The notes under the pieces: generated by a model
Told to the model about the DNA's origin: nothing
Databases searched by the model: none
The model's input: the letters and a program-made list of their open reading frames with translations, nothing else
Program-made: the position numbers and the translations under genes
NCBI GenBank assembly: GCA_947627355.1
Contig: CANQVX010000006.1
Coordinates: 1-64,000 of the forward strand
Origin: an uncultured Bacilli bacterium
Lineage (GTDB): Bacteria; Bacillota_I; Bacilli_A; RFN20; CAG-631
Length of the DNA: 64,000 nt
Direction of reading: 5' to 3'
Shown here: one piece after another, positions 1 through 64,000 of the stretch
Position numbering within the stretch: position 1 is the first letter of the stretch
Layout: each line of letters opens with the position of its first letter

Positions 1-2
1 TT

Positions 3-86
3 AGCAATAATATTATGAACGATGTCTCACTTAATTTTCAAGAAAAAATTACCAACCTTTTTGTAAATATATTTAAATTTTTTTGA
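3..86 (+). CDS. Possible C-terminal end of an upstream gene
   Basis: An open frame enters from the left edge and ends at a TGA at 84-86. It encodes 27 residues ending in FVNIFKFF. It is too short to assign. It would converge on and slightly overlap the membrane-protein gene that ends at 73. TGA stops are almost absent in this window, which counts mildly against it. It may be a chance open frame in AT-rich DNA. Confidence 0.25.
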   Translation, partial: SNNIMNDVSLNFQEKITNLFVNIFKFF

Positions 87-981
87 TTTCACTTGATATT
101 TGTTTTTCAGCCTTGTATAAAAATAAGAAAGCACCATAAACGAAGACAGTATTTAAAATTAAATGGACAATTAGTTGTAAAATATCTAGGTTTCTAAAAG
201 GATGAAGCATAGCATAACCTAAAGATTGATCGGCTTTAACTTGAACAAAGACTAACAAACAATATTCAGCAAGTATTACAAACAATTCTAGAATAATTGA
301 TATGATAAACAGACGATTTTTAACCATTTTACCGTTAAATTTTTTATAAAAGAAATGAGCAAGAAAGACTCCAATTAAACTTGCAATACAAGCAAAATAA
401 TGAGTTGCTTCTAAAAGCAGATATAGAAAAACAAATATTAGACCAGCAAGTAAGACACCAAGAATTCCAGTAAAGTAATGTTGTTTATTTCGATCACCAT
501 ATCTTAAGGTCATAGCTGAATCAATACTTTGAATTAATGGTCTACTACACGTTTCATGGATTTGAAATAATTCTTCATCAAAATAATAAAATGGATCACT
601 AGGTGTTAGTTGTTGTCCACAGATAGGACAAACATCTCTTTTAGGAACATTATATTCATCTAATATCTCAACAATCACATTAATAGCATCAACAATTAAT
701 GGTTCATTAGCTTTTGTTAAATCAAGATAGCACATCAAAGAAAAACTACCATATTCAGAATTGATATATGCAGGATTTGCCTGAATTGCTCGACAAAAAT
801 CGTTATCTAATTGTTGTAAAATGTTATCGTTTTGAAGTCTAGATACAATTGTTGCAATCCTAATTTTTGCTGATTCTGTATGAATTGCAAATAAACGTTC
901 TTTATAAAACCCATAAGCAATACCATTTTTAAATTTAAAATCATTTTGTTTATAAAACAAATCTAGAACTGTAATAGCCAC
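73..981 (-). CDS. Membrane protein with zinc-knuckle-like motif, unknown function
   Basis: A protein of about 302 residues that I do not recognise. The N-terminal half (about 1-165) looks cytoplasmic and includes a CPICG motif near residue 118 with a further Cys in the HETCSRP segment near 144, suggesting a metal-binding knuckle. The C-terminal half has about four hydrophobic membrane segments (roughly 170-190, 195-212, 225-250, 268-292) and a basic tail. GTG codons at 990 and 981 are both possible starts. I prefer 981 because the promoter at 999-1027 would place the transcript start only a few bases before 990, and a GGCGGGTG sequence precedes 981. It diverges from tmk. Confidence 0.7.
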   Translation of the reverse strand: MAITVLDLFYKQNDFKFKNGIAYGFYKERLFAIHTESAKIRIATIVSRLQNDNILQQLDNDFCRAIQANPAYINSEYGSFSLMCYLDLTKANEPLIVDAINVIVEILDEYNVPKRDVCPICGQQLTPSDPFYYFDEELFQIHETCSRPLIQSIDSAMTLRYGDRNKQHYFTGILGVLLAGLIFVFLYLLLEATHYFACIASLIGVFLAHFFYKKFNGKMVKNRLFIISIILELFVILAEYCLLVFVQVKADQSLGYAMLHPFRNLDILQLIVHLILNTVFVYGAFLFLYKAEKQISSEIKKI

Positions 982-998
982 TATTATCACCCGCCTTT

Positions 999-1027
999 AT
1001 TGTAGTCTATTTTTGCATTTTAAACAA
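999..1027 (-). promoter_or_regulatory. Sigma-A-type promoter of the membrane protein gene
   Basis: Read on the minus strand: -35 TTGTTT (1022-1027), a 17-base spacer and -10 TACAAT (999-1004). Confidence 0.6.
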
Positions 1028-1041
1028 CGAATTTTAGATTG

Positions 1042-1078
1042 TTATACTCTATCTTTTAAAAAAAAGATAGTGTATAAT
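1042..1078 (+). promoter_or_regulatory. Inverted repeat overlapping the -10 box upstream of tmk
   Basis: Two 16-base arms, 1042-1057 and 1062-1077, match with one mismatch around an AAAA loop. The right arm contains the likely -10 TATAAT (1073-1078) of the tmk operon. No good -35 is visible. The palindrome could be an operator or an RNA hairpin. Confidence 0.5.
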
Positions 1079-1098
1079 ATTTAATCGAGGTGTTAATC

Positions 1099-1755
1099 AT
1101 GGGCTTATTTATTACAATTGAAGGTGCTGAAGGTAGTGGAAAAACAACAGTTTGTAAACAAGTAACCGAAAAATTATTAAAAGAAGGTTATAAAGTTTTA
1201 TATACTAGAGAACCCGGCGGAGTTAAGATTGCTGAACAAATAAGAAACATTATTTTGGATGTAAATAACACAGATTTAGATCCTAGAAGTGAAGTTTTAT
1301 TATATGCTGCAAGTAGAAGACAACACTTGGTTGAAAAAATAGAACCAGCATTAAATGAAGGTTATGTTATTATTTGTGATCGTTTTATTGATAGTTCGTT
1401 AGCATATCAAGGATATGCTAGAGGTATTGGTATTGATGAAGTTTACAACATCAATATGTTTGCTATTAACAATCGTTTACCAGACTTTACAATTTTACTA
1501 GATATTGATCCTGAAGAAGGCTTAAAAAGAATCAATAAAAGCCGTGGCAATGAAGTAAATCGTCTTGATTTAGAAAAACTATCTTTCCATAAAAAAGTTC
1601 ACGAAGGTTATGATATTTTAAAACAAAAATATCCTAATCGTTTTATTGTAGTAAATGCTAATCAAACACCTGATCAAGTATTTAATGATGTTTATGACAT
1701 TATCGAAAAAAAGTGTAAGGAATATCAACTATGCAAAAATTCAAAGAATATTTAA
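1099..1755 (+). CDS. tmk: Thymidylate kinase
   Basis: Phosphorylates dTMP to dTDP with ATP in the cytoplasm, for DNA precursor synthesis. The P-loop EGAEGSGKTT lies near the N-terminus, followed by the TREPGG motif of thymidylate kinases, a DRFIDSSLAYQG motif near residue 95 and a lid region with an arginine-rich segment. At 218 residues it has the usual length. The ATG at 1099 is chosen because the upstream in-frame GTG at 1090 overlaps the ribosome binding site GAGGTG. It is first in a run of plus-strand genes, and its end overlaps holB by 25 bases. The tmk-holB-ricT-rsmI-metG order matches Bacilli. Confidence 0.97.
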   Translation: MGLFITIEGAEGSGKTTVCKQVTEKLLKEGYKVLYTREPGGVKIAEQIRNIILDVNNTDLDPRSEVLLYAASRRQHLVEKIEPALNEGYVIICDRFIDSSLAYQGYARGIGIDEVYNINMFAINNRLPDFTILLDIDPEEGLKRINKSRGNEVNRLDLEKLSFHKKVHEGYDILKQKYPNRFIVVNANQTPDQVFNDVYDIIEKKCKEYQLCKNSKNI

Positions 1756-2732
1756 AAAATACTCAACACATGGTTTATGAAAGTCTTATTCATGCTTTTT
1801 TAAAGAAAAAGACGACTCATGCTTATTTAATCAGTGGAACAATAGGGTCACCAGTTTTAGAACTAGCTGAATTCATGGCTCAAAGCTTTGTATGTTCTAA
1901 TAAAGATGAAAACCATATGGCATGTGAAGAATGTGATGAATGTAACAAGATAAAAAACAATAGTTACATTGATTATATTTTTTATAAGGGTGAAGATTTA
2001 AAAAGAGATAATGTCGATAATATTCAAAGAGAATTTAATAAATCTGCCGTTGAAAAGGCAAATATTAAGGTGTATGTCATTCATTTGATTGAAAAAGCAC
2101 CGATTTCATCGTTAAATAAATTACTTAAGTTTTTAGAAGAACCTAGCTCTGATATCATTGCTATTTTTACAACTTATTCAATGATGTCAGTACTACCAAC
2201 CATCGTTTCAAGATGTCAAATTATAAATCTAAGACAATTCAGTCAAAAAGAATTGATAAATGCTATGTTAGAAGTCAATGCTGATTTTGAAGATGCTAAG
2301 TTACTTGCAGTTATCTCAAACGATTTAGAAAAAAATGTAAAACTAGTTAAATCAGAAGAATACAAAACAGCCAAAGAAATAACTAAAAATTGTTTGAATT
2401 ATATGCTTACTAAGCCTGATTATCTAATCTTTTACATGTTAAATCAAGGGCTTGCAAGACTTGAAGAAATCAAACAATTTGATTTATATTTAGACATGCT
2501 TCAAGCTTGCTTTTTTGCCGCAATGTATTATAAAGCAAGTAAAGAAGAAAGTTACTTTTTTAAGGATGAAATCGAAAAGATTGCAACCTCAAATATCGAT
2601 ATTTATGGTTGCATCATGGCAATTTTAACTGCCAAGCAAGAAATGATTTCAAACGCTAACAAGAGTTTAGTTTATGATAAGTTGTTTATTTGTTTAGCTG
2701 GAGGCGATAATAGTGGAAAACGAAGTAGTTAA
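1731..2732 (+). CDS. holB: DNA polymerase III delta' subunit
   Basis: Clamp-loader subunit of the replicative polymerase. The N-terminal half is AAA+-like with a zinc module (four cysteines about residues 55-72, CEECDECN visible). The P-loop position reads GTIGSPVLE, lacking the GKT signature, as expected because delta' does not hydrolyse ATP. A KLLKFLEEP motif and an SRCQII sensor-like segment are typical of the family. Length 333 is normal. The start ATG overlaps the tmk end and has AAGGAATAT upstream. It is translationally coupled with tmk and ricT. Confidence 0.92.
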   Translation: MQKFKEYLKNTQHMVYESLIHAFLKKKTTHAYLISGTIGSPVLELAEFMAQSFVCSNKDENHMACEECDECNKIKNNSYIDYIFYKGEDLKRDNVDNIQREFNKSAVEKANIKVYVIHLIEKAPISSLNKLLKFLEEPSSDIIAIFTTYSMMSVLPTIVSRCQIINLRQFSQKELINAMLEVNADFEDAKLLAVISNDLEKNVKLVKSEEYKTAKEITKNCLNYMLTKPDYLIFYMLNQGLARLEEIKQFDLYLDMLQACFFAAMYYKASKEESYFFKDEIEKIATSNIDIYGCIMAILTAKQEMISNANKSLVYDKLFICLAGGDNSGKRSS

Positions 2733-3558
2733 TAATGAACAAGTAGAAACCTATAAATATGTGATAGGTGTTGGTTTTAGTAATGCTTTACACATGTATT
2801 ATTTTGGTACTAATGATGAAAGCTTAACTAAAGGTATTGATGTAGTTGTTGAAACTGTTAGAGGAATTGAACTTGGAACAACTAATACTAATTTGAAACT
2901 TTTAAGCGAAACTTCATTAGATATTGAACTAAAACCAGTCATAAGAATTGCAACAGATGAAGATAAAGAAGCTTTTAAAGACAATCTAGAACTTGCTAAA
3001 AAAGCAGCAGTAGTTTGTGAAGAAAGCATTGAACAATTGGGTTTACCAATGAATCTAATTAGTAGTGAATATGTACTAGATACCACAAAAGTTATCTTTA
3101 CTTATGTTGCTGATGATCGTGTTGATTTTCGTGAATTACTTAAGGTTTTAGCTCAAAGATTACGTTGTCGAATTGAACTTCGTCAAATAGGTGCTAGAGA
3201 CCGTTCTAAATCTATTGGTGGCCTTGGTCCATGTGGTCTTCCTTTATGCTGTCATTCATTTTTATCTGATTTTGATGGCATTAGTATTAACATGGCAAAG
3301 AATCAATTATTAGCCCTTAATATTCAAAAACTTTCCGGTCAATGCGGTAAATTAGTATGTTGTCTGAAATATGAAGATGACTACTATACTAAACTAAAAG
3401 AAGGACTTCCTAAACTTGGTCAAAAAGTCATGTATAACAATGAAGAATACAAAGTAACTTCTTTAAATGTCTTATCAAGAATGATTAAATTAGATAACAA
3501 GGATGAAAGTGTTTTCATCTCATTAGATGAATTTTTAAAACAAGAAAAAAAGGATTAA
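2713..3558 (+). CDS. ricT: PSP1-domain protein RicT (YaaT)
   Basis: In Bacillus subtilis RicT works with RicA and RicF in an iron-sulfur complex that promotes RNase Y-dependent mRNA processing. This protein has the PSP1 domain and the conserved cysteines in GPCGLPLCCHSF (about residue 173) and GQCGKLVCCLKYE (about 210), which in the family help bind [4Fe-4S]. The start is a GTG at 2713 with GGAGGCGAT upstream, and it overlaps holB by 20 bases. RicA and RicF are not in this window. Length 281 is normal. Confidence 0.92.
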   Translation: MENEVVNNEQVETYKYVIGVGFSNALHMYYFGTNDESLTKGIDVVVETVRGIELGTTNTNLKLLSETSLDIELKPVIRIATDEDKEAFKDNLELAKKAAVVCEESIEQLGLPMNLISSEYVLDTTKVIFTYVADDRVDFRELLKVLAQRLRCRIELRQIGARDRSKSIGGLGPCGLPLCCHSFLSDFDGISINMAKNQLLALNIQKLSGQCGKLVCCLKYEDDYYTKLKEGLPKLGQKVMYNNEEYKVTSLNVLSRMIKLDNKDESVFISLDEFLKQEKKD

Positions 3559-3560
3559 TT

Positions 3561-4409
3561 ATGCAAAAAAATCAAAGTTTTTCAAACGATAATAAAGCGA
3601 CACTTTATGTGCTAGCAACTCCTATTGGTAACTTAACTGAAATAAGCGATAGACTAAAAGAAACCATATCACTAGTTGATGCTATTTTTTGTGAAGATAC
3701 TAGAGTTAGTAGCAAGATACTTAATCATTTAGGCATTAAAAAAAGTCTTTATAGTGCTTATGAAAATAAAGAAAATGAAGCTGCTAAACAAATCATATCT
3801 TTTTTAAAAAATAATCAATCAGTGGCTTTGATGTCTGATGCTGGTTATCCTGGAATATCAGATCCAGGGAACAAAATCATTCAACAAGTGATTGAAAATA
3901 ATTATCCGATAGTTGTTATCAATGGCCCATGTGCCTTAATTCAAAGTGTAGTTGCTTCAGGTATGGATACTAGTCACTTTTATTTTTATGGATTTCTAGA
4001 TCCTAGAAGTGCTAAAAGGAAAAAAGAATTACAGTCTTTAGTTAGTTTTGAAAATACTATTGTGTTTTATCAAAGTCCTCATAAATTATTAGAAACTCTT
4101 CAAGATATGTTAGAAGTATTAGGTGATAGAAAAATATGTCTTTGTCGAGAATTAACCAAAAAGTTTGAAGAATATATTCGTGGAACTATTAGTGAAATCA
4201 TTGAAATATCCGACACTTTAAAAGGTGAAATGGTAATAGTTGTTGAAGGAAATAAAACTAAAGAAGTAGAAATTGATAAAACTTTGATAGAACTAATTGA
4301 TATTAAAATAAAACAAGGATTAACTAAAAACGAAGCTATTAAAGAAGTTGCCAAAGCTTATAACGTTTCTAAAAACGAATTATATAATTTTTATCATAAA
4401 GGAGAATAA
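3561..4409 (+). CDS. rsmI: 16S rRNA (cytidine1402-2'-O)-methyltransferase
   Basis: Methylates the 2'-O of C1402 in 16S rRNA using S-adenosylmethionine. The tetrapyrrole-methylase fold is shown by LYVLATPIGNL at the N-terminus, EDTRVSSKIL, LMSDAGYPGISDPG and a FYQSPHKLLETL segment. Length 282 is usual. The start ATG is 3 bases after the ricT stop with AAAAAAGGATTA as a weak ribosome site. In B. subtilis the yabA gene precedes it; here no yabA is present. Confidence 0.95.
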   Translation: MQKNQSFSNDNKATLYVLATPIGNLTEISDRLKETISLVDAIFCEDTRVSSKILNHLGIKKSLYSAYENKENEAAKQIISFLKNNQSVALMSDAGYPGISDPGNKIIQQVIENNYPIVVINGPCALIQSVVASGMDTSHFYFYGFLDPRSAKRKKELQSLVSFENTIVFYQSPHKLLETLQDMLEVLGDRKICLCRELTKKFEEYIRGTISEIIEISDTLKGEMVIVVEGNKTKEVEIDKTLIELIDIKIKQGLTKNEAIKEVAKAYNVSKNELYNFYHKGE

Positions 4410-4413
4410 ACCT

Positions 4414-6009
4414 ATGGAAAAGAAAAAAACATTTTATATAACAACTCCTATATATTATCCAAGTGGTAATATGACTTTAGGAAATTCTTATACAACCATT
4501 GTTTGTGATGCTTATGCTCGTTATAAAAAAGAACAAGGTTATGATGTTTATTTTGTAACAGGCACTGATGAACATGGTCAAAAAATCGAATTTAAAGCTA
4601 AAGAAAAGAATGTTACACCTATCGAATTTGTCGATGAAATCGTAAGTAATGTTCAAGAATTATGGAAAGCTTTAAAGATATCTAACGATGATTTTATAAG
4701 AACAACTCAAAAAAGACATACCGATGTTGTTGAAAAAGTATTTAGTTATTTTTTAAATAAAGGTGATATCTATTTAAGTGAATATGAAGGTTGGTATTGT
4801 AGAGAATGTGAATCATTCTTTACTGAAACTCAACTAGTTGATGGAAAATGTCCTGATTGTGGTAGAGAAGTAGTTTTACAAAAAGAAGAAGCGTATTTCT
4901 TTAGAATGTCAAAATATACTGATAAACTACTTAAATATTATGAAGACCATCCAAATGCTATCGTTCCAGAAGCAAGAAAAACTGAAATGATTAATAACTT
5001 TATCAAACCCGGTCTTGAAGACTTATGTGTTTCAAGAACATCTTTTGACTGGGGTGTTAAGATTAAAGAAAATCCTAAACATGTTGTTTATGTTTGGATT
5101 GATGCTTTGATGAATTATTTAAGTGTTTTAGGTTATTTAAGCGATGATGATACTTTATTTAAAAAGTATTGGCTAAATGGTGATGAAAAGATTCATGTTT
5201 TAGGAAAAGAAATCACTAGATTCCATGTGATTTATTGGCCTATTATGTTAATGTCTTTAAACCTTCCTTTGCCTGACCGTTTTTATAGTCATGGTTGGCT
5301 TATCATGAAAGATGGAAAGATGTCTAAATCTAAAGGAAATGTTGTATATCCATTGCCTTTGATTAATAACTATGGTATTGATGCTGTTCGTTATTATCTA
5401 CTTAGAGAAATCCCTATGTTTAGTGATGGTTTATTTACTATGGAACAATTTATCGATAGATACAATAATGATTTAGCTAATGATTTAGGAAATCTTTCTC
5501 ATCGTAGTATATCGATGATTAATAAATATTTTGATGGTATTATTCCAAGTTACAAAGGTCGTGTAACTGAATTTGATAAAGAACTAGAAGAAGTAGGAAA
5601 ACAAGCCATTGAATTATTTATCAAACATATGGATCAATTTGAAATGAATGTGGCTATTGAAAAACTATTTGTTTATGTTTCAAAAGCTAATAAATATATT
5701 GAAGATAGTAAGCCGTGGGCTTTAGCAAAAGATGAAACGAAAAAAGAAGAATTAGCTTCAGTTATGGTTCATTTAGCTAATGTTATTTATCAAGTTTGTG
5801 TCTTTTTAAAACCAATTTTGATTGAAAAATCAGCATTTATTTTAGATTTATTGAACGTTAACGAAGCACTTAGAAATTATCAAAGTGCAAGTAAGTTTGG
5901 AATCTTAGAAAACGTTAAAGTTAGTGATAAACCAACCCCTGCCTTTGTAAGATTAGATGCTAAAGTCGAATTAGAAAAAACCAAAGAAAGTATATATCAA
6001 CCTAAATAA
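4414..6009 (+). CDS. metG: Methionyl-tRNA synthetase
   Basis: Charges tRNA-Met. The class I signature region reads PSGNMTLGNSY, so the HIGH element is TLGN here, and the KMSKSKGN loop is intact near residue 308. A zinc knuckle with CREC and CPDCG (about 130-155) is present. At 531 residues it lacks the C-terminal tRNA-binding domain found in longer bacterial enzymes. The ATG at 4414 is chosen: it follows AAAGGAG at the right distance, while the upstream in-frame ATG at 4348 lies inside rsmI and would add 22 unrelated residues. Confidence 0.96.
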   Translation: MEKKKTFYITTPIYYPSGNMTLGNSYTTIVCDAYARYKKEQGYDVYFVTGTDEHGQKIEFKAKEKNVTPIEFVDEIVSNVQELWKALKISNDDFIRTTQKRHTDVVEKVFSYFLNKGDIYLSEYEGWYCRECESFFTETQLVDGKCPDCGREVVLQKEEAYFFRMSKYTDKLLKYYEDHPNAIVPEARKTEMINNFIKPGLEDLCVSRTSFDWGVKIKENPKHVVYVWIDALMNYLSVLGYLSDDDTLFKKYWLNGDEKIHVLGKEITRFHVIYWPIMLMSLNLPLPDRFYSHGWLIMKDGKMSKSKGNVVYPLPLINNYGIDAVRYYLLREIPMFSDGLFTMEQFIDRYNNDLANDLGNLSHRSISMINKYFDGIIPSYKGRVTEFDKELEEVGKQAIELFIKHMDQFEMNVAIEKLFVYVSKANKYIEDSKPWALAKDETKKEELASVMVHLANVIYQVCVFLKPILIEKSAFILDLLNVNEALRNYQSASKFGILENVKVSDKPTPAFVRLDAKVELEKTKESIYQPK

Positions 6010-6027
6010 AAAGAAAGGAAGTTTATT

Positions 6028-7731
6028 ATGAAAGCAAGTAAAATGCTAATTCCAACCTTAAAAGAAGCTCCTAATGAAGCAATCATAGCTAGTCATATTT
6101 ATTTAATCAGAGCTGGTATGATTCGCAAGTTAGTAGCGGGGGTTTATAATTTTTTACCACTTGGTATTAGAGTTCTTCATAAAGTTGAAAACATTATCCG
6201 TGAAGAAATGGATAATAGTGGTGCCCAAGAAATATTGTCTAGTGCTATTCAACCAAAAGAATTATGGGAACTATCAGGTAGATGGCAAAAATATGGACCT
6301 GAATTGATGCGTTTTAAAGACCGTCATGATAGAGAATTTTGTCTAGGCCCAACACATGAAGAAATCTTTACTGATTTAGTTAAAAACGAAGTTAAATCAT
6401 ATAAGAATCTGCCATTAAATATTTATCAAATTCAAACTAAGTATCGTGATGAATTGCGTCCTAGATTTGGTCTTATGAGAGGTAGAGAATTCATCATGAA
6501 AGATGCTTATAGTTTCGATATCGATTTAAAAGGATTAGACGTATCTTATCAAAACATGTATGAAACTTATCAAAGAATATTTGATAGATTACATTTAAAA
6601 TACAAAGTTGTTTTAGCTGATACTGGCGCTATTGGTGGAAGTGAATCTCATCAATTCATGGCTTTAAGTGAAGTTGGTGAAAGTAGCATTATCTATTGTG
6701 ATAATTGCCATTATGCAGCAGATGAAGAAAAAGCTGAATCATTAGACGATGATTATAAAAATAATGAAAAAGAATTACCTTTAGAAGAAGTTAATACTCC
6801 AAATCAAATGACTATTGAAGAAGTAAGTAATTTCTTAAATGTTTCAACCAAAGATGTTGTTAAAACAATGGTTTATAAAGCAAACAATGAATTTGTTTTA
6901 GTTTTAGTTCGTGGTGATCGTGAAGTTAACGAAATTAAAGTTTGCAATGCTTTAAAAGTTGCTGAACATGAACTTATGTTAGCTAGTAAAGAAGAAATAG
7001 CAAAACTTGGTAGTGTTGAAGGTTATGTTGGACCTTGTAACATTAATGCAAGAATTCTAGTTGATAATGAAGTGGCTAAGATGAAAAACATCATTGTTGG
7101 TGCTAATAAAAAAGATTATCACTTGAAAAATGTTAACATAAATCGTGATTTTGTCGGTGAAATCAGTAATTTAAGAACTGCTAAAGAAAATGATTTATGT
7201 CCTATTTGTAAAAATCCTTTAAAGAGTGAACGAGGAATTGAAGTGGGTCAAATCTTTAAATTAAAGACCAAATATTCAGAAAGCATGGGCTGTACTTATC
7301 TAAAAGAAGACGGTTCAAATGTTCCTATGATGATGGGTTGTTATGGTATAGGTGTTACTAGGACACTTGCTAGTATTGTTGAACAATATCATGATGAAAA
7401 TGGTATTATATGGCCACTTAATGTTGCTCCATATCATACTGTTATCATACCAATTCGTTATCAAAATGAACAACAAGAATTGGCTGATGAAATCTATAAA
7501 AAACTACAAGAAAAACATGTTGAAGTTATCCTAGATGACCGCAATGTGCAAGCTGGTGTTAAATTTAAAGATTGGGATTTAATTGGTATTCCTATGCAAA
7601 TAACAATTGGAAAAAGAGCAACTGAAGGAATTGTTGAATTCAAATTAAGAAATGAAAATCAAAAGAAAGAATTAACAGTTGCTGAAGCAATTGACTTTAT
7701 AGTCGATAAAGTAAATAAAGAAAGTAGATAG
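6028..7731 (+). CDS. proS: Prolyl-tRNA synthetase, bacterial type
   Basis: Class II synthetase charging tRNA-Pro. Motif 2 (RDELRPRFGLMRGREF near 140) and motif 3 (GCYGIGVTRTLA near 445) are present. The editing insertion domain lies between them (about 230-390), so it should clear mischarged Ala-tRNA-Pro. The C-terminal anticodon-binding domain starts near 465 with WPLNVAPYH. Length 567 is normal for the bacterial type. GAAAGGAAG lies before the ATG, 18 bases after metG. Confidence 0.97.
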   Translation: MKASKMLIPTLKEAPNEAIIASHIYLIRAGMIRKLVAGVYNFLPLGIRVLHKVENIIREEMDNSGAQEILSSAIQPKELWELSGRWQKYGPELMRFKDRHDREFCLGPTHEEIFTDLVKNEVKSYKNLPLNIYQIQTKYRDELRPRFGLMRGREFIMKDAYSFDIDLKGLDVSYQNMYETYQRIFDRLHLKYKVVLADTGAIGGSESHQFMALSEVGESSIIYCDNCHYAADEEKAESLDDDYKNNEKELPLEEVNTPNQMTIEEVSNFLNVSTKDVVKTMVYKANNEFVLVLVRGDREVNEIKVCNALKVAEHELMLASKEEIAKLGSVEGYVGPCNINARILVDNEVAKMKNIIVGANKKDYHLKNVNINRDFVGEISNLRTAKENDLCPICKNPLKSERGIEVGQIFKLKTKYSESMGCTYLKEDGSNVPMMMGCYGIGVTRTLASIVEQYHDENGIIWPLNVAPYHTVIIPIRYQNEQQELADEIYKKLQEKHVEVILDDRNVQAGVKFKDWDLIGIPMQITIGKRATEGIVEFKLRNENQKKELTVAEAIDFIVDKVNKESR

Positions 7732-7747
7732 AAAGAAGTGTTTGTTG

Positions 7748-9610
7748 ATGCAAGAATTTGATGTAATTGTAGTTGGGGGCGGACATGCAGGCGTAGAAGC
7801 TGCTTTAGCAGCTGCTAGGCTTTCTTTTAAGGTTTGTCTTATTACATTAGATATCAATAACATTGCCCAAACTCCATGCAATCCATCAATTGGCGGGCCT
7901 GCTAAAGGAGTCGTTGTTAGAGAAATTGATGCCTTAGGAGGGCAAATGGGAATTACAACCGATAACACATGTCTTCAAATGAAGATGTTAAATACCGCTA
8001 AAGGCCCAGGTGTTCAATGTTTAAGAGCACAAATTGATAAATTAAGATATCCAAAATACATGCAAGATGTAATTAAAGAAAATAAAAACATTACTATCTT
8101 AGAAACAATGGTTAAAAAACTAATTGTTAAAGATAATAAATGTTTAGGAATTGTCGATGAAAATGATAATGAAATATTAGCAAAAACTACGATTCTAACG
8201 ACAGGAACGTATCTTGAAGCAAGTATTTTAGTAGGCCATGATATTAAAATAGAAGGCCCAGATCATCAAAGAAGTGCAACAGGTTTATCACCTCAATTAA
8301 GTAAACTTGGTTTTCATATCATGAGACTTAAAACGGGAACTCCACCTCGTATTGCTAAAGAAAGCATTGATTTTTCTGAATGTGAAGTTCAACTTGGTAG
8401 TTTGGGTGAATATGCTTTTAGTTATGAAACAACTAATTTTCTACCTTTAGATAAACAAGTTCCGTGTCATCTAATTCATACCACACCTGAAACTCATAAA
8501 ATTATTAATGAACATTTAAAAGAATCAGCTATGTATAGTGGAAATATCAAAGGAACAGGTCCTAGATATTGTCCATCAATTGAAGATAAAATTGTTAGAT
8601 TTGCTGATAAAGAAAGACATCAATTATTTCTAGAACCCGAATCTTTATCAAACAATTCTATTTATTTACAAGGCTTTTCAACTTCGATGCCACCTCATAT
8701 TCAAGAATTAATGGTTCATTCTTTACCAGGGCTTAAAAACGCCAAGTTTTTGAAATATGCTTATGCTATTGAATATGATGCAATTGATCCGACACAATTA
8801 AAATTGTCGTTAGAAACGAAGATTATTGAAAACTTATTCACTGCTGGACAAATAAATGGAACATCCGGTTATGAAGAAGCAGCAGGACAAGGATTGATTG
8901 CTGGCATCAATGCTTGTTTAAAAATTCAAAATAGAAAACCATTGATTCTTAAAAGAAATGAAGCTTATATTGGCTTAATGATTGATGATTTAGTAACAAA
9001 AGGCACAAAAGAACCATATAGATTACTAACATCTAGATCAGAATATAGATTGTTATTAAGACATGATAATGCTGATATTCGTTTAAGAAAATATGGTTAT
9101 GAAGTGGGTTTAATTAGTAAAGAATTATATGATAAGTTCTTAACTAAACTTGCTGATATAGAAGAATTAAAAGAAACAATAACTAATCTAAAAGTTAAGA
9201 ATTATCCTGAAATCAAAGATTATGCTATTAGTAAGCAAACTAGTATTGACCATATTAGTTCTTTATCAATTATTGAATTTATAAAAAGACCAGAAATTAA
9301 ATTGTTAGAAGTATTACCATTACTTCATTTAGAAAAAGAATATAGTAATGAAGTTGTTGAACAAGTTGAAATTCAAATAAAATATGAAGGTTATCTAAAA
9401 AAGCAACAAAAAGATGCTATGGAACTTGAAAAACTTGAAAACTTTGTTATTCCAGAAAACATTAATTATGATGATGTTGCTCATCTAGCAATTGAAGCTA
9501 GACAAAAACTAAAAGCAATTAGACCAGTAACTATAGGCCAAGCAAGCAGAATATCAGGAGTTAATCCTAGTGATATCACAATGCTTATGATCTATTTAAA
9601 ACTTCATTAA
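7748..9610 (+). CDS. mnmG: tRNA uridine-5-carboxymethylaminomethyl modification enzyme MnmG (GidA)
   Basis: FAD-dependent partner of MnmE that modifies U34 of certain tRNAs. The N-terminal FAD site VVGGGHAGVEAALAAAR, the CNPSIGGPAKG motif with its conserved cysteine, and the C-terminal EARQKLKAIRPVTIGQASRI helix region are all visible. At 620 residues it has the usual length. TTG codons at 7742 and 7745 precede the chosen ATG, which is spaced well from AAAGAAGTG. Next to rsmG, as in most bacteria. No mnmE is in the window. Confidence 0.97.
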   Translation: MQEFDVIVVGGGHAGVEAALAAARLSFKVCLITLDINNIAQTPCNPSIGGPAKGVVVREIDALGGQMGITTDNTCLQMKMLNTAKGPGVQCLRAQIDKLRYPKYMQDVIKENKNITILETMVKKLIVKDNKCLGIVDENDNEILAKTTILTTGTYLEASILVGHDIKIEGPDHQRSATGLSPQLSKLGFHIMRLKTGTPPRIAKESIDFSECEVQLGSLGEYAFSYETTNFLPLDKQVPCHLIHTTPETHKIINEHLKESAMYSGNIKGTGPRYCPSIEDKIVRFADKERHQLFLEPESLSNNSIYLQGFSTSMPPHIQELMVHSLPGLKNAKFLKYAYAIEYDAIDPTQLKLSLETKIIENLFTAGQINGTSGYEEAAGQGLIAGINACLKIQNRKPLILKRNEAYIGLMIDDLVTKGTKEPYRLLTSRSEYRLLLRHDNADIRLRKYGYEVGLISKELYDKFLTKLADIEELKETITNLKVKNYPEIKDYAISKQTSIDHISSLSIIEFIKRPEIKLLEVLPLLHLEKEYSNEVVEQVEIQIKYEGYLKKQQKDAMELEKLENFVIPENINYDDVAHLAIEARQKLKAIRPVTIGQASRISGVNPSDITMLMIYLKLH

Positions 9611-9626
9611 AAGGAGATAAAAACAA

Positions 9627-10316
9627 ATGACTATTGAAGAATTCATAAAAGCCTTAGAATCAAAAAATATCCATTTGACCGATAAAATGTTAGAACAATT
9701 TGAAACATATTATCAAATGTTAGATGAATATAATAAGGTTATGGACTTAACAAATATTATTGAAAAAGAACAAGTCTATGAAAGACATTTTTATGATTCT
9801 TTAAGTGTTTGTTTTACTGGTATTGATTTTAACAATCATACCTTATGTGATGTTGGATCTGGTGCTGGATTTCCAGCAATTCCTCTAAAAATTGTTTTTC
9901 CTAATATGAAGTTAGTAGTAATTGATTCGTTAAATAAAAGAATGAACTTTCTAGCCGAAGTTGTAAAAAAACTTGATTTAAAAGATGTCACAATTGTTGC
10001 TAAAAGAGTTGAAGATGTTGTTGAAAACTATCGTAATTATTTTGATTATGTTACAGCTAGAGCTGTTGCTAGACTTAACATTCTACTTGAATTATGTACT
10101 CCAATTGTAAAAGTAAATGGTATGTTTATAGCTATGAAAGGAAATCAAGGTAATCAAGAACTAATTGAAAGCAAAAACGCTATCAAAGAATTAGATGTTG
10201 AATTAGTAAACGCCTATAACGAAAATCAAATAGTAAACTTCTATTTTAATAAACTAAAAGAAACTAAATTAAAATATCCAAGAAAGTTTGCTAAAATAAA
10301 ACAAAAACCATTATAA
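9627..10316 (+). CDS. rsmG: 16S rRNA (guanine527-N7)-methyltransferase
   Basis: Methylates G527 of 16S rRNA. The SAM-binding motif CDVGSGAGFPAIPL lies near residue 74, followed by a VTARAVARLN segment and an AMKGNQ motif typical of the family. Length 229 is normal. A strong AAAGGAG precedes the ATG, 16 bases downstream of mnmG, so the two are almost certainly co-transcribed. Confidence 0.96.
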   Translation: MTIEEFIKALESKNIHLTDKMLEQFETYYQMLDEYNKVMDLTNIIEKEQVYERHFYDSLSVCFTGIDFNNHTLCDVGSGAGFPAIPLKIVFPNMKLVVIDSLNKRMNFLAEVVKKLDLKDVTIVAKRVEDVVENYRNYFDYVTARAVARLNILLELCTPIVKVNGMFIAMKGNQGNQELIESKNAIKELDVELVNAYNENQIVNFYFNKLKETKLKYPRKFAKIKQKPL

Positions 10317-10340
10317 TATAAAATGTAAGGAGCGATAAAA

Positions 10341-10517
10341 ATGAAATTTTGGGATTCACTTAAAAGTAATTTAAAAGAAATTGGTAAAGAATTAAATGAT
10401 ACTTTACATTTAGATGAACTTGGAAAAGAACTTGATGAAGATATCCAAGCAGATAAAAAAGAAACCGAAGAAGAAAAGATAGAAGAAAAAACAGAAGAAA
10501 CTAAAGAAAACAAATAA
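10341..10517 (+). CDS. Small acidic coiled-coil-like protein, 58 residues
   Basis: A short gene with its own ribosome site (AAGGAGCG, 10328-10335) and a terminator directly after its stop. The product begins MKFWDSLKSNLKEIGKE and ends in a run of Glu and Lys (about residues 36-58), so it is highly charged and probably helical or disordered. I do not recognise a family. It follows rsmG by 24 bases and probably ends that operon. The antisense open frame over it is a shadow. Confidence 0.7.
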   Translation: MKFWDSLKSNLKEIGKELNDTLHLDELGKELDEDIQADKKETEEEKIEEKTEETKENK

Positions 10518-10538
10518 AGAGCACGGATGTGCTCTTTT
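10518..10538 (+). terminator. Rho-independent terminator after the small acidic protein
   Basis: Stem AGAGCAC / GTGCTCT (10518-10524, 10529-10535) with GGAT loop and a T run. It overlaps the stop codon of the converging kinase gene. Confidence 0.75.
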
Positions 10539-11100
10539 AGTTTGCTTTCATTATATAATCAACTTTATCTTTAATGTTAAATGTTTCAAAATATTTGTTT
10601 TCTAAGGGAATCCATTTATTGATAAATGATTCAAAATCTTTGATAGACTCTCTATTTTTAAGTCTTTCTAGTTGCAACGTTGAATCAATATCAATAAATA
10701 TAGATAGATCATAATATTTATCAAAATAAGGATGTAAAGAATATGCTCCTTCAATAATTAGAACTTTCTTTTTAGGTAAAGTGATTGGATTTGTAAGTGA
10801 CATAGCCTTACAATCAAATTTATGATAAGTTATTTCTTTATCGAGATTATCAATGATTTCATCTTTAAATCTTTCATAATCGATGTTTCCACCTGGTTCT
10901 TCATATCTTTTATCTGTTCTTTTTTCAAGTGGTAAATAGAAATCATCACAATGAATAACATTAGCATCAAACAAAGATTCAAGTTTACTAGCAAGGGTAG
11001 TTTTACCACTACCACATTTACCATCAATAGCTATAACAATAAAATCTTTGTTTTTTAATAAATCATTGATTCTATCGATAATTTTATTGATTTTGTTCAT
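10537..11100 (-). CDS. Uridine kinase-like P-loop kinase
   Basis: A 187-residue P-loop kinase. The Walker A motif IAIDGKCGSGKTTLA lies near residue 25, HCDDFYLP follows near 52 (as in uridine kinases), then VLIIEGAYSLH near 112 and a LERLKNRE segment near 145 resembling the lid. It probably phosphorylates a nucleoside or similar small molecule; the substrate is not clear. It overlaps the end of the upstream ECF gene by 17 bases, so the two are co-expressed, hinting that the transporter brings in its substrate or a related vitamin. Confidence 0.7.
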   Translation of the reverse strand: MNKINKIIDRINDLLKNKDFIVIAIDGKCGSGKTTLASKLESLFDANVIHCDDFYLPLEKRTDKRYEEPGGNIDYERFKDEIIDNLDKEITYHKFDCKAMSLTNPITLPKKKVLIIEGAYSLHPYFDKYYDLSIFIDIDSTLQLERLKNRESIKDFESFINKWIPLENKYFETFNIKDKVDYIMKAN

Positions 11101-11671
11101 GTTCTCTTTGGGGTAAAAATTTGTCGAGTAAACCGCTTCTTTTTAATAAAATTACTAGTGATGGAACTAAAACTAAATGTAAGATAATTCCAGGCCATGC
11201 AACAACAAATGCACCACTTAAAAACATCTTAAATGTAAAACTGTTTTTAGTATCAATTACACCTACAAGGAAATGAACAATGCCATAAACCGCTCTTCCA
11301 AGTAAGATTGCTGATACCATAGCAATAAAGATAATTAATATTTCATTTAATTTTGTCTTTTTGTATAACAAATGGAATAATAGGCCACTAACAGCACCAT
11401 AACATGCTAGTTCAAACATCATACAAGTGGCAACTGGATATAACATTGGCATTCCAAAGATTAATGAACGAGTTAAAGGAGTTAAAAAACCAATAACTGC
11501 ACCATAGACAGGACCTAATACAAAGCCACATAAATAAATGGCAATATGCATAGGAGAAATAACATTACCTAGTTGCGTGTTTTGGGCTGTTATAAATGGA
11601 AGTAACCAACCTAAACATAAAAACATAGCGGCTAAGCAAATTTTATTAACTATTAATGAATTTTTATTCAA
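11084..11671 (-). CDS. ECF-type transporter S component (substrate-specific membrane subunit)
   Basis: A 195-residue protein with about six membrane segments. The phrases ISPMHIAIYLCGFVLGP and GFLTPLTRSLIFGMP are typical of ECF S components that bind vitamins or similar small molecules and pair with a shared EcfAA'T module, which is not in this window. A TTG at 11671 is the likely start: GGAGGA sits 8 bases upstream. An upstream ATG at 11710 lies well inside the DUF362 gene and ahead of that ribosome site. The substrate cannot be read from sequence. Confidence 0.7.
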   Translation of the reverse strand: MNKNSLIVNKICLAAMFLCLGWLLPFITAQNTQLGNVISPMHIAIYLCGFVLGPVYGAVIGFLTPLTRSLIFGMPMLYPVATCMMFELACYGAVSGLLFHLLYKKTKLNEILIIFIAMVSAILLGRAVYGIVHFLVGVIDTKNSFTFKMFLSGAFVVAWPGIILHLVLVPSLVILLKRSGLLDKFLPQREHEQNQ

Positions 11672-12536
11672 CTTCAACTTCCTCCAATTCATAATCCATA
11701 CTACCAACATTTAATTTAGCAGCAGCTTCAATTGTTAAAACTCCATGTCTGCTTTCAATTCTTTCAATTAGATGATCTTTTCCTTTATCATTTGATTTAT
11801 AAACTAAGTCAAGACACGCTTTGTCAATTGCAACAGGATCTAAAGATGCAAGGATTCCAATATCAGCCATGCATGGATCTTCAGCAACAGCGCAGCAGTC
11901 ACAGTCAACTGACATGTTTTTCATAACATTTATATAAGCCATATTGCCTTTAAAATAATTAACAACACTACTTGCTGCATCTGCCATAGATTCTAAAAAT
12001 AAATCATGATCTGCACTCCAAATTCTTCCGGGTTCACCAGCACCATGGATATATGCTTTTCCATATGATGATGCAACACCAATTGATAATTGTTTTAAAG
12101 CACCTCCATAACCACCCATAGGATGACCTTTGAAGTGAGATAATACTAACATAGAATCATATTTTTTAAGATTCTTACCAACGAAGTTTTGTTTGATAAC
12201 TTTTCCATTTGGAATTTCAAGTACCATATCAGGACCTTCAGCATCCATTAAGTCTACTTTAAAATAGTCGGTCCAATGGTGTTTTTTAAATGTTTCTAAA
12301 TGTTTTTTGGTGGTGTTTCTTTCACCATCATAAGCTGTGTTACATTCAACGACAGTACCTTTAACAAAATCAATGATAGGTTTAAAGAAATCAGGGCCTA
12401 AAAAGTTTTGGTTTCCAGGTTCACCTGAATGTAATTTAATTGCTACATTTCCTTTTAAATCAGCATTTAATTTTTGATACAATTTTAAAACGGCTTCTGG
12501 ACTAATTTGTCTTGTAAAATATACTTTTGGTTTCAT
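11664..12536 (-). CDS. DUF362 family protein
   Basis: A 290-residue protein of the DUF362 family, whose members are often linked to iron-sulfur proteins. Conserved features include VAIKLHSGEPGN, SHFKGHPMGGYGGALKQL and a Cys cluster DCDCCAVAEDPC near residue 213. No separate ferredoxin domain is present. The ATG at 12536 is chosen because AAGGAG lies 9 bases upstream; the ATG at 12545 directly abuts that site. It is the first gene of a three-gene minus-strand group. The exact role is unknown. Confidence 0.8.
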   Translation of the reverse strand: MKPKVYFTRQISPEAVLKLYQKLNADLKGNVAIKLHSGEPGNQNFLGPDFFKPIIDFVKGTVVECNTAYDGERNTTKKHLETFKKHHWTDYFKVDLMDAEGPDMVLEIPNGKVIKQNFVGKNLKKYDSMLVLSHFKGHPMGGYGGALKQLSIGVASSYGKAYIHGAGEPGRIWSADHDLFLESMADAASSVVNYFKGNMAYINVMKNMSVDCDCCAVAEDPCMADIGILASLDPVAIDKACLDLVYKSNDKGKDHLIERIESRHGVLTIEAAAKLNVGSMDYELEEVEVE

Positions 12537-12577
12537 TTTTTTCATCTCCTTAAAAATTATTTTAACATAAATTTTAA

Positions 12578-12606
12578 TTGCTTTAAATTATAAATTTATT
12601 TATAAT
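12578..12606 (+). promoter_or_regulatory. Promoter of the nucleoside kinase-like gene
   Basis: -35 TTGCTT (12578-12583), 17-base spacer, -10 TATAAT (12601-12606). It lies in the divergent space with the DUF362 gene. Confidence 0.7.
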
Positions 12607-12649
12607 TATATCACCAACCGCTTATCGTATTTAGAAAGGAAAATGACAA

Positions 12650-14299
12650 ATGATTACTGTAAAAATGTTAAATCAAACTTTTGAGTTGGAAAATAAAACA
12701 CCAATCTTATCTTTAATACCTGTTGAAGATAGAAAAAAATATTATGTAGCTAAGGTTAACAATCGTTTAAGAGAATTAACTTATGAACTTAGTTTTGATT
12801 GTGAAGTAGAATTATTAGATCTTTCTAATTCGGATGCTACTAAGGTTTATGAAACCAGTTTACGTTATTTAGTTGTAATGGCTATTAGCAGATTACATCC
12901 TGAATATGATGTGAGACTAAGTTATAACGTTTCACGTTCTATTTTTTGTCAACTTCTTAATCCAAATTTGACACTTGATAATGATTTTGTTGGTGAATTA
13001 AGAGCTGAAATGAAAAAAATAGTAGCTGCTGATTATCCATTAACAAGAAAAATATTTACTAAAGAAGAAGCATTAGAAATCTATAAAAAACAACACGCTC
13101 AAGATAAAATTGATATCTTACAATTCCGTCCTGAAAAGAATGTTCATATGTATGAATGTGATGGCTATTTAAACTATATGTTTGGTTATATGGTTCCTTC
13201 TACTGGTTATCTTAGTCAATTCAAACTAAGACATTATAACCCTGGCTTTATTATTCAATATCCACGTTCAGAAATTGAAGGAATTATTCCTGATTTTGAA
13301 GAAGCTTCAATGTTTGGAAAAACATTAAAATTAGCTCATGGTTGGGCTAAGATTTGTGAGGCTGATACAGTAGCTAAAATGAATAGACACGTTAAAGAAG
13401 ATACTACAATTGATTTCATAAACATGTGTGAAACTAAACACAACAATATGTTATGTGAATTAGGTGAAACAATTGAAAAAGATATCGAAAACATTCGCTT
13501 AATCGCTATTGCTGGTCCATCTTCAAGTGGTAAAACAACTTTTTCTAATCGTTTAAGAGTTGAATTAATGTCAAGAGGTATTCATCCAGTTAGAATATCA
13601 ATTGATGATTATTATTTACCAAAATCAGCAGCACCATTAGATGAAAATGGTAATCCTGATTTAGAACATATCGAAGCATTAGATATCGAATTATTTAACA
13701 ATCATATGCTTTCACTAATTCAAGGAAAAGAAATAACACTGCCTAAGTTTAATTTCAAAACAGGTGAAAGAGAACAAGGTGAAAGAATTAAAATTGAACC
13801 TAAACAACCTATTATTATTGAAGGTATTCATGCATTAAATGATACCTTAACTTCATCAATTCCTAAGCATCAAAAATTCAAGATCTATATTGCTCCACAA
13901 ATTCAAATTAATCTAGATAATCATAATCCAATTAGTTTAACTGAAATAAGATTACTTAGAAGAATTGTAAGAGATAAGAAATATCGTAATACATCAGCCG
14001 AAAAAACAATTGCCATGTGGCCATCTGTTAGAAAAGGTGAATTTAAATGGATTTATCCTCATCAAGAAGGCGCTAACTTTGTTTTCAATTCTGAATTAAC
14101 TTATGAATTATGTGTAATGAAAAAATATGCATTACCATCACTTAGAGAAATACCTGATGATAGTGCCTATGCAATTCAAGCAAATAGACTTATCAAGTTT
14201 TTGAAATATTTCAAAGATATTGATGATACTTATGTGCCATGTAATTCATTGCTTAGAGAATTCATTGGTGGAAGTTGTTTCAAAGAAGTAAATGACTAA
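12650..14299 (+). CDS. Nucleoside kinase-like protein (TGS-like N-terminus plus uridine kinase domain)
   Basis: A 549-residue protein. The N-terminal 60 residues look like a TGS/ubiquitin-like domain, followed by a region resembling the second additional domain of threonyl-tRNA synthetase (about 70-240). The C-terminal half is a phosphoribulokinase/uridine kinase domain with Walker A AGPSSSGKTTFSNRL near 288, SIDDYYLP near 320 and IIIEGIHALND near 385. This architecture is common in Firmicutes and is usually annotated as nucleoside or uridine kinase. The substrate is unproven. GAAAGGAAAATG precedes the start, and it has its own promoter and terminator, so it is monocistronic. Confidence 0.8.
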   Translation: MITVKMLNQTFELENKTPILSLIPVEDRKKYYVAKVNNRLRELTYELSFDCEVELLDLSNSDATKVYETSLRYLVVMAISRLHPEYDVRLSYNVSRSIFCQLLNPNLTLDNDFVGELRAEMKKIVAADYPLTRKIFTKEEALEIYKKQHAQDKIDILQFRPEKNVHMYECDGYLNYMFGYMVPSTGYLSQFKLRHYNPGFIIQYPRSEIEGIIPDFEEASMFGKTLKLAHGWAKICEADTVAKMNRHVKEDTTIDFINMCETKHNNMLCELGETIEKDIENIRLIAIAGPSSSGKTTFSNRLRVELMSRGIHPVRISIDDYYLPKSAAPLDENGNPDLEHIEALDIELFNNHMLSLIQGKEITLPKFNFKTGEREQGERIKIEPKQPIIIEGIHALNDTLTSSIPKHQKFKIYIAPQIQINLDNHNPISLTEIRLLRRIVRDKKYRNTSAEKTIAMWPSVRKGEFKWIYPHQEGANFVFNSELTYELCVMKKYALPSLREIPDDSAYAIQANRLIKFLKYFKDIDDTYVPCNSLLREFIGGSCFKEVND

Positions 14300-14301
14300 T
14301 T

Positions 14302-14358
14302 AAAAAGGAAATGTAACAAAACTCAAATTATACAAGAGTTTATTAACATTTCCTTTTT
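14302..14358 (+). terminator. Bidirectional terminator
   Basis: Outer stem AAAAAGGAAATGT with ACATTTCCTTTTT (14302-14314, 14346-14358) around a long loop that holds a smaller hairpin. It serves the kinase gene and, read the other way, the broken lipoprotein gene. Confidence 0.7.
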
Positions 14359-14360
14359 TG

Positions 14361-14972
14361 TTAGTTTCTATTTTGTTTTAATATGTCGAATGTGTTGTAA
14401 GAATCATCTATTGAAATATAAAAACTTCTCACCAAAAACGTTAAATTGTTAAAAACATATAAATAGCGAATCGTTGGATCAATTGTACTGGCAAACACAA
14501 CCTTTTTAAATCCAAACGCTGCCATCATTTCAAAAAAATTAACTTTGCTAACGCAACTACCATCTAAACAAGCACCCCAAAGGGTGGTGTGGTTATCGGT
14601 TATATAAATATAATCTGGCGAATAAATTCCTGGTCTTATTTCATACATGTCATATGTTACATGAGAAAAATTTAATAAAAAAGAATTGTATTTAGCAGAT
14701 GAAGAATCAAAAGTGTATTTTTTATCAACATACGAAATTGTATTTACTGTTATTGATTCATCACCTCTTGAATATGTTTTTTCTTCTCTTTTATAAATGT
14801 GACTTTGATCAATGTCATTTACGTTAATTTCTTCTCTAATCCAATATTCTAAAGAAGTATCGTCTCTTTTTTCATAAATGTCTTATTTTGGCATATTTAC
14901 TTTTCCAGTTTTGTTTGTGCAAGAAGTTAAAGAAAGCATTAATAACATTACAAACGTTATAAACTTTTTCAT
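14361..14972 (-). pseudogene. Lipoprotein gene interrupted by an in-frame stop codon
   Basis: Reading from the ATG at 14972, the frame encodes a signal peptide with lipobox (LSLTSC, Cys 18), then hits TAA at 14883-14885 after 29 codons. The same frame then stays open to 14361, which would give a 203-residue protein. The second half contains ITDNHTTLWGACLDGSC. A good ribosome site (GAGGTG) and -10 box precede the start, so it was a real gene. The family is not recognised. It is either a recent nonsense mutation, a phase-variable or readthrough case, or a sequencing error. A restart at the ATG at 14648 would give only a signal-less 95-residue fragment. Confidence 0.75.
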
Positions 14973-14990
14973 ACGAACACCTCATTTTTT

Positions 14991-15013
14991 ATTATAGTAT
15001 TTGTTAAACAAAT
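14991..15013 (-). promoter_or_regulatory. -10 box and palindrome upstream of the broken lipoprotein gene
   Basis: On the minus strand TATAAT (14991-14996) lies beside a palindrome ATTTGTT-A-AACAAAT (14999-15013) that covers the spacer region, as an operator would. The -35 is weak. Confidence 0.4.
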
Positions 15014-15017
15014 TTAA

Positions 15018-15055
15018 AAGAGAATGTTATTAGCTAATCCTTTTAACATTCTCTT
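15018..15055 (-). terminator. Terminator of the acetyltransferase operon
   Basis: Arms AAGAGAATGTT (15018-15028) and AACATTCTCTT (15045-15055) are perfectly complementary. On the minus strand they are followed by TTAAATTT, fitting transcription from the gene that ends at 15089. Confidence 0.65.
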
Positions 15056-15088
15056 AAACTTTTAAATTTGTCGATAGAATCAATTGTT

Positions 15089-16258
15089 TTAAAACATTTG
15101 CCAAAGCATTGTCTTACGTTTTAAAAAGATTGATTTAAACAATTCTATTTTATTTGTATTGAATATATTTACTAATTCTAAGTCAATTGCTTCATTACCA
15201 CTAATAAAGCCAATAATCAATTGTGATAATCTTTGAATGCTAACTTCAATATTGGCTTTCTTTAAATTAGTTTCAACAACTAATAATTTGCCGTTTTGAG
15301 CGGTAATTTTAAACACTTTATTATTCCATGAGGCTTGGTTATCGTTAACTTTTAAAGTAAACGAGCCTTTTATTTTGTTGTTTATTTTCATGGCTTCTAA
15401 AGTTTCTTTTACCATTACTACTCTAAACATCATATTAGCCCATTCCCAATATTGAATACGAGGAGTAGGTAACACTAATCTTAGGTTATCATCTTTTAGT
15501 AATGTTAATTCTATTTCTTCTACTTGTGAACGATGAGTATAGAAAAAGTGTAAGATGTGTTGACGTCCTGTTTCACTAAGATAATATAATTCATCACAAT
15601 AAAGACATTTTCCATTGATATAATAAATAGCAATTGCTTCTAATTCATTGTTTTCATTATAAGCACCATAGCAATGATAAAAATTATTTTTAAATTTTTC
15701 CCATCTTTCGTTTCTTATTTTAGGTGTATGGGTGATTGGACCATTAATAGAACTAATAAACTTTTCACGAAAATCTTCAATCAAATCATCGTTTTCTTTA
15801 GTTAACTCACAATATTTGTAAGCTTTAGGAGTGTTTTTTAAATGTTGAACATTAAACTTTAACTTTTGCCAACTAAAAGCCCATTCCCAACCATACTTGC
15901 GATAGAATTCACAACTAAAAGGACCTAAAGCCGAAAACATCATGTTTCGTTCTTTCATATATTCAAGAGAATAGGTGAGTAATTCTTTTATACCACCTTG
16001 ATCACGTGATTCAGGAAGACTTGCCACTCCAGCAATACCACCCATTAAATATTTATTGTTATCGAAATTCATTTCAAACGGAACTACATGTAGGCATTGC
16101 ATAATCTTATTATTTACTTCGTTAACTAATACTTCTTCATGTCTAAAATTGTCGCTAGAAACGTTGTTTTCGATACTAGCATTACCCATATTAAAGCAAT
16201 ATGCTTCAATACTATAGAAAGCTCTTTTATCTTCTTTTTTGGCAATTCTTACGGCCAT
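15089..16258 (-). CDS. Eis-like GNAT N-acetyltransferase
   Basis: A 389-residue protein of the Eis-type architecture: N-terminal GNAT domain (about 1-140), a second GNAT-like domain, and a C-terminal SCP2-like domain (about 290-389). The acetyl-CoA-binding region is GIAGVASLPESRDQGGIKELL near 75, and FYRKYGWEWAF near 118 is typical. Eis proteins acetylate amines, including aminoglycosides in mycobacteria; the substrate here is unknown. An AGGAGG site precedes the ATG, 11 bases after the hydrolase gene, so the two are co-transcribed. Confidence 0.8.
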   Translation of the reverse strand: MAVRIAKKEDKRAFYSIEAYCFNMGNASIENNVSSDNFRHEEVLVNEVNNKIMQCLHVVPFEMNFDNNKYLMGGIAGVASLPESRDQGGIKELLTYSLEYMKERNMMFSALGPFSCEFYRKYGWEWAFSWQKLKFNVQHLKNTPKAYKYCELTKENDDLIEDFREKFISSINGPITHTPKIRNERWEKFKNNFYHCYGAYNENNELEAIAIYYINGKCLYCDELYYLSETGRQHILHFFYTHRSQVEEIELTLLKDDNLRLVLPTPRIQYWEWANMMFRVVMVKETLEAMKINNKIKGSFTLKVNDNQASWNNKVFKITAQNGKLLVVETNLKKANIEVSIQRLSQLIIGFISGNEAIDLELVNIFNTNKIELFKSIFLKRKTMLWQMF

Positions 16259-16269
16259 ATTATATCCTC

Positions 16270-17091
16270 CTAGAAATCTATTTCCATACCATCATAAGCA
16301 ACTATAATGTTATGAGGTTTAAAGAATTTTTCAAATTCTTCATGCATCCATTTACCATTATGAGAAAAGTGGTTAACAATGAAGATGCCATTATCAAAGA
16401 TATGTAATTTTTCAAGTTTTTCTTTAACTAGTAGTACTTCTTGATGGCCTAGATGGTTATTTAAACTGCTAAGAGCACCATGGGTACAATCAAGAGAGAT
16501 AACATCAATATGGAATTTCTTTAAAAATTCAAACACTTCATCATAGAACATACCTGTATCATGAGCATCTAAAAAAGTTTTTCCATCACTTTTTCGAACA
16601 AATAAATAGATAAAAGGTTTATCTTTAGGTTGCATATGATTAGCAGGTAATGGATACACATAAAAATCAGGTGTGTTTATCTTTTGAAATTTATGAATTG
16701 CGTGGAAGATTGGCTCGTTTTCATCACTTTCAGCCATTGATTTTTTAATCATTTTTATGGACTTTGACCAACCATAAATATTTAAACTATGGTCATTTCT
16801 TAAATTAGTAAACCATTTTCTACGAAAATCAAATTCTTCACTTGATAGATGGTCAAAATGAGGATGAGAGATAAACAAATATTTAAGTTTTGTATAGTCA
16901 AGTCCATCACGAACCATGTGATAATAACTATCAGGTGGAAAATCAATTTTATAAGCATCATCAATCATAATTGAAAAACGACTACGAATATTTTTTCCTT
17001 TTAAATTACGTGCTTTTGTACAAGCATCACAACTACAAAATAGACCTGGCCAGCCTTCAGCTGCAGCTGTTCCTAAAAAGCGAATTTTCAA
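16270..17091 (-). CDS. MBL-fold metallohydrolase, PhnP-like
   Basis: A 273-residue metallo-beta-lactamase fold protein. SHPHFDHLSSEEF near residue 77 is the metal-binding motif, and the N-terminal FCSCDACTKARNLKGKN segment matches the cysteine-bearing start of PhnP-type phosphodiesterases. VNHFSHNG near the C-terminus supplies a further histidine. It probably hydrolyses a cyclic phosphate or similar ester; no phn genes are near. A TTG at 17091 is the likely start because GAGGTG lies 6-7 bases upstream; the GTG at 17100 is part of that site. Confidence 0.75.
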   Translation of the reverse strand: MKIRFLGTAAAEGWPGLFCSCDACTKARNLKGKNIRSRFSIMIDDAYKIDFPPDSYYHMVRDGLDYTKLKYLFISHPHFDHLSSEEFDFRRKWFTNLRNDHSLNIYGWSKSIKMIKKSMAESDENEPIFHAIHKFQKINTPDFYVYPLPANHMQPKDKPFIYLFVRKSDGKTFLDAHDTGMFYDEVFEFLKKFHIDVISLDCTHGALSSLNNHLGHQEVLLVKEKLEKLHIFDNGIFIVNHFSHNGKWMHEEFEKFFKPHNIIVAYDGMEIDF

Positions 17092-17111
17092 GTAAATCAC
17101 CTCTAAAAAGT

Positions 17112-17140
17112 ATTGTAACGACTTTTAATTTTAAAAACAA
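17112..17140 (-). promoter_or_regulatory. Promoter of the hydrolase-acetyltransferase pair
   Basis: Minus strand: -35 TTGTTT (17135-17140), 17-base spacer, -10 TACAAT (17112-17117). Confidence 0.65.
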
Positions 17141-17164
17141 TACAGGGGCCTAAAAAAATTAAAT

Positions 17165-17197
17165 AATATTGTTATACAATATTAAATGTGCTAAACT
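17165..17197 (+). promoter_or_regulatory. Promoter with operator-like palindrome for the galactoside operon
   Basis: -35 TTGTTA (17169-17174), 17-base spacer, -10 TAAACT (17192-17197). A perfect palindrome AATATTGT-TAT-ACAATATT (17165-17183) covers the -35, so a repressor site is likely. No regulator gene is adjacent. Confidence 0.6.
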
Positions 17198-17227
17198 AGT
17201 CTTGATTACAAAAGGAGAAATAAAAAC

Positions 17228-18070
17228 ATGTATAATTTAAAAATTGGTGTCATTGAAAGTCTTGCTAGTATCTTAGCAAATAAAACAAAAAGATTAGAAA
17301 AAATCGGTGTAAAAGAAATTCAATTAAGTTGTTGGGATTGCAATATTTGTACTCCTGAAAACGCTAAACTTGTAAAAGAAATCCTTAAAGAAGGAGACGT
17401 TACAATTTCTGGTGTTTGGGGTGGTTGGAATGTTGGACCTACTGAATGGAATTTTACAAAAGGACCTTCAACAATTGGTATCGTTCCTACTACTTGGAGA
17501 AAAGAAAGAATCGCTTGTCTTAAAAAAGAAGCTGATTTTACAGCAATGCTTGATGTTGATAACATGACAACACACGTTGGTTTCATGCCTGAAGTTCCAG
17601 GATCTGAAGAATATTTAAGTTTTCTAGATGCTTTATGTGAAGTAGCTGATTATTGTAAGAAACTTAACATCAAATTCTGTTTTGAAACTGGTGAAGAAAC
17701 ACCAATTGCTGTACTTAGAGCAATCGATGATTTAAAAGCTAGAGGTTATGATAACATTGGTATCAATCTAGATCCAGCAAACTTATTAATGTATGGAAAA
17801 GGAAATCCTCAAGATGCTATCGATGTTTTTGGTAAATATATTACTGGTGTTCATGTAAAAGATGGACAATATCCAACTAATGGTAATGAACTTGGTATTG
17901 AAACAAAAGTAGGACATGGTAGAGTTGATTTTGAATGCATTATTAAAAAATTACATGCTTTAAATTATCGTGGTCCTTTAACAATTGAAAGAGAAATTGA
18001 AGGCGCTGAACAAGAAAAAGATATCATTGACACTGTTCAATATTTAAATAACATTTTGAAAAAATTCTAG
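17228..18070 (+). CDS. Sugar phosphate isomerase/epimerase family protein
   Basis: A 280-residue TIM-barrel protein of the AP-endonuclease-2-like family. Metal-binding positions appear in FCFETGEETP (about 156), INLDPANLLMYG (about 181), VHVKDG (about 214) and TIEREIEG near the C-terminus. Members isomerise or epimerise sugars or inositols; the substrate is not readable. AAAGGAG precedes the ATG. It is the first gene of a plus-strand run that continues with an alpha-galactosidase, suggesting a role after galactoside or related sugar release. Confidence 0.82.
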   Translation: MYNLKIGVIESLASILANKTKRLEKIGVKEIQLSCWDCNICTPENAKLVKEILKEGDVTISGVWGGWNVGPTEWNFTKGPSTIGIVPTTWRKERIACLKKEADFTAMLDVDNMTTHVGFMPEVPGSEEYLSFLDALCEVADYCKKLNIKFCFETGEETPIAVLRAIDDLKARGYDNIGINLDPANLLMYGKGNPQDAIDVFGKYITGVHVKDGQYPTNGNELGIETKVGHGRVDFECIIKKLHALNYRGPLTIEREIEGAEQEKDIIDTVQYLNNILKKF

Positions 18071-18088
18071 TTAATTAGGAGGTATTTT

Positions 18089-20260
18089 ATGCCTATATTT
18101 TATAACGAAACTGAAAAAACATTTCATCTTGAGTGTAAAAATAGTTCCTATATTTTAGGTGTGGCTTATGATCGTTATTTAGCCCACCTTTATTATGGAA
18201 AAAAGGTTGAAATGCTACATCCATCAAGAAGAATTGTTTCACGTGAACTTGGTTTTTCACCATCCCCTTTAGAATTCTTCTATGATAGGAAAGTAAGTCT
18301 AGATACTTTACCTCAAGAATATCCATCATTTGGCTATACTGATTTTAGAATTCCAGCTATTATTGTTGAACAAGAAAATGGTTCTAGAATCACTGATTTC
18401 CGTTACAATAGATATGAAATTGTCGATAAAAAGGAAGAAATCACAGGTATGCCATCTATTAGAAGTGAAGATGGAGAAACCAAAACTTTAAAGGTTTATT
18501 TAAAAGATGAAGTAACTCAAATTGAAGTTTGTCTTATCTATAATGTTTATGGTAATCGTGATGTTATCACTCGTCATGTAAAAGTAATAAATAAAGGAAA
18601 AGAAACAGTAAAACTTAGAAAAGTTGTTTCTTGTAGTTTTGATTTACATGATAAAGAATATAACTTTTTACAATTACATGGCACTCATTGTAAAGAAAGA
18701 CATATTGAAATTACTCCACTTCGTCATGGAATAACTAAAATTGAAAGTAGACGTGGTTCATCAAGTCATATGTTGAATCCTTTCTTTGCTTTACTTAAAA
18801 AAGATGCAACTGAAGATTTTGGTGAAGTTTATGGCATCAATTTTGTTTATAGTGGTAACTATGAAGGTGCTGTTGAAGTAGATCAAAGAGATACAACTAG
18901 AGTTCAGATGGGTTTAGGTTCATTTGATTTTTGTTGGACATTAAAGCCAAATGAAACATTTGAAAGTCCTGAAGTTGTTATGGTTTATTCCTCTACAGGT
19001 CTTAATGGTATGTCACAAACATTCCATAGTTTATATAACGAAAGACTTATTAAACGTCATTATCATCATCCAATCGTTGTTAACAACTGGGAAGCCACTT
19101 ATTTTGATTTCAACAAAGATAAATTAGAAACTTTAATTAAATCTGCTAAAGGTTTAGGTATTGAAACTTTTGTTTTAGATGATGGTTGGTTTGGAAAAAG
19201 AAATAATGACGAATCTTCTTTAGGTGACTGGAAAGTAAATCTTGATAAACTTCCTGGCGGACTTAAAGAAATTGCCGATATTGCTCATGAAAACGGCTTA
19301 GATTTTGGTTTATGGTTTGAACCAGAAATGATATCAATTGATAGTGATTTATATCGTGCTCATCCTGAATATGCAATCAAAGTTTCTAATCGTGAACACG
19401 CTGTTTCTCGTTGTCAATTAGTATTAGATTTATCAAAGCCTGAAGTATGTGATTATATTGTTGATAGCATATCAAAAATTGTCGATGAAATCGGCTTAAA
19501 TTATATTAAATGGGATTTCAATAGAAATATAACTGAAACACCTAATCAAGAATTATGCCATCGTTATGTGTTAGGTTTATATAGTATTTTAGATAGACTC
19601 ACAACTAAATATCCTAATCTATTAATCGAAGGTTGTTCTGGAGGTGGAGGTAGAGTCGATCCAGGAGTTTTATATTACACTCCGCAAATCTGGACTAGTG
19701 ATGATTCAGATGCTATTGAAAGACTATTTATTCAATATGGAACCTCAATAGTTTATCCTCCTACTACTATGGTTGGGCATGTATCAGTTACTCCTAACCA
19801 TCAAACCGGAAGGATAACTCCTTTTAAAACTAGAGGAATTGTTGCTATGTCAGCAAACTTTGGTTATGAATTAAATCCACAAGTTTTAACAAAAGAAGAA
19901 AGACTTATGGTAAAAGAACAAACTCACATTTACAAGAATCTTCGCAAATGTTTATATGATAGTGATTTTTATCGTTTACGTAACCCATTTGAATCTAACA
20001 AGGATTGTGCATGGAGTTTTGTAAGTAAAGATAAAAAGCATTGCTATGTTATGTATGTAAGAATCTTAAATGGTGCTACAAATGAATTTGATTGGTTAAA
20101 ACTAAAAGGACTTGATCCTAAACGTTATTATCAAGATGTTAACACCAATGAAATTTATTCAGGTAATGAACTTATGAATGTTGGTATTTTACTTCCAAGA
20201 CATCCATATGATTTCAATGGACTTTTATATGAATTTAAAATGGTAAGGCAAGGTGATTAA
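18089..20260 (+). CDS. Alpha-galactosidase, GH36 family
   Basis: A 723-residue glycoside hydrolase family 36 enzyme that removes alpha-linked galactose from raffinose-type sugars. After an N-terminal beta domain, the catalytic barrel holds ETFVLDDGWFGKRN (about 365), the nucleophile region YIKWDFNRN (about 472) and the acid/base region IWTSDDSDAIERL (about 530). GCSGGGGRVDPG matches the family. No signal peptide, so it acts in the cytoplasm on imported sugars. The sugar importer is not nearby. TAGGAGG precedes the ATG. Confidence 0.95.
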   Translation: MPIFYNETEKTFHLECKNSSYILGVAYDRYLAHLYYGKKVEMLHPSRRIVSRELGFSPSPLEFFYDRKVSLDTLPQEYPSFGYTDFRIPAIIVEQENGSRITDFRYNRYEIVDKKEEITGMPSIRSEDGETKTLKVYLKDEVTQIEVCLIYNVYGNRDVITRHVKVINKGKETVKLRKVVSCSFDLHDKEYNFLQLHGTHCKERHIEITPLRHGITKIESRRGSSSHMLNPFFALLKKDATEDFGEVYGINFVYSGNYEGAVEVDQRDTTRVQMGLGSFDFCWTLKPNETFESPEVVMVYSSTGLNGMSQTFHSLYNERLIKRHYHHPIVVNNWEATYFDFNKDKLETLIKSAKGLGIETFVLDDGWFGKRNNDESSLGDWKVNLDKLPGGLKEIADIAHENGLDFGLWFEPEMISIDSDLYRAHPEYAIKVSNREHAVSRCQLVLDLSKPEVCDYIVDSISKIVDEIGLNYIKWDFNRNITETPNQELCHRYVLGLYSILDRLTTKYPNLLIEGCSGGGGRVDPGVLYYTPQIWTSDDSDAIERLFIQYGTSIVYPPTTMVGHVSVTPNHQTGRITPFKTRGIVAMSANFGYELNPQVLTKEERLMVKEQTHIYKNLRKCLYDSDFYRLRNPFESNKDCAWSFVSKDKKHCYVMYVRILNGATNEFDWLKLKGLDPKRYYQDVNTNEIYSGNELMNVGILLPRHPYDFNGLLYEFKMVRQGD

Positions 20261-20263
20261 AAA

Positions 20264-21685
20264 ATGGAAGAATTTTCTAATTATCTAACTAAAATAAAAC
20301 CTTTACTTAAAAGATTATTACAAATGCTTTGTGCTAAATATGCCTATGTATCTATTTTAGCAACTGATAGTGAAGGTAAGATTATTCAAGCTGGAGCTAA
20401 TGAAGTTCAAATAAAAGAACACCACATGCAAGAAAAAGGTTTTGTTGTGCGTGTTTATAATGGAAAGTTTTATAGTGAATATTCATTTAACAGCATTGAT
20501 GCTCAAAACATCAAAGAAATCTATGACAAGATTACTTTAGAACTAGATGTTCAAGAATTAATTGCTAAATCAATTTATTTAAAAGAAAGTGAATATCCAT
20601 TAATTCAAGAAGAAACTATTCAACAAAGTTTCCAAAAGAATATCAAGGATCGTGATTACACGATTAAAGAACTAGTTGATTATTGTAAGAAGATAGTTAA
20701 TACTGCTTTTGTTGAAAGCGAATATGTTATTTCTTGTCGTTGTAGCATTGAATATTTAACAGTTTCTAAGATGTTTTTATCATCTCAAAAAGATTTAGAA
20801 CAAGTTTATCCTTGGGTAAATGGTCGTTTATCAGTAATTGTTAACCGAAATGATACAACTAAATCAAACTTTGAAGCAACATCTAACATTCTAGTTAGTT
20901 CAGTCTTAAAAGAACTTGAAAAGAAAGAACATCGAGTTATTCAAGATGCTATTGCTTTATTAGATAGCACTAAACCTGTTCCTGGTGAATATGAAATCAT
21001 TACATCTCCTGATGTAACTGGTTTAATTGCTCATGAAGCTTTTGGCCATGGTGTTGAAATGGATATGTTTGTTAAAAATAGAGCCAAAGCTAAAGAATAC
21101 ATCAATAAGCAAGTGGCATCAGAAACCATTCAAATGCATGATGGGGCTAAACCTTTTGAAAATTGTTCATCATATTTCTTTGATGATGAAGGAATACTAG
21201 CAAAAGATACCATTATTATTAAAAATGGTATTTTACAAACCGGTATTGCTGATAGTTTATCAGCCCTTAAATTAAATATTGAACCAACCGGCAATGGGAA
21301 AAGAGAATCATATAAAAGAAAAGCCTATACTAGAATGACTAATACCTATTTTGAAAGAGGTCAAAGCATATTAGATGATATGGTATCAAAAGTTAAAAAA
21401 GGCATGCTTGTATGTAATGCTTATAGTGGCATGGAAGATCCTAAAAATTGGGGTTTACAAGCCATTGCTTTAATAGGTAGAGAAATCATTGATGGTAAAT
21501 ATACTGGAAAAATATATTCACCAATTTATATGAATGGTAATGTTCTAGATATCTTGAAATCAATATCAATGACAAGTCAAGATTTTCTTTTATTTGGTTC
21601 GGGATATTGTTGTAAAGGATATAAAGAAAAATCTAAAACTGCCGATGGTGGTCCTTATTTGAAAGCAAAGGTGAATATCGGATGA
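20264..21685 (+). CDS. tldD: TldD-type metalloprotease subunit
   Basis: The 473-residue catalytic half of a TldD/TldE protease. The zinc motif HEAFGHGVEMD lies near residue 256. In Escherichia coli the pair degrades unfolded peptides and matures microcin B17. Other family features are the GNGKRESYKRKAYTRMTN segment and a final GGPYLKAKV. The stop is a TGA that forms an ATGA overlap with the next gene, so the two subunits are translationally coupled. It sits oddly in a sugar operon. Confidence 0.88.
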   Translation: MEEFSNYLTKIKPLLKRLLQMLCAKYAYVSILATDSEGKIIQAGANEVQIKEHHMQEKGFVVRVYNGKFYSEYSFNSIDAQNIKEIYDKITLELDVQELIAKSIYLKESEYPLIQEETIQQSFQKNIKDRDYTIKELVDYCKKIVNTAFVESEYVISCRCSIEYLTVSKMFLSSQKDLEQVYPWVNGRLSVIVNRNDTTKSNFEATSNILVSSVLKELEKKEHRVIQDAIALLDSTKPVPGEYEIITSPDVTGLIAHEAFGHGVEMDMFVKNRAKAKEYINKQVASETIQMHDGAKPFENCSSYFFDDEGILAKDTIIIKNGILQTGIADSLSALKLNIEPTGNGKRESYKRKAYTRMTNTYFERGQSILDDMVSKVKKGMLVCNAYSGMEDPKNWGLQAIALIGREIIDGKYTGKIYSPIYMNGNVLDILKSISMTSQDFLLFGSGYCCKGYKEKSKTADGGPYLKAKVNIG

Positions 21686-23001
21686 TAGAAAGAATTAAAA
21701 CATTATTAGAGCAAAAAAAGACGCTCAAAGGGTGGAAAATTGATGAAAAAGTAATCGATAGTTATCAATTATTTTTTATCAAACAAGAACTAGATATGAA
21801 TCGTAGTGTAGAAACTAAAGAATATTTAGTAACCCTCTATAAAGAACATAAAGTTAAACAAGAAATCATGCAAGGAGAATATACAACTACTTTAACTCCT
21901 AATATGAGTGATGCTGAAATTAATGAAAAGTTAGATGAAGCCGAAGAATTAACTTGTTTATCTTTAAATCGACCATACAATCTAGTAAGTAAGCAACCTG
22001 AAAGAGGAAATGATAAAGAAGTATCATTTGCTGGACACACATTAAAAGAAGCCGCTTTTTTACTTGCTGATATTGTATTTGAAACTAACACCTATGCTAG
22101 TGGTTATTTAAATTCAACCGAAATCTTTGTTAATTTTGAAAAAAGACATTTTCTAAATTCCTTAGGTCATGAATTTGTTTATGCTAAAAGTTATGCTCAA
22201 CTAGATGTTGTTGTAACATGGCTAGAAGAAAATAAAAATGCTGATAATGAAGAAATAGAATTACATCAATTCTTTGAATTTGATTCTTTGAATCAAACTT
22301 ATATCAAAGGGGTGATAAATAACCTATTTGAAGAAGCAAAGAATAGATTTAAAGCAACTAATCATATTCCAATGGATAAGAATTGCAAGGTTATCTTAAA
22401 AAACGATGCTTTAAAAGAAATCTTTACATTCTTTGCAAATAAAGTAAAGGTTGATAATATCTTCAATCGTTATTCTGATTATAGAATCGGTGATTATATT
22501 CAAAAAAATAACGATTTGAGCGACAAATTAACAATTAGTCTAGAGCCATTACTACCAGGTTCTAGTAAAAATGCTTTATATGATGAAGATGGTATAACTT
22601 TACGGTCAATTCGAATAATTGATAAAGGTAAGGTATGTAATGTATGGGGCTCAGCTCAAAAAGCTCAATACATGAAATTACCTAACAATGGGCAATTTTC
22701 TAATTTAGTTGTTGAATGTGGACTAGCTAAAATGGAAGAACTAGTTAAAGAAAACTATCTAGAAATTGTATCTTTATCAGATATGAGTGTTGATTTGTTA
22801 ACTGGAGATTTTGGTAGTGAAATTAGATTTGCCTATTATCATACTAAAAAAGGCGAAATCATACCTATTACTGGTGGTTCTATTGTTGGTAATGCAATTG
22901 AATGCATTCAAAATGTTCGTTTAAGTGATGAAAGCCAACAATTAAATAATATTAAAATGCCAAAGTTTGCTATATTTGATAAAATTAGCATTGCTAAGTA
23001 A
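21682..23001 (+). CDS. tldE: TldE/PmbA-type protease partner subunit
   Basis: A 439-residue partner of TldD. It has the same overall fold but lacks the HExxxH zinc motif, as expected for TldE. LEPLLPGSSKNALYDEDGI and the C-terminal GGSIVGNAIECIQNV segment match the family. It overlaps tldD by 4 bases. No microcin- or RiPP-like precursor is visible nearby, so the substrate is unknown. Confidence 0.85.
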   Translation: MIERIKTLLEQKKTLKGWKIDEKVIDSYQLFFIKQELDMNRSVETKEYLVTLYKEHKVKQEIMQGEYTTTLTPNMSDAEINEKLDEAEELTCLSLNRPYNLVSKQPERGNDKEVSFAGHTLKEAAFLLADIVFETNTYASGYLNSTEIFVNFEKRHFLNSLGHEFVYAKSYAQLDVVVTWLEENKNADNEEIELHQFFEFDSLNQTYIKGVINNLFEEAKNRFKATNHIPMDKNCKVILKNDALKEIFTFFANKVKVDNIFNRYSDYRIGDYIQKNNDLSDKLTISLEPLLPGSSKNALYDEDGITLRSIRIIDKGKVCNVWGSAQKAQYMKLPNNGQFSNLVVECGLAKMEELVKENYLEIVSLSDMSVDLLTGDFGSEIRFAYYHTKKGEIIPITGGSIVGNAIECIQNVRLSDESQQLNNIKMPKFAIFDKISIAK

Positions 23002-23018
23002 AGAAAGAAGTGAAAAAA

Positions 23019-23885
23019 ATGGTATTTAATAATTTTTTAGACAATGAAACAATTGAAATTCTTTTAATTATTTTTGGTAGTATTTTAGGTTTATTACTAG
23101 TTGTTTATTTTATTTTCTTTTTAATGTTATTACCTGGAAGAAAATCAAAGAAGCTAATGAAGTTTGATTGGTTATTTGAAAAACCTATAGCTCATAGAGG
23201 CTATCATAAAGGTAATCAAGAAGTTCCTGAAAACTCTAAAATTGCTTTTCAAAGAGCTATTGATAAAGGCTATAACATTGAAATCGATTTAAACATCACT
23301 AAAGATAATAGAGTTGTTGTTATCCATGATGGTACTTTAGATAGAATGTGTGGCACAAAAAATGTTAGAATTCGTGATTTAACACTTGCTGAAGTTAAAC
23401 AATATCGTTTAATGGGTGGTGAACAAGAAATCATGGAACTTCAAGAATTCCTTGATTTTGTTGATGATCGTGCAGGTTTATTAATTGAAATGAAAGATTC
23501 ATTCGATGGTGAACTTGAAAAAGCTGCTCTTCCTATTTTAAGAGCATATAAGGGTAGATATGTTATGCAAGCATTCTCACCATTTTCTTTAAAATGGTTC
23601 AAGAAAAATGCACCAGAAATCCCACGTGGCCAATTATGTTTCAATTATATGTCAAATAAAGGTATGAAATGGCATCGTCGTTTCTTATATACTTATTTAT
23701 TTAGTAACTTTATTGGCCGTCCACATTTTATTTCTTATTGTTGGCCAGGAGCAGAACAATACACTAATCGTTTATTAAGAAAAATGGGAGCAAAACTATT
23801 AGTTTGGACAGTAGTAAACGAAGATATTTATAATAAGGTAAAAGATCATTGTGATAATGTGATCTTTGAAAATCTTGATTTATAA
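23019..23885 (+). CDS. Membrane-anchored glycerophosphodiester phosphodiesterase
   Basis: A 288-residue protein with one N-terminal membrane helix (about 10-35) and a GDPD domain. The catalytic set is visible: AHRGYHKGNQEVPENS, NIEIDLNITKD and VVIHDGTLDRMCG. It should split glycerophosphodiesters into glycerol-3-phosphate and an alcohol at the membrane face. I choose the ATG at 23019, since GAAAGAAGTG fits as its ribosome site; a GTG at 23010 is also possible. It lies 17 bases downstream of tldE. Confidence 0.88.
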   Translation: MVFNNFLDNETIEILLIIFGSILGLLLVVYFIFFLMLLPGRKSKKLMKFDWLFEKPIAHRGYHKGNQEVPENSKIAFQRAIDKGYNIEIDLNITKDNRVVVIHDGTLDRMCGTKNVRIRDLTLAEVKQYRLMGGEQEIMELQEFLDFVDDRAGLLIEMKDSFDGELEKAALPILRAYKGRYVMQAFSPFSLKWFKKNAPEIPRGQLCFNYMSNKGMKWHRRFLYTYLFSNFIGRPHFISYCWPGAEQYTNRLLRKMGAKLLVWTVVNEDIYNKVKDHCDNVIFENLDL

Positions 23886-23887
23886 TT

Positions 23888-24184
23888 ATGCATAAAAATA
23901 AAGATTTCGTTAAAAACATTGTAGTTTTATCAATTCTTTGTGCCTTAAATATCTTTCTTATTTTAGTTTGCTTTGTTCCCAGCTTAAGATTTGTAAAAGA
24001 AGGCGTGAATTTAATTCTAGCATTTGTTTATTTTGGTGTTATTGTTTTATATTTAGCCATCATAAATGTTGGTGCTATGACTAGAAGAAAAGAAAAAAAG
24101 AGATATATCACAATACCTATTTTAAGTTCTGTTGTTGTAGGACTTGGCATTGTAATGTTAATCTTTTTAGTTACCAGAGGATAA
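23888..24184 (+). CDS. Small membrane protein, unknown
   Basis: A 98-residue protein with three hydrophobic segments (about 11-32, 38-62, 75-96) and a short basic loop RRKEKKR near 66. I do not recognise a family. The start is 2 bases after the GDPD stop and the next gene begins 5 bases after its own stop, so it is part of the operon. Confidence 0.65.
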   Translation: MHKNKDFVKNIVVLSILCALNIFLILVCFVPSLRFVKEGVNLILAFVYFGVIVLYLAIINVGAMTRRKEKKRYITIPILSSVVVGLGIVMLIFLVTRG

Positions 24185-24189
24185 AAAAC

Positions 24190-25056
24190 ATGATTAAAAC
24201 TTTAAAAAACGAATTTATGACTATTAAAATAAATTCATTTGGTGCTGAACTTCAAGAAATAGTTGATGCTGATAATGTGTCTAGAATGCATGATGGAAAT
24301 CCTAAATATTGGGCTAGACGTTCACCAGTCTTATTTCCAATTATTAGCCGTTTTGTCGACAAAAAATACACTTATCAAGGAAAAGAATATTTCATAAATA
24401 CTCATGGTTTTGCTAGAGAAAAAGAATTTATGGAATATGAAAGTGGTTCTAATTATGTCACTTATTTACTAGTTGATGATAATAACACTTTTGAATGTTA
24501 TCCATTTCATTTTCAATTCTATGTTACTTTTACATTAGTAAAAAACACAATTAAAGTTACTTATAAAGTTGTTAATACTAGTGATTATAAGATGTATTTC
24601 ATGGTTGGAGGACATCCAGCATTTAAAGCGCCTTTATATGAAAATGAAAAATATGAAGACTATTATCTAGAATTTGAAAAGGCTGAAACAGTTGAAAAGA
24701 CCAAATTAAATGGTAGTTATTTATCAAGTGAAACTGAACCATTCTTAAACAATCAAAAGATAATACCATTAAGATATAAGATGTTTGATCCAGATGCTTA
24801 TGTTATGGAAGGATTACAATCTAAATACATTGATTTGAAATCAAAAAATCATAACAAAGTAATTAGATTCTACTTCAGTGAATTTAAAAAATTTGCTATT
24901 TGGTCTCCTTTAGTTGTTGATGCTCCATTTGTTTGTTTTGAACCTTGGAATGGGATTTCTAAGCATTATGTTTTAGAAATTGAAAAGAAAGGAATCCTTG
25001 AATTAGAAAAAAATCAAACATTTAGTTGTTCATATGTAATTGAAGTATTAAACTAA
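24190..25056 (+). CDS. LacX-like aldose 1-epimerase family protein
   Basis: A 288-residue galactose mutarotase-like protein close to LacX. HGFAREKEF near residue 79 and GGHPAFKAP near 140 carry the two histidines expected for the active site. FEPWNGISK near the C-terminus is typical of LacX. It likely interconverts sugar anomers, consistent with galactose released by the alpha-galactosidase upstream. Last gene before a terminator. Confidence 0.85.
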   Translation: MIKTLKNEFMTIKINSFGAELQEIVDADNVSRMHDGNPKYWARRSPVLFPIISRFVDKKYTYQGKEYFINTHGFAREKEFMEYESGSNYVTYLLVDDNNTFECYPFHFQFYVTFTLVKNTIKVTYKVVNTSDYKMYFMVGGHPAFKAPLYENEKYEDYYLEFEKAETVEKTKLNGSYLSSETEPFLNNQKIIPLRYKMFDPDAYVMEGLQSKYIDLKSKNHNKVIRFYFSEFKKFAIWSPLVVDAPFVCFEPWNGISKHYVLEIEKKGILELEKNQTFSCSYVIEVLN

Positions 25057-25075
25057 TAGAAACAAATATTAATCT

Positions 25076-25111
25076 AAAAAGGCTGGTTTTATCGATAGAA
25101 TCAGTCTTTTT
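25076..25111 (+). terminator. Terminator of the galactoside operon
   Basis: Stem AAAAAGGCTGGTTT (25076-25089) with AATCAGTCTTTTT (from 25099), using G-T pairs, then a T run. The loop contains the recurring ATCGATAGAATC motif. Confidence 0.7.
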
Positions 25112-25134
25112 ATAATAATTTAAATCATTTGTTA

Positions 25135-25188
25135 TTACCAAAAAATGGTAAAAATAAAATCATTAAAAAAAGTAGAAATACCTATAAT
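25135..25188 (+). promoter_or_regulatory. Inverted repeat and -10 box upstream of the clpC-like gene
   Basis: TTACCA-AAAAA-TGGTAA (25135-25151) is a perfect inverted repeat, about 30 bases before a -10 TATAAT (25183-25188). No CtsR-type heptad repeat or CIRCE element is visible, so control may differ from that of Bacillus clpC. Confidence 0.4.
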
Positions 25189-25247
25189 ATTTATAGTAAA
25201 AAAATAATATTATTGAGTAGTGATAGCAAATTGGAAGGTGATAACAA

Positions 25248-27350
25248 ATGCTTAGTAGATTTAATGAAAAAGCCCAACGTGCCATAGCCCTAGCAGAAAG
25301 TCTTGCTTTTGATTTTGGTCATAACAGTGTTGGAACAGAACATTTATTATTAGCTTTATTAAAGATAAAAGATTGTAAACTTAAAACAATTTTAGAATCT
25401 TATCATGTAAATGCCACAATATATCAAGAAGAACTTATTGAACTATTTGGTAAAAAGCCAACTCAACCATTTTATATGGAATATACCATTGCCTTAAAAA
25501 ATCTAATTGAAGATGCTTTGATTGCTAGTAAAAGAAAACAAGAAGAAAAAGTAAGCCTTGAAACACTTAGTATCTCACTTTTAGAAATGGAAGAAAATAT
25601 TGCCCTAGAAATACTAAAAAAGTTGAATGTACCGATAAAAAATGCAGTTGAAGAGCTTAAAAAACAATCAAGAAAACATAGTGAATTAGATAATATTGCT
25701 GATTTAATCAATCTAAATAACAAGGCTTTAAAACAAGTTCCTATTTTAATTGAAAGAGATAAAGAATTAAATTTATTATTTGAAGCATTGCTTAGAAAAC
25801 AAAAACCAAATGCGATATTAATTGGTGAACCCGGGGTTGGTAAAACTGCTATTGTTGAATATTTTGCTCATCTAATTAACTTAGGAAAAGTTCCTGATAA
25901 ATTAAAAGATAAAACTATATATGAAATTGATATTTCAGGAATAATTGCCGGAACTAAATATCGTGGTGAATTTGAAGAAAAATTAAAAAAGATAATCAAG
26001 AAAGTAAAAGAAGATGAAAATGCCATCTTATTTATCGATGAAATACATAACATTATTGGTGCTGGTGGTGCTGAAGGAGCAATTGATGCTAGTAATATCT
26101 TAAAACCATATTTATCACGTGGTGAAATTGTTTGTATTGGTGCTACAACCTATGATGAATATGTAAAAATATTTGAAAAAGAAAAAGCCTTAGAAAGAAG
26201 ATTTCAAGTTGTTAAAATTGAAGAACCTTCAATTAGCCAAACCTTACATATCTTAAAAGAAGTCAAGTCACAATTTGAAACATTCCATAATCTAAAAATA
26301 AGTGATGAAATCATAAAAAAGATTATCAATTACTGTAACTTATATGTAAATGAGCGTTATTTTCCAGATAAAGCGATTGATGTCTTAGATATTTCAAGTG
26401 TTAGAGCTAATAATAGAAATCAAAAAGAATTAGAAGAAAAAGATATCATAGAAGTTATTGAAGATTTATTTAAAGTTAAAATTGAAAAAGGTAATAAGGC
26501 TAAAGCCCTAGAAAAAAGTTTGAACCAAATTTTAATTGGCCAAAAGCCAGCAATCGCAAAAATTGTCGAGCAAATCGAATATATTGAGATGGGATTGAAT
26601 GATGAAAATAGACCTTTAGGGGTGTTTTTGTTTGTTGGCCCAACAGGTGTTGGGAAAACAGAAACAGCTAAACAAATAGCCATTAAATATTTCGGTAATA
26701 AAGATAAATACGTTAAATTAGATATGTCTGAGTATAGTGAACCAAGTTCAGTTACTAAATTAATTGGTTCACCACCAGGCTATGTAGGCTTTGAAAGACA
26801 AAGTTTATTGGTTGACCATATTCGAAAAAATCCCCATTCTGTCGTAGTTTTAGATGAAGTAGAAAAGGCTCATAGAGATGTTTTAGATATCTTTTTAAGT
26901 GTTTTTGATGAAGGCTATTTCTATGATTCAAATAAGAAAAAAATTGATTTTAGAAACACTATTATCATCATGACGTCTAATCTTGGTTTTAGTGAAACGA
27001 TGTTTCATAAAAACAAAATAGGCTATGTAAATAACCAATATAACAAAGAAGATGTTGACATAGTTATAAGCAATCACTTCAGGCCGGAATTTCTAAATAG
27101 AATCGATTCTATCGTCAATTTTGACGTTTTAAGTGAAGAAACTTGTAAACAATTAGCTAAAGATTATTTAAATGAATATGCTAGAAAAGTAAACTATGAA
27201 ATAGCAACTATAGATGAAATGGTATCAGAAATAGCTAAAGATAAAGAAAGTAAAAACTATGGTGCTAGAGGGATAAAAAGACTAGCTAAACAAAAATTAA
27301 TTAAACAAATCAAACAAAACCATAAAATAAAAGATAATTCTCGTGTTTAA
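25248..27350 (+). CDS. ClpC/ClpA-like AAA+ chaperone, M-domain absent
   Basis: A 700-residue Hsp100 unfoldase with two ATPase modules. The Clp N-domain (about 1-145) opens with FNEKAQRAIALAE and GTEHLLLALLK. NBD1 has GEPGVGKTA (about 192) and LFIDEIHNI (about 262); NBD2 has GPTGVGKTE (about 463) and VVLDEVEKAH (about 531). The linker runs straight from the first to the second module, so the coiled-coil M-domain of ClpC (needed for MecA control) is missing, as in ClpA. The ClpP-docking loop position reads KIGYVNN, where ClpC normally has VGF. ClpP is not in this window. AAGGTGAT precedes the ATG. Confidence 0.88.
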   Translation: MLSRFNEKAQRAIALAESLAFDFGHNSVGTEHLLLALLKIKDCKLKTILESYHVNATIYQEELIELFGKKPTQPFYMEYTIALKNLIEDALIASKRKQEEKVSLETLSISLLEMEENIALEILKKLNVPIKNAVEELKKQSRKHSELDNIADLINLNNKALKQVPILIERDKELNLLFEALLRKQKPNAILIGEPGVGKTAIVEYFAHLINLGKVPDKLKDKTIYEIDISGIIAGTKYRGEFEEKLKKIIKKVKEDENAILFIDEIHNIIGAGGAEGAIDASNILKPYLSRGEIVCIGATTYDEYVKIFEKEKALERRFQVVKIEEPSISQTLHILKEVKSQFETFHNLKISDEIIKKIINYCNLYVNERYFPDKAIDVLDISSVRANNRNQKELEEKDIIEVIEDLFKVKIEKGNKAKALEKSLNQILIGQKPAIAKIVEQIEYIEMGLNDENRPLGVFLFVGPTGVGKTETAKQIAIKYFGNKDKYVKLDMSEYSEPSSVTKLIGSPPGYVGFERQSLLVDHIRKNPHSVVVLDEVEKAHRDVLDIFLSVFDEGYFYDSNKKKIDFRNTIIIMTSNLGFSETMFHKNKIGYVNNQYNKEDVDIVISNHFRPEFLNRIDSIVNFDVLSEETCKQLAKDYLNEYARKVNYEIATIDEMVSEIAKDKESKNYGARGIKRLAKQKLIKQIKQNHKIKDNSRV

Positions 27351-27394
27351 AATTAGTTTTCTATGATGACACTTAATGTAAGGAGTGTGATCAC

Positions 27395-27793
27395 ATGAAA
27401 CAAAAAAGTATTATTATGGCTACATTTATATTTATTGGGGGTTTTATACCTTTAAAAGGCACTATTCAAAACGAAAGAAATGTTTATTATCAGCTCTATG
27501 CTAAAAGCACAGAATCATATCTTGAATGTAACGAAATCAAAAAAGAAATTTTAAGGGTTTATGATAGCCTACCGATTTATAAATTTAATGACGTAAAAAA
27601 GCAACTAAAAAACCATCTAAAAGACTTTGAATTTAGTGGTGTAAATTCCGTCAATTTTGATGATAAAAATCTAGCCTTAAATGTCTATTTAGATGATTCT
27701 AATTGTCTTGTTATGAAAGGCTATTTATATGAAGTCGAAGCAAACCAAAATATTTTAAATAAAAAATATTTTATAGAGCAAATTTTTCACTAA
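27395..27793 (+). CDS. Secreted or membrane-anchored small protein, unknown
   Basis: A 132-residue protein with an N-terminal hydrophobic segment (about 5-22) after MKQKS, likely a signal peptide or anchor. The rest is charged, with two cysteines (about 45 and 109). I do not recognise a family. AAGGAGTG precedes the ATG. It lies 44 bases after the clpC-like gene and before a terminator, so it may be read from the same transcript. Confidence 0.6.
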   Translation: MKQKSIIMATFIFIGGFIPLKGTIQNERNVYYQLYAKSTESYLECNEIKKEILRVYDSLPIYKFNDVKKQLKNHLKDFEFSGVNSVNFDDKNLALNVYLDDSNCLVMKGYLYEVEANQNILNKKYFIEQIFH

Positions 27794-27797
27794 TTTT

Positions 27798-27827
27798 AAA
27801 AGAGTTGATGACGCATCACTCTTTTTT
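27798..27827 (+). terminator. Terminator after the clpC-like pair
   Basis: Stem AAAAGAGTTGATG (27798-27810) with CATCACTCTTTT (27814-27825) with one bulge, followed by a T run. Confidence 0.7.
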
Positions 27828-27858
27828 CTTTACCTAAAGAGCAAACAAAAAAAATATA

Positions 27859-27936
27859 TTGACTAAAGGGGTAAAACAAAGTATAATATTTAAAACTATT
27901 CACGCACGCATGAATTGTGTTTTATTATCGCGTGAA
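27859..27936 (+). promoter_or_regulatory. Promoter and leader of the opp operon
   Basis: -35 TTGACT (27859-27864), 17-base spacer, -10 TATAAT (27882-27887). The leader carries an inverted repeat TTCACGC (27899-27905) and GCGTGAA (27930-27936) enclosing 24 bases, which could form a stem loop ahead of the AGGAGG site. Confidence 0.75.
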
Positions 27937-27961
27937 AAAAATATTTTAGGAGGATATAAAA

Positions 27962-30193
27962 ATGGCAAAAAGAAATTTGATTTTGTTATCTGCCTTTGCA
28001 GCACTAGCTGTTTGTTTAACAGGTTGTGGTGGAGATAAAGGCGGAAATTCAAACAAAGATGGAGTTTTAACTTTTACAGACTCAGAAGTCTATAGACAAA
28101 TTTTACCTGATTACAAAGCTTTATTTGATGATGCTCATAAATCTATGGACAACACCGAAAGATATGTAAAATTTGCTAAAGCAGAAGCGTATTTATTAGA
28201 TCAAGCAGTTATTTTACCTTTTAATACTGAAGGTGGAAGATATGGTCTATCTAGAGTACTTCCATACACTGGTCCATATTCTAGATATGGTTCTGATTCA
28301 AGCAAATATAAAGGTTACAAAATTATTAAAACCAAAAATTATGATTTACTTCCAACTGATAGAAGAAATGAACTAAAACAAGACTGGAAGGCAGCTGTTG
28401 AAAGAGGCTTTGATGCTACAAATACTAAAGAAGCATTCAATGCTGCTGAAAAGGCTAAATTAGATGCATGGGGTTATACAAGTTTCTATACTGATTACAC
28501 TACAATCTTTTCATCTATGCCTACTACACTAGACTATTTAGCTTCTAGTCACGCTCAAGATTCAGATATTACAACAAACTTAGTTGATAATTTATTTGAA
28601 CATGACCGTTTTGGTGATATCGTTCCAGCTTTAGCTTTAAGTAAAGAAGTTGATTCAACTGGAAAAGTTTACACTATTCATTTAAGAGAAGGCGTTAGAT
28701 GGGTTGATAATGCTGGTACAGATAAAGGCGAAGTTGTTGCTGATGACTTTGTAGCTGGTATGCAACACTTATTAGACGCTAAAGGTGGTTCTGAAGATAT
28801 CATGAATAGTATTCTTGTAAATGCTCAAGAATATTCAGATAAGAAAACTACTAACTTTGCAGATGTTGGTATTAAAGCAATTGACGCTCATACATTACAA
28901 ATTTCATTCAATAGAGCACTTCCATATGCTGATTCATTATTCACATTCTCAGTATTTGCTCCATTAAATCGTGATTTCTTCTTAAGTAGAGGCGGAGCGT
29001 TTGGTATCGATGAATTTAGAAGAGCTAAAGCAAAAGCTTCTTATACATTTGGTAATGTTAACGATCCTCAATCAATTCTATACAATGGTGCTTATCGTTT
29101 AACTGAAATCACTGCTGCTCAAGGTATTACATTCAAAAAGAATGAATCATACTGGGATAAAGAAGAAGTCAACTTAAATACAGTAAAATTAATGTATACA
29201 GCTGACCTAGATGCTTCATTATATCTAGATAGCGTTCTTAATGGTGAATATGCTGGTGCTTCATTATCTGATGAAACAAGAGACCAAGCAATTGCAGCCG
29301 GCGTTGAAGATTGCATTTATCAACAAGATACAGCTGCTGGCACATTCATTGGTGCTTTCAACTACAACCGTAAAAATTATGCTTTAGGTACTGGTACTAG
29401 AGCTGCTGTTAAATCTCCAAAATATGATGATAATGTAGCTAAGAACTTAACTAAAGTTGCATTACTTAACAAAAACTTTAGAAAGGCATTCTATTATGCA
29501 ATTAACAAAGGTAGTTACAACAGTTTAGTTTCTGGCGAAAATTTAAAATACACTAACTTAAGAAACATGCTTACAGCTCCTGAATTCGTAAGTCTTCCAG
29601 AAGCATATAACCAAGATGGTTTGAACTATGCTGCTCATACATCTTATGGCGATATCGTTCAAGCTGAACTTGATAAATTATTAGCTGTTGAAAACCAAGC
29701 TCATACAGATTGGAAAGAACTTGATGAAGACAAACACCCAACAGATAAACAATTACTTGAAAAGATTGATGTTTCTGATGGTGTTGATGGTTGGTATCAA
29801 GCAGATCTTGCTAATTACTACTTCAAATTAGCAAAAGAAGAATTGTTAAATGAATGGGCTGATGATTTTGGTGGAAGAGAAAAAATGGAAGCTGCATTCC
29901 CAGTTCAAATCGATGTTGTTTATTTAGCTGAAGATACTCAACCTTTCACAAACTTAGCAACTTCACTTGAAACTGCACTTGGTAAGAGTGCTATTAAAAT
30001 CAATGGTGTTAAAGCTGCTAATGAAGATGACTATCTTGCATCAACTTATATGATTGCAACTGGCGAAGAAGCAAATTATGATTTCTATTGTGGTTCTGGT
30101 TGGATTCCTGATTATGCAGATCCAGCAACATTCTTAGAAACATTAGTTCCAGGTGGTAATGGTTATCTAACCAAGACACTTGGCATGTGGTAA
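27962..30193 (+). CDS. oppA: Oligopeptide ABC transporter substrate-binding lipoprotein, apparently circularly permuted
   Basis: A 743-residue extracytoplasmic binding protein of the SBP_bac_5 family. Signal peptide and lipobox LTGC (Cys 22) are clear. The usual N-terminal start of the mature fold (YTTIFSSMPTTLDYL, then NLVDNLFEHD) only begins near residue 178. Residues about 35-150 instead resemble the family's C-terminal end (ERYVKFAKAEAYLLDQAVI, then LPYTGPYSRYG). The protein stops at DPATFLETLVPGGNGYLTK, where relatives continue for some 100-150 residues. So the C-terminal module seems to have moved to the front. Both joints stay in frame. AGGAGG precedes the ATG. It is the first gene of the opp operon. 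Confidence 0.88.
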   Translation: MAKRNLILLSAFAALAVCLTGCGGDKGGNSNKDGVLTFTDSEVYRQILPDYKALFDDAHKSMDNTERYVKFAKAEAYLLDQAVILPFNTEGGRYGLSRVLPYTGPYSRYGSDSSKYKGYKIIKTKNYDLLPTDRRNELKQDWKAAVERGFDATNTKEAFNAAEKAKLDAWGYTSFYTDYTTIFSSMPTTLDYLASSHAQDSDITTNLVDNLFEHDRFGDIVPALALSKEVDSTGKVYTIHLREGVRWVDNAGTDKGEVVADDFVAGMQHLLDAKGGSEDIMNSILVNAQEYSDKKTTNFADVGIKAIDAHTLQISFNRALPYADSLFTFSVFAPLNRDFFLSRGGAFGIDEFRRAKAKASYTFGNVNDPQSILYNGAYRLTEITAAQGITFKKNESYWDKEEVNLNTVKLMYTADLDASLYLDSVLNGEYAGASLSDETRDQAIAAGVEDCIYQQDTAAGTFIGAFNYNRKNYALGTGTRAAVKSPKYDDNVAKNLTKVALLNKNFRKAFYYAINKGSYNSLVSGENLKYTNLRNMLTAPEFVSLPEAYNQDGLNYAAHTSYGDIVQAELDKLLAVENQAHTDWKELDEDKHPTDKQLLEKIDVSDGVDGWYQADLANYYFKLAKEELLNEWADDFGGREKMEAAFPVQIDVVYLAEDTQPFTNLATSLETALGKSAIKINGVKAANEDDYLASTYMIATGEEANYDFYCGSGWIPDYADPATFLETLVPGGNGYLTKTLGMW

Positions 30194-30214
30194 TATTTAA
30201 AAAAAGTTTGAATT

Positions 30215-30253
30215 AGAGGGTTATAGGAAACCTTCCTACTAACCCTCTTTTTT
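30215..30253 (+). terminator. Terminator or attenuator between oppA and oppB
   Basis: Stem AGAGGGTTA (30215-30223) with TAACCCTCT (30240-30248), an inner TAGGAA/TTCCTA stem, then a T run. Partial readthrough would give more binding protein than permease, a common arrangement. Confidence 0.75.
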
Positions 30254-30281
30254 CTCTGATAAAGGAAGGAGAAAGTAGTAA

Positions 30282-32030
30282 ATGGGGAAATACATACTGA
30301 AACGTATTGGGCGTTCCATTTTATCGCTTATAGCGATTATGATTTTTACTATTATTCTTATTTATTCATTAATGAACAAAGACACATTAGTTGCTAAACA
30401 AGAACAATATCAAAAAACGTCTAATAACGAAAGACTTATGTTTAAGTACCAAGTCTGGGAAGACTATGGTTATATCGAAACTTATGATTATGTAAATTTC
30501 TGTGCTGTTAAATACGATAGAGGAACAGAAGATTTTAATCGTTGTGAAGATATCGAACAAGTATTTGAAAGTAAACAAAAATATTGTGAAATCACGACTA
30601 GCCGTTTAGGTTATAGCGATTGCATGGCAAAAGATCGTGATTATTTAGTTGATAGCGATATTCCTGAAATCAAGGAATTCATCGATAAATATACAAAAGC
30701 GGGTTATACCATCGTTAGAGCTAATCCTGTGCCTCAAGATGTCTACGATGATGCATATAATCCAGGTAACGATGAAAACACAGATAATACCATAAGTGAA
30801 ACAAATGATGGCCCTCGACCTGATGAAGTTCGTTATATGGAACTAAAAGCAGGTGGTGAAGGTAAACTTTTAGCCTACAGAAATAGGTCAACATTTGCGC
30901 GTTTATGGGATTTCTTTAAGAATATATTCTATTTTGATGGACAAAATTATTACAAAAAAATCAATGCTGAAAGAATTAATGAAGGGCTTGCACCAATTGA
31001 TATTACTCCTTCCTTAACATTTGGTAAAGATCCTCATACCGGCACTTTATCTTTAAGATGCGTTGGTTGTAAAAATAAATATTTATTATATTTTGATGGA
31101 AAATTCCCATTTATTCATCAAAATTGGCTTGAATTCAATTTAGGCCGTTCTTATTTTTATCAAAAAGATACCGTTGAAGTTATGACTGATCCTCAAGGTG
31201 ATCCATACGAAGAAGATGTTACATATCCAAATGGTACAACCCAATCTGCTCATAGAATGAATTTCTTTTCATGTCAATTAAACCCTAACGCCATGGAAAG
31301 CGATAAGATTTTATATGATGGCTACTATACAAGTTGTATGGAAGCAAAACAAGGTAAATCCATGATTGGTTATTCATTTATGATTGGTATTTTATCAACC
31401 GTTATTTCTTATTTACTTGGTGTACCTATTGGTATTTTAATGGCTCGTCATAAAGGAAAAGCAGTCGATAAAATCGGTATTTGTTATATTGTCTTTATGA
31501 TGGCTGTTCCATCTCTTGCTTATATCTATATGTTTAGAAGATTAGGCCAAGATATGGGCCTTCCTATCAATTTAAGAGTAACAGCGGATAGTCCAGCGTG
31601 GACTGCATATATTTTACCTATTGTTTCACTAGCACTTCCATCAATTGGTGGTTTAATGTCTTGGATTCGTCGTTATATGATTGACCAAATGAATAGTGAC
31701 TACGTAAAATTTGCTCGAGCAAAAGGATTGAGCGAACTTGAAATCTTCAACCGCCACATCTTTAAAAATGCTGCTATTCCTATTATTCATAACATTCCTG
31801 GAGGATTCTTGGGAGCTTTAACTGGTGCACTTATTACTGAACGTGTATTTGGTGTTCCAGGTGTTGGTAAATTGTTTACTGATGCTATTGAAAAGACCGA
31901 TAATAGTATGTTAGTTGGTTTAACCTTCTTCTATGCTATCTTATCGATGACAGCGTTAATTTTAGGCGATGTTTTAATGGCTATTGTCGATCCTCGTATT
32001 TCATTCTCTGAAAAAGGAGGTCGAAAATAA
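30282..32030 (+). CDS. oppB: Oligopeptide ABC transporter permease OppB with large extracellular insertion
   Basis: A 582-residue permease; typical OppB has about 310. Membrane helix 1 lies at about 9-30 and the remaining helices begin near 362. The approximately 320 residues between them should be outside the cell, and contain many aromatic residues and several cysteines (for example LRCVGCKNKY near 265). The cytoplasmic EAA loop YVKFARAKGLSELEIFNRH near 470 contacts the ATPases. GGAAGGAG precedes the ATG. The stop and the oppC start share TAATG. Confidence 0.9.
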   Translation: MGKYILKRIGRSILSLIAIMIFTIILIYSLMNKDTLVAKQEQYQKTSNNERLMFKYQVWEDYGYIETYDYVNFCAVKYDRGTEDFNRCEDIEQVFESKQKYCEITTSRLGYSDCMAKDRDYLVDSDIPEIKEFIDKYTKAGYTIVRANPVPQDVYDDAYNPGNDENTDNTISETNDGPRPDEVRYMELKAGGEGKLLAYRNRSTFARLWDFFKNIFYFDGQNYYKKINAERINEGLAPIDITPSLTFGKDPHTGTLSLRCVGCKNKYLLYFDGKFPFIHQNWLEFNLGRSYFYQKDTVEVMTDPQGDPYEEDVTYPNGTTQSAHRMNFFSCQLNPNAMESDKILYDGYYTSCMEAKQGKSMIGYSFMIGILSTVISYLLGVPIGILMARHKGKAVDKIGICYIVFMMAVPSLAYIYMFRRLGQDMGLPINLRVTADSPAWTAYILPIVSLALPSIGGLMSWIRRYMIDQMNSDYVKFARAKGLSELEIFNRHIFKNAAIPIIHNIPGGFLGALTGALITERVFGVPGVGKLFTDAIEKTDNSMLVGLTFFYAILSMTALILGDVLMAIVDPRISFSEKGGRK

Positions 32031-33010
32031 TGGAAATTAATAAAGATAATATTCCTCAAGAATTATTTAGACGTGTTGATAACAATTCAATTGATACTGA
32101 AAAAATCACCGCTCCTAGATATTCTTATTGGAAATCAGTGTTTAGAAGTTTCTTTAGAAACCCTGTAAACTATGTTATTTTGGCCTTAGTTGTTGTCATC
32201 TTATTCTTATCATTTGTTTATCCATTTTTTGCTAATTATGATATCGATAGATGGTATTCAAAGAACTTAGCAGAATATGGTAGCGTTGCTCCAGTAGACT
32301 TTTTAACACCAAAACAAGCAATAGCCAAGTTTGGCTTTAAACTTCGTTGGGTGTTTGGTACTGGCAGACTTGGCGAACCTTTATTTGATGCTTTATGGGC
32401 TGGTGCTCAATCATCTCTTGCTTTAGCCTTTGTATGTGCAATTATTAACTTAACTTTAGGCATTATTATTGGTGCTATCTGGGGTTATTCCAAGAGATTT
32501 GATAAAATAATGCAAGAAGTTTATAACGTTATTTCAAACATTCCTTCACTTATGTTTATTACTGTCTTTGTATCCATTGTTGGTACAGGTTTCTGGGCCT
32601 TTGTTGCCGCTATGACAGTTACTGGTTGGATTGGTATTGCCTACTTTATCCGTACTCAAGTTATCATTATTCGTGATAGAGAATATAACTTAGCTTCTAA
32701 ATGTTTAGGTACACCGATTTTAAGAATGGTTACTAAAAATATCTTACCTTTCTTAACATCAGTAATCGTTACTATTACAGCTAGTGAAATTCCATCATAT
32801 ATTTCAACCGAAGTATTCCTATCTTATTTAAAGATTGGTTTAGGTTCGAGAAATTCATTAGGTAAATTAATTAATGAAAATCAACAATACATGAATTACC
32901 ATCCTCATATGTTCTGGATACCGGTAATATTGTCGTCATTAATTACTGTAAGTTTATATATTATAGGTCAAAACTTAGCTGATGCTTCTGACCCTAAGAC
33001 ACATATGTAA
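32030..33010 (+). CDS. oppC: Oligopeptide ABC transporter permease OppC
   Basis: A 326-residue permease of normal length with an N-terminal cytoplasmic segment ending SYWKSVFRSFFRNPVNY, helix 1 at about 50-70, and five more helices. The EAA loop is REYNLASKCLGTPILRM near 215. It pairs with OppB to form the channel. Overlaps oppB by one base, with GGAGG upstream of the ATG. Confidence 0.93.
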   Translation: MEINKDNIPQELFRRVDNNSIDTEKITAPRYSYWKSVFRSFFRNPVNYVILALVVVILFLSFVYPFFANYDIDRWYSKNLAEYGSVAPVDFLTPKQAIAKFGFKLRWVFGTGRLGEPLFDALWAGAQSSLALAFVCAIINLTLGIIIGAIWGYSKRFDKIMQEVYNVISNIPSLMFITVFVSIVGTGFWAFVAAMTVTGWIGIAYFIRTQVIIIRDREYNLASKCLGTPILRMVTKNILPFLTSVIVTITASEIPSYISTEVFLSYLKIGLGSRNSLGKLINENQQYMNYHPHMFWIPVILSSLITVSLYIIGQNLADASDPKTHM

Positions 33011-33024
33011 AGGGGGAAAAGTAG

Positions 33025-35268
33025 ATGAGCGAAGAAAAGAAAGTATTATTATCAATTAATAATCTAGAAGTTAAATTTAATGTCCGTGGTAGACAACTTA
33101 CCGCAATTCGTGATGTTTCATTTGATATTTATGAAAATGAATCAATTGCAATTGTAGGTGAATCTGGTAGTGGTAAATCAGTACTTACTAAGACTTTTAC
33201 TGGTATGCTTGAATCAAATGGTATTATCACAAAAGGAAACATCATTTATCAAGATGACCAACTATCAGCACTTAAAATTAAATTATCAAGATTTGATGTT
33301 ATTCGTTATAATAAATTGGTTGAATTTTTAAATAGAAACGCTAAATACATTGGTGGCAAAGATATCTATTTAAAAATGCAAAAATTGAAAAACGAATTTG
33401 AACAATCAAAGAGACTAACAGATGAAGAATTAGAAACTTATAAAAGAAAAATTGATGATTTAAATTATCAAAGAACTGAATACTATAACAAGAAAATCGT
33501 TGCTCCTAACAAAAGTAAAAAGCAACAATACGAAGAAGATATTAAGAATCTTCAAGTTCAAATCAATGGTTTAAATAAAAAACTATTACAAGCCGAAAAT
33601 AAAGAAGAAATTGAAACTGAAATTGCTTCTTTAAATGCTCAAATTGAAGAACTTAATAGAAAAATTGAAACAGCTTCAACTGAAAACGAAAGAAAACGTT
33701 ATGCTCAAGCAATCAAAGCTTTAGATAACCAAATTAAAGAAATCAAAAAAGAAGAAAAACAAGCTAGAAAAGCTCGTTGTTTAAGTGTTAAACAAAATAA
33801 AGAAGCCATCTTAGAATATAAACAAACTATGGCTAACTTAAATAAAGACTACATTAAAGCCGTTGATAATTATGTAGTAAGCGAAAATGTCCTAAAAAGG
33901 AATAAGGAATTAGCAAAAGAAATCATCTTATCGATTAATCGTTATTCGATTTTAACTCAATTCTTCTACTTACACAGCCTAAAAGATCGTTTTGAAAATG
34001 CTTTTCGTAATAATCTAGAATTCAACGATAAAACATTAGAAAAACTATATGAATTAATTACTTTTAGAGTTTTATATAAAGGTGTTGAAAACGAATATTT
34101 CAATCCATTAGATGAAAAAGAAGCAAAAGAATTAGAAAAAACTAACGAAAAAACTTTAAAAGATGCTAAAAAAGGTGTTTATTATAGTAAAATTGTAAAC
34201 TATGCTAAACAAATCAATGCTAATGAAAAATTTGTTCAATATGTTATTAAAGTTTTACTTGAATCAAATAGATATAGTGATTTAGATAAATTACTAGAAG
34301 AAACAAGTGAAAAACTAATAATTTCTCCTAACAGTATCTTAAAAGGTTATACAATTCTTGATTTAACTAAGATTAAAACTGCTAGTGAATGGCAAAAGAT
34401 TCGTGGTTCAAGAATTGCAATGGTCTTTCAAGATCCTATGACTTCACTAAACCCAATTGTTACAATTGGAAAACAAATCACTGAAGTTATCATTAAACAT
34501 CAAGATTGTAGCATGGCTGAAGCTGAAAAGAGAGCCATTGAATTAATGGATAAGGTCGGTATTCCTGATGCTGCTAAGCGTTTTAAAGAATATCCTTTCC
34601 AATATTCAGGTGGTATGAGACAAAGAATAGTTATTGCTATCGCGCTTGCTTGTCAACCTAAGGTTTTAATTTGTGATGAACCTACAACAGCTCTAGATGT
34701 TACAATTCAAGCTCAAATCATAGAATTAATCAAAAAACTACAAAAAGAATTCCAATTCACAACAATTTATATTACCCATGACCTTGGTGTAGTTGCTAGT
34801 GTTGCTGACCGTGTGGCTGTTTTATATGCTGGTCAAATTGTGGAAGCTGGTTTAGTTCATGAAATTTTCTATGATCCTAGACATCCTTATACTTGGGCTT
34901 TATTATCATCACTACCTCAACTTGCTATCAAGGGCCAAGAATTATTCTCAATTCAAGGTACGCCTCCATCTTTATATAACAAGATTAAAGGTGATGCTTT
35001 TGCTGAAAGAAACCCTTATTGTTTAGCAGTTGATTTAGAATATGAACCACCAAGATTTTATGTAAGTGACACTCACTTTGCTAAAACTTGGCTCTTAGAT
35101 CCACGTGCTCCAAAAATATCAAAACCTTCTCTAATTGAAAACATCCATGAAAAATTAGAACTTGCTCAAACCAAGTTGAATAAGGAGGAATATGCCTATG
35201 TCAGACACAACAAAGAAAGAAGTAATCTTGTCACTACGCAATATAGACATCGAATTTCAAAAAGGTAA
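33025..35268 (+). CDS. oppD: Oligopeptide ABC transporter ATPase OppD with long coiled-coil insertion
   Basis: A 747-residue ATPase; normal OppD has about 340. Walker [10 protein letters not shown] is at about 44-52, but the Q-loop [12 protein letters not shown] comes only near 470. The roughly 365 residues between are rich in Lys, Glu and Gln with heptad-like patterns, predicting coiled coil. Signature YSGGMRQR (about 527), Walker [12 protein letters not shown] (about 550) and the OppD C-terminal region (GTPPSLYNK) are intact, so ATPase function is likely. The last 71 bases overlap oppF. Confidence 0.92.
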
Positions 35269-36145
35269 AAGAGTTTTCAAAGCCGTTAAGAATGTAAGTT
35301 TTGATATTTATAAGGGTGAAACATTTTCATTAGTTGGTGAATCTGGTAGTGGAAAAACAACAATTGGGCGAGCAATTGTTAGAATTAATCCATTAAGTCA
35401 TGGTGAAATCTTATTCAAAGGTAAAAGAATCTCTGGTAAGATTTCTCATAGCGAAGATAGAGACGTTGTTCGTAATATTCAAATGATTTTCCAAGATCCT
35501 GCTGCTTCTTTAAATGAAAGAGCAACTGTTGAATATATCATTAGTGAAGGTTTATATAACTTCCACTTATACAAGAATGAAAAAGATAGAGTAAATAAAA
35601 TCAAACAAGCTCTTTCTGATGTTGGCTTACTTCCAGAACATTTAACTCGTTATCCACATGAGTTTTCTGGTGGTCAAAGACAAAGAATCGGGATTGCTAG
35701 ATCAATCGTTATGGAGCCTGAAATCATCATTGCTGATGAACCTATTTCAGCATTAGATGTATCTATTAGAGCTCAAGTTTTAAACTTATTTAAGAAGTTT
35801 CAAGCTGAACGTGGTTTAACATATTTATTCATTGCTCATGACTTATCAGTTGTTAAATTCATAAGTGATCGTATTGGTGTTATTTATCAAGGAAGAATCG
35901 TAGAAATAGCATCAGCTGAAGAATTATTTGAATATCCATTACATCCATATACTAAATCTTTAATGTCAGCGATCCCTATTCCTGATCCAATTCTTGAAAA
36001 TAATAAAGAATTATATGTATATGATGAATCAATTCATGATTATTCAAATGAAGAACCTAAATTAGTTAATATTGGTCATGACCATTATATTTTAGGTAGC
36101 AAAGAAGAAATAGACGAATATATCGAAGTTAGAAATAAAAAATAG
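35198..36145 (+). CDS. oppF: Oligopeptide ABC transporter ATPase OppF
   Basis: A 315-residue ATPase with Walker [17 protein letters not shown]-loop [14 protein letters not shown], signature [13 protein letters not shown] and Walker [12 protein letters not shown]. Normal length, without the insertion seen in OppD. The ATG at 35198 is chosen because AAGGAGG sits 9 bases upstream; the ATG at 35192 is too close. It begins inside the end of oppD. Confidence 0.93.
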
Positions 36146-36164
36146 TTGGTTTCAACTATTTTTT
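36137..36164 (+). terminator. Hairpin with T run after oppF
   Basis: AAAAAATAGTTG (36137-36148) pairs with CAACTATTTTTT (36153-36164). It covers the oppF stop and probably lowers expression of the ApbE-like gene that follows by 35 bases. Confidence 0.65.
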
Positions 36165-36180
36165 AGCATGGAGAAAGAAA

Positions 36181-37512
36181 ATGAAAGAAGAAACGATTAC
36201 AATATCAACAAAAAGAAATAGATTGATTGTAAGAATCATTCTTTTTGTCGTTTTTGTTTTAATAGCTGTTATTAGTTTTACTTATGGTATCGTTTCTTGT
36301 TCCAATCAACTTAAAAGACAAAAAGGCTTAACTAAAATTGAAATGGGTGAATTAACTTTAGTCGATAAAACTGTAATAGTTCCTTTTGAAGATGAAATAT
36401 CGTTTTATTATTATATCGATAAAGATAAGAAATTTACAGTTGATGAAAACTATTCAAGAGTTACTAGAGCCTATAATATCATTGGTGGAAGGCTTTATGA
36501 AATGCTTGATACCAATTATGAATATGATGATATTGTAAGTTTATGTTATATCAATAATCACCCTAATCAAGATATTGAAATAGCTAAAGAATTATATGAT
36601 ATTCTAGCTGATGCTTATAATAAAACTAAACAAAGTGAAGGTCATTATAATTTATTTTCTGGAAGACTCAATTTGTTTTGGAAACAAGCATTAAAAAATC
36701 AAAATGCTAATCTAGATCCATTAAGACAAACAAATCGAAAAGAATTGTTAGATAATATTATAAATGCTATTAAAATAAATCCTGATAACTATGATTTAAA
36801 CTTAAAGATAGTTGATAATAAATATTACGTTAATTTCTTTATAAATCAAGAAAACAATAGTTTATATTATGAAAACAAATCATTAGTATCATTAGACTTA
36901 AATGTTTTAAGAGATGCTTATGTTCTAGATAACATGGCAAATTATTTGTTAGAACAAAAGTTTAGTAAGGGTTATTTAACTTCTAGTAGTGGTTGTTATC
37001 TTCATTTAAAAGACTTTTGGCTTAGTGAAGAATATGTAGATGTTAGTATGAATGTTTATACTAAAACTGAAATAAATCAAAAAGTTGCTAGAGATAAATT
37101 AGCCTCCATTAGGATGTATGGACCTGTTAGATATTTCACTTATCAAGATTACTATACAAGCACTAGTGATGGCACCAAATATCAAATAACTGATGAAGAT
37201 AAAGTATATAGAAGACATAATTTTTATGATGCTAGTAGTGGTTATCCTATCAACAACATTCGTTATATCAGGACATTTTCCAATGCTAATGAAACATCGC
37301 TAGTTAGTCTTGGTTATCATACATTATTAGTTAATACAACTTCTGATCCAACTAAATATATAAAAGATAACGATTTAGAAATCTTTTATATAACTGACAA
37401 TAAAAACTATGATGATATGATAGATGACTATTTTAAGATCTATTATCATAAGTTGGCTAACTTATCAATAGTTGAAAAATATTTATCTAAAACAAACGAA
37501 ATAATTGATTAA
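36181..37512 (+). CDS. Divergent ApbE-like membrane-anchored protein
   Basis: A 443-residue protein with one N-terminal membrane helix (about 18-40) and a Cys at 41 that is not in a good lipobox. The order of segments follows ApbE (FAD:protein FMN transferase): YNLFSGRLNLFWKQAL (about 160), LDLNVLRDAYVLDNMANYLL (about 240) and RRHNFYDASSGYPINN (about 343). In true ApbE the middle segment reads close to LGGIAKGYAVD; here the glycines and lysine are lost, so flavin transfer is doubtful. It could be a flavin- or peptide-binding accessory of the opp system. GGAGAAAG precedes the ATG. Confidence 0.6.
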   Translation: MKEETITISTKRNRLIVRIILFVVFVLIAVISFTYGIVSCSNQLKRQKGLTKIEMGELTLVDKTVIVPFEDEISFYYYIDKDKKFTVDENYSRVTRAYNIIGGRLYEMLDTNYEYDDIVSLCYINNHPNQDIEIAKELYDILADAYNKTKQSEGHYNLFSGRLNLFWKQALKNQNANLDPLRQTNRKELLDNIINAIKINPDNYDLNLKIVDNKYYVNFFINQENNSLYYENKSLVSLDLNVLRDAYVLDNMANYLLEQKFSKGYLTSSSGCYLHLKDFWLSEEYVDVSMNVYTKTEINQKVARDKLASIRMYGPVRYFTYQDYYTSTSDGTKYQITDEDKVYRRHNFYDASSGYPINNIRYIRTFSNANETSLVSLGYHTLLVNTTSDPTKYIKDNDLEIFYITDNKNYDDMIDDYFKIYYHKLANLSIVEKYLSKTNEIID

Positions 37513-37517
37513 ATTTT

Positions 37518-37546
37518 AAGTGGTAGTAAAAATACCACTTTTTTAG
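37518..37546 (+). terminator. Terminator of the opp operon
   Basis: Stem AAGTGGTA (37518-37525) with TACCACTT (37533-37540), then a T run. Confidence 0.8.
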
Positions 37547-37584
37547 TAACATCCCACTTAAATGCAATTTTTTATTAATTTTAT

Positions 37585-37621
37585 CCCAAATGTGTAAAGA
37601 AAAATGCCCCAAATGTGTAAA
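37585..37621. repeat. Direct repeat CCCAAATGTGTAAA, two copies
   Basis: The 14-base sequence occurs at 37585-37598 and 37608-37621 (period 23), between two converging operons. Function unknown. Confidence 0.6.
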
Positions 37622-37645
37622 AATTTTTGATTTAAAGAACTAAAA

Positions 37646-37668
37646 AAAAGCAGCTGCGGCTGCTTTTT
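37646..37668 (-). terminator. Terminator of the nine-gene surface operon
   Basis: AGCAGC-TGCG-GCTGCT stem (37649-37664) flanked by A and T runs. On the minus strand it follows the lipoprotein gene that ends at 37685. Confidence 0.75.
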
Positions 37669-37684
37669 AATATTTTAAAATGGA

Positions 37685-38836
37685 TTAGTTATTTATTGTC
37701 CAAGAAGCATATAAATCTAAGTCATCAAGTATTGGCGTTAAATCAGTGAACTTACCAGAAGTTGGAGTTACAAGTTTACTTGTATACCAACCTTCAAAAG
37801 TATAACCAGTTCTAGTAGGAATAGGAATTGGATAATTACCTTGAGCTGCAAAATAAGAGCCACCTTCAATTCGGTATTCTAGTAATGCTTTGTCAGGCAT
37901 TTTAGCTGGTGTTCCATCTTCATCATTTAGATGGAATCTAACGGTATAAGTTTTAACTTCTACTCTTAAATCGATAATGATTTGCCATGAATCATCTTGT
38001 TTAATGTAGATTTTTCCATGTGCTATATCAAAATAATAATCACCATTTTTACCTGTATCATCATCAGGCACTCCACCACCGGAATACCATTGATTAGGAT
38101 TAGTTGGACGAGTCCATTTAAGTTCTTCTTCATCGCCATCAGTGTATTGAATAACCATGATATATTCATAGTCATTTTCACTAGAAACGATTGAACTGAT
38201 TCCTCTTCCAGTTTCACCTTGTTTTGGTGCTGGAATTAAGACTTCGACATCATTTGATTTTGAAAAGTGGAAAGTTAATTTAATACTTCCATCATCATTT
38301 TCAACTTGGTCAACACCAGTAATTCCATTGCCGTCTTCTCCATCTTTTCCAGGATCTCCGTCTCTTCCACCAGGTAATATAAATGGATCAGAAGATGTAC
38401 CATCAGAATATTCTACAACAACGGTTGTTTCGTTAGTTACATCATTATATTGAGTTTTGATACCGCTAATTGAAACACCATGTGGTAATTCAATAACGGT
38501 TGGATCAACTGCTTCATCAGTGTAATATATGGTAACTATTGTTTTTGTGTTATCAGCACTAGTTTCATATTCAACACTTTGAATACTTATACCATCGGCA
38601 CCTGGTCTACCATCCTTTGGACATGGGATGGTAAACACAACAGGTTCCTTATCAGTTTCTAAATAATTAATTGTAACGACAATACTGCCATCTTCCAAGG
38701 TTTCACTAGTGATTTCTTTAATATGAAGTGCATTAGCGTCTAGATTCTTTGAAAAGAAACCAGTACATCCGCTAGTACTAACTCCACAAAATAGTAGGGA
38801 TAATCCTAATATGCAAGCCTTGAAAAATCTTTTCAT
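37685..38836 (-). CDS. Surface lipoprotein with collagen-like spacers and InlB-type repeat
   Basis: A 383-residue protein with signal peptide and lipobox STSGC (Cys 24). It has about three related beta-rich units of some 50 residues, each opening or closing with Gly-rich, collagen-like text (GRPGADG, GGRDGDPGKDGEDGNG). A WYSGGGVP then GKNGDYYFD segment (about 258-280) and a C-terminal Listeria-Bacteroides (InlB B) repeat ending GYTFEGWYTSKLV follow. Such proteins are anchored outside and bind surfaces or other proteins. It is the last gene of the operon, 2 bases after its neighbour. Confidence 0.8.
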   Translation of the reverse strand: MKRFFKACILGLSLLFCGVSTSGCTGFFSKNLDANALHIKEITSETLEDGSIVVTINYLETDKEPVVFTIPCPKDGRPGADGISIQSVEYETSADNTKTIVTIYYTDEAVDPTVIELPHGVSISGIKTQYNDVTNETTVVVEYSDGTSSDPFILPGGRDGDPGKDGEDGNGITGVDQVENDDGSIKLTFHFSKSNDVEVLIPAPKQGETGRGISSIVSSENDYEYIMVIQYTDGDEEELKWTRPTNPNQWYSGGGVPDDDTGKNGDYYFDIAHGKIYIKQDDSWQIIIDLRVEVKTYTVRFHLNDEDGTPAKMPDKALLEYRIEGGSYFAAQGNYPIPIPTRTGYTFEGWYTSKLVTPTSGKFTDLTPILDDLDLYASWTINN

Positions 38837-38838
38837 AT

Positions 38839-41346
38839 TTATTCTCCTTGTAATAATGCGTTATTTCTCATTTCACTTGTTGTGAATGTCTTGCCATATA
38901 AATAGCCATCTTTACCATTCATACAAATGAATTTAAATGGTTCAAAACCAGTAACAACAGTAACAGTCTTAAGCATTAAGTTCTTCATCATCTTTAATAA
39001 ACCATCGTTTTTACCAGTTTCTAAATCTAAGTAATTCTTTAATAAATTGATTTCAACTGGATTACCAGCATCACCTAAGTGAGCCATATCACGATAGTTA
39101 ACAAATTCTACTTTAGATAGATTTGCGCCACCACCATAATAAGCAACTGGAATATTGATATAACTACCATTGTATAACCAGTCTTTTTCTTGGTTAACTT
39201 CAAACAAATCGTTCTTCATAGGGAAGATGTTATCAATAGTAATCTTTGGTACATCTGTGCCAGTAGAACCAACTTGTTCAAATGAGTTAGCTAAAGCTGA
39301 AATGTTTTCACTAATTAGACCTTGTAAATCAAGTCCAGATCTATTTTTGTAATCATAGAATGAAGTGTTACCACTGATTTTAACTTTTACAGGATATGAT
39401 ACACCAGAAATGTTTTCAGCAATGTAAGGAATAACAGGAGTATCATCCATGCTTAGCATTCCTAACATGTTTTCAATTCCAGAAGGAACTTTAGAATATA
39501 AGAATGGACCATTGAATAATGATTCTAAAGCAATACTTGCAATACCACTTTGATAGAAATAACAATTGTTGATTGTTGTTTCACCTTTGAAGTTGTTTGC
39601 AATGCCTGTAGTATCATTTAAAGCACTTTGAATTGATAATAATGATGTTTCCATCTTTTCTTTATCAGTGAATTCACCCATTACATAATTGTTAAGGATT
39701 GAATCACCATTAACTTCATTACCTTCAACTTGTTTTAAGAAATCTTTAGCAGATGCATTAGTGTTAGTTCCATCTTCCAAAACAAATTCTTTAGTTGCTG
39801 TTTCATCGATCTTTTCGTATTCATTACTACCTGTAACAAATAAGAAGTTACGTGAACGACTGAAAGCACAGTTATCTAAAGTTAAGTTCATAGATGAGAA
39901 ACTTCTAATAACGTTTTTACCATTTGCTAAACGAGAATTCTTAACGGTAACGTTATCACCATGGATATCCATAACAGTTCCAACATAATCTAAGTTAGAG
40001 AAAATCTTAACATCATCACAGTTTTTGATATTAACATCGTTAATAACAATGTTGTTACCATCAACATACATACCACTGTTATCTTGACCAAAAGCAGTAA
40101 TTAATGGCATGTTAGCAGGATCACCTAAAGTATAGAATGAAAGCGGACCTCTGAATAAGTTTTTATCAGTTAAGGTTGCTACATCAAATACTTGATTTGA
40201 TCCTTCATCAGTGATCTTTTGAACACCATAAGGATAAGTTAAGTTATGGAAGTTGATTGTATAACCATTTCCATAGAAATCTTTTTGAACATGTAAACCA
40301 GTAATAACTTCAGTTGATAAAGGTTTATAAGTTGTTTTTGTTTTAACAAATTCATTCCATTTATCAATGTATTCATGGTTATAAGTTGTTTCAAAACGAT
40401 AAACTTGGTCAGTTAAACCATAAGCGTCATCTTTTTTAGTATTTGTGCCAAATAAAGCAACATTGTTGTACTTTTTAGCAACACTAGAAGTAAATGTATC
40501 ACTAGATTCAAATGACTTTCTTAAAACTACGATTTCACCATTTGTTGATTTATTTGTACAATACATCAAATCTTCAAAACTATAAACGTTAATGCCGTCG
40601 TTTACGATTTTGAAATATTCAGTTTTATCAGCTGCTAGATCGTTTCCACAGCCGATAGTAAAATAAGCGTCCCCTTCTTTTTTAACAGTTACTTTACCGG
40701 TTGTTAAATCGAAATCAATGTTATCACTTTTAGCTTTAACGAATAAAGATGTCTTTAATTCAGCTGGTTGAGTTGTGATATTGAAGTTAAAAGATGCTAA
40801 TACTTTGTGTCCATCTTTCAAATCATATTCACCATAATAAACATTGTTTTCTAAAACATTTTGGTTACTTTCTTCATCTTTACGATAATATACATCGATA
40901 TTATCATTAGAACTACGGATAGCAGGGTTAATAACAATAGCCCCACCAGATACGCTACTATCAAAGATAGTTACACGCATAGTTTTTGATACATTGCCTT
41001 TTTGGTTACGGCATGTAACAATTACTTCGCCTGCTGAAATCGGAACTAAATAGTATTCACCATTTATTTGTTCGATTTTAGCATGTGGTTCAGTCGCCCC
41101 GTCAGCATTTTTTACTTCCCAAACAAGTTCGTTGCCTTCGCTTACTTGGTAGTCATTATCTACAATTGCGTTAGCTTGTAGCTTCATTCTACCTTTAGTA
41201 CCAAAAGCTTCTTTTTCATTGTATTCCCATTCAATAGCAGCAATATCATTGTCTACTTTGTGAAAAGATACATTAACAGCAACGATTCCTAAAAGAGAAA
41301 TAACAAATGGCATTAATAACAGAATAATTAAGTTTTTCTTTTTCAT
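38839..41346 (-). CDS. Large exported protein with beta-helix-like region
   Basis: An 835-residue protein with an N-terminal membrane helix (about 5-27) that may stay as an anchor. An Ig-like (Big_2-type) domain lies near 30-130. From about 420 to 650 the sequence has short repeated patterns such as GNNIVINDVNIKNCDDVKIF and HGDNVTVKNSRLANGKNV, typical of a right-handed beta-helix as in polysaccharide-binding or -cleaving proteins. No catalytic motif is recognised. The start is one base from the permease stop upstream, so it is co-translated with the ABC transporter and may be its cargo or partner. Confidence 0.7.
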   Translation of the reverse strand: MKKKNLIILLLMPFVISLLGIVAVNVSFHKVDNDIAAIEWEYNEKEAFGTKGRMKLQANAIVDNDYQVSEGNELVWEVKNADGATEPHAKIEQINGEYYLVPISAGEVIVTCRNQKGNVSKTMRVTIFDSSVSGGAIVINPAIRSSNDNIDVYYRKDEESNQNVLENNVYYGEYDLKDGHKVLASFNFNITTQPAELKTSLFVKAKSDNIDFDLTTGKVTVKKEGDAYFTIGCGNDLAADKTEYFKIVNDGINVYSFEDLMYCTNKSTNGEIVVLRKSFESSDTFTSSVAKKYNNVALFGTNTKKDDAYGLTDQVYRFETTYNHEYIDKWNEFVKTKTTYKPLSTEVITGLHVQKDFYGNGYTINFHNLTYPYGVQKITDEGSNQVFDVATLTDKNLFRGPLSFYTLGDPANMPLITAFGQDNSGMYVDGNNIVINDVNIKNCDDVKIFSNLDYVGTVMDIHGDNVTVKNSRLANGKNVIRSFSSMNLTLDNCAFSRSRNFLFVTGSNEYEKIDETATKEFVLEDGTNTNASAKDFLKQVEGNEVNGDSILNNYVMGEFTDKEKMETSLLSIQSALNDTTGIANNFKGETTINNCYFYQSGIASIALESLFNGPFLYSKVPSGIENMLGMLSMDDTPVIPYIAENISGVSYPVKVKISGNTSFYDYKNRSGLDLQGLISENISALANSFEQVGSTGTDVPKITIDNIFPMKNDLFEVNQEKDWLYNGSYINIPVAYYGGGANLSKVEFVNYRDMAHLGDAGNPVEINLLKNYLDLETGKNDGLLKMMKNLMLKTVTVVTGFEPFKFICMNGKDGYLYGKTFTTSEMRNNALLQGE

Positions 41347-41347
41347 A

Positions 41348-42961
41348 CTAATTCACTACCTCCATTTTTAAGAATAGTTCATCCACTTTTCGTGGAAAGG
41401 TTATTATAAATGGTAGGCCTACTAAAATAAAGAAGGAAAGGCCGATACCATATAATACATAAATAGAAACTCTAAAATAAGATAATACTATCATAACGAT
41501 AATATATATTAGAGGAAGAACATAACCATATAAGGAAGATAATAAGTAATTTCTTTGATGATCCTTTTTGGTTTTTAGTTCTTCATAAAGACTTACATAA
41601 GTATACATGAATAAGACAATCATGGATATAATTAAGTCGAAAGCAAAATATTTAAAACTAACTACTTTGCTAATGCATAATACTAACACACTAATCAATA
41701 AAGAAACAACAGAAAACATAAACGGAATGAATGTTTTTACATAAAGTTGTCTTTTAAAACGAACTGGAATAGTCTTCATCAATCTAACATTTTTGTTTTC
41801 TGATTCAAGAAATCTATTAGCTCCTTGGCTAATAATAAGTGAAAACAAGATAATAAGTAATAAATCTATCATTGGTAAAAAGCTTGGCATGAATGATAGA
41901 TAGTATGCAAACAATCCTGTCGTAAATATTGTATTCATACTTGAGATAACAAGATACATAAGAAATGGTTGCATAATAAGTAAGCCAGTAAATGAAAAGA
42001 TGTAATTCGAGTTTTTAAACAGAAGAATTGTTTCTTTCTTGATTAACGCTGTTGTAGGCTTTGAAAATCTAAACTTATGAACTTTATTAGTCTTAACTCT
42101 TTTTTGAATGTTAACATTTCTAAAGTAGTTGTAACTAACAAGACATACTGATAAACCAAGAGTGAAGACTCCAAGCGCTACTAACAGATAAAACACGAAT
42201 TTTAATGGCTGTCCTAGAATAAATAAATCAGCTAGAAAATTCATTGGAATGAGCCATTTTTTAATAGCTATTAGTTTATCGATTGAAGTAACATTTAAGA
42301 TTTGGTCAATTTGATTTTTAGCTACTAGGTTCATAAAGATATTTAAGGCAGCGCCATAAATAATACAGAAACCTAATATAATAACGACACTAACAATAAA
42401 TTGAATAACTAAATGTTTCTTTAAAAAGTCGATACATAAATGAAATGGATAAACTAATAACAAAGCTAACCCTACTTCAAAAATAAACGAAAGCATTGGA
42501 TAAAATAATGCTAGATAGAAAAACGATGCAAACTTATGAAAGATAACCCCATAAGCCACAAACAAAGGAAACGTGAATGAGAATCCCAAGACATATTGGC
42601 TAAAAAATAACATAATAATTTTTGATAAAATTATTTGGTTACTTTTTACTGGGTGTATCGTCAATTGCTCAATATCTTTCTTGTTAAAGAATAGTTTTCT
42701 TGCTTGCATTATAGCAAGTAAGACCATAATTGCTGAAACTATGGAAAGAAAGATCGACATAAATGTGCTAGGAGCATTTTGATGGTTCTTTATCTTTTGA
42801 ATTATAGTTATGAACACAAATGTTTCAACAAAGACAAAGGCAATAAAGATAAAGACACTAAATAAAATGGATACAACTCTTTTTTTAATGTTACTTTCAC
42901 TAGCAAACATTAGTTTGAAGTCCTTCATTAGAAGATTTAACATACTAATCAAGGCCTCCAC
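41348..42961 (-). CDS. ABC transporter permease
   Basis: A 537-residue integral membrane protein with about twelve hydrophobic segments and a cytoplasmic loop near 285-300 (NVNIQKRVKTNKVHKF). It resembles permeases of the ABC-2 / EcsB-like type with SQGANRFLESENKNVRLMKT near 375, a segment common in such exporters. It begins inside the end of the ATPase gene upstream, so the two are coupled. Substrate unknown; context suggests export or processing of a surface component. Confidence 0.75.
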   Translation of the reverse strand: MEALISMLNLLMKDFKLMFASESNIKKRVVSILFSVFIFIAFVFVETFVFITIIQKIKNHQNAPSTFMSIFLSIVSAIMVLLAIMQARKLFFNKKDIEQLTIHPVKSNQIILSKIIMLFFSQYVLGFSFTFPLFVAYGVIFHKFASFFYLALFYPMLSFIFEVGLALLLVYPFHLCIDFLKKHLVIQFIVSVVIILGFCIIYGAALNIFMNLVAKNQIDQILNVTSIDKLIAIKKWLIPMNFLADLFILGQPLKFVFYLLVALGVFTLGLSVCLVSYNYFRNVNIQKRVKTNKVHKFRFSKPTTALIKKETILLFKNSNYIFSFTGLLIMQPFLMYLVISSMNTIFTTGLFAYYLSFMPSFLPMIDLLLIILFSLIISQGANRFLESENKNVRLMKTIPVRFKRQLYVKTFIPFMFSVVSLLISVLVLCISKVVSFKYFAFDLIISMIVLFMYTYVSLYEELKTKKDHQRNYLLSSLYGYVLPLIYIIVMIVLSYFRVSIYVLYGIGLSFFILVGLPFIITFPRKVDELFLKMEVVN

Positions 42962-43691
42962 ATAATTCTAAGAATATTCTTTCGAGTTGTAGGCGTTTAT
43001 TAGGATCTTTATTTAAATCAAAGAGAGCAACTACAACGCCTTTATTAATAATAGCTACTCTGTCACAAATTTTGGCTACTAGTTCGATGTTATGAGAAGT
43101 AACAAAGACTGTTTTTTGATGTCTTGCATATTCTAGCATCATTGATTTAACAGCTTCGACAGCCATAATATCAAGACCAACAGTGGGTTCATCTAGGATC
43201 CAAATATCAGGGTTATGAAGTAAACTTGACATTAGACAGATCTTTTGTTTCATCCCGTGTGAATAAGTAGAAATAGGCAGATTCAAATCACTTTCAAGGA
43301 AATTAAGTTTCTTTAATAAGAAATGATAATTTTGTGAAAATGTTTGTTCATCAACTTGATAAATACTTGCGATGAATTCAAGAAAATCATAACCAGTCAT
43401 AACTTCATAACAATTTGGTTCACTAGCTACGTAACCAAAACATTTTTTAGCTTCAATTGGTTCTTTTAAAATGTCATAACCATTTAATAAAATACTACCT
43501 TCATTAAATTGTTTAGAACCAACCATACAGTCGATAGTGGTAGATTTTCCTACCCCGTTTCTTCCTATGAAGCCAAATAATTCACCTTGATAGATTTCTA
43601 AGTTGATGCCAAGCAGAACATCTTTATTGCCATATGATTTATGAAGATCTTTTATTTCTATAGCAATTTTTCTTTCAGTATTTTCTTCCAT
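42945..43691 (-). CDS. ABC transporter ATPase
   Basis: A 248-residue ATPase: Walker A GRNGVGKSTTIDCMV near 39, Q-loop region YVASEPNCYEVMTG, signature YSHGMKQKICLMSSL near 142 and Walker B IWILDEPTVGLD near 162. It belongs to the exporter-type group that pairs with ABC-2 or EcsB-like permeases. The start is 1 base from the upstream gene and the end overlaps the permease by 17 bases. Confidence 0.92.
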   Translation of the reverse strand: MEENTERKIAIEIKDLHKSYGNKDVLLGINLEIYQGELFGFIGRNGVGKSTTIDCMVGSKQFNEGSILLNGYDILKEPIEAKKCFGYVASEPNCYEVMTGYDFLEFIASIYQVDEQTFSQNYHFLLKKLNFLESDLNLPISTYSHGMKQKICLMSSLLHNPDIWILDEPTVGLDIMAVEAVKSMMLEYARHQKTVFVTSHNIELVAKICDRVAIINKGVVVALFDLNKDPNKRLQLERIFLELCGGLD

Positions 43692-43692
43692 C

Positions 43693-44970
43693 TTAGCACC
43701 TCCTTATTTTTAAGTACCATACTGCTTGTTTTGAATTGTCAAAGATATATTTACTATGACAATTAAAACATTTGAAATTAATATCATCTAAGGACATTAA
43801 ATTTTTTTCTTTACAAATCGGACAATAGCTTGAATAGATGCGATAACTAGCTTTATCAAATTTCATCTTTGATTCAAGATATGATTGAATTAGTTCATAT
43901 TCAGAATAGAAACTATTATTCAATCTTTGATAATTTTCATCCATTAAACTCCATAATGAGATGATTTCAGCTGAGTCAAATAAGCTATCATCAACTTTAT
44001 TAAATAAATCAAGTTCTTGCATATCAAACCTTAAAAAATGAACTGCTTGATAGTCAATTTTAGTTGGTTTTATTTTGATTTGCCAACCGTTTAATTTATC
44101 ATCATAAATAAAGTTTAATTTGAATTCTTTATTTTTAATGGTAAATTTTTTGGTTGTTAAGGCATCAACTTCATTTGCTTCTTTATTTAATGTAAATTTT
44201 TTAGTTTTCAATACTTGTAACATTAAACAGAAGTAATACAAATTGAAATCTTTATGCAAATCTTCTTGATTTTGGTAAGTAATTAAGTACTTATAGAATT
44301 TAAAGCAAACATTGTAAGCGCGATCTTTTAATAAGATGTTAGTTGGATGTAATGCTTTAAACTTATATTTAGCTTTACTTACCACTTTATAAAACGAGGT
44401 GTTTTTAATTTTTTGTAGCTTTTGTTTTAGATGAGATAAGTTTTCAAAAGCACGTTGGACAGAATCATCATTTTCGGATAATTGTTGGTTATGTGTTAAT
44501 GTTTTAATCATTGTTTCATAAAATGAAGCATATTGAATGGTTTCCATTTCAATCAAGTCAATGAGTTTGATTAAAAAGATATTTTCATAGATTTTAATCT
44601 CATCAACATTTAACCTATAATGAACATATTCAGGAATATATTCATTATGTTGCTTTTTCCATAATTGAGGATCTCTTACTGTTCTTAAAAACATTTCGTT
44701 TGATAAAGAATGAACTTGATCTACTCTTAAAATTACGTTTTCCCCTTTAGTAGTTAAATGGGGATGACTTAGAATCGAAATAATGACATTTAAAACAAAT
44801 TGACAATTAGCGAAGAAAGTTAAATCATTTTCTAAAGAACTATCTTGTAATGACTTTATTTTTAAAGATTCAATGTTTTCATAAAACGATGCTAAGTTAG
44901 TATTCTTACTTGCATATGTTTTAATGTTTTTAACAATTGCTAATAAATCTTTTTTTTCACTAATTTTCAT
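43693..44970 (-). CDS. DUF2357-like (McrC-related) protein with C-terminal zinc ribbon
   Basis: A 425-residue protein. The region about 80-165 contains RTVRDPQLWKKQHNEYIPEY and then IYENIFLIKLIDLIE, a pattern of DUF2357, the N-terminal domain of McrC. McrC continues with a PD-(D/E)xK nuclease, but I see no such motif. Instead the C-terminus has CPIC (about 384) and CFNC (about 403), a zinc ribbon, close to the end. It sits 4 bases after the McrB-type ATPase gene, as McrC follows McrB, so it is likely its partner. I infer an adaptor rather than a nuclease. Confidence 0.55.
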   Translation of the reverse strand: MKISEKKDLLAIVKNIKTYASKNTNLASFYENIESLKIKSLQDSSLENDLTFFANCQFVLNVIISILSHPHLTTKGENVILRVDQVHSLSNEMFLRTVRDPQLWKKQHNEYIPEYVHYRLNVDEIKIYENIFLIKLIDLIEMETIQYASFYETMIKTLTHNQQLSENDDSVQRAFENLSHLKQKLQKIKNTSFYKVVSKAKYKFKALHPTNILLKDRAYNVCFKFYKYLITYQNQEDLHKDFNLYYFCLMLQVLKTKKFTLNKEANEVDALTTKKFTIKNKEFKLNFIYDDKLNGWQIKIKPTKIDYQAVHFLRFDMQELDLFNKVDDSLFDSAEIISLWSLMDENYQRLNNSFYSEYELIQSYLESKMKFDKASYRIYSSYCPICKEKNLMSLDDINFKCFNCHSKYIFDNSKQAVWYLKIRRC

Positions 44971-44974
44971 ATCA

Positions 44975-46801
44975 TTACAACTTTCTAATTAAATTTTGAA
45001 TGGCTTGTTCACTACGAACAAATGTACCAGCGCCATAAGTTTTATCTAATAACGTTAATAAACGTTTTAGACCTGTTTTAATATATTCTTCAAATCTTCC
45101 TTCAAGTTTTACTAGAATCTTTCTAGATAGTAGGAAGTCTAAAGCATCTTCTTTTTTACCACCACAAGCAACAAAAGTAGGTACAAAGATTTGAATTTGA
45201 TTTAGAATACGGTTACCAAATGTGATATCAAATTCTTTATAAATATAGTCAGTGATATCTTTGAAATTTTGATAGTCTTCTTTTGTTAACTTGAATTCTT
45301 CTGTGGTTGAGCCTTCAGATAATAATTGATGGAACTTAGATGAACTTAATTGAATTGTTGAAACTTCTTCATCAATTTCAAATGGTTCACTTCTAGTTTC
45401 AAAATCAATAGTGATGGCTCTATCATAAACCTTATCAGTAATAGAAAATGTTGAATCATCTTTGTTAGCTGTACCGATAAAGTAAGAATTAGGTAAAATT
45501 GAAACATATCCATTTTCTAATTTCATAGGTGGAATGAATTGATATGGAAGTTGCATAACTCTTAACTTCCATGATTCTGTTGGATATTCAAGTACTGATA
45601 AGAAATCAGCAAAGTAATATTCAACACGGGAGATATTCATTTCATCTAGAACAAATAAGTTGATTTGTTCAGGGTTGAAATTAGATTCATATAAAGCGAT
45701 TAAAAAGTCAGTTTCACTATAAGTCTTTGAAAAATCATTGAAATAACCAAGAATACTGGTCTTATCACGCCAAGTGGCTTGAACTGGAATAAAACATACT
45801 TTAGCATTGATAAACTTAGCAAAGTAACGAGGTAATGATGATTTACCAGTACCACTTAAACCTTCTAGAATCATTAAATGTGAAGTAGCAAAGCCACTTA
45901 CAAAGAATCTAATGGTATCAATGTCAAAATATAATTTTTCAACTTTGGCTAAGTAGTTTCTAAATTTGTTACAGATTTCTTCAAGTGAATAATCATCTGT
46001 TTCAAAATCAGTAATTTCAAAACCACTATATTTTTGGTCAATCATAGATAGAGTTGGGAATACTTTTTCTCTATCTTTAATGATTTCTTCTTCTTTTGGT
46101 TCACTATCTTTTGCTTGGCTAGTTGTTTCACCACTAACAATACTTGGAGTGGTGGTTTCTTCAACGTTTTTAACTCCTTCGAAACTACTACTTAAACTGT
46201 TTGAGTTTGTAGCAGCAGTTTTTTCTTCTTGTTTAGTTGTAGGTTCATCAAATTCAGATAGGTCTTTAGCGTTAAAGAAACGGAATGGTTTATCGATGTT
46301 AATAAAGTTAATTAGTAACATTAGACAAGCGCTAACAAAAATTGCTAAGGCAATGTATAACAAAGTAGTTAGTAATACTGTTTGTCCGATAAATCTTAAT
46401 ACCATGCCGATGTTTTTCTTAGTTAATGGAGATTGAATAAGAATACCAACACCTAAAGATAAAATAATACATGCCACTACAGTTCCAAGATAGATAAGAA
46501 CCATCTTGTAATTATGTGGATTTTTTTGATTTAAAAGAGCAACTCTACGTTCGTAGATAATAAAACCAACACAAGCAATAACATAAATAGCAACTAAAAT
46601 TAGAGCAATGTAGCCACTAAGACCACAATTGATTGTTTTAAAATGTAATCCATGTCCAATATTTTCAACAGGATTACCTTCTAAAACAAAGGTATGAGAA
46701 CCATCTAAACAAGCACCAACAAAGATAAGTAAAAAAGCATAGAAGAAAGAAAAAGACCAAACTAGAAAATTCTTACGGGTAAAAAAGTTGTGTTTATTCA
46801 T
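44975..46801 (-). CDS. Membrane-anchored McrB-type AAA+ ATPase
   Basis: A 608-residue protein with about four N-terminal membrane helices (near 10-33, 58-80, 98-120, 138-163), a Ser/Thr/Glu-rich linker (about 185-245) and an AAA+ domain. Walker A is EGLSGTGKSS (about 312) and Walker B VLDEMNISRVEYYFADFLSV (about 375), which is the McrB-type signature. McrB normally works in the cytoplasm as GTPase of the McrBC restriction enzyme; membrane anchoring in a surface-protein operon is unusual. The ATG at 46801 is chosen because GAGGAAGGAAAC lies upstream. It overlaps the signal peptidase gene by 8 bases. Confidence 0.8.
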   Translation of the reverse strand: MNKHNFFTRKNFLVWSFSFFYAFLLIFVGACLDGSHTFVLEGNPVENIGHGLHFKTINCGLSGYIALILVAIYVIACVGFIIYERRVALLNQKNPHNYKMVLIYLGTVVACIILSLGVGILIQSPLTKKNIGMVLRFIGQTVLLTTLLYIALAIFVSACLMLLINFINIDKPFRFFNAKDLSEFDEPTTKQEEKTAATNSNSLSSSFEGVKNVEETTTPSIVSGETTSQAKDSEPKEEEIIKDREKVFPTLSMIDQKYSGFEITDFETDDYSLEEICNKFRNYLAKVEKLYFDIDTIRFFVSGFATSHLMILEGLSGTGKSSLPRYFAKFINAKVCFIPVQATWRDKTSILGYFNDFSKTYSETDFLIALYESNFNPEQINLFVLDEMNISRVEYYFADFLSVLEYPTESWKLRVMQLPYQFIPPMKLENGYVSILPNSYFIGTANKDDSTFSITDKVYDRAITIDFETRSEPFEIDEEVSTIQLSSSKFHQLLSEGSTTEEFKLTKEDYQNFKDITDYIYKEFDITFGNRILNQIQIFVPTFVACGGKKEDALDFLLSRKILVKLEGRFEEYIKTGLKRLLTLLDKTYGAGTFVRSEQAIQNLIRKL

Positions 46802-47810
46802 GTTTTTTGTTTCCTTCCTCATTTGTTGTGTTTGTTAATATTTCGGTTGTTTCAGTGATATTTCCATTTTTAATCACTTTAATAGCTTTGTTTGTTTCAG
46901 GATTGTTATCGTCCATTTTAGTTTTTTGTATCAAACCTTTATCATTAAACTGGTAAGCATAACCTTGATAATAAATGGTTTCGATAAAATCCGAATTTAA
47001 TTCAACTTTTCCAAGATCTTTAGTGTAGTCAATGATTTCTTGCAAAAATTGAAGTCGTTTTTCTTGAGCGTTATTGTAATTAGTACTATAACGGTCAAAC
47101 ATTATAAGACAATAGATAAGTGCGACAATTGTAATGATTCCTGGATATGATTGGAAAAACAAGACAAACATACCAATAAATGGTATTTTCTTGTTACTGT
47201 ATTTTCCGATAACGTCGTTAATTGTAGGATGATATAAATCACTTTCTGAATTAGCATCGCCTCTAGTAGTAAACGAACCATTTTCATGGATTTCAACTAT
47301 TCTATGAATGATGTTAACACCTTTATTGTTTCGATAAGCAATTACATCATATAGTTTTAGTTGTTCTGGTTTTTTAACTTTTTCGAGTACGATGATATCA
47401 TAAGTTTTAAATTGGTTATCTAAATGATTAGTTATCAAATAATCATTTGCGCTATTTTTTTCGCTCATTGAGCCAGATGTAACAACCATAATGCCGCTAT
47501 TATGGATCATCAATGTGTTTCCTTGAATTCGATGCACAATAGATGCTATAAACAAAGGAACAATGATAACTAAGGCAAGATAGAAAAAGACGGATTTAAC
47601 GATAGATATCGCTTTCTTTTTCTTCTTTTCTTTTGGTTGTTGTGATTTTAAGTATTCATCAATTAGAGCAATGTCTTTCTTACCAGACTGAATTTCTTTA
47701 ATTGATGAATGAACATATGAACTATATAAAACAGTGAATACAATTGAAAAACTTGCAACACCGAGTAGTGTTATGATAACAGAAACGATTTGCATAGCCG
47801 AAAGCAACAT
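46794..47810 (-). CDS. sipW: SipW-like signal peptidase I
   Basis: A 338-residue membrane protease of the S26 family, ER/archaeal-like subtype. The catalytic serine lies in VVTSGSMSEKNS (about 113) and the base is a histidine in VNIIHRIVEI (about 170) instead of lysine; TRGDANSESD follows. Helices: about 5-30, 70-90 and 215-240. SipW frees TasA-type fibre proteins in Bacillus. Here it lies 2 bases after two proteins carrying SipW-type signals, so these are the likely substrates. A longer cytoplasmic C-terminal tail than usual (about 240-338) is present. Confidence 0.88.
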   Translation of the reverse strand: MLLSAMQIVSVIITLLGVASFSIVFTVLYSSYVHSSIKEIQSGKKDIALIDEYLKSQQPKEKKKKKAISIVKSVFFYLALVIIVPLFIASIVHRIQGNTLMIHNSGIMVVTSGSMSEKNSANDYLITNHLDNQFKTYDIIVLEKVKKPEQLKLYDVIAYRNNKGVNIIHRIVEIHENGSFTTRGDANSESDLYHPTINDVIGKYSNKKIPFIGMFVLFFQSYPGIITIVALIYCLIMFDRYSTNYNNAQEKRLQFLQEIIDYTKDLGKVELNSDFIETIYYQGYAYQFNDKGLIQKTKMDDNNPETNKAIKVIKNGNITETTEILTNTTNEEGNKKHE

Positions 47811-47812
47811 AA

Positions 47813-48493
47813 CTAATTACTGCTAACCCTTACTGTAACTGTAAAGAGTGGATCGTTAGAATCTTTTTCTGTAGATCCATACATAGAAGCACGTAAGTCA
47901 ATTAATGTTGCAATGACCGTTTCGTAAGGAACTTCACTTCCGCTTGGGTCGTTATCGTAATATTCTCCAGGATTCATGTAATTAAATACGCTTCCCCATC
48001 CGAATTTAATTGTGTAGCTGAAATAGTTGATAACATTACCATTTCCATCGAGTTGAGGACTATATTTAAGAGCCTGAGGTGAGATAGCACAATCAGGTAA
48101 AACGATATAATTTTTCTCGTTTGCTGCTTTTGCTACACTTTCTGGAACAGATAGTGAGATTGTAGCAGAAACGTTTTCGGGAGATGTAAATGTACCACTA
48201 ACGGTAACATTTAACTTTTCAAAGTTTTCTCCATCATTTCTAACTCTACCAAAGATGTCGCTTTCTTTTGGCTCAAATAGAAATGATTCGTTACTTAATG
48301 TTAATTCACTGATTGTAATGGTGGCATCATGAATAGCACCAACACTAATATCTCCACCTACACCTAGTTCAGCCTTGGACGATACTGCCCAAGCAGCTAA
48401 ACCAGTAGATATAAACGCAACAGAAGCAAAAATTCCTATGCCAAGAAAGATTTTCTTTCTCTTATAAGACTTTTTTGTTTCAGTTTTGATCAT
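47813..48493 (-). CDS. TasA/camelysin-like secreted protein (second copy)
   Basis: A 226-residue exported protein. The signal region KIFLGIGIFASVAFISTGLA then AWAVSS has the SipW-type pattern with Ala-Ala-Trp after the hydrophobic core. The mature part is beta-rich, as in TasA and camelysin. A segment FGWGSVFNYMNPGEYYDND (about 165) is shared with the other copy. The ribosome site TAGGTGAT precedes the ATG. It is probably cleaved by the adjacent SipW and assembled outside, perhaps as a fibre. Confidence 0.75.
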   Translation of the reverse strand: MIKTETKKSYKRKKIFLGIGIFASVAFISTGLAAWAVSSKAELGVGGDISVGAIHDATITISELTLSNESFLFEPKESDIFGRVRNDGENFEKLNVTVSGTFTSPENVSATISLSVPESVAKAANEKNYIVLPDCAISPQALKYSPQLDGNGNVINYFSYTIKFGWGSVFNYMNPGEYYDNDPSGSEVPYETVIATLIDLRASMYGSTEKDSNDPLFTVTVRVSSN

Positions 48494-48528
48494 TAAAAAT
48501 CACCTAAATTGTATCAATTTGATTTCAA

Positions 48529-49185
48529 TTAAGCGGCTGCTGTAGCTTTTACTGTAACTTTAAAAGTTGCAGAGCCAAGATATGTTTGAAGATTTCCAAG
48601 ACGTGTTTTTGCATTTTCAATGTTTTCACTTGTTTCTTCTAAATCATTGAAATATTTCATTGGATTTTTGCCATCAAAAAGAGAACCCCAACCAAATGTC
48701 ATTGTAACAGTAATTGTATCGCCTTCAACTAATTCTGTTGCAGCACCTTTAGAAATTTCACTGCCAGTACCACCGGCCCATGTGTATGTAGGTTCTGTAA
48801 CTAATCCACCAGAAACCGCTTGAGTCCAATTGCCTGTTTCAGAAGCAAATGTTAAAGTGATTTTATCCAAATTGTCTTTGTTTGTTACTTTAATTGTGAA
48901 CTTAGCTTCCAAATCTTCAGCATAATTTCCGGTTTCTTCATCGCTGTTTGATAGCCAATCATAAGTAGTACTTTCTTTTTTCCAACCAAAACAAATGTTA
49001 CCATCTATCATTTTGGCTTCAATACCAATAGTACTATCTGTAACGGTATCGGCCTTAATGTTTCCGTCAACTTCTTTTGATACTTCGTTTCCGCCAATAA
49101 CCCATGCAGCAAAACCGGCACTTACAAGGGCTACACTTCCAAATAACATACCGACTAGCATAATTAGTTTTTTAGATTTTTTCAT
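48529..49185 (-). CDS. TasA/camelysin-like secreted protein (first copy)
   Basis: A 218-residue exported protein with SipW-type signal (GSVALVSAGFAAWVIGG). The mature part is beta-rich and acidic, with FGWGSLFDGKNPMKYFNDL near 175 and a final FKVTVKATAAA strand, both echoed in the second copy. It has no cysteine pairs suggesting disulfides. First gene of the nine-gene operon, with a strong AGGGAGGAA site and good promoter, so it should be the most abundant product, as expected of a structural subunit. Confidence 0.78.
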   Translation of the reverse strand: MKKSKKLIMLVGMLFGSVALVSAGFAAWVIGGNEVSKEVDGNIKADTVTDSTIGIEAKMIDGNICFGWKKESTTYDWLSNSDEETGNYAEDLEAKFTIKVTNKDNLDKITLTFASETGNWTQAVSGGLVTEPTYTWAGGTGSEISKGAATELVEGDTITVTMTFGWGSLFDGKNPMKYFNDLEETSENIENAKTRLGNLQTYLGSATFKVTVKATAAA

Positions 49186-49217
49186 AATCCGTATTCCTCC
49201 CTAATAAATATATATCA

Positions 49218-49245
49218 ATAATACCACAATTTTTATAAAAGTCAA
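49218..49245 (-). promoter_or_regulatory. Promoter of the nine-gene surface operon
   Basis: Minus strand: -35 TTGACT (49240-49245), 16-base spacer, -10 TATTAT (49218-49223). Confidence 0.65.
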
Positions 49246-49374
49246 TACACAAAAAGTGCTTAAAAATAGGGCTTTTTAGGGTATTTCAGACACATGTCAC
49301 AAAATTTGCACATCAAGCATTAATTTTTGCCGATAAAATGGGAAACGCATGATAAAAACTATCGATAAAAACAA

Positions 49375-49405
49375 AAAACCGTCAGGAAAAATATGAGACG
49401 GTTTT
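49375..49405 (-). terminator. Terminator of the LolA-like gene
   Basis: AAAACCGTC (49375-49383) pairs with GACGGTTTT (49397-49405); the minus strand continues in T residues. It separates this gene from the surface operon. Confidence 0.75.
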
Positions 49406-49420
49406 GATATGATTTTGAAA

Positions 49421-50443
49421 CTATTTAGCAGCTACTACTTCCATACCTAGTGCAAGTTCAATAAGTTTAGCTACTGATAGCTTTTCACTATAGATATGAT
49501 AACGCACTCCGTTGTATTCATAAATGAGTTGTTGATTACTTAAAATGCCCATTTGACCGGCAATTTCTACAAGTTCTCCACTTACTTCACTCACTACCAT
49601 TTCTTCGTTACTAGTCAAAATATATTGCACAACAGTGAAGGCTTCTTCTCCTTCATAGGTTAAAATGTGTTGAGTCATGCCACCAACTTGTATTACGCTT
49701 TGTTCTTTAAGTGTTGCTGATATGATAGCGTTAGTTGGATATAGTGGTAAATCATTGATTGTTGATGTAGTAGTTGATGATAAATCAACACGTGCTTGAG
49801 TCATATTATCACTTACTTCAAAGTAGTTATCAGCAAACGAAGGATCAAATTCAACTTTGATAAAGGTTACTTTTACAGCCACATCATTGTTTTTGTCATA
49901 GATATGAACCCAAACCGGTTTTAGTTGTTTGGTCATTTTCATTTCTTGTCTAGTCCAATTTGGTGAATTTTTATAATTAGGTGTTGATGTTATTAAATAA
50001 CCATCTTCAGTCTTTGCTAGTTCGTGTTTATTATGTAAGACATCTAACATCGATTGATATAGATATGGTTTAGCACCATTTAAAGGCCAATCACCTTTAA
50101 ATTTATAAACTTGATTTAAAGCAGGTGTTAAAACAAATACACCATTACCATTACGAATTATGATTTGTTCTTGATTGATACCTTTATCTAGTAGGCTAAC
50201 TCTAAAATAATTAGAGGTTCCATCTTTTTTATAAGATACTTTTACTAGATAATCACGGATATCATCGCCGTTATGAAACTCCATATTAGCTTCCATATGA
50301 TAAGCTGTTAGATTCTTTTGAACATCATCTAGTTTAGAATCAATGCCATCTTTTTTACATGAAACTAATTTAAAAATACCAAATCCTACTAAAACAACAA
50401 TTAAAACTAATAAAACAATTCTTTTTATCCACTTCTTTTTCAT
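49421..50443 (-). CDS. LolA-fold lipoprotein-like protein
   Basis: A 340-residue protein with an N-terminal membrane helix (about 9-26) and Cys 29 in KLVSCKK, a weak lipobox. The rest resembles the LolA-like proteins of Gram-positive bacteria (GerS and YdcC type): an early LTAYHMEANMEF strand, QIIIRNGNGVFVLTPALNQV and VKVTFIKVEFDPSFADNYFEV. These bind lipidic groups or act in sporulation in relatives; no other sporulation gene is seen. Monocistronic, ended by a terminator. TGAGGTGAAAG precedes the ATG. Confidence 0.65.
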   Translation of the reverse strand: MKKKWIKRIVLLVLIVVLVGFGIFKLVSCKKDGIDSKLDDVQKNLTAYHMEANMEFHNGDDIRDYLVKVSYKKDGTSNYFRVSLLDKGINQEQIIIRNGNGVFVLTPALNQVYKFKGDWPLNGAKPYLYQSMLDVLHNKHELAKTEDGYLITSTPNYKNSPNWTRQEMKMTKQLKPVWVHIYDKNNDVAVKVTFIKVEFDPSFADNYFEVSDNMTQARVDLSSTTTSTINDLPLYPTNAIISATLKEQSVIQVGGMTQHILTYEGEEAFTVVQYILTSNEEMVVSEVSGELVEIAGQMGILSNQQLIYEYNGVRYHIYSEKLSVAKLIELALGMEVVAAK

Positions 50444-50567
50444 TTTCTTTCACCTCAAAATATTCTTTCAACACAAGTTATGAAATAGATTTCCAAGATA
50501 TACCACTTTTGCATAAAAAATCTTAAACAGCAAACAATAACAAATGATAAAAGGAGGTAAAGTCATC

Positions 50568-50807
50568 GTGAATATTGTACAAAAAACAGCTTTAGCATTT
50601 ACCATTATTGGTGCAATTAACTGGGGGCTTGTAGGTATCTTTAAGTTTGACTTAGTAGCCACTTTATTTGGTAATATGAGTGTCTTTACAAGAATTCTAT
50701 ATGTCTTGATTGCTTTAGCGGCCTTGATTAATATTGGCATTTTCTTTATCAATCTAAATAGACCTAGAGAAATAAAAGAAAATGTCTATGCTTCCCAAAG
50801 AAAATAG
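50568..50807 (+). CDS. DUF378 family small membrane protein
   Basis: A 79-residue protein with two membrane helices. FTIIGAINWGLVGIFKFDLV is the DUF378 hallmark (YuzA-like). The start is a GTG at 50568 after AAAGGAGGT; the ATG at 50544 lies before that site. Function unknown. It is followed by a terminator. Confidence 0.85.
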   Translation: MNIVQKTALAFTIIGAINWGLVGIFKFDLVATLFGNMSVFTRILYVLIALAALINIGIFFINLNRPREIKENVYASQRK

Positions 50808-50826
50808 TTAAGTGTTACATAGATTA

Positions 50827-50860
50827 AGGACTATTCAATTTTATGAATGGTTCTTTTTTT
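50827..50860 (+). terminator. Terminator of the DUF378 gene
   Basis: AGGACTATTCA (50827-50837) pairs, with wobble, with TGAATGGTTCT (50844-50854), then a T run. Confidence 0.65.
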
Positions 50861-50870
50861 TAGAAAATGG

Positions 50871-50876
50871 TATAAT
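50871..50876 (+). promoter_or_regulatory. -10 box of the flavodoxin-like reductase gene
   Basis: TATAAT right after the preceding terminator; the -35 would fall in the T run and is poor. Confidence 0.4.
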
Positions 50877-50901
50877 CTTTACGAAGCAAGGTGAAGAATA
50901 A

Positions 50902-51483
50902 ATGGATAAAATAATTGTTTTAAATGGTTGTGTTAGAAAAGAAATGTCTAGGACATTATCGCTTGCCAAAGAAATCATTAAAAATTTTAAAAATGCCAAT
51001 ATTGAATGGATAGACATTCAAAAACTAGGATTTCAACCAGTTGACTATGAAACTTATATTTTAAGATCGGTTGGCAAATGTAATCCAAGTGTTATAAAAC
51101 ACGCTAAAAAGGTTCAAGCTGCTGATATCATAATTCTAGTTTCTCCAATCTGGGAAATGAGTGTGCCAGCCATGGTAAAAACATTTTTTGAAAACATTTC
51201 AATTCCTGAAATTACCTTTAGACCTGTTAAAGATACATGTAAAGGAAACTGTAAGGCTAGAAAAATGATTTTTATAACCACACGTGGTATGAATGTTAAA
51301 CCATATTCAGAATTAGATGGTGCAGCGGGTGAATTGAAAGCTTTATGTTCATTATGGGGAATCTATGAATTTGAAGAAGTGGCTTTAAATAATTGTGATT
51401 ATATAACTCCAAAAGAATATGAAGAAGCTAAAGAAAAACTATTAAAACATTTAGAAAAAACTAATTGGTATCAAAAACAATAA
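50902..51483 (+). CDS. Flavodoxin-like NAD(P)H oxidoreductase
   Basis: A 193-residue protein of the NAD(P)H dehydrogenase (quinone)/azoreductase-like flavodoxin fold. ILVSPIWEMSVPAMVKTFFE (about 80) is the family's FMN-contact segment, and TTRGMNVKP (about 133) forms a second loop. It probably reduces quinones, azo compounds or similar with FMN. Two cysteines in DTCKGNCKARK (about 113-118) are an unusual addition and could be redox-active. Monocistronic. Confidence 0.75.
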   Translation: MDKIIVLNGCVRKEMSRTLSLAKEIIKNFKNANIEWIDIQKLGFQPVDYETYILRSVGKCNPSVIKHAKKVQAADIIILVSPIWEMSVPAMVKTFFENISIPEITFRPVKDTCKGNCKARKMIFITTRGMNVKPYSELDGAAGELKALCSLWGIYEFEEVALNNCDYITPKEYEEAKEKLLKHLEKTNWYQKQ

Positions 51484-51490
51484 AATATTC

Positions 51491-51590
51491 ATTCTATCGA
51501 CAAATTTTAAATAAAATTATTGAATTTGCCGATAAAATTAATAGAAAATTGTTTTAAAACTTTAAATCAATGAATTTATCGATAGAATCA
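51491..51590. repeat. Cluster of three copies of a short intergenic motif
   Basis: Copies lie at 51491-51508 (reverse), 51522-51540 and 51572-51590, consensus near AATTTRYCGATARAATYA. Related copies occur at 15064-15086, 25087-25103, 49321-49340, 55933-55950, 60153-60171 and 60201-60221. The remainder of the 236-base space has only the promoter of the next gene. Confidence 0.45.
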
Positions 51591-51658
51591 TATATTTTTA
51601 AGAAAAATCAAGCAAATTTTAAAATGGATTAGAACTAATTTTTTATTATATATAACCA

Positions 51659-51687
51659 TTGCAAATATAATAAAAAAATGCTATCCT
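51659..51687 (+). promoter_or_regulatory. Promoter of the four-helix membrane protein gene
   Basis: -35 TTGCAA (51659-51664), 17-base spacer, -10 TATCCT (51682-51687). Confidence 0.55.
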
Positions 51688-51719
51688 TTAGGTGACGTTT
51701 CAAAGAAAAGAGGAGTAAT

Positions 51720-52250
51720 ATGAAAAAAATCAAAGCCAGTTTTAATTATCTTCTAGGTTTATTAATGTGCGTTGTTACATTCATTGGTTTATTTATTTCA
51801 ACCTATGGTTATAACACAAACGAAGTTATTAACTATGATCCTACCAAAACCATTAATGATGCTAAGAAAATATTCCATTCTTTAGGTAATGGATTTACCG
51901 GTATTAAATTTAGTAATGGTGGTATGATCTTACAAAGTATTTTCCAAATCTTCTTTATTATTTTGCTTCTTGGTTTAATATTTGTTTGTGTCCTTGGTAT
52001 TTTAAAGAAGTTTGATGTTGTAAAAGAAGATGCTTTGATTAAAGAAAGTTTACTTAAGTCTTTATTAAACTGGGGTTCTCTTCTATTAGTATTATTTGAA
52101 GTCGTTGTTTTAATTGGTTATGTTATTGCTTCTAAGTCTATGCATTTTACTTTAGGACTTGGCATTCCATTTAATTTAATTATCATGGTACTTTGTATCT
52201 TTGGAACAAGAATTCTTGAAGCTAAGTTAACAACAAAAGTTAATAAATAA
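51720..52250 (+). CDS. Four-helix membrane protein, unknown
   Basis: A 176-residue protein with hydrophobic segments near 10-30, 72-95, 115-138 and 145-165. The first loop (about 30-70) is polar and likely outside. I do not recognise a family. AGAGGAGTAAT precedes the ATG. It is monocistronic, with its own promoter and terminator. Confidence 0.65.
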   Translation: MKKIKASFNYLLGLLMCVVTFIGLFISTYGYNTNEVINYDPTKTINDAKKIFHSLGNGFTGIKFSNGGMILQSIFQIFFIILLLGLIFVCVLGILKKFDVVKEDALIKESLLKSLLNWGSLLLVLFEVVVLIGYVIASKSMHFTLGLGIPFNLIIMVLCIFGTRILEAKLTTKVNK

Positions 52251-52269
52251 AATAATTTGATTTATATTT

Positions 52270-52297
52270 AAAAAAGCGAGGTTTTCCTCGTTTTTTT
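52270..52297 (+). terminator. Terminator of the four-helix membrane protein gene
   Basis: GCGAGG-TTTT-CCTCG stem flanked by A and T runs (52270-52297). Confidence 0.8.
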
Positions 52298-52305
52298 ATA
52301 AAAAA

Positions 52306-52387
52306 GGCCATCGCACATAGTTGATTCCTTAAGGCTGCTGCCTTCCGACTCTGACCTGGTTCGAAACTACCTATCACGATGGTAGTA
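52306..52387 (-). ncRNA. ffs: Signal recognition particle RNA (4.5S-like, small bacterial type)
   Basis: On the minus strand the sequence contains GGTCAGAGTCGGAAGGCAGC then AGCC, matching the conserved helix 8 tip that binds Ffh. The ends pair (CCATCG with CGATGG, TAGTT with AACTA) into one long hairpin of about 80 bases, so it is the short form without Alu domain. A T run follows the 3' end. It acts with Ffh and FtsY in targeting membrane proteins; both genes are outside the window. Confidence 0.93.
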
Positions 52388-52389
52388 CT

Positions 52390-52418
52390 ATTATAGCCAT
52401 TTAAACGATTTTTTACAA
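52390..52418 (-). promoter_or_regulatory. Promoter of the SRP RNA
   Basis: Minus strand: -35 TTGTAA (52413-52418), 17-base spacer, perfect -10 TATAAT (52390-52395), placed to start transcription at the RNA's 5' end. Confidence 0.8.
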
Positions 52419-52431
52419 CCCGAATAATTTC

Positions 52432-52483
52432 TTTTTTACTAAAGTAAAAAAAACTATATTTTTTTATAAATTAATGTTACAAT
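52432..52483 (+). promoter_or_regulatory. Inverted repeat and -10 box upstream of the EF-G paralogue
   Basis: TTTTTTACT-AA-AGTAAAAAA (52432-52451) is a perfect inverted repeat between the divergent SRP RNA and EF-G-like genes. A -10 TACAAT follows at 52478-52483. Confidence 0.4.
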
Positions 52484-52524
52484 GTACTCGCAACGCAATT
52501 TTATATATAAAGGAGGAAGCCCTT

Positions 52525-54507
52525 ATGGGAAAATCGTATACACCTAGTACTATTAAGAATATGGTTTTACTAGGTCATCAAGGTGTTGGTAAAACATCAT
52601 TAATTGAGTCTTTATTATTTGCTACTAAAAAGATTGCAAAAAAAGGACATATAACTGAAGGTAGTACCGTTTCAGATTATACAAAAGAAGAAAAGAAAGC
52701 TGCTATTTCTATTTATTCTGCAGTTGTTCCTGTTGAATATCAAGATTACAAAGTAAATGTTTTAGATACTCCAGGTTTCTTTGATTATGTTGGCGAAGTA
52801 AAAGCTGCATTACATGTTGCAAATTGCGCTTTATTACTTGTTGATGCAACTAAAGGCTTGGAAGTTGGAACAAAGAAAGCATGGAAAGAAATTAAAAAAT
52901 TAAATCTTCCTACCATGATTTTAGTAAACAAATGTGAAAAAGAAAACGCTAACTTCGATAGAGTTGTTGAACAACTAAATGAATTAATGGGAGCTAAAGT
53001 AGTTCCAGTAGTTTATCCTGATGGAATCGCTAGTTCATTTAAAGGTGTTGTTGATGTTTTAAATAACAGTGCTGATAGCCGTTATGCTTCAGTATTAGAT
53101 AAGATTTCAACATATTCAAACGATGATGCTCTTGTTGAAAAGATTCTTATGGAAGAAGAAGTTACACCTGAAGAAATTAGAAATGGTCTTAAAAAAGGTG
53201 TTAGTGAAGCAAATATTATTCCAGTTCTTGCATGTTCAGTACGCCAAGATCTAGGTATTGATGTTTTACTAGACTACATTGTTAATTATTTACCAAGCGC
53301 TGATTCAAAAGTTGAAAAAGATGTTAAGGTAGATGTAAATGCTCCATTCAGTGCTCAAGTATTTAAAACAATCGTTGACCCATTTGTTGGAAAGATTAGT
53401 TATGTTCTAGTTCATTCAGGAACATTAAAAAGAGATTTACCAATCTTTAACAGCACTAAACAACTTAAAGATAAATTAGGTTTAGTATACACTCCATTTG
53501 GAAAAGACCAAATCGAAGCAACTGAAATTGTTGCTGGTGATATCGGTATTGTTACTAAAGTTAATTCTTTAGATACTTGTGATACATTCTGTGATATGGC
53601 TAAAGAAGTTTGCTTTGATCCTATCGCTTTTCCTCAACCAATCGTATTTTATGGCGTTGCCGTAAATAATAAAAATGATGATGCTAAAGTTGGCGAAGGC
53701 TTAAAGAAAGCTGCCGCTGAAGACTTATCAATTTCAGTTGAAAGAAACCCTGAAACTAAACAATTAGTTGTTGGTTGTCAAGGTCAAATGCATATGGATA
53801 CTATTATGGATAAGATTAAAACAACTTATAATGTATCTTGCTTTACAGAAGATGCTAAAGTTCCATATCGTGAAACAATTAAAGGCTTTGCTGATGTTGA
53901 AGGACGTCATAAAAAACAATCTGGTGGTGCTGGTCAATTTGGTGTTGTAAGAATTAAATTTGAACCATCTGAACAAGATTTTGAATTCGTTAATGATGTC
54001 TTTGGTGGAGCAGTTCCAACTAACTTCATTCCAGCTGTTGAAAAAGGTTTAATTGAAGCTTGTAAGACTGGTGTATTAACTGGTAATCCAGTAGTTGGTT
54101 TAAAAGCTACATTATATGATGGAAGTTATCACCCAGTTGATTCTAACGAATTATCATTCAAGATTGCTGCTAACCTTGCATTCAAAGAAGGCTGCAAGAA
54201 AGCAAAACCAGTATTACTTGAACCAATCTTAAATGTAACTATTACTGTTCCTAGTGATTATGTTGGTGATGTTATGAGTAGCATTTCTAAATTCCGTGGT
54301 GCAGTAGGTGAAATGCAAAGTGTTGATGATGAACAAATCATCAATGCTACAATTCCACAAATTGAATTTTCTAAATGTGTTATTGAATTAAAGACTTTGA
54401 CACAAGCTCAAGCATCATTTACTTCTAGCTTTGCTCGTTATGCAGAAGTGCCTTTAATGACTGCTGAAAAAATCATTGCTGCTTATAAAGCAAGTCAAGG
54501 CGAATAA
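52525..54507 (+). CDS. Elongation factor G-like GTPase (EF-G paralogue)
   Basis: A 660-residue translational GTPase with the EF-G domain order. P-loop GHQGVGKTSLIESLL is near residue 16, the switch I region reads TKEEKKAAISI where canonical EF-G has a RERGITI-like motif, DTPGFFDY is the G3 motif and NKCEKE the G4 motif. Domain IV segments (YRETIKGFADVEGRHKKQSG) are present. The divergent switch places it in the EF-G-like paralogue group found in Firmicutes, of uncertain role. The ATG at 52525 after AAAGGAGGAAG is the start; the upstream extension is not supported. Confidence 0.88.
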   Translation: MGKSYTPSTIKNMVLLGHQGVGKTSLIESLLFATKKIAKKGHITEGSTVSDYTKEEKKAAISIYSAVVPVEYQDYKVNVLDTPGFFDYVGEVKAALHVANCALLLVDATKGLEVGTKKAWKEIKKLNLPTMILVNKCEKENANFDRVVEQLNELMGAKVVPVVYPDGIASSFKGVVDVLNNSADSRYASVLDKISTYSNDDALVEKILMEEEVTPEEIRNGLKKGVSEANIIPVLACSVRQDLGIDVLLDYIVNYLPSADSKVEKDVKVDVNAPFSAQVFKTIVDPFVGKISYVLVHSGTLKRDLPIFNSTKQLKDKLGLVYTPFGKDQIEATEIVAGDIGIVTKVNSLDTCDTFCDMAKEVCFDPIAFPQPIVFYGVAVNNKNDDAKVGEGLKKAAAEDLSISVERNPETKQLVVGCQGQMHMDTIMDKIKTTYNVSCFTEDAKVPYRETIKGFADVEGRHKKQSGGAGQFGVVRIKFEPSEQDFEFVNDVFGGAVPTNFIPAVEKGLIEACKTGVLTGNPVVGLKATLYDGSYHPVDSNELSFKIAANLAFKEGCKKAKPVLLEPILNVTITVPSDYVGDVMSSISKFRGAVGEMQSVDDEQIINATIPQIEFSKCVIELKTLTQAQASFTSSFARYAEVPLMTAEKIIAAYKASQGE

Positions 54508-54518
54508 GATATTAACTA

Positions 54519-54542
54519 AGCGTATCCTTGATACGCTTTTTT
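54519..54542 (+). terminator. Terminator of the EF-G-like gene
   Basis: AGCGTATC-CTT-GATACGCT (54519-54537) followed by a T run. Confidence 0.85.
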
Positions 54543-54548
54543 AAAAAG

Positions 54549-54577
54549 TTTACTTTATTTTTGATTTTAATTATAAT
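54549..54577 (+). promoter_or_regulatory. Promoter of the KtrA-like/rex pair
   Basis: -35 TTTACT (54549-54554), 17-base spacer, -10 TATAAT (54572-54577). Confidence 0.55.
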
Positions 54578-54605
54578 ATGAATACATGAAAAGGAGTTGT
54601 TATTT

Positions 54606-55274
54606 ATGGCATATAAAACGGATTTTGTAGTCATTGGTTTAGGTCGTTTTGGTATGAGTGTTACCAATGCTTTGATAAAAGCAAAAAGAAGCGTTATGGT
54701 TCTTGATAAAGATCTTGAAAAAATAAACAAAGTTCGTGATAAAGTTGCTTTTGCTGCAGCATTAGATGCTACTGATGAAAGTGCTTTAAAAGAAGTAGGC
54801 ATTAAAAATGCTGAACATGTAATTGTGGCAATTGGTTCAGACTTTGAAAATGGTTTACTTACAACAGTTACCTTACAACAAATGGGAGTTAAAAATATCA
54901 CAGTTAAATCTAGTGGTGAAACTCAATCAAAAGTTTATCGTCATCTAGGTATTCAAGATATAGTTTTCCCTGAACTTGAATCAGGTAACAAAGTTGCTAA
55001 AAGATTAACTCATACTTCATTTAAAGATTTCATTGAACTAGGTGCTGATTTATCAGTTATTCGTATCGATGTTGCAAATGCAAAGATTGTAGGTCAACCT
55101 ATATCAGCCACTGAATTTAGAGAAAAATTTGGTGCTAACATTATTGCTATAACTAGAGAAGAAAAGATTTTCATTCCAACTCCTAGTGAAGTATTACAAC
55201 ACGGCGATTCTTTATCGATTATTGTTAACAACCGTTATCTATCTTCGATTGAAAGTTATGTTGCTGGAGAATAG
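54606..55274 (+). CDS. TrkA-family potassium channel regulator (KtrA/KtrC type)
   Basis: A 222-residue cytoplasmic gating subunit of a Ktr potassium channel. The RCK-N Rossmann motif VIGLGRFGMSVTNAL is near residue 9, with acidic KDLEK in the second strand, and an RCK-C (TrkA-C) domain covers about 140-222. It binds nucleotides and controls a KtrB-type channel that is not in the window. The ATG at 54606 follows AAAAGGAG; an upstream TTG is within that spacing. The rex gene starts 3 bases after its stop. Confidence 0.9.
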   Translation: MAYKTDFVVIGLGRFGMSVTNALIKAKRSVMVLDKDLEKINKVRDKVAFAAALDATDESALKEVGIKNAEHVIVAIGSDFENGLLTTVTLQQMGVKNITVKSSGETQSKVYRHLGIQDIVFPELESGNKVAKRLTHTSFKDFIELGADLSVIRIDVANAKIVGQPISATEFREKFGANIIAITREEKIFIPTPSEVLQHGDSLSIIVNNRYLSSIESYVAGE

Positions 55275-55277
55275 TCT

Positions 55278-55919
55278 ATGAAAACTAGCCTGCCTAACGC
55301 AACTAGAACTCGACTTCCTCAATATTTAAGAATCGTAAAAGAATTTAAAGAACGTGGTAGTGACCATATTTGTTCTTATCAAATAGGTCGTCTATTAGAT
55401 ATCAGTGATGCCACCGTTAGAAAAGACTTAGCCTATCTTACCTCTTTAAATGGAAAATCAGCCTATGGTTATGATGTCAATAACCTAATTGATAACCTAG
55501 AAAAAGAAATAGGCTTTAATAAAAATGAAAAGATTATATTAGTTGGTATTGGTGTTATTGGTAGTACTATCTTGAGTTATAACTTCACACCTAATAGATA
55601 TGGTAAGATTGTAGCGGCATTTGATGTTACTAATCAAGAAGCTAATTCTAAAATAAATGGTGTTCCTGTTTATAGGTATGATGAACTAGCAAAGAAGATG
55701 CCAAGAGATACAAAAATAGCCATTCTTGCCGTAAGCAAAGAACAGCTAGAAACAACTATCAATAAACTAGTATCGTTAAAAATAGAAATCATTATTAACT
55801 TTTCAACAGGTCTTCCTAGAAAAAGGAAAAACGTTGATATCTATAACATAGATTTATCAGAAATAATAGCTAGTGCTATTTATAACACTAGAACTAAGAA
55901 AATAAAAAAGTCGTCCTAA
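55278..55919 (+). CDS. rex: Redox-sensing transcriptional repressor Rex
   Basis: A 213-residue repressor that senses the NADH/NAD+ ratio. The winged-helix N-terminus includes TRTRLPQYLRIV and ISDATVRKDLAYL, and the Rossmann part has VGIGVIGSTILSY near 92. The domain-swapping C-terminal helix is short but present. In relatives it represses fermentation and NADH-linked genes. I see no clear Rex operator in this window. It is co-transcribed with the K+ regulator, then a terminator follows. Confidence 0.92.
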   Translation: MKTSLPNATRTRLPQYLRIVKEFKERGSDHICSYQIGRLLDISDATVRKDLAYLTSLNGKSAYGYDVNNLIDNLEKEIGFNKNEKIILVGIGVIGSTILSYNFTPNRYGKIVAAFDVTNQEANSKINGVPVYRYDELAKKMPRDTKIAILAVSKEQLETTINKLVSLKIEIIINFSTGLPRKRKNVDIYNIDLSEIIASAIYNTRTKKIKKSS

Positions 55920-55935
55920 TCAGACGGCTTTTTTT
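55904..55935. terminator. Bidirectional terminator between rex and the sugar operon
   Basis: AAAAAGTCGTC (55905-55915) pairs with GACGGCTTTTT (55923-55933) with one G-T pair; A and T runs on both sides serve both converging transcripts. Confidence 0.75.
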
Positions 55936-55953
55936 ATCGGTTAAATCAATGGT

Positions 55954-56922
55954 TTATGCCCACCACATAGTACCAGGCTTAGCTTCATTAATCATTGTTT
56001 TCTTTAAGAATTCAATTGCTTTAGTTAAACCTTCAAGCGGTGTCATGATTGAATCTTCGTGTTCAATTGATACAGCACCATTATAACCAATTAAGTTAAG
56101 GGCCGAGAAAATATCTTTCCAATATTTATCATCATTACCATAGCCAACACTTCTAAATATCCATGAACGATTGAATTCATCACTATAGTGCTTAGTGTCT
56201 AAAACACCGTTTCTAGCGACATTTTCTTTATCTAGAGCAGTGTCTTTAGCATGGAAATGATAGATAGCACCTTTTAGATATTTGATAGCACTAACCATAT
56301 CAATGCCTTGCCAAATTAGATGCGATGGATCAAAGTTAGCACCAATCATAGGATCAACAGCATTTCTAAGTTTTAGTAATGTTTCTGGATTATAAACACA
56401 AAAACCAGGATGCATTTCTAAAGCAATATATTTGATGCCATATTGTTTTGCAAATTCAACGGCTTTTTTCCAATATGGAATTAATACTTCATTCCATTGC
56501 CAATCAAGAATTTTACTATAATCATCAGGCCAAGGACAAGTTACCCAGTTAGGGTATTTACTATCCTTACTATCACCAGGACAACCTGAAAAAGTAATGA
56601 TTTTATCGACATTTAACATCTTTGCTAGTTTACAAGTTGCTTCAAAATCAGCTTGAAATTCACTAGCTATTTTAGTATCTGGATGGATAGGATTTCCATG
56701 ACATGATAAAGCTGCGATTTCACAATCATATTTTTTAAATAATTGTTTTACTTCTTCTACTTTTTTACTATCTTTTACTAGTTCTCTAGCATTTAAATGA
56801 GCAGTTCCAGGAAAACCTCCACAACCCATTTCAACACTATGAACACCATGACTAGTTAAAAAGATTAACATATCTTCTAATGATCTATCAGCCAAGGCTG
56901 GACTAAATACAGCAAGTTTCAT
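55954..56922 (-). CDS. Sugar phosphate isomerase/epimerase
   Basis: A 322-residue TIM-barrel protein of the AP-endonuclease-2-like family, different from the one at 17228. Metal site residues appear in ALEMHPGFCVYN (about 166), GANFDPSHLIWQG (about 197), YHFHAKDTA (about 227) and SIEHEDS (about 290). The neighbours (Gfo/Idh/MocA dehydrogenase and ThuA) form a set often found in sugar or inositol breakdown. Last gene of that operon. Confidence 0.85.
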   Translation of the reverse strand: MKLAVFSPALADRSLEDMLIFLTSHGVHSVEMGCGGFPGTAHLNARELVKDSKKVEEVKQLFKKYDCEIAALSCHGNPIHPDTKIASEFQADFEATCKLAKMLNVDKIITFSGCPGDSKDSKYPNWVTCPWPDDYSKILDWQWNEVLIPYWKKAVEFAKQYGIKYIALEMHPGFCVYNPETLLKLRNAVDPMIGANFDPSHLIWQGIDMVSAIKYLKGAIYHFHAKDTALDKENVARNGVLDTKHYSDEFNRSWIFRSVGYGNDDKYWKDIFSALNLIGYNGAVSIEHEDSIMTPLEGLTKAIEFLKKTMINEAKPGTMWWA

Positions 56923-56934
56923 ACTTTTTCCTCC

Positions 56935-57648
56935 TTAAATCTTTTCAAGTGGGTTAGTAGCATTAGGACAATCTAAATATTCTAATCTAGTTGTTGGCTT
57001 AGCCCATTCAATAGCATTTAACAAGATTTTCTTGATTTCAGGTATTTCATAAACTGGATTTGTTTCATGGCCTGGTTGGAAATAGAATACTTTTCCATAA
57101 CCACGGTTATAACAACAGCCACTTCTAAAGACATTACCACCTTTAAACCAACCAATGAATACTAATTCATCTGGAGTTGGAATAGCAAATGGTTCACCAT
57201 ACATTTCATCATGAGGAATATCAATATAACTAGGTAAACCTTTAGCGATTGGGTGAGTTGGATTAACCACCCACAAACGTTCATTTTCATCCATTTCCCG
57301 CCATTGAAGAGTACAAGGAGTACCTAATAATCTTTTAAGAGGTTTAGATAAATGTGATGAATGTAAGGCAATAAAGCCCATTCCTAGGTTTACTTGATTT
57401 ACTATCATATCAACCACTTCATCTTTAACATCATTATGATTCATATGGCCCCACCATACTAAGACATCAGTATCTTTTAAAACATCTAAGGTGATATCAT
57501 TAATGGTTTCTAAAGTATAAGTTCTTATTTCATGACCATTTTTTTCAAATAGTTTTTTAAGTGAACCATGGATACCATTAGGATAAGCTTCAAGGATCTT
57601 TCCAGATTTATGATGAATGTTAAATTCGTTATAAACAGTTATTTTCAT
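56935..57648 (-). CDS. ThuA-like protein (trehalose utilisation family)
   Basis: A 237-residue protein of the ThuA family, which has a class I glutamine amidotransferase-like fold. DVLVWWGHMNHNDV (about 60) and MGFIALHSSHLSKPLKRLLG (about 93) are characteristic. Members act with dehydrogenases on keto-disaccharides or related sugars. It overlaps the upstream dehydrogenase gene by 4 bases (ATGA). Confidence 0.85.
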   Translation of the reverse strand: MKITVYNEFNIHHKSGKILEAYPNGIHGSLKKLFEKNGHEIRTYTLETINDITLDVLKDTDVLVWWGHMNHNDVKDEVVDMIVNQVNLGMGFIALHSSHLSKPLKRLLGTPCTLQWREMDENERLWVVNPTHPIAKGLPSYIDIPHDEMYGEPFAIPTPDELVFIGWFKGGNVFRSGCCYNRGYGKVFYFQPGHETNPVYEIPEIKKILLNAIEWAKPTTRLEYLDCPNATNPLEKI

Positions 57649-58709
57649 AATAGAACCTCTTTTCCAGTTCTAGCTGATTCATAAATAGCTTCTAGAATCT
57701 TAATCATATTAACACCTTGACCAATTACATAATCGGGTTCTGCCTTTTTATTAACTACATCAACAAAGTGTTGTAAGTTAGCAGCGTGTCCATTAGAAAC
57801 TAGATTTCCTTTAGGTTCAATATCAATTAATTGACCATTTTCTTCACTAAAGATGGCATAGTTGTTTGGACTCCAACTAACTCCACCCTTAGTTCCTCTA
57901 AGTTCAACAAAATTAGTTTCTTCACGAATGTTAGAAGCCCAACTAAATTCAATTTGTAAACAAGCACCATTATCAAATTTAATAAAGCCCATAGCTAAGT
58001 CTTCAACATCAAATGTACCATCTTGTTTAGCATCACCAAATACTGAATGAACTGAATCACTAGATGCTGAATCATTAGCAAATTTATTATAAATAGAACC
58101 AGATACAGCTACTGGTTTAGGATTTCCCATTAAATAAATAGCTAGGTCAATCATATGGACACCTAAATCAATAAGTGGACCTCCTCCTGACATAGCTTTA
58201 GTTGTAAACCAACCACCACGTCCAGGGATTCCTCTTCTTCTAATCCAACCACAACGGCCACAATAGATTTCACCCATCTTACCATCTTTGATGTATTGCT
58301 TTACAAATTTAGCAGTCACTAAGTGACGGTTATTTCTCATAACCATTAAGACTTTATCGCTTTCTTTAGCAGCTTTTTCCATCTTTTTAACTTCTTCTAC
58401 TGATACTGCATCAGGCTTTTCACAAAAGACATGTTTATTAGCCTTTAATGCTTTGCAAGCAATGATTGAGTGAAGATAATTAGGTGTACAAATATCGATA
58501 GCATCGATATCTTTATCATTAATTAAATCTTCATAGTTTTCATATTTTTTCAAGGAATGACCGATAATTTGTTCGGCTTCATCCATTCTAGAAGGGATGA
58601 TATCACAAGTTGCTACGATTTCTACATCACTCATAGTTTTATAAGCTGGTAGATGCACATACTTAGCAATACCTCCATTACCAATAACACCAATTCTTAA
58701 TTTTTTCAT
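57645..58709 (-). CDS. Gfo/Idh/MocA family oxidoreductase
   Basis: A 354-residue NAD(P)-dependent sugar dehydrogenase. The Rossmann motif GVIGNGGIAKYVHLPAY lies near residue 7, HVFCEKPDAVS with its catalytic lysine near 93, and GGGPLIDLGVHMIDLAIYLM near 174. Substrate not predictable. It is the first gene of the three-gene operon. Its TGA stop is one of only two clear TGA stops in the window. Confidence 0.92.
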   Translation of the reverse strand: MKKLRIGVIGNGGIAKYVHLPAYKTMSDVEIVATCDIIPSRMDEAEQIIGHSLKKYENYEDLINDKDIDAIDICTPNYLHSIIACKALKANKHVFCEKPDAVSVEEVKKMEKAAKESDKVLMVMRNNRHLVTAKFVKQYIKDGKMGEIYCGRCGWIRRRGIPGRGGWFTTKAMSGGGPLIDLGVHMIDLAIYLMGNPKPVAVSGSIYNKFANDSASSDSVHSVFGDAKQDGTFDVEDLAMGFIKFDNGACLQIEFSWASNIREETNFVELRGTKGGVSWSPNNYAIFSEENGQLIDIEPKGNLVSNGHAANLQHFVDVVNKKAEPDYVIGQGVNMIKILEAIYESARTGKEVLL

Positions 58710-58731
58710 TTTAATTTTTCCTTTCCAATTG

Positions 58732-58773
58732 TGTTTCTAGAAACATTATAGTTTGTTTAATTTTTAAAAACAA
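58732..58773 (-). promoter_or_regulatory. Promoter with operator-like palindrome of the Gfo-ThuA-epimerase operon
   Basis: Minus strand: -35 TTGTTT (58768-58773), 17-base spacer, -10 TATAAT (58745-58750). A perfect 14-base palindrome TGTTTCTAGAAACA (58732-58745) lies at the start site, as a repressor operator would. Confidence 0.65.
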
Positions 58774-58782
58774 TCATATAGT

Positions 58783-58812
58783 AAAAAAAATAACTATCTA
58801 TTGATAGTTATT
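58783..58812 (-). terminator. Terminator of the TVP38-family gene
   Basis: AATAACTATC-TATT-GATAGTTATT (58789-58812). On the minus strand it overlaps the stop codon and is followed by a T run. Confidence 0.8.
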
Positions 58813-59497
58813 GAGGTACTTTTACTTTGTTTTTAAGGTTAATTCTTTTTTTGATAAGCAAGATAATTACTAAAAAGATTGCTAGTATTAAAAAGGTTAC
58901 TACAAGTCCTAATATGCTTTGGTTATAGACTTGAGCACCAACAGAAGTCCAAATAATAATACCAGGAATTCTTGAAAGGCAATAGATGGTTAATATTCTA
59001 CTAGGTTTAACAGGTGTTAAACCAGCACAATACATTAAAATATCTTTTGGTACAAATGGTAGATTGCAGATAACAAATAATGATAAGGCTCCAGCATTTG
59101 AGTTTAGCAAATGATTAAACTTTTCAAGTTTTTGAGGTTTTATGAATTTTGATACAAAGCCATAACCTAACCATCTTGAAATGAAAAAAGCAATGATTGT
59201 ACCGATAAAAACGCCAATTATAGATAAGCCTGCACCAACATAAATACCAAAAATAAAGCCGCCTATCATATTCATAGCATCACCTGGTAAAACAAAAATA
59301 ACTACTTGAATTATTTGGAGTAAGATAAAAATTAAAAAACTTAAGTTTTTATATTTTTTAATATAATCACGAATCAAAGAAAAATTAGAAAAGATTTTAA
59401 GTTTATTTGCAAATACAATACTACAAGTAATCATTGTAATTAAAAATGCAATTAAGATTAAAAACTTAATTACATCTTTGATTGATGTTTTTTTCAT
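58808..59497 (-). CDS. TVP38/TMEM64 family membrane protein
   Basis: A 229-residue protein with about six membrane segments. The core phrase LPGDAMNMIGGFIFG followed by a GVFIGTIIAFFISRWLGYG stretch (about 70-115) is the VTT/SNARE-associated domain of the DedA-like superfamily. Members are linked to lipid scrambling or undecaprenyl phosphate recycling. Downstream of the PAP2 gene by 47 bases on the same strand, so possibly co-expressed. Confidence 0.82.
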   Translation of the reverse strand: MKKTSIKDVIKFLILIAFLITMITCSIVFANKLKIFSNFSLIRDYIKKYKNLSFLIFILLQIIQVVIFVLPGDAMNMIGGFIFGIYVGAGLSIIGVFIGTIIAFFISRWLGYGFVSKFIKPQKLEKFNHLLNSNAGALSLFVICNLPFVPKDILMYCAGLTPVKPSRILTIYCLSRIPGIIIWTSVGAQVYNQSILGLVVTFLILAIFLVIILLIKKRINLKNKVKVPQ

Positions 59498-59544
59498 GGT
59501 ACCACCCTATATTCATACTACTAATATATGGGTTAGTGTTTATT

Positions 59545-60084
59545 TTATTCTTTATATAAAAACAAATTTTTAAGTTTAGGAATTCTATTTAAACAAATAT
59601 AAACAACAGTTGATAAAACAAATGCTAAAGTAATAGCAACTAAGATATCACTAGGATAATGAACAGCGAAATACATTCTAGAAAAAGCAATTAGACAAGC
59701 TATTATCAAAGTAGGAATACCGACTTTCCATTTCTTAAAATAGAATAGTAAAAAGACTGGTATAAAACTATGTAAGGTATGACCGCTAGGCATAGAGTAT
59801 TCGTTAGGACATTTAATGTAATATGTTAAATAATCAAATGTAACACATGGTCTATCACGTGCAATGATGTTTTTTAAAAATAAGTTTCCTACTAAAAAGC
59901 CAATCGCCATACAAATTAAGATTGCAAAACCAACACGACGATACTTTTTAAATATTAAACATACAATACCACAGGTTAAACCAAAGATACCAAGTTCACC
60001 TAGTAATGTAAATACTTTCATAATGCCATTTAGCCAACCTGCTCTTAAATGATCAGCTATAAAATCTAAAATTGCTTTGTCCAT
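59545..60084 (-). CDS. PAP2 family phosphatase
   Basis: A 179-residue membrane phosphatase. The three catalytic motifs are present: KNIIARDRPC (about 70), PSGHTLHSF (about 99) and SRMYFAVHYPSDIL (about 135). It probably dephosphorylates undecaprenyl pyrophosphate or phosphatidic acid outside the membrane. The ATG at 60084 is chosen because AAGGATGTG lies upstream; the frame continues to an ATG at 60114 without a ribosome site. Confidence 0.88.
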   Translation of the reverse strand: MDKAILDFIADHLRAGWLNGIMKVFTLLGELGIFGLTCGIVCLIFKKYRRVGFAILICMAIGFLVGNLFLKNIIARDRPCVTFDYLTYYIKCPNEYSMPSGHTLHSFIPVFLLFYFKKWKVGIPTLIIACLIAFSRMYFAVHYPSDILVAITLAFVLSTVVYICLNRIPKLKNLFLYKE

Positions 60085-60152
60085 AATTTTCACATCCTTG
60101 CTAAAGTATATCATATTTATTTATAAAAAATAAATTAAAATAGAAAATATCT

Positions 60153-60221
60153 GATTTTATCGACAAAATCAACAATTTAAAACTATATAACATCATGTGC
60201 AAAATTTGTCGGTCAAATCGC
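60153..60221. repeat. Two copies of the short intergenic motif
   Basis: GATTTTATCGACAAAATCA (60153-60171) and AAAATTTGTCGGTCAAATCG (60201-60220) match the motif clustered at 51491-51590. Confidence 0.4.
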
Positions 60222-60245
60222 AATTGATTTTTTAAAAACGAACTT

Positions 60246-60314
60246 TTTTGTTTTATTATATAAAACAAAACTTTATATTTTTTTGTTGACATCCTAAAAA
60301 TTGGCCTTTATAAT
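60246..60314 (+). promoter_or_regulatory. Consensus promoter with upstream inverted repeat for the serine-rich lipoprotein
   Basis: -35 TTGACA (60286-60291), 17-base spacer, -10 TATAAT (60309-60314): a perfect consensus. A 10-base perfect inverted repeat TTTTGTTTTA/TAAAACAAAA (60246-60255, 60261-60270) sits just upstream. Confidence 0.8.
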
Positions 60315-60358
60315 ATCGAATGCGTGAAAGAAAATAAAAAAAGAAAGGTTTGTGTATT

Positions 60359-63300
60359 ATGTCAAACAAAAAATCAAAAGCTAAACAGTTTTTCTTGTTT
60401 TGCTTCTTACTTTCATTTGTTGGATGTTCAACTGTTGATAATAGAATTGATTCAACTTCATCTAGCAGATTTGATTCAACAACTAATTTATTAGGTGAAA
60501 TTAGTTCTAGCGATTCTACTTCTAGTAAAGATAGTTCTAGTGTTAATTCTAGTAGTCAAAATTCTAGTAGTACAACAACTCAAACATCTATTTCTTCAAA
60601 TGAACAATCAGCAAGTATTAGTAAAGAATCAAGTAGTAGTTCTACTGCTCAATCATCTTCTAGCAGTACAACTCAATCTTCTAGTACAACAACTAGTTCG
60701 TCGTCAAGTAGCAGTACAACTACCCAATCGTCAAGTAGTAGTTCAACCCAATCATCAAGCAGTAGTAATGTTCAAACATCTACTAGTTCTAGTACTCAAC
60801 AATCTAGTAGTAGTACAACAACTCAACAATCAAGTAGTTCAACCCAATCATCAAGCAGCAGTAACGTTCAAACATCTACTAGTTCAAGTTCAAGTACTCA
60901 ACAATCATCAAGCAGTTCTACTCTAACTAGTTCAGATGTTCAAACATCTTCAAGTAGTAGTACTTCTCAATCTTCTAGTAGTTCTTCATCTAGCAGTCAA
61001 GATAGTACAACTCCATCTGTAGATAGTTCTAGTAGTTCTTCTTCACCAGTAGTTACTACTTATGTTGTTACATTTAATGCTAATGGTGGTGAATTTGATA
61101 ACAAATCACAATCTTATCAAATACAAGTAAATAAAAATGAAACAATTAATATAGATAGTGTTAAAAAGCCTACTAAGGCAGGTCATGCATTCAATCAATG
61201 GTCAAGAGTAAACAATGGCTTTGATTATTGGAATTTTGAAACTGATGTTGTTACTAGTGACTTAGATTTATATGCCACTTGGACACCTAATAAATACCAA
61301 GTAAATATCACTAATGAAAACAATACGGCCGGAACAGTTACTGGAAATGGTGATTATGATTATGGAACAATGGTTACATTAACAGCAACTGCTAATGATG
61401 GTTATCATTTTGTTGGTTGGTATCAAGCTGACGCTTTAAAATCAACTGATACAACTTATAAATTTGCTTTATTAGATTCAATTACTTTAGTTGCTAAATG
61501 GGATGTAAATGAATATACCATTAATTTAGATGCTGGAGCAGGCGCTACAGTTAGCAATTCAACATATAAGGTTAAATATAACGCTAGTTATCAATTACCT
61601 GTTGCAGTTAAAACAGGATATGCTTTTGATGGCTGGTATTATCAAAATAACAAATTAACCGATGCTATTGGACAAAGCATCTTACCATATACTTATACAT
61701 CAAATATTAATGTAGAAGCTAGATTCATAGCTAATAAATATACTTATACATTTAAGAATTATGATGATAGTATAATTTCTTCAACCACCGCTGATTATGG
61801 TTCAACAATTGTTTATCCAACTAATAATCCTACTTATGATGATAATGATTATGAATACACATTTACTGGTTGGAATCCTAGTGATCTAAAAGTTTTAACT
61901 GAAAATGTTGATATCAAAGCAACATATTCAAGAAAACTAAAAGTTCATAACAAAGTTATAAATATGTTATCTGATTCACTTGGAAATAATCGTGCTGTTT
62001 ATATGAATGCTGTTTTAGAAGGCGAAGCTAATCTAACAACAGACTTAAAATTCCAAATTGATAAAGATGTTTTCAACAGTCTATTACATAAAGATGAATT
62101 AACTAATGAAGAAAGACAAAATTTATCGATAGAATCATTATTAAAATCAGCAACTTTACAAGCATCAGTTACTTATAAAGAGGACACTTTCTATCTAGAA
62201 GTAACTCCAACTGATACTTATGTTTCAGTATTTGGAAAAGTCTATACCTTAAACCTACTTAAAACATATAATACTTTACTTCAAGTTTTACCTAAAGATG
62301 TCTTTGATGTAGCAAGTTTTCTTGATAACTTCATTGCTAGTGATGTTGAAGCTAAATCAGCAACTCTAGTAGAAGAAGGAAATAAAACCACTTTAACTGC
62401 CATAGTTAGAAATGATTATCAAGAAGGCACTGGTGAAGTCAATGGAAATACTAATCCATTCTATGGAAAAGACTTACAATGCAGTGTTATCTTTAATAAA
62501 GAAAATGGAATTTATTCGATAGAATCAGCAGAATTAAAGATTCTATATGAAAAGATTACTGTTACAACTAATAATGGTGAAGGTTTTGTTTGTGATATAT
62601 CACATGACAACACATTAGATTATTTTGATCAATTACTTAACTTTGCAAAAGCTATTTCAAATACTGCTCAAATGAAAAATTTCCATATAACAGGAAATCT
62701 TGATATATCACTTTTAGGAAATAAAAGAAGCACATTTGATGTAAAACTTTCAATCAATGAAAAGAATCAAGTATTTGCTTCAATTTATTTAAGTTTGAAA
62801 TGTGATACATTAAAACAATTATTTAAAAATGACACAGATCTTTATCTATACTATGATGGTTCAAAAGAAATGCTTTATGCTAAAAGAGTAACTTTTACAA
62901 CTGAAGGCGTAATTAACAAAAAGCATTATCAACAAGCAGATTATCAAACATGGACCACAGAAAAATTTAAAGAAGACATAATGAACAATATCTTTTGGTT
63001 AATTAATGCATCAGACACTGTTACTAAGAATGCCGGAAGCACCACAATGAGCGTTGATTATAAGAATGTTTTATCTTCTGTTGCAACTAACGAAAACACC
63101 TTAACAATAACATTAAACAAAGATGCAATTACAATGGGTGGTGGAAGTATAAGTTTTGCTATCACTCAAAATATTGTAATAAGTGTTTCAAAAACCACTG
63201 ATGATTATTTAGATTCATTTGGGTTAACAACTGGCTTAGGACTTTCTGGACTTGATGCAATCAGTGTTAACATTAACAATACTAAACTTGTCGATCGCGG

Positions 63301-63400
63301 GGTTTCATTAAAAGTTGATGAAATCATTGCTGGACTAGAAGATAAAGTTGATATATATAAAGATGCCGGTTTATACATTGGTCAAAAGGTAAAAGTATAG
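60359..63400 (+). CDS. Serine-rich surface lipoprotein with InlB-type repeats
   Basis: A 1013-residue protein. Signal peptide with lipobox SFVGC (Cys 23). Residues about 35-230 are a low-complexity stalk of Ser, Thr and Gln. About 235-530 holds roughly four Listeria-Bacteroides (InlB B/Flg_new) repeats, with GHAFNQWSRV, GYHFVGWYQ, GYAFDGWYYQ and YEYTFTGWNP marking them. The C-terminal 480 residues are an unrecognised domain with alternating strands (KVHNKVINMLSDSLGNNRAV at its start). It looks like a stalked adhesin or binding protein. The ATG at 60359 follows AGAAAGG; a perfect promoter suggests high expression. Confidence 0.85.
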   Translation: MSNKKSKAKQFFLFCFLLSFVGCSTVDNRIDSTSSSRFDSTTNLLGEISSSDSTSSKDSSSVNSSSQNSSSTTTQTSISSNEQSASISKESSSSSTAQSSSSSTTQSSSTTTSSSSSSSTTTQSSSSSSTQSSSSSNVQTSTSSSTQQSSSSTTTQQSSSSTQSSSSSNVQTSTSSSSSTQQSSSSSTLTSSDVQTSSSSSTSQSSSSSSSSSQDSTTPSVDSSSSSSSPVVTTYVVTFNANGGEFDNKSQSYQIQVNKNETINIDSVKKPTKAGHAFNQWSRVNNGFDYWNFETDVVTSDLDLYATWTPNKYQVNITNENNTAGTVTGNGDYDYGTMVTLTATANDGYHFVGWYQADALKSTDTTYKFALLDSITLVAKWDVNEYTINLDAGAGATVSNSTYKVKYNASYQLPVAVKTGYAFDGWYYQNNKLTDAIGQSILPYTYTSNINVEARFIANKYTYTFKNYDDSIISSTTADYGSTIVYPTNNPTYDDNDYEYTFTGWNPSDLKVLTENVDIKATYSRKLKVHNKVINMLSDSLGNNRAVYMNAVLEGEANLTTDLKFQIDKDVFNSLLHKDELTNEERQNLSIESLLKSATLQASVTYKEDTFYLEVTPTDTYVSVFGKVYTLNLLKTYNTLLQVLPKDVFDVASFLDNFIASDVEAKSATLVEEGNKTTLTAIVRNDYQEGTGEVNGNTNPFYGKDLQCSVIFNKENGIYSIESAELKILYEKITVTTNNGEGFVCDISHDNTLDYFDQLLNFAKAISNTAQMKNFHITGNLDISLLGNKRSTFDVKLSINEKNQVFASIYLSLKCDTLKQLFKNDTDLYLYYDGSKEMLYAKRVTFTTEGVINKKHYQQADYQTWTTEKFKEDIMNNIFWLINASDTVTKNAGSTTMSVDYKNVLSSVATNENTLTITLNKDAITMGGGSISFAITQNIVISVSKTTDDYLDSFGLTTGLGLSGLDAISVNINNTKLVDRGVSLKVDEIIAGLEDKVDIYKDAGLYIGQKVKV
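60741..60888 (+). repeat. 96-base-period repeat in the serine-rich stalk
   Basis: A block of about 52 bases starting GTTCAACCCAATCATCAAGC recurs at 60741-60792 and 60837-60888 with two substitutions, both silent. Flanking shorter Ser/Thr/Gln codon repeats could allow slippage and length change of the stalk. Confidence 0.7.
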
Positions 63401-63489
63401 CGAATCCGTGAAACTTTTAAGACACTATCATAATATTTCTATGTACCATTTTTGATAAAATATTATATAATATCAAGTGGGTGGACGAT

Positions 63490-64000
63490 ATGCAAAAAAA
63501 TAGAAATAAGAAAACTAAAATCTTTTACAATATTAGTTGGATTTTAATTGCCATCACTTTTGCGTTAAGCATTGTTGGAATAATATTTACTAAAGATGAT
63601 AGTCAAAGAAGTAGATTTATCTTTAATGCAGTTCAATCATTACTATTCCTTGTTTGTTTATGTGTTCCATATATTATTGAAAGAGCTGCTAAGATATATA
63701 TGTCTAGTGTCATGTTAATTATCTTTTTGGTATGTTGTTTTTGTCACTTTATATTAGGTGAAATATTTGAGTTTTATGTTCATGTTAAAATCTGGGATTC
63801 AATACTTCATGCATTTACTGGAGTTAGTTTATCAATATTATCATTTTCAATATTAAACTTAATGAACGATAATTTAGAAGGTATGAAATTATCACCAATA
63901 TTTGTTGCTTTCTTTGCTGTCTTTTTCAGTGTCACTATTGGTGTATTATGGGAAATCATTGAATATGCTGCAGATGGTATCTTTTCTACTAATATGCAAC
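63490..64000 (+). CDS. DUF2238/YjdF-like membrane protein (cut by window edge)
   Basis: An ATG at 63490 opens a frame that runs off the right edge after 170 codons. The product has a basic start (MQKNRNKKTKIF) and about five hydrophobic segments. KIWDSILHAFTGVSLSILSF and TIGVLWEIIEYAADGIFSTN match a DUF2238-like family with conserved His and a WE-E motif. Function unknown. GGGTGG precedes the start; a -10 TATAAT is at 63466-63471. Confidence 0.75.
   Translation, partial: MQKNRNKKTKIFYNISWILIAITFALSIVGIIFTKDDSQRSRFIFNAVQSLLFLVCLCVPYIIERAAKIYMSSVMLIIFLVCCFCHFILGEIFEFYVHVKIWDSILHAFTGVSLSILSFSILNLMNDNLEGMKLSPIFVAFFAVFFSVTIGVLWEIIEYAADGIFSTNMQ

Follow-up and report, generated by a model that had tools for sequence, protein, structure and literature searches.

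The window analysed here, the whole stretch of 64,000 nucleotides from an uncultured Bacilli bacterium, carries on its forward strand a gene for a predicted Clp-type AAA+ unfoldase, whose open reading frame begins with an ATG behind GGAAGGTGA (Table 1). Its 5' neighbours are TldD/TldE-type genes, a GDPD gene and an aldose-epimerase gene, while a 132-aa protein and an oligopeptide transporter are encoded on the 3' side. The hairpin ahead of the gene has a folding energy of -17 kcal/mol (z -6.7), and none of 200 shuffled sequences was equally stable. The presence of such a strong terminator-like hairpin suggests that the unfoldase gene forms its own transcription unit. An earlier reading of the sequence alone (the sequence-only reading) had noted that no CtsR-type site lies upstream, and a pattern scan agrees. 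With a heptad pattern of the CtsR type, and with three mismatches allowed in counted matches, the window shows four matches at three mismatches against a chance expectation of 7.1, and none within 25057-25247. The gene also differs from clpC of B. subtilis and S. aureus in not being surrounded by a ctsR-type operon. Control by HrcA has been considered and rejected, since the CIRCE pattern is absent from the window.

Some other genes of the window can be described briefly. The TldD/TldE-type metallopeptidase pair (20264-23001) lies a short distance upstream of the unfoldase gene. The 132-aa protein just 3' of it (27395-27793) has no Pfam match, and open reading frames resembling it also lie 3' of the unfoldase gene at three further loci (L014, L015, and L076). 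A surface-type protein of 1016 aa with a long Ser-rich stretch is encoded at 60350-63400.

Table 1. Features at the unfoldase locus, in positions of the window.
Feature	Coordinates	Strand	Basis or remark
Terminator-like hairpin flanked by A/T runs, separating the aldose-epimerase and unfoldase genes	25075..25112	+	
Ribosome-binding-like GGAAGGTGA	25233..25241	+	sequence
Predicted M-domain-less ClpC-type AAA+ unfoldase, 700 aa	25248..27350	+	
N-domain (Clp_N), residues ~1-145	25248..25682	+	Pfam PF02861 at 16-65
D1 ATPase module (Walker A GEPGVGKT 193-200, Walker B FIDE, RRF)	25737..26447	+	
D1-D2 junction, residues 372-430, no space for an M-domain	26361..26537	+	
D2 ATPase module and D2-small domain	26610..27317	+	motifs, Pfam
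Putative ClpP-docking tripeptide I591-G592-Y593	27018..27026	+	aligned with ClpA IGL and the relatives' [MLI]G[YF]

The domain content of the protein is that of a double-ring Clp ATPase. Four Pfam families are found (Clp_N, AAA, AAA_lid_9, and AAA_2), and the D2-small model scores 21.1 bits when the protein is scanned, a little short of its cut-off of 21.9, and 24.1 bits when the genome is scanned. Residues 1-137 align with the N-domain of ClpC. Both modules have Walker A, Walker B, and arginine-finger motifs, and D2 also has a pore loop and sensor 2 (Walker A GPTGVGKT at 464-471, pore loop GYVG at 511-514, Walker B LDE, NR, and GAR). A Clp_N domain followed by two AAA+ modules with Walker motifs is what is expected of a ClpC. 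A ClpE-type N-terminal zinc finger has also been looked for, and no zinc-binding Pfam family matched at E values up to 0.001.

The coiled-coil M-domain in D1, which is likewise expected of a ClpC, is missing. The sequence-only reading had described the two ATPase modules as joined without it, and the length of the junction bears this out. The stretch from PDKAID to the GQ of D2 measures 61 residues in the unfoldase and its three family relatives and 70 in E. coli ClpA, compared with 111-125 in nine M-domain-bearing ClpCs of the same class (family f17). In the alignment, the ClpB of the same genome has a long insert where the unfoldase has no M-domain. AlphaFold2, run on the window protein and one relative, gave a mean pLDDT of 41.7 and a pTM of 0.30, and bears neither way on a hidden M-domain. 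Junction length and alignment together confirm, at the level of sequence, the absence of the M-domain, a state typical of ClpA. ClpB has a long M-domain and no ClpP loop, and the unfoldase fits neither description; the genome has a separate ClpB. A literature search that covered few subscription journals returned no report of a natural ClpC without an M-domain, or of a ClpC that keeps its docking loop although D2 is dead.

The docking loop had been read as KIGYVNN instead of one with VGF or IGF, and this reading also stands. The loop lies at the canonical position, where it aligns with KSIGLIH of E. coli ClpA, and a search of the alignment for a canonical loop at another place found none. An LGF at residues 579-581 has been rejected as a candidate; it comes immediately after the TSN of sensor 1, and its counterpart in the ClpB of the same genome, a protein that has no ClpP tripeptide, is TSNLGS. 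In the seven further genomes of the order whose D2 is intact, the tripeptide is MGY, LGY, IGY, MGY, MGF, IGF, and LGF, and the form of the loop is kept in all eight when the window is included. Elsewhere in the class, the five M-domain-less proteins of family f20 read VGF or LGF (5/5), and a protein of family f23 (G256) has IGY as well. The hydrophobic-Gly-aromatic loop expected in the D2 of a ClpC is therefore present, with a Tyr that falls outside the strict F/L consensus.

The docking consensus is given as (L/I/V)-G-(F/L) in PMC8745299, and PMC12521514 describes PhiGF loops that dock ClpC onto ClpP, the tripeptide being AGF in S. aureus ClpC. Judged from the alignment, Tyr for Phe is a small departure, common to the window's family and f7. 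The exchange is possibly not harmless, because the ClpX variants I268L and F270L bind ClpP poorly according to PMC7112951. No reported test of an F-to-Y exchange in the docking tripeptide has been found in the literature.

The sequence-only reading had gone further and suggested that the protein may use a different or altered contact with ClpP. Its genome (1.57 Mb) has three ClpP genes and is 93% complete, so that single absences in this genome alone are weak evidence. The ClpP on contig C12, which answers the question of a clpP elsewhere in the genome, is of the housekeeping type: it scores 272.6 bits, is above the cut-off of NF001368, and reaches 297.8 bits against TIGR00493, just below the cut-off of 308.6. 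Its Ser-His-Asp triad is intact and most pocket positions are conserved. The ClpPs on contigs C22 and C1 have been rejected as main partners because of their lower scores (196.5 and 156.7 bits against 272.6) and their mobile-element surroundings. The one on C22 (L009:5184-5798) is the third ClpP and lies amid integrase-like, SSB-like, and repressor-like genes. The ClpP-like gene on C1 (L010:4035-6249) overlaps a 554-aa open reading frame that has no Pfam match and ends in a C-terminal VGFGFEGGEF; both adjoin a conjugative coupling protein, as in a mobile element with its own ClpP.

Across the order, the unfoldase is present in 22 of 58 genomes. A ClpP above 200 bits is found in 20 of these 22 and in none of the 36 genomes that lack the unfoldase (Fisher p 1e-13, uncorrected for kinship). 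Lesser ClpP matches occur in four unfoldase-free genomes (G048, 190.5 and 157.7 bits; G051, 149.5; G017, 26.4; G010, 20.1). The two exceptions have a decayed unfoldase and no housekeeping ClpP (G018, truncated and decayed, and G038, of family f3), and three f3 genomes have neither protein. The canonical position of IGY, the [MLI]G[YF] loops of the relatives, and the triad-intact ClpP in the genome do not support a different contact in the form suggested, and the relatives' loops and the co-occurrence with housekeeping ClpP do not support a lost one. The sequences indicate a contact that is at most re-tuned, with Tyr for Phe in the loop beside His82 for Phe/Tyr in ClpP in the window's genus.

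The same observations bear on the idea that the protein functions independently of ClpP, unfolding or disaggregating proteins in the manner of ClpB or the ClpIb subtype. Such a role would agree with a tripeptide outside the consensus published in PMC8745299 and with the complete loss of the loop in related f3 proteins (13/13). The window's family retains the loop, whereas f3 illustrates the outcome of its loss, and the co-occurrence with ClpP and the presence of another ClpB in the genome make this role very improbable.

Whether loop and pocket have changed together can be judged from a comparison of 48 ClpP rows in E. coli mature numbering. Position 114, which along with further positions we take to be a pocket residue, is Leu in all 36 rows outside f3, including the ClpP of the window's genome. 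Eight rows had been dropped as mobile-type or second copies: the C4 sequence of G046 (that genome's top match), second copies in G056, G002, and G023, the two ClpPs on C22 and C1, and those of G048 and G051. Positions 60, 62, and 82 are named as pocket positions in PMC11005422, where 82 is described as key together with Tyr62 in B. subtilis ClpP. Where the unfoldase has a GY loop, position 82 is His (window and G001), Tyr (G002 and G003), or Ser (G009); in three f4 genomes with GF loops, it is Phe, Leu, and Phe. This distribution is suggestive of a match between Tyr593 and a polar residue at position 82, which would make the pair mutually specific. The changes that are independent are very few, Tyr82 is paired with IGF loops in f14, and Leu82 goes with IGY in G256. 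Mutual specificity is considered unlikely.

The other Clp ATPases and their regulators have been searched for in 58 genomes of the order, with 14 named genomes as control. ClpX is above the cut-off in none of the 58, compared with 10 of the 14 controls. In the window's genome, its best score is 29.6 bits; of 38 first-look candidates there, 25 were scored, and none of these was a ClpX. A D2-small domain occurs in just two proteins of this genome, the unfoldase and ClpB, and from its gene content the unfoldase appears to be the only Clp motor of this genome able to feed ClpP. The ClpB (contig C19, L007:326-2464) has 712 aa and no N-domain, and similar open reading frames are present in relatives (708 aa in G001 and 705 aa in G002). 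The view that the unfoldase escapes control by MecA is supported by the absence of MecA from all 58 genomes, with B. subtilis and L. lactis positive in the control. CtsR is likewise found in none of the 58, and its control is positive in L. lactis only and not in B. subtilis. The McsB model (PF00217) matches none of the 58 genomes and none of the 14 controls either, so it is uninformative.

Two lines of descent have been considered, since the sequence-only reading had called the enzyme ClpA-like. In shape this holds, given the missing M-domain and a junction close in length to that of ClpA; by descent it is not favoured. A true ClpA, inherited or acquired by gene transfer and working with a ClpS-type adaptor, would explain why the top NCBIfam model is ClpA (TIGR02639), which matches over the full length. 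The score of 602.9 bits lies below the cut-off of 993.15, and no NCBIfam model reaches its own cut-off. Among proteins of solved structure, the top match is S. aureus ClpC with 513.7 bits, and the highest-scoring ClpA, that of E. coli, has 426.6.

A tree of the N-domain and D1 has been built from 42 rows, namely 38 of 54 (53 loci plus E. coli ClpA) and four references; near-copies, truncated rows, and some divergent rows were left out. The 32 M-domain-less members of the class fall into a single clade (96/92), which adjoins the M-domain ClpCs of f17 (99/97); B. subtilis and S. aureus ClpC come next (97/87), and E. coli ClpA falls outside on a long branch. This topology speaks for a single loss of the M-domain in the ClpC line. 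An AU test of the M-domain-less proteins and E. coli ClpA as one clade gives p-AU 0.17, and the grouping is not rejected. On the 3' side of the unfoldase gene in relatives, dusB is found in two f4 genomes (G013 and G023, above the cut-off) and an IspD-like gene in one f7 genome (G009, 177.3 bits, cut-off 181.3). These neighbours fit a clpC, since ispD and dusB presumably flank clpC in B. subtilis. Taken together, the clade most likely descends from ClpC by loss of the M-domain, and a true ClpA is quite improbable.

Based on these observations, we propose, with a probability of roughly three in four, that the unfoldase is an unbraked ClpC-type partner of ClpP, from a clade that is likely derived from ClpC and has lost the M-domain. 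Its motifs suggest that it works as a ClpC or ClpA does with ClpP, and without the M-domain it would not count as a canonical ClpC. Hexamers would form without a resting state held by the M-domain, and substrates would be chosen through the N-domain or through adaptors not known. D1 and D2 would unfold the substrates, which would enter ClpP by way of six IGY loops bound in its pockets, and the unfoldase would be the sole Clp ATPase serving ClpP in the cell. The M-domain holds ClpC inactive, and PMC5699869 reports that its deletion leaves S. aureus ClpC as active as it is with MecA. By analogy, a natural protein without the M-domain, in a lineage free of MecA, would be expected to be active in the absence of this adaptor. 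The same source describes the ClpC M-domain point mutant F436A as toxic in B. subtilis. Because of this toxicity, some other control would be needed, and none has been found; expression, substrate choice, or an unknown adaptor might replace MecA and the M-domain. A ClpC-type motor of this kind as the only partner of ClpP raises the question of how an unbraked AAA+ protease stays safe.

The protein can be compared with several known systems. With ClpC of B. subtilis and S. aureus it shares the ClpC-type N-domain, the two AAA+ modules, the PhiG-aromatic loop in D2, and ClpP as a likely partner; it differs in the missing M-domain, in belonging to an order without MecA and CtsR, and in having IGY rather than VGF or AGF. 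With E. coli ClpA it shares the M-domain-less form, a junction of 61 compared with 70 residues, and the position of the docking loop, whereas ClpA lies outside the clade in the tree (AU p 0.17) and the unfoldase scores below the ClpA cut-off. The ClpI proteins of Actinomycetota are described in PMC10149685 as M-domain-bearing double-ring unfoldases in which docking loops are present or absent within one group, as they are among the present relatives. ClpI has, according to that description, an M-domain of ClpC length and intact ATPase modules, whereas the present proteins have no M-domain and, in some of them, D2 is dead. A further parallel is S. aureus ClpC with an engineered M-domain deletion and MecA-free activity (PMC5699869), a laboratory construct, whereas the M-domain-less state described here is natural and widespread.

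The fate of D2 varies among the relatives. A survey of the class compared 53 loci, namely 22 from the order, 18 from a set of 27 new class loci, and 13 that were fetched; it omits nine of the 18 f17 loci, and the motif count also leaves out G092, which is cut by a contig end. Three groups can be distinguished. The first consists of 13 M-domain-less proteins of f1, f4, f7, and f20, including that of the window. Both Walker pairs, the pore loop, and the tripeptide are present in 13/13 each, the D2 arginine in 12/13, and GAR in 11/13, and ClpX is above the cut-off in one of the 13 genomes (G194). The second group comprises 12 proteins of f10, f12, f14, and f23 and of genome G251 (L102, L135, L136, L138, and L140-L147, with L139 cut off). 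They have an intact D1, and the Walker A and B motifs of D2 are lost in all (0/12 each). The GYVG pore loop and the tripeptide are nevertheless kept in 12/12 each, compared with 0.83 expected in shuffled segments. ClpP is present in all 12 genomes; ClpX is above the cut-off in ten, falls just short of it in G269 (a fragment at the edge of a contig), and was not detected in G251.

The third group consists of 13 f3 proteins (L020-L029 and L031-L033) with an intact D1. Pore loop and tripeptide are both missing (0/13 each), and D2 retains Walker A in 11 of the 13 and Walker B in four. ClpP is present in 12 of the 13 f3 genomes with the unfoldase. All 12 of these ClpPs have Tyr at position 114, where the remaining 36 rows have Leu. 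Their position 82 is occupied by Ile, Asn, Ser, Ala, Lys, or His, and their N-terminal hairpin region is also different. Ser97 and His122 are unchanged, and in seven of the 12 Asn takes the place of Asp171. Since f3 is one clade, the loss of the loop and the change in ClpP represent one event, not twelve.

A tentative reading of this series, held at somewhat less than even odds, is that, once the M-domain had been lost, the two functions of the second ring were separated in the clade, with the window protein as an intact in-between state. The D2 of f10, f12, f14, f23, and G251 would be a dead ATPase that persists as an adaptor for docking and for the pore, and D1 alone would drive ClpC-ClpP in these families. 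In f3, D2 would first have lost its docking and pore loops; ClpP stayed, and its docking surface, and in many cases the catalytic Asp as well, would have changed. The window's pair would carry matched small changes (Phe to Tyr in the loop and a change to His at ClpP 82), and its unfoldase, in a lineage that lacks ClpX, would be the sole motor for ClpP. The relatives provide a natural series with separate losses of docking and of ATP hydrolysis by D2, so that the role of each could be tested with natural proteins.

Some proteins run counter to a simple rule. The protein of G233 (f25) has lost the tripeptide and the D2 motifs, and its genome has a ClpP with Leu114. Two f27 proteins (G197 and G264) have D2 motifs and no tripeptide and occur beside a divergent ClpP. 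At these last two loci (L084 in G264 and L085 in G197), the ClpP directly adjoins the divergent ClpC-type protein and scores ~122 bits, and the two genes are possibly a separate pair.

Follow-up and report, generated by a model that had tools for sequence, protein, structure and literature searches.

The oppA gene at positions 27962–30193 of the window (the whole 64,000-nucleotide stretch analysed here, part of a 32-contig draft genome) was confirmed to encode an oligopeptide-binding lipoprotein of the Ami type (SBP_bac_5) in circularly permuted form. Two colinear segments of the canonical protein have exchanged places, each is present in a single copy, and the old termini are joined in frame. 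No other SBP_bac_5 gene was detected in the 1.57-Mb genome, and the oppA product is very probably the functional lipoprotein that captures peptides for an oligopeptide ABC importer of the Ami type. The order is not private to this one gene, and the window OppA belongs to an old and widespread permuted subfamily.

All features of the locus lie on the forward strand. The 743 aa open reading frame runs from an ATG at 27962 to a stop at 30193 and is preceded by an AGGAGG ribosome site at 27948 and a putative sigma-70-like promoter (27859–27887; consensus match only), in which TTGACT at 27859 and TATAAT at 27882 are separated by a 17-nt spacer. The chain begins with a signal peptide and an LTGC lipobox (aa 1–22, 27962–28027), the cysteine of which (Cys22) was invariant in two alignments of permuted homologues (10/10 and 41/41). 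A new linker, mostly of low pLDDT and 12–95 aa long in most homologues, leads from the lipid anchor to the moved segment (aa 23–39, 28028–28078). The moved C-terminal module (aa 40–128, 28079–28345) comprises the tail of domain III and the last segment of domain I, as judged from matches to PDB structures and to the canonical relative L007, and aligns with about residues 447–514 of mature OppA. It is followed by the former C-terminal helix alpha-19 (aa 129–148, 28346–28405; alignment, and a model helix at 132–148), which has been described for the Ami-family binding proteins (PMC11192437). A second new linker (aa 149–177, 28406–28492) bridges the old C- and N-termini. It includes a helix at 156–169 in the model, a glycine (Gly171) that is invariant in 41 permuted sequences, and the motif L..xGY/H, found in 81/87 permuted proteins as against 2/26 canonical proteins. 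The core, from the old mature N-terminus to the new C-terminus (aa 178–743, 28493–30190; delimited by phmmer and VIA-align), starts in the model with the old first strand (residues 178–183) and carries the peptide N-terminus recognition motif GSGWIPDYADP (30092–30124), located by alignment with AliB and containing W714 and D717.

When the protein was compared with PDB sequences using phmmer, two blocks were recovered in reversed order. Residues 179–731 matched AmiA (8a42) 16–500 (i-E 1.4e-58), while residues 46–142 matched AmiA 522–618 (i-E 1e-5). The blocks were likewise reversed in the matches to AliB and AliC, where the module gave i-E values of 9.1e-8 and 5.9e-10, respectively, and aligned with residues 517–610 of AliB. 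Canonical L007 (genome G009), which comes from the same taxonomic order, has the same operon order (L036/L122) and carries the module last, matched the same structures as a single colinear block (45–685 to 7–612), and its C-terminal 106 residues were 41% identical to residues 35–150 of the window protein (E 1e-23). A further relative, L011 (G016), has the normal order, but its contig ends before the module. A preliminary description of the sequence had proposed that residues 35–150 are the C-terminal module; the phmmer matches to AmiA, AliB and AliC and the comparison with L007 agree, and the moved segment can now be placed at about residues 40–148, including alpha-19, with the linker at 149–177. 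The old mature N-terminus near residue 178 was borne out by the alignment with AmiA and AliB, and the frame is open over both joints, from 27962 to 30193, as had also been reported. Simple duplication, with a second, hidden module downstream, was considered and rejected, as tblastn of the window found one copy each of the moved segment and the core and no further copy.

NCBIfam and Pfam annotation of the permuted OppA gave no sign of the permutation. The sole Pfam family was PF00496 (SBP_bac_5), with 112.6 bits against a curated cut-off of 32.4, and the match covered positions 2–365 of the 368 in the profile, so that the core reads as a full-length member of the family. The reason is that the end of the PF00496 profile nearly coincides with the cut, which makes routine annotation blind to the rearrangement. 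A whole class of re-wired receptors goes unseen where PF00496 is the sole basis of annotation.

The new C-terminus at residue 743 corresponds in the structural alignment to residue 533 of AmiA and residue 528 of AliB, and the chain thus stops where homologues carry the moved module, as the preliminary description had noted. In the sequence alignment, the cut falls at about residues 441/447 of mature E. coli OppA. Domain III (297–582 in AliD) forms lobe 2 of Ami-family proteins, whose P2 pocket is made up of regions R1 (523–530) and R2 (532–538) (PMC11192437). Because the cut lies inside domain III beside R1 and R2, the new ends and the lipid anchor are placed in lobe 2, near the P2 pocket, and the membrane tether appears to have shifted there from lobe 1. 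The earlier expectation that both ends lie in lobe I holds for the old termini but not for the new ends, which are in lobe 2, whereas the displacement of the lipid anchor that it foresaw is in keeping with a cut in domain III. The window OppA does not have the canonical chain order with both termini in lobe 1 and, since its chain order is permuted, it is a variant of SBP_bac_5 rather than a plain member. Location of the lipid anchor on lobe 1 would then not be a general rule for SBPs, and the position of the tether may matter for the receptor.

An AlphaFold model, made from an alignment of 41 proteins that are all in permuted order, had a pLDDT of 89.4 and a pTM of 0.89, with the moved module mostly at 90–97. 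Its best structural matches were AmiA, AliB, AliD and AliC (PDB 8a42, 8qlj, 8qlc and 8qlh; PMC11192437), which share the fold over residues 175–743 with Z of 28–32; the distance was 1.8 Å for both AmiA and AliB. The VIA-align match to AmiA joined residues 175–743 to 33–533 (Z 30.8, 1.8 Å over 496 residues), and, this alignment being sequential, the moved module lies outside its span. The two-lobed OppA fold is present in the predicted model, and the protein is likely to fold as a normal two-lobed clam with the moved module in place, the packing of that module having been gauged from pTM and pLDDT alone. The suggestion that permutation could leave a working fold is thus consistent with the intact predicted fold and its structural matches.

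A sister species (G001) has a 75% identical copy of the gene, with the joints in the same places. Between the two, dN/dS, calculated from NG86 values, was about 0.07 for the moved module, 0.19 for the core and 0.17 overall, and these low values indicate that the permuted OppA is under purifying selection. When a profile of permuted proteins was run against 85,000 species genomes, 78 of the best 80 loci were found to start with the moved module, one of them (L084) being broken; the other two are the canonical L122 (G009) and L113, which is without an in-frame module. In total, 85 distinct open reading frames with the full permuted order were found, including that of the window. They occur in Bacilli and in MAGs labelled Clostridia or Spirochaete, and the record titles name Lachnospiraceae, Oscillospiraceae, Christensenellaceae, Erysipelotrichaceae, Sphaerochaeta and others, though these names are taken from MAG labels, which may be in error. 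A peptide-import receptor with its last piece first is found both in this gut-type bacterium and in numerous gut bacteria that are not related to it.

The permuted OppA of L052–L131 are 59–68% identical across MAGs labelled Clostridia, Erysipelotrichaceae, Treponemataceae and Sphaerochaeta (labels unverified), and close relatives were rare in the genomes sampled from two other phyla (2/247 and 3/299, query genome included). High identity across phylum labels together with rarity within phyla suggests horizontal transfer. Transfer of the operon among the L052–L131 carriers is likely, and the permuted Ami-type clade as a whole (type Ia) has probably spread patchily by this means. A search of plasmids for carriers returned core matches only, with no record spanning 80% of the query.

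The permuted order has arisen more than once. In a maximum-likelihood tree built from the core alone, with the moved module excluded, the permuted protein L012 (G043) fell inside a canonical clade with starred support. Placing all permuted proteins in one clade was rejected (dlnL 278, p-AU 7e-109), and the same constraint was rejected in a second tree (dlnL 285, p-AU 2.5e-45). The L012 subfamily (type Ib) contains the permuted L204/L012 (G043), L205 (G329) and L206 (G436) as well as the canonical L207 (G392) and L208 (G506). Identity of L012 to the other four ranges over 55–66% in the module and about 48–56% in the core, the values for canonical L207 and L208 being 61–66% and about 50%. The joint is still visible in type Ib, where the old C-terminus (..AYDSG) runs directly into the old mature N-terminus (GFISLANxNANP). 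Judged from these sequences, type Ib (L012, L205 and L206) is a second, independent origin of the module-first order.

Type II was found in three genera of another Bacilli family (f14), in the SBP_bac_5 lipoproteins L185/L192 (G063:C47:24553-26418), L193 (G105:C1:2020871-2022691) and L194 (G085:C113:6089-7897), all adjoining opp permease and ATPase genes. Here the chain begins mid-protein at DVNVRRAIS and ends at WYLEFNINNH, with some 10–30 linker residues between the old C-terminus and the old N-terminus that follows it. The segment order in L185, L193 and L194 is 3-4-1-2, with the cut at about residue 282 of mature OppA. Permutation of SBP_bac_5 proteins thus has at least three origins in Bacilli and two cut sites. 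The wider proposal, that these proteins have been repeatedly re-circularised (at least three origins, two cut sites) and that the recurrent cut in lobe 2 is adaptive, altering docking of the receptor, is tentative and, taken as a whole, doubtful. Were it true, the receptor would hang from the lobe that grips the peptide N-terminus and its docking on the AmiC-type permease domains would be altered. Because the Ib pairs are approximately 50% identical, the same cut was used twice and a different cut also occurs, the mechanism and the selective reason are directly testable.

Misassembly of the MAG, or a strain chimera, is an exceedingly improbable source of the order. The window does belong to a draft assembly, but the same joints are found in the sister species and in more than 80 further independent loci, which shows that they are not an assembly break; the preliminary description had proposed looking for the order in close relatives as a check. 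The linker is also conserved across permuted proteins, and type II permutation was found even in a two-contig assembly (G105). It is unlikely, if not strongly so, that the window lineage was permuted apart from the other type Ia proteins, or that L007 and L011 returned to the normal order. The best-matching stretch of the window protein beyond its own genus is in canonical L007 (44% identity, residues 175–573), and the trees do not settle the base of the Ia clade, where canonical L007 and L011 lie beside the window lineage. Against this, holding the permuted Ia proteins together increased the lnL by 2.46 and was not rejected, and the derived linker motif is common to the window and other Ia proteins but absent from L007 and L011.

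Circular permutations are generally attributed to duplication, fusion and loss of the ends, and the tandem SBP genes that are common in these genomes (e.g. G194:C94, G062:C3, G073:C46) fit this model. A tandem duplication of oppA would have been the first step, followed by in-frame fusion of the end of copy 1 to the mature start of copy 2 and loss of the outer parts, with the lipoprotein signal retained or recaptured. The last ~110 ancestral residues (the lobe-2 end, the last lobe-1 segment and alpha-19) now come first, directly after the lipobox; a short helical linker bridges the old C- and N-termini, and a lobe-2 loop near the P2 peptide pocket forms the new end of the chain. No intermediate with fused tandem copies was found. 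Module shuffling would yield the same domain order: an OppA that had lost its C-terminus would have gained, at the front, a C-terminal piece from a different binding protein. This reading was raised for TpMglB-2 by its authors, the permuted part being poorly conserved in that case (PMC4990184). However, the moved module most resembles the one found in canonical relatives of the very protein that carries it (61–66% for Ib and, for Ia, 41% to L007), and the quick tree of the module places the Ia group and L012 as the core tree does. Since the quick trees of module and core give the same groups, capture is less likely, and we consider it very improbable. The moved module might also work between two molecules, and AliC has been crystallised as a domain-swapped dimer, though with a different hinge (residues 290–294; PMC11192437). 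The single-chain model of the window protein is nevertheless confident throughout (pTM 0.89) and the linker is conserved and predicted to be helical, and a domain swap appears quite improbable.

A natural circularly permuted ABC-importer binding lipoprotein is already known. TpMglB-2 (Tp0684), a glucose-binding lipoprotein of Treponema, is the proposed founder of 'Type Ic / Cluster Bc', which is spread over treponemes and gut Gram-positives, and its authors raise anchoring as a reason (PMC4990184). Unlike the window OppA, it is a Type I/Cluster B sugar binder with another cut, in which N-terminal strands were moved to the C-terminal end, and its permutation is a separate evolutionary event. 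Membership of the window protein in Type Ic / Cluster Bc was rejected, as the best sequence and structure matches were all SBP_bac_5-type peptide, nickel or related binders. In the open literature (subscription journals mostly lay outside the search), no permuted SBP_bac_5 protein was found, only TpMglB-2, engineered sensors and unrelated work. It is rare to find a natural circular permutation of a large protein together with close relatives from before and after the event, and the striking features here are the recurrence, the near before-and-after pairs and the apparent shift of the anchor from one lobe to the other. The window OppA shares the W/D peptide motif, alpha-19, the lipobox and an operon with a long OppB/AmiC-type permease with the pneumococcal Ami proteins, but differs in having the last ~110 residues in front, a new linker helix, and termini and anchor assigned to lobe 2.

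The protein carries a lipobox and its gene stands first in an intact oppABCDF operon, as for the binding lipoprotein of an Ami/Opp importer, and the order SBP-B-C-D-F is kept in nearly all permuted loci with sufficient flanks. W714 and D717, invariant in 41 permuted sequences, match W500 and D503 of AliB, which hold the peptide N-terminus (PMC11192437), and the window protein would be expected to bind peptides as AmiA and AliB do. Taken together, the W/D motif, operon order and predicted fold make the ordinary role the most likely one: the receptor, though re-wired and tethered differently, would capture oligopeptides for an importer of the Ami type.

The permease gene oppB (30282–32030, 582 aa, PF00528 at 380–574 only) encodes a long extracytoplasmic N-terminal part, with about 350 extra residues ahead of the permease domain as in AmiC-type permeases; OppB is mostly 525–674 aa in type Ia permuted operons. 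It is followed by the second permease gene, oppC (32030–33010), in the conserved order, and by the ATPase gene oppD (33025–35268). OppD, at 747 aa, has an insertion of about 350 aa (aa ~99–445) between the Walker A part and the remaining ATPase; lengths of about 590–750 aa are usual in type Ia permuted operons, compared with 354 aa in the canonical L036 operon. The listed open reading frame of the ATPase gene oppF (35192–36145) overlaps the end of oppD, and its true start is possibly further downstream. Immediately upstream of oppA are a 700-aa ClpC/ClpB-like AAA+ open reading frame (25248–27350) and then a 132-aa open reading frame (27395–27793).

Follow-up and report, generated by a model that had tools for sequence, protein, structure and literature searches.

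Organization of the Operon

In the window, that is, the whole 64-kb stretch of DNA analyzed here, nine minus-strand open reading frames (ORFs) form a tight run at positions 37685–49185. They encode, in order, signal-sequence proteins (two in the window), a SipW-type signal peptidase (SIP), an McrB-like AAA+ protein, a DUF2357/zinc-ribbon partner, an ABC ATPase, an ABC permease, a beta-helix protein (BHel), and a lipoprotein. The intergenic gaps are 35, 2, 4, 1, 1, and 2 bases, and two gene pairs overlap (SIP and AAA+ by 29 bases, ABC ATPase and permease by 17 bases). These nine genes, with the same order, strand, and tight spacing, had been listed in a first-pass annotation of the window, and the ORF coordinates agree with it throughout.

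A candidate sigma-70-type promoter (49218–49245, minus strand; TTGACT-16 nt-TATTAT with an extended -10 TG, 10/12 matches) was found upstream of gene 1, and a terminator-like hairpin of 10 pairs, readable on both strands, follows gene 9 (37645–37668, minus strand). Both sites had been offered as the ends of the operon and both are present; as evidence, they are no commoner than in shuffled sequence (86 vs. 76.6 for promoter-like and 4 vs. 4.7 for terminator-like sites). Because such matches are equally frequent in shuffled sequence, they prove nothing alone, and the case for a single unit rests on comparison.

Signal Peptidase and Signal-Bearing Proteins

The product of gene 3 (SIP; 46794–47810, minus strand) is a SipW/ER-type signal peptidase which matches TIGR02228 above the cut-off of the model (E-value = 2e-16), supporting its earlier annotation as a SipW peptidase, and also matches SEC11A (E-value = 1e-11). 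Its score against the SipW equivalog model is below the cut-off (57 of 190 bits). Ser114 and His169 are invariant in the SIP alignment. The protein contains three membrane spans and a C-terminal cytosolic tail of approximately 106 residues, which is partly conserved and lies beyond the part covered by the SipW model. A second SipW-type peptidase is present in the same genome (L157:8565–14919, contig C4 of G000) at a locus which has no AAA+ gene; the three proteins encoded after it have signals of the kind GSGFAVWNF and TGFAVWTF.

Genes 1 and 2 encode Sgn1 (48529–49185, minus strand, 218 aa) and Sgn2 (47813–48493, minus strand, 226 aa). Sgn1 has a hydrophobic N-terminal anchor/signal with a GFAAWV end, and Sgn2 has a signal of the same type. 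Both belong to one family, and the two have in common an FxWG motif and a signal end like GFA(A/S)WV. In the loci counted, from none found to six Sgn genes precede the AAA+ gene, most often two. The family showed no significant match in Pfam or NCBIfam, including the TasA/camelysin and SipW-cognate models. TasA was found neither by profile search of the PDB nor among the first 50 Foldseek fold matches, and no known fiber subunit was matched. The label "TasA-type" given to these proteins in the first-pass annotation is supported by none of these searches.

The monomer model of Sgn2 is a predicted beta-sandwich, in which residues 26–54 are unplaced and of low confidence. A conserved, strand-like segment (about residues 48–61) follows the anchor and a variable linker, and most of it (to residue 54) is unplaced in the model. 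At positions 49, 51, 54, 59, and 61, at least 96% of 24 sequences have a hydrophobic residue, and polar residues lie in between. It has been reported that TasA polymerizes via an N-terminal donor strand (PMC9674648). The Sgn segment is reminiscent of that strand, and a similar mode of polymerization might be guessed at by analogy.

The McrB-Like ATPase and Its DUF2357 Partner

Gene 4 (44975–46822, minus strand) encodes a protein with four hydrophobic membrane spans (about residues 19–171), followed by a linker and an McrB-like AAA+ domain. Basic residues are located at the N-terminus and between spans 2 and 3, a placement which suggests that the AAA+ domain is cytosolic. The Walker A motif is GLSGTGKS at residue 321. 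The sensor motif, GTANKDDST, is the NxD variant of the McrB signature, and N453, D455, and D456 are invariant in 17/17 orthologs; NxD followed by D is the motif of an uncharacterized McrB branch (Bell et al. 2024, PMC11090510). AAA_5 was weakly matched by 13/17 orthologs, whereas the PADLOC defense candidate PDC-M26A was matched by all 17. In the window protein this match (E-value = 3e-41) covers only residues 209–413, and a literature search found no paper or description for PDC-M26. No McrB was matched when the protein was searched against solved structures. The assignment as a membrane McrB-type AAA+ protein, made in the first-pass annotation, is upheld by the NxD motif, AAA_5, and the DUF2357 partner.

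Gene 5 (43693–44970, minus strand) encodes this partner, a homolog of DUF2357 (the N-terminal part of McrC) with a C-terminal four-cysteine zinc ribbon, as the annotation had also proposed. Pfam DUF2357 was detected in 6/16 partner orthologs (best E-value = 1e-8); the window protein itself is linked to DUF2357 only by profile. The partner profile matches coiled-coil DUF2357 partners (E-value = 1e-18), and its invariant Tyr-Glu-Asn and Thr-Asn motifs recur in two other partner families. The best three PDB fold matches of the predicted structure (mean pLDDT 83.5) are all McrC chains, and these matches are weak (E-values 0.03–0.18, low TM-scores).

Past Thr210-Asn211, the sole invariant residues of the partner are Tyr219 and the four zinc-ribbon cysteines. 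The ortholog alignment contains no invariant acidic or basic residues after the DUF2357 part and no conserved nuclease catalytic residues, and none of the nine proteins matched a nuclease domain in Pfam. As judged by its sequence, the partner is a nuclease-less activator of the McrC type. McrBC itself is known for restriction. With no nuclease found in the operon, the nine genes do not constitute a restriction system, and membership in restriction or CoCoNuT systems was rejected. The proposal that an McrBC-derived motor has been recruited away from restriction is thus well supported by an AAA+/DUF2357 pair that lacks a nuclease.

ABC Transporter and Surface Proteins

The ABC transporter ATPase (gene 6; 42945–43691, minus strand) is DrrA/GldA-like. 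Its match to Pfam ABC_tran (E-value = 1e-24) confirms the initial assignment, and the match to TIGR01188 (E-value = 1e-51) is below the cut-off of that model. The permease (gene 7; 41348–42961, minus strand, 537 aa) has at least ten hydrophobic spans and is paired with gene 6 in nearly all relatives. Elsewhere in the window (33025–35268), we observed an oligopeptide-transporter-type ABC ATPase of 747 aa in which an insertion of approximately 400 residues separates Walker A (GESGSGKS) from the ATPase motifs that follow.

BHel (gene 8; 38839–41346, minus strand) is an 835-aa surface protein with an N-terminal anchor, Ig-like parts, and a probable right-handed beta-helix. It is the best conserved of the extracellular proteins. 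The earlier label of beta-helix protein is backed by one weak Pfam match among the orthologs. Gene 9 (37685–38836, minus strand) encodes a 383-aa lipoprotein with an invariant lipobox Cys24, glycine-rich GxxGxGI repeats, and a C-terminal Listeria-Bacteroides (InlB B-type) repeat (TIGR02543, E-value = 4e-11, above the cut-off; PF09479, E-value = 7e-8), in line with the InlB-repeat lipoprotein first named here.

The host genome has penicillin-binding proteins. Sortase anchoring was considered and rejected: no sortase match was obtained in this genome, which is 93% complete, so that retention of the surface proteins must depend on membrane anchors, lipid, or assembly.

The unit is often followed by larger, variable surface proteins that carry the Sgn signal type. 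For example, at L071:19085–21797, L079:12594–15082, and L082:19300–21824, a further small protein with a signal is found downstream of it, together with a large surface protein that is variable and rich in repeats. This position is possibly a slot for changing cargo. In one genus, an extra surface protein of approximately 840–890 aa is inserted between the peptidase and AAA+ genes (L036:6800–9316, L038:10738–13392, and L039:5172–7841); related proteins adjoin the ABC genes in L047 and L048.

Conservation as a Unit

AAA+ homologs were detected in 33 of 58 related genomes. Full-length, membrane-spanning orthologs occur in 17 of the 58, all of which also have the partner, permease, and BHel genes, and the gene order is identical in host families f1, f3, f5, and f6. 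Strong, full-length matches to permease and BHel without a full AAA+ protein were found in only two others of these relatives.

We further gathered 80 loci by scanning genome contigs with a profile built from the AAA+ alignment alone, and counted each gene only on contigs long enough to hold it. As this sample was picked by AAA+ similarity and overlaps the first set, its figures describe linkage rather than prevalence. Each linked gene was present in 94–97% of such contigs: the DUF2357/zinc-ribbon partner in 71/73, ABC ATPase in 65/69, permease in 61/64, BHel in 51/54, lipoprotein in 48/50, peptidase in 60/63, and Sgn proteins in 55/58. The order of the five downstream genes is the same in 43/45 loci, the two exceptions having a displaced lipoprotein gene. 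Within the unit, 119/120 ORFs have a homolog in the operon of another genome, compared with 4/78 flanking ORFs (up to 9 kb outside the unit) that have one in the corresponding part of another locus. In addition, pairwise distances of AAA+, partner, peptidase, permease, and BHel are correlated (r = 0.70–0.88, Mantel P-value = 0.0005). The conservation of the nine-gene set goes far beyond chance. The first-pass annotation had named loss of the ATPase pair from SipW/TasA genes in relatives as grounds for abandoning its proposal; in the relatives, the pair stays with the SipW-type genes.

A genome of the same genus (G001) provides an empty site. Window positions 28190–37284 and 49413–51489 are colinear with it at 77–80% identity, and all between them (37285–49412) is absent, leaving the two flanking genes 275 bases apart. 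The left boundary of this interval takes in the diverged end of the flanking gene. Judging from this alignment, the unit is gained or lost as a block. No shared repeat was recognized at the junctions. A mobile element with a tRNA target was considered and rejected, with no tRNA genes in the 64-kb window and no element genes seen. An assembly artifact was likewise rejected, as the set occurs in many independent metagenome-assembled genomes (MAGs) and the empty site is clean.

Host families are mixed in the AAA+ tree, which suggests horizontal transfer; paralogy and loss can mimic this pattern. Loci with the same order were found in many uncultured gut bacteria labeled Bacilli, Clostridia, and Mollicutes, and in many independent MAGs. 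In a phylum-wide sample, BHel was found only inside the class of the host as given by the group codes of that sample, which do not map onto NCBI names; the NCBI labels of other loci include Clostridia.

Related Membrane McrB-Like Proteins

Phylogenetic analysis placed the AAA+ proteins of nine-gene units in one clade (SH-aLRT 99), sister to a second clade (98). Members of the second clade mostly have one or two spans and are associated with coiled-coil DUF2357 partners, SipW-like peptidases, and GGDEF/EAL-type proteins. These AAA+/DUF2357 pairs have SipW-type peptidases linked to them but not the ABC permease of the operon. The sister operons (L051–L067) contain NxD AAA+ proteins, SipW-like peptidases, and small signal-bearing proteins, and some include a phosphorylase-superfamily gene (PF01048). 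A third nuclease-less membrane form consists of two genes, an NxD McrB-like AAA+ protein with approximately twelve spans and a DUF2357/zinc-ribbon partner (L068:6227–10488, L069:7597–11791, and L070:7264–11591), among housekeeping genes, with no peptidase seen in the vicinity. NxD is present in all three groups where the motif is readable, and Pfam detected no nuclease domain in the partners tested from the three groups.

Some of the other genes also occur apart from the AAA+ pair. At least two genomes (G042 and G046) have ABC permease and BHel but not the pair, and a second copy in G008 comprises Sgn, peptidase, ABC genes, and BHel with no AAA+ gene. Since permease and BHel occur without the pair in these cases, the putative motor may have been added as a module and need not be required in every version.

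Comparison with Known Systems

The closest named relatives are the CoCoPALM systems, NxD McrB GTPases with transmembrane segments which are linked to signal peptidase family proteins. They have been named but not described, in one paragraph whose definition calls for an FtsB-like domain and for coiled coils in the McrB and McrC homologs alike (PMC11090510). The window set shares with them an NxD McrB-type AAA+ domain joined to predicted transmembrane segments, a DUF2357/McrC homolog, and the linked signal peptidase family gene (60/63 loci with room for it, TIGR02228 above the cut-off). Unlike the sister clade, its AAA+ protein has four spans instead of one or two, its partner ends in a zinc ribbon without the long K/E-rich, apparently coiled-coil tail, and the operon adds an ABC transporter, BHel, and a lipoprotein. 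The sister operons L051–L067, from the same bacteria, fit the published definition better, and the nine-gene set is probably a sister variant of CoCoPALM. A literature search found no paper on the nine-gene set and no follow-up on CoCoPALM. Thus, of the earlier claim that no system with this set had been described, the part on the full set stands, whereas CoCoPALM had already been named (PMC11090510).

CoCoNuT and McrBC type IV restriction systems also combine an McrB-like AAA+ protein with a DUF2357 partner, and CoCoNuT has the same NxD motif. The window operon differs in lacking a nuclease, a HEPN or other effector, and a methyltransferase, and in its membrane-embedded ATPase and secretory neighbors. 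The Bacillus subtilis tapA-sipW-tasA biofilm fiber operon likewise pairs a peptidase of the SipW type with small, secreted proteins that are rich in beta structure and have similar signals, but the window operon has no TasA/TapA homolog that the sequence or fold searches found, and adds the AAA+ and DUF2357 proteins, ABC transporter, BHel, and lipoprotein. The type IV pilus ATPase and platform resemble the set only in the suggested division of labor, in which a cytosolic motor and a membrane platform move anchored subunits outward. No homology to them was found; the AAA+ protein is of the McrB kind rather than PilB/PilC, and the peptidase is SipW-type rather than a prepilin peptidase.

Possible Function

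The first-pass annotation had proposed that the ATPase pair is coupled to a secretion set in order to assemble, export, or remodel a surface structure. The coupling holds as a conserved unit which joins the McrB-like AAA+/DUF2357 pair to a SipW-type peptidase and secreted proteins; the role in a surface structure is one that we infer. Our leading reading, a plausible one which we place slightly short of an even chance, is that the pair forms a nucleotide-driven membrane motor helping to assemble or export SipW-processed surface subunits. The nine genes would then be a horizontally moving surface-structure system, in which secreted subunits (Sgn proteins, usually two and up to six or more, BHel, and the lipoprotein) would be inserted via their N-terminal signals or anchors and the Sgn proteins cut by the SipW/ER-type peptidase, while the ABC ATPase and permease would export or position a component. 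Nucleotide-driven force would come from the cytosolic side, where the McrB-type AAA+ ring in the membrane, once activated by the DUF2357/zinc-ribbon partner that lacks a nuclease, would extract subunits or push them into the surface assembly in the manner of a pilus ATPase and platform. By analogy with McrB, the ring would be a hexamer that uses GTP. Physical coupling of the motor to the peptidase and transporter, the identity of its substrates, and a fiber or coat as the product are likewise features that we infer. The variable Sgn copy number and the extra large downstream surface proteins fit subunits and cargo. The stronger claim, that surface appendages are made here by a machine of a new class, whose membrane-embedded McrB/DUF2357 ring has lost its nuclease and works with an ABC transporter to assemble or secrete SipW-processed subunits, is possible but doubtful. 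Against a motor, the versions in G042 and G046 and the G008 copy lack the AAA+ gene, so that the motor is not essential to every version; the second SipW locus of the host genome also has no AAA+ gene, the Sgn proteins resemble no known fiber subunit, and PADLOC lists the AAA+ family as candidate defense.

These same AAA+-less versions, in which ABC genes and BHel occur together, favor an arrangement in which export is driven by the ABC transporter, and the AAA+/DUF2357 pair regulates complexes of the peptidase or the transporter as a chaperone or a quality-control unfoldase in the membrane; the partly conserved peptidase tail could dock to such a cytosolic ring. We consider this unlikely, given the partner present in 71/73 loci of the biased, AAA+-found sample and the sister pairs that are linked to SipW-type peptidases without this permease. 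Less probable still is a membrane-linked role in defense or conflict, in which the pair would act at the membrane as a sensor of phage proteins or invading nucleic acid, and the ABC transporter and secreted proteins would be effectors or a barrier to phage adsorption. The PDC-M26A matches of all 17 orthologs, the mostly defensive nature of the McrBC branch (PMC11090510), and the patchy distribution of a block that is either present or absent would agree with such a role. However, the operon contains no nuclease or other recognized toxin domain, the partner has no conserved nuclease residues, the best-conserved extra genes are secretory, and the PDC-M26 family, for which no description was found, covers only part of the window AAA+ protein (residues 209–413). 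That two independent functions share one transcript merely by chance or for reasons of expression seems very improbable. Although the AAA+ pair is a separable module, the order is kept across host families and MAG collections, divergence of the core genes is correlated, flanks are not conserved, and a second independent AAA+ clade is also linked to SipW-type peptidases. Some room is left for an explanation outside the motor, chaperone, defense, and cotranscription readings.

If the motor reading is true, a widespread nuclease-less membrane branch of McrBC which moves together with secretion and surface genes would represent a motor reused for moving proteins. Defense catalogs may then mislabel a surface-structure gene as defense (PADLOC PDC-M26A), as the setting of the 17 orthologs is secretory. 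The system is distributed over gut bacteria of several groups and offers a clean example of a unit that is either present or absent.
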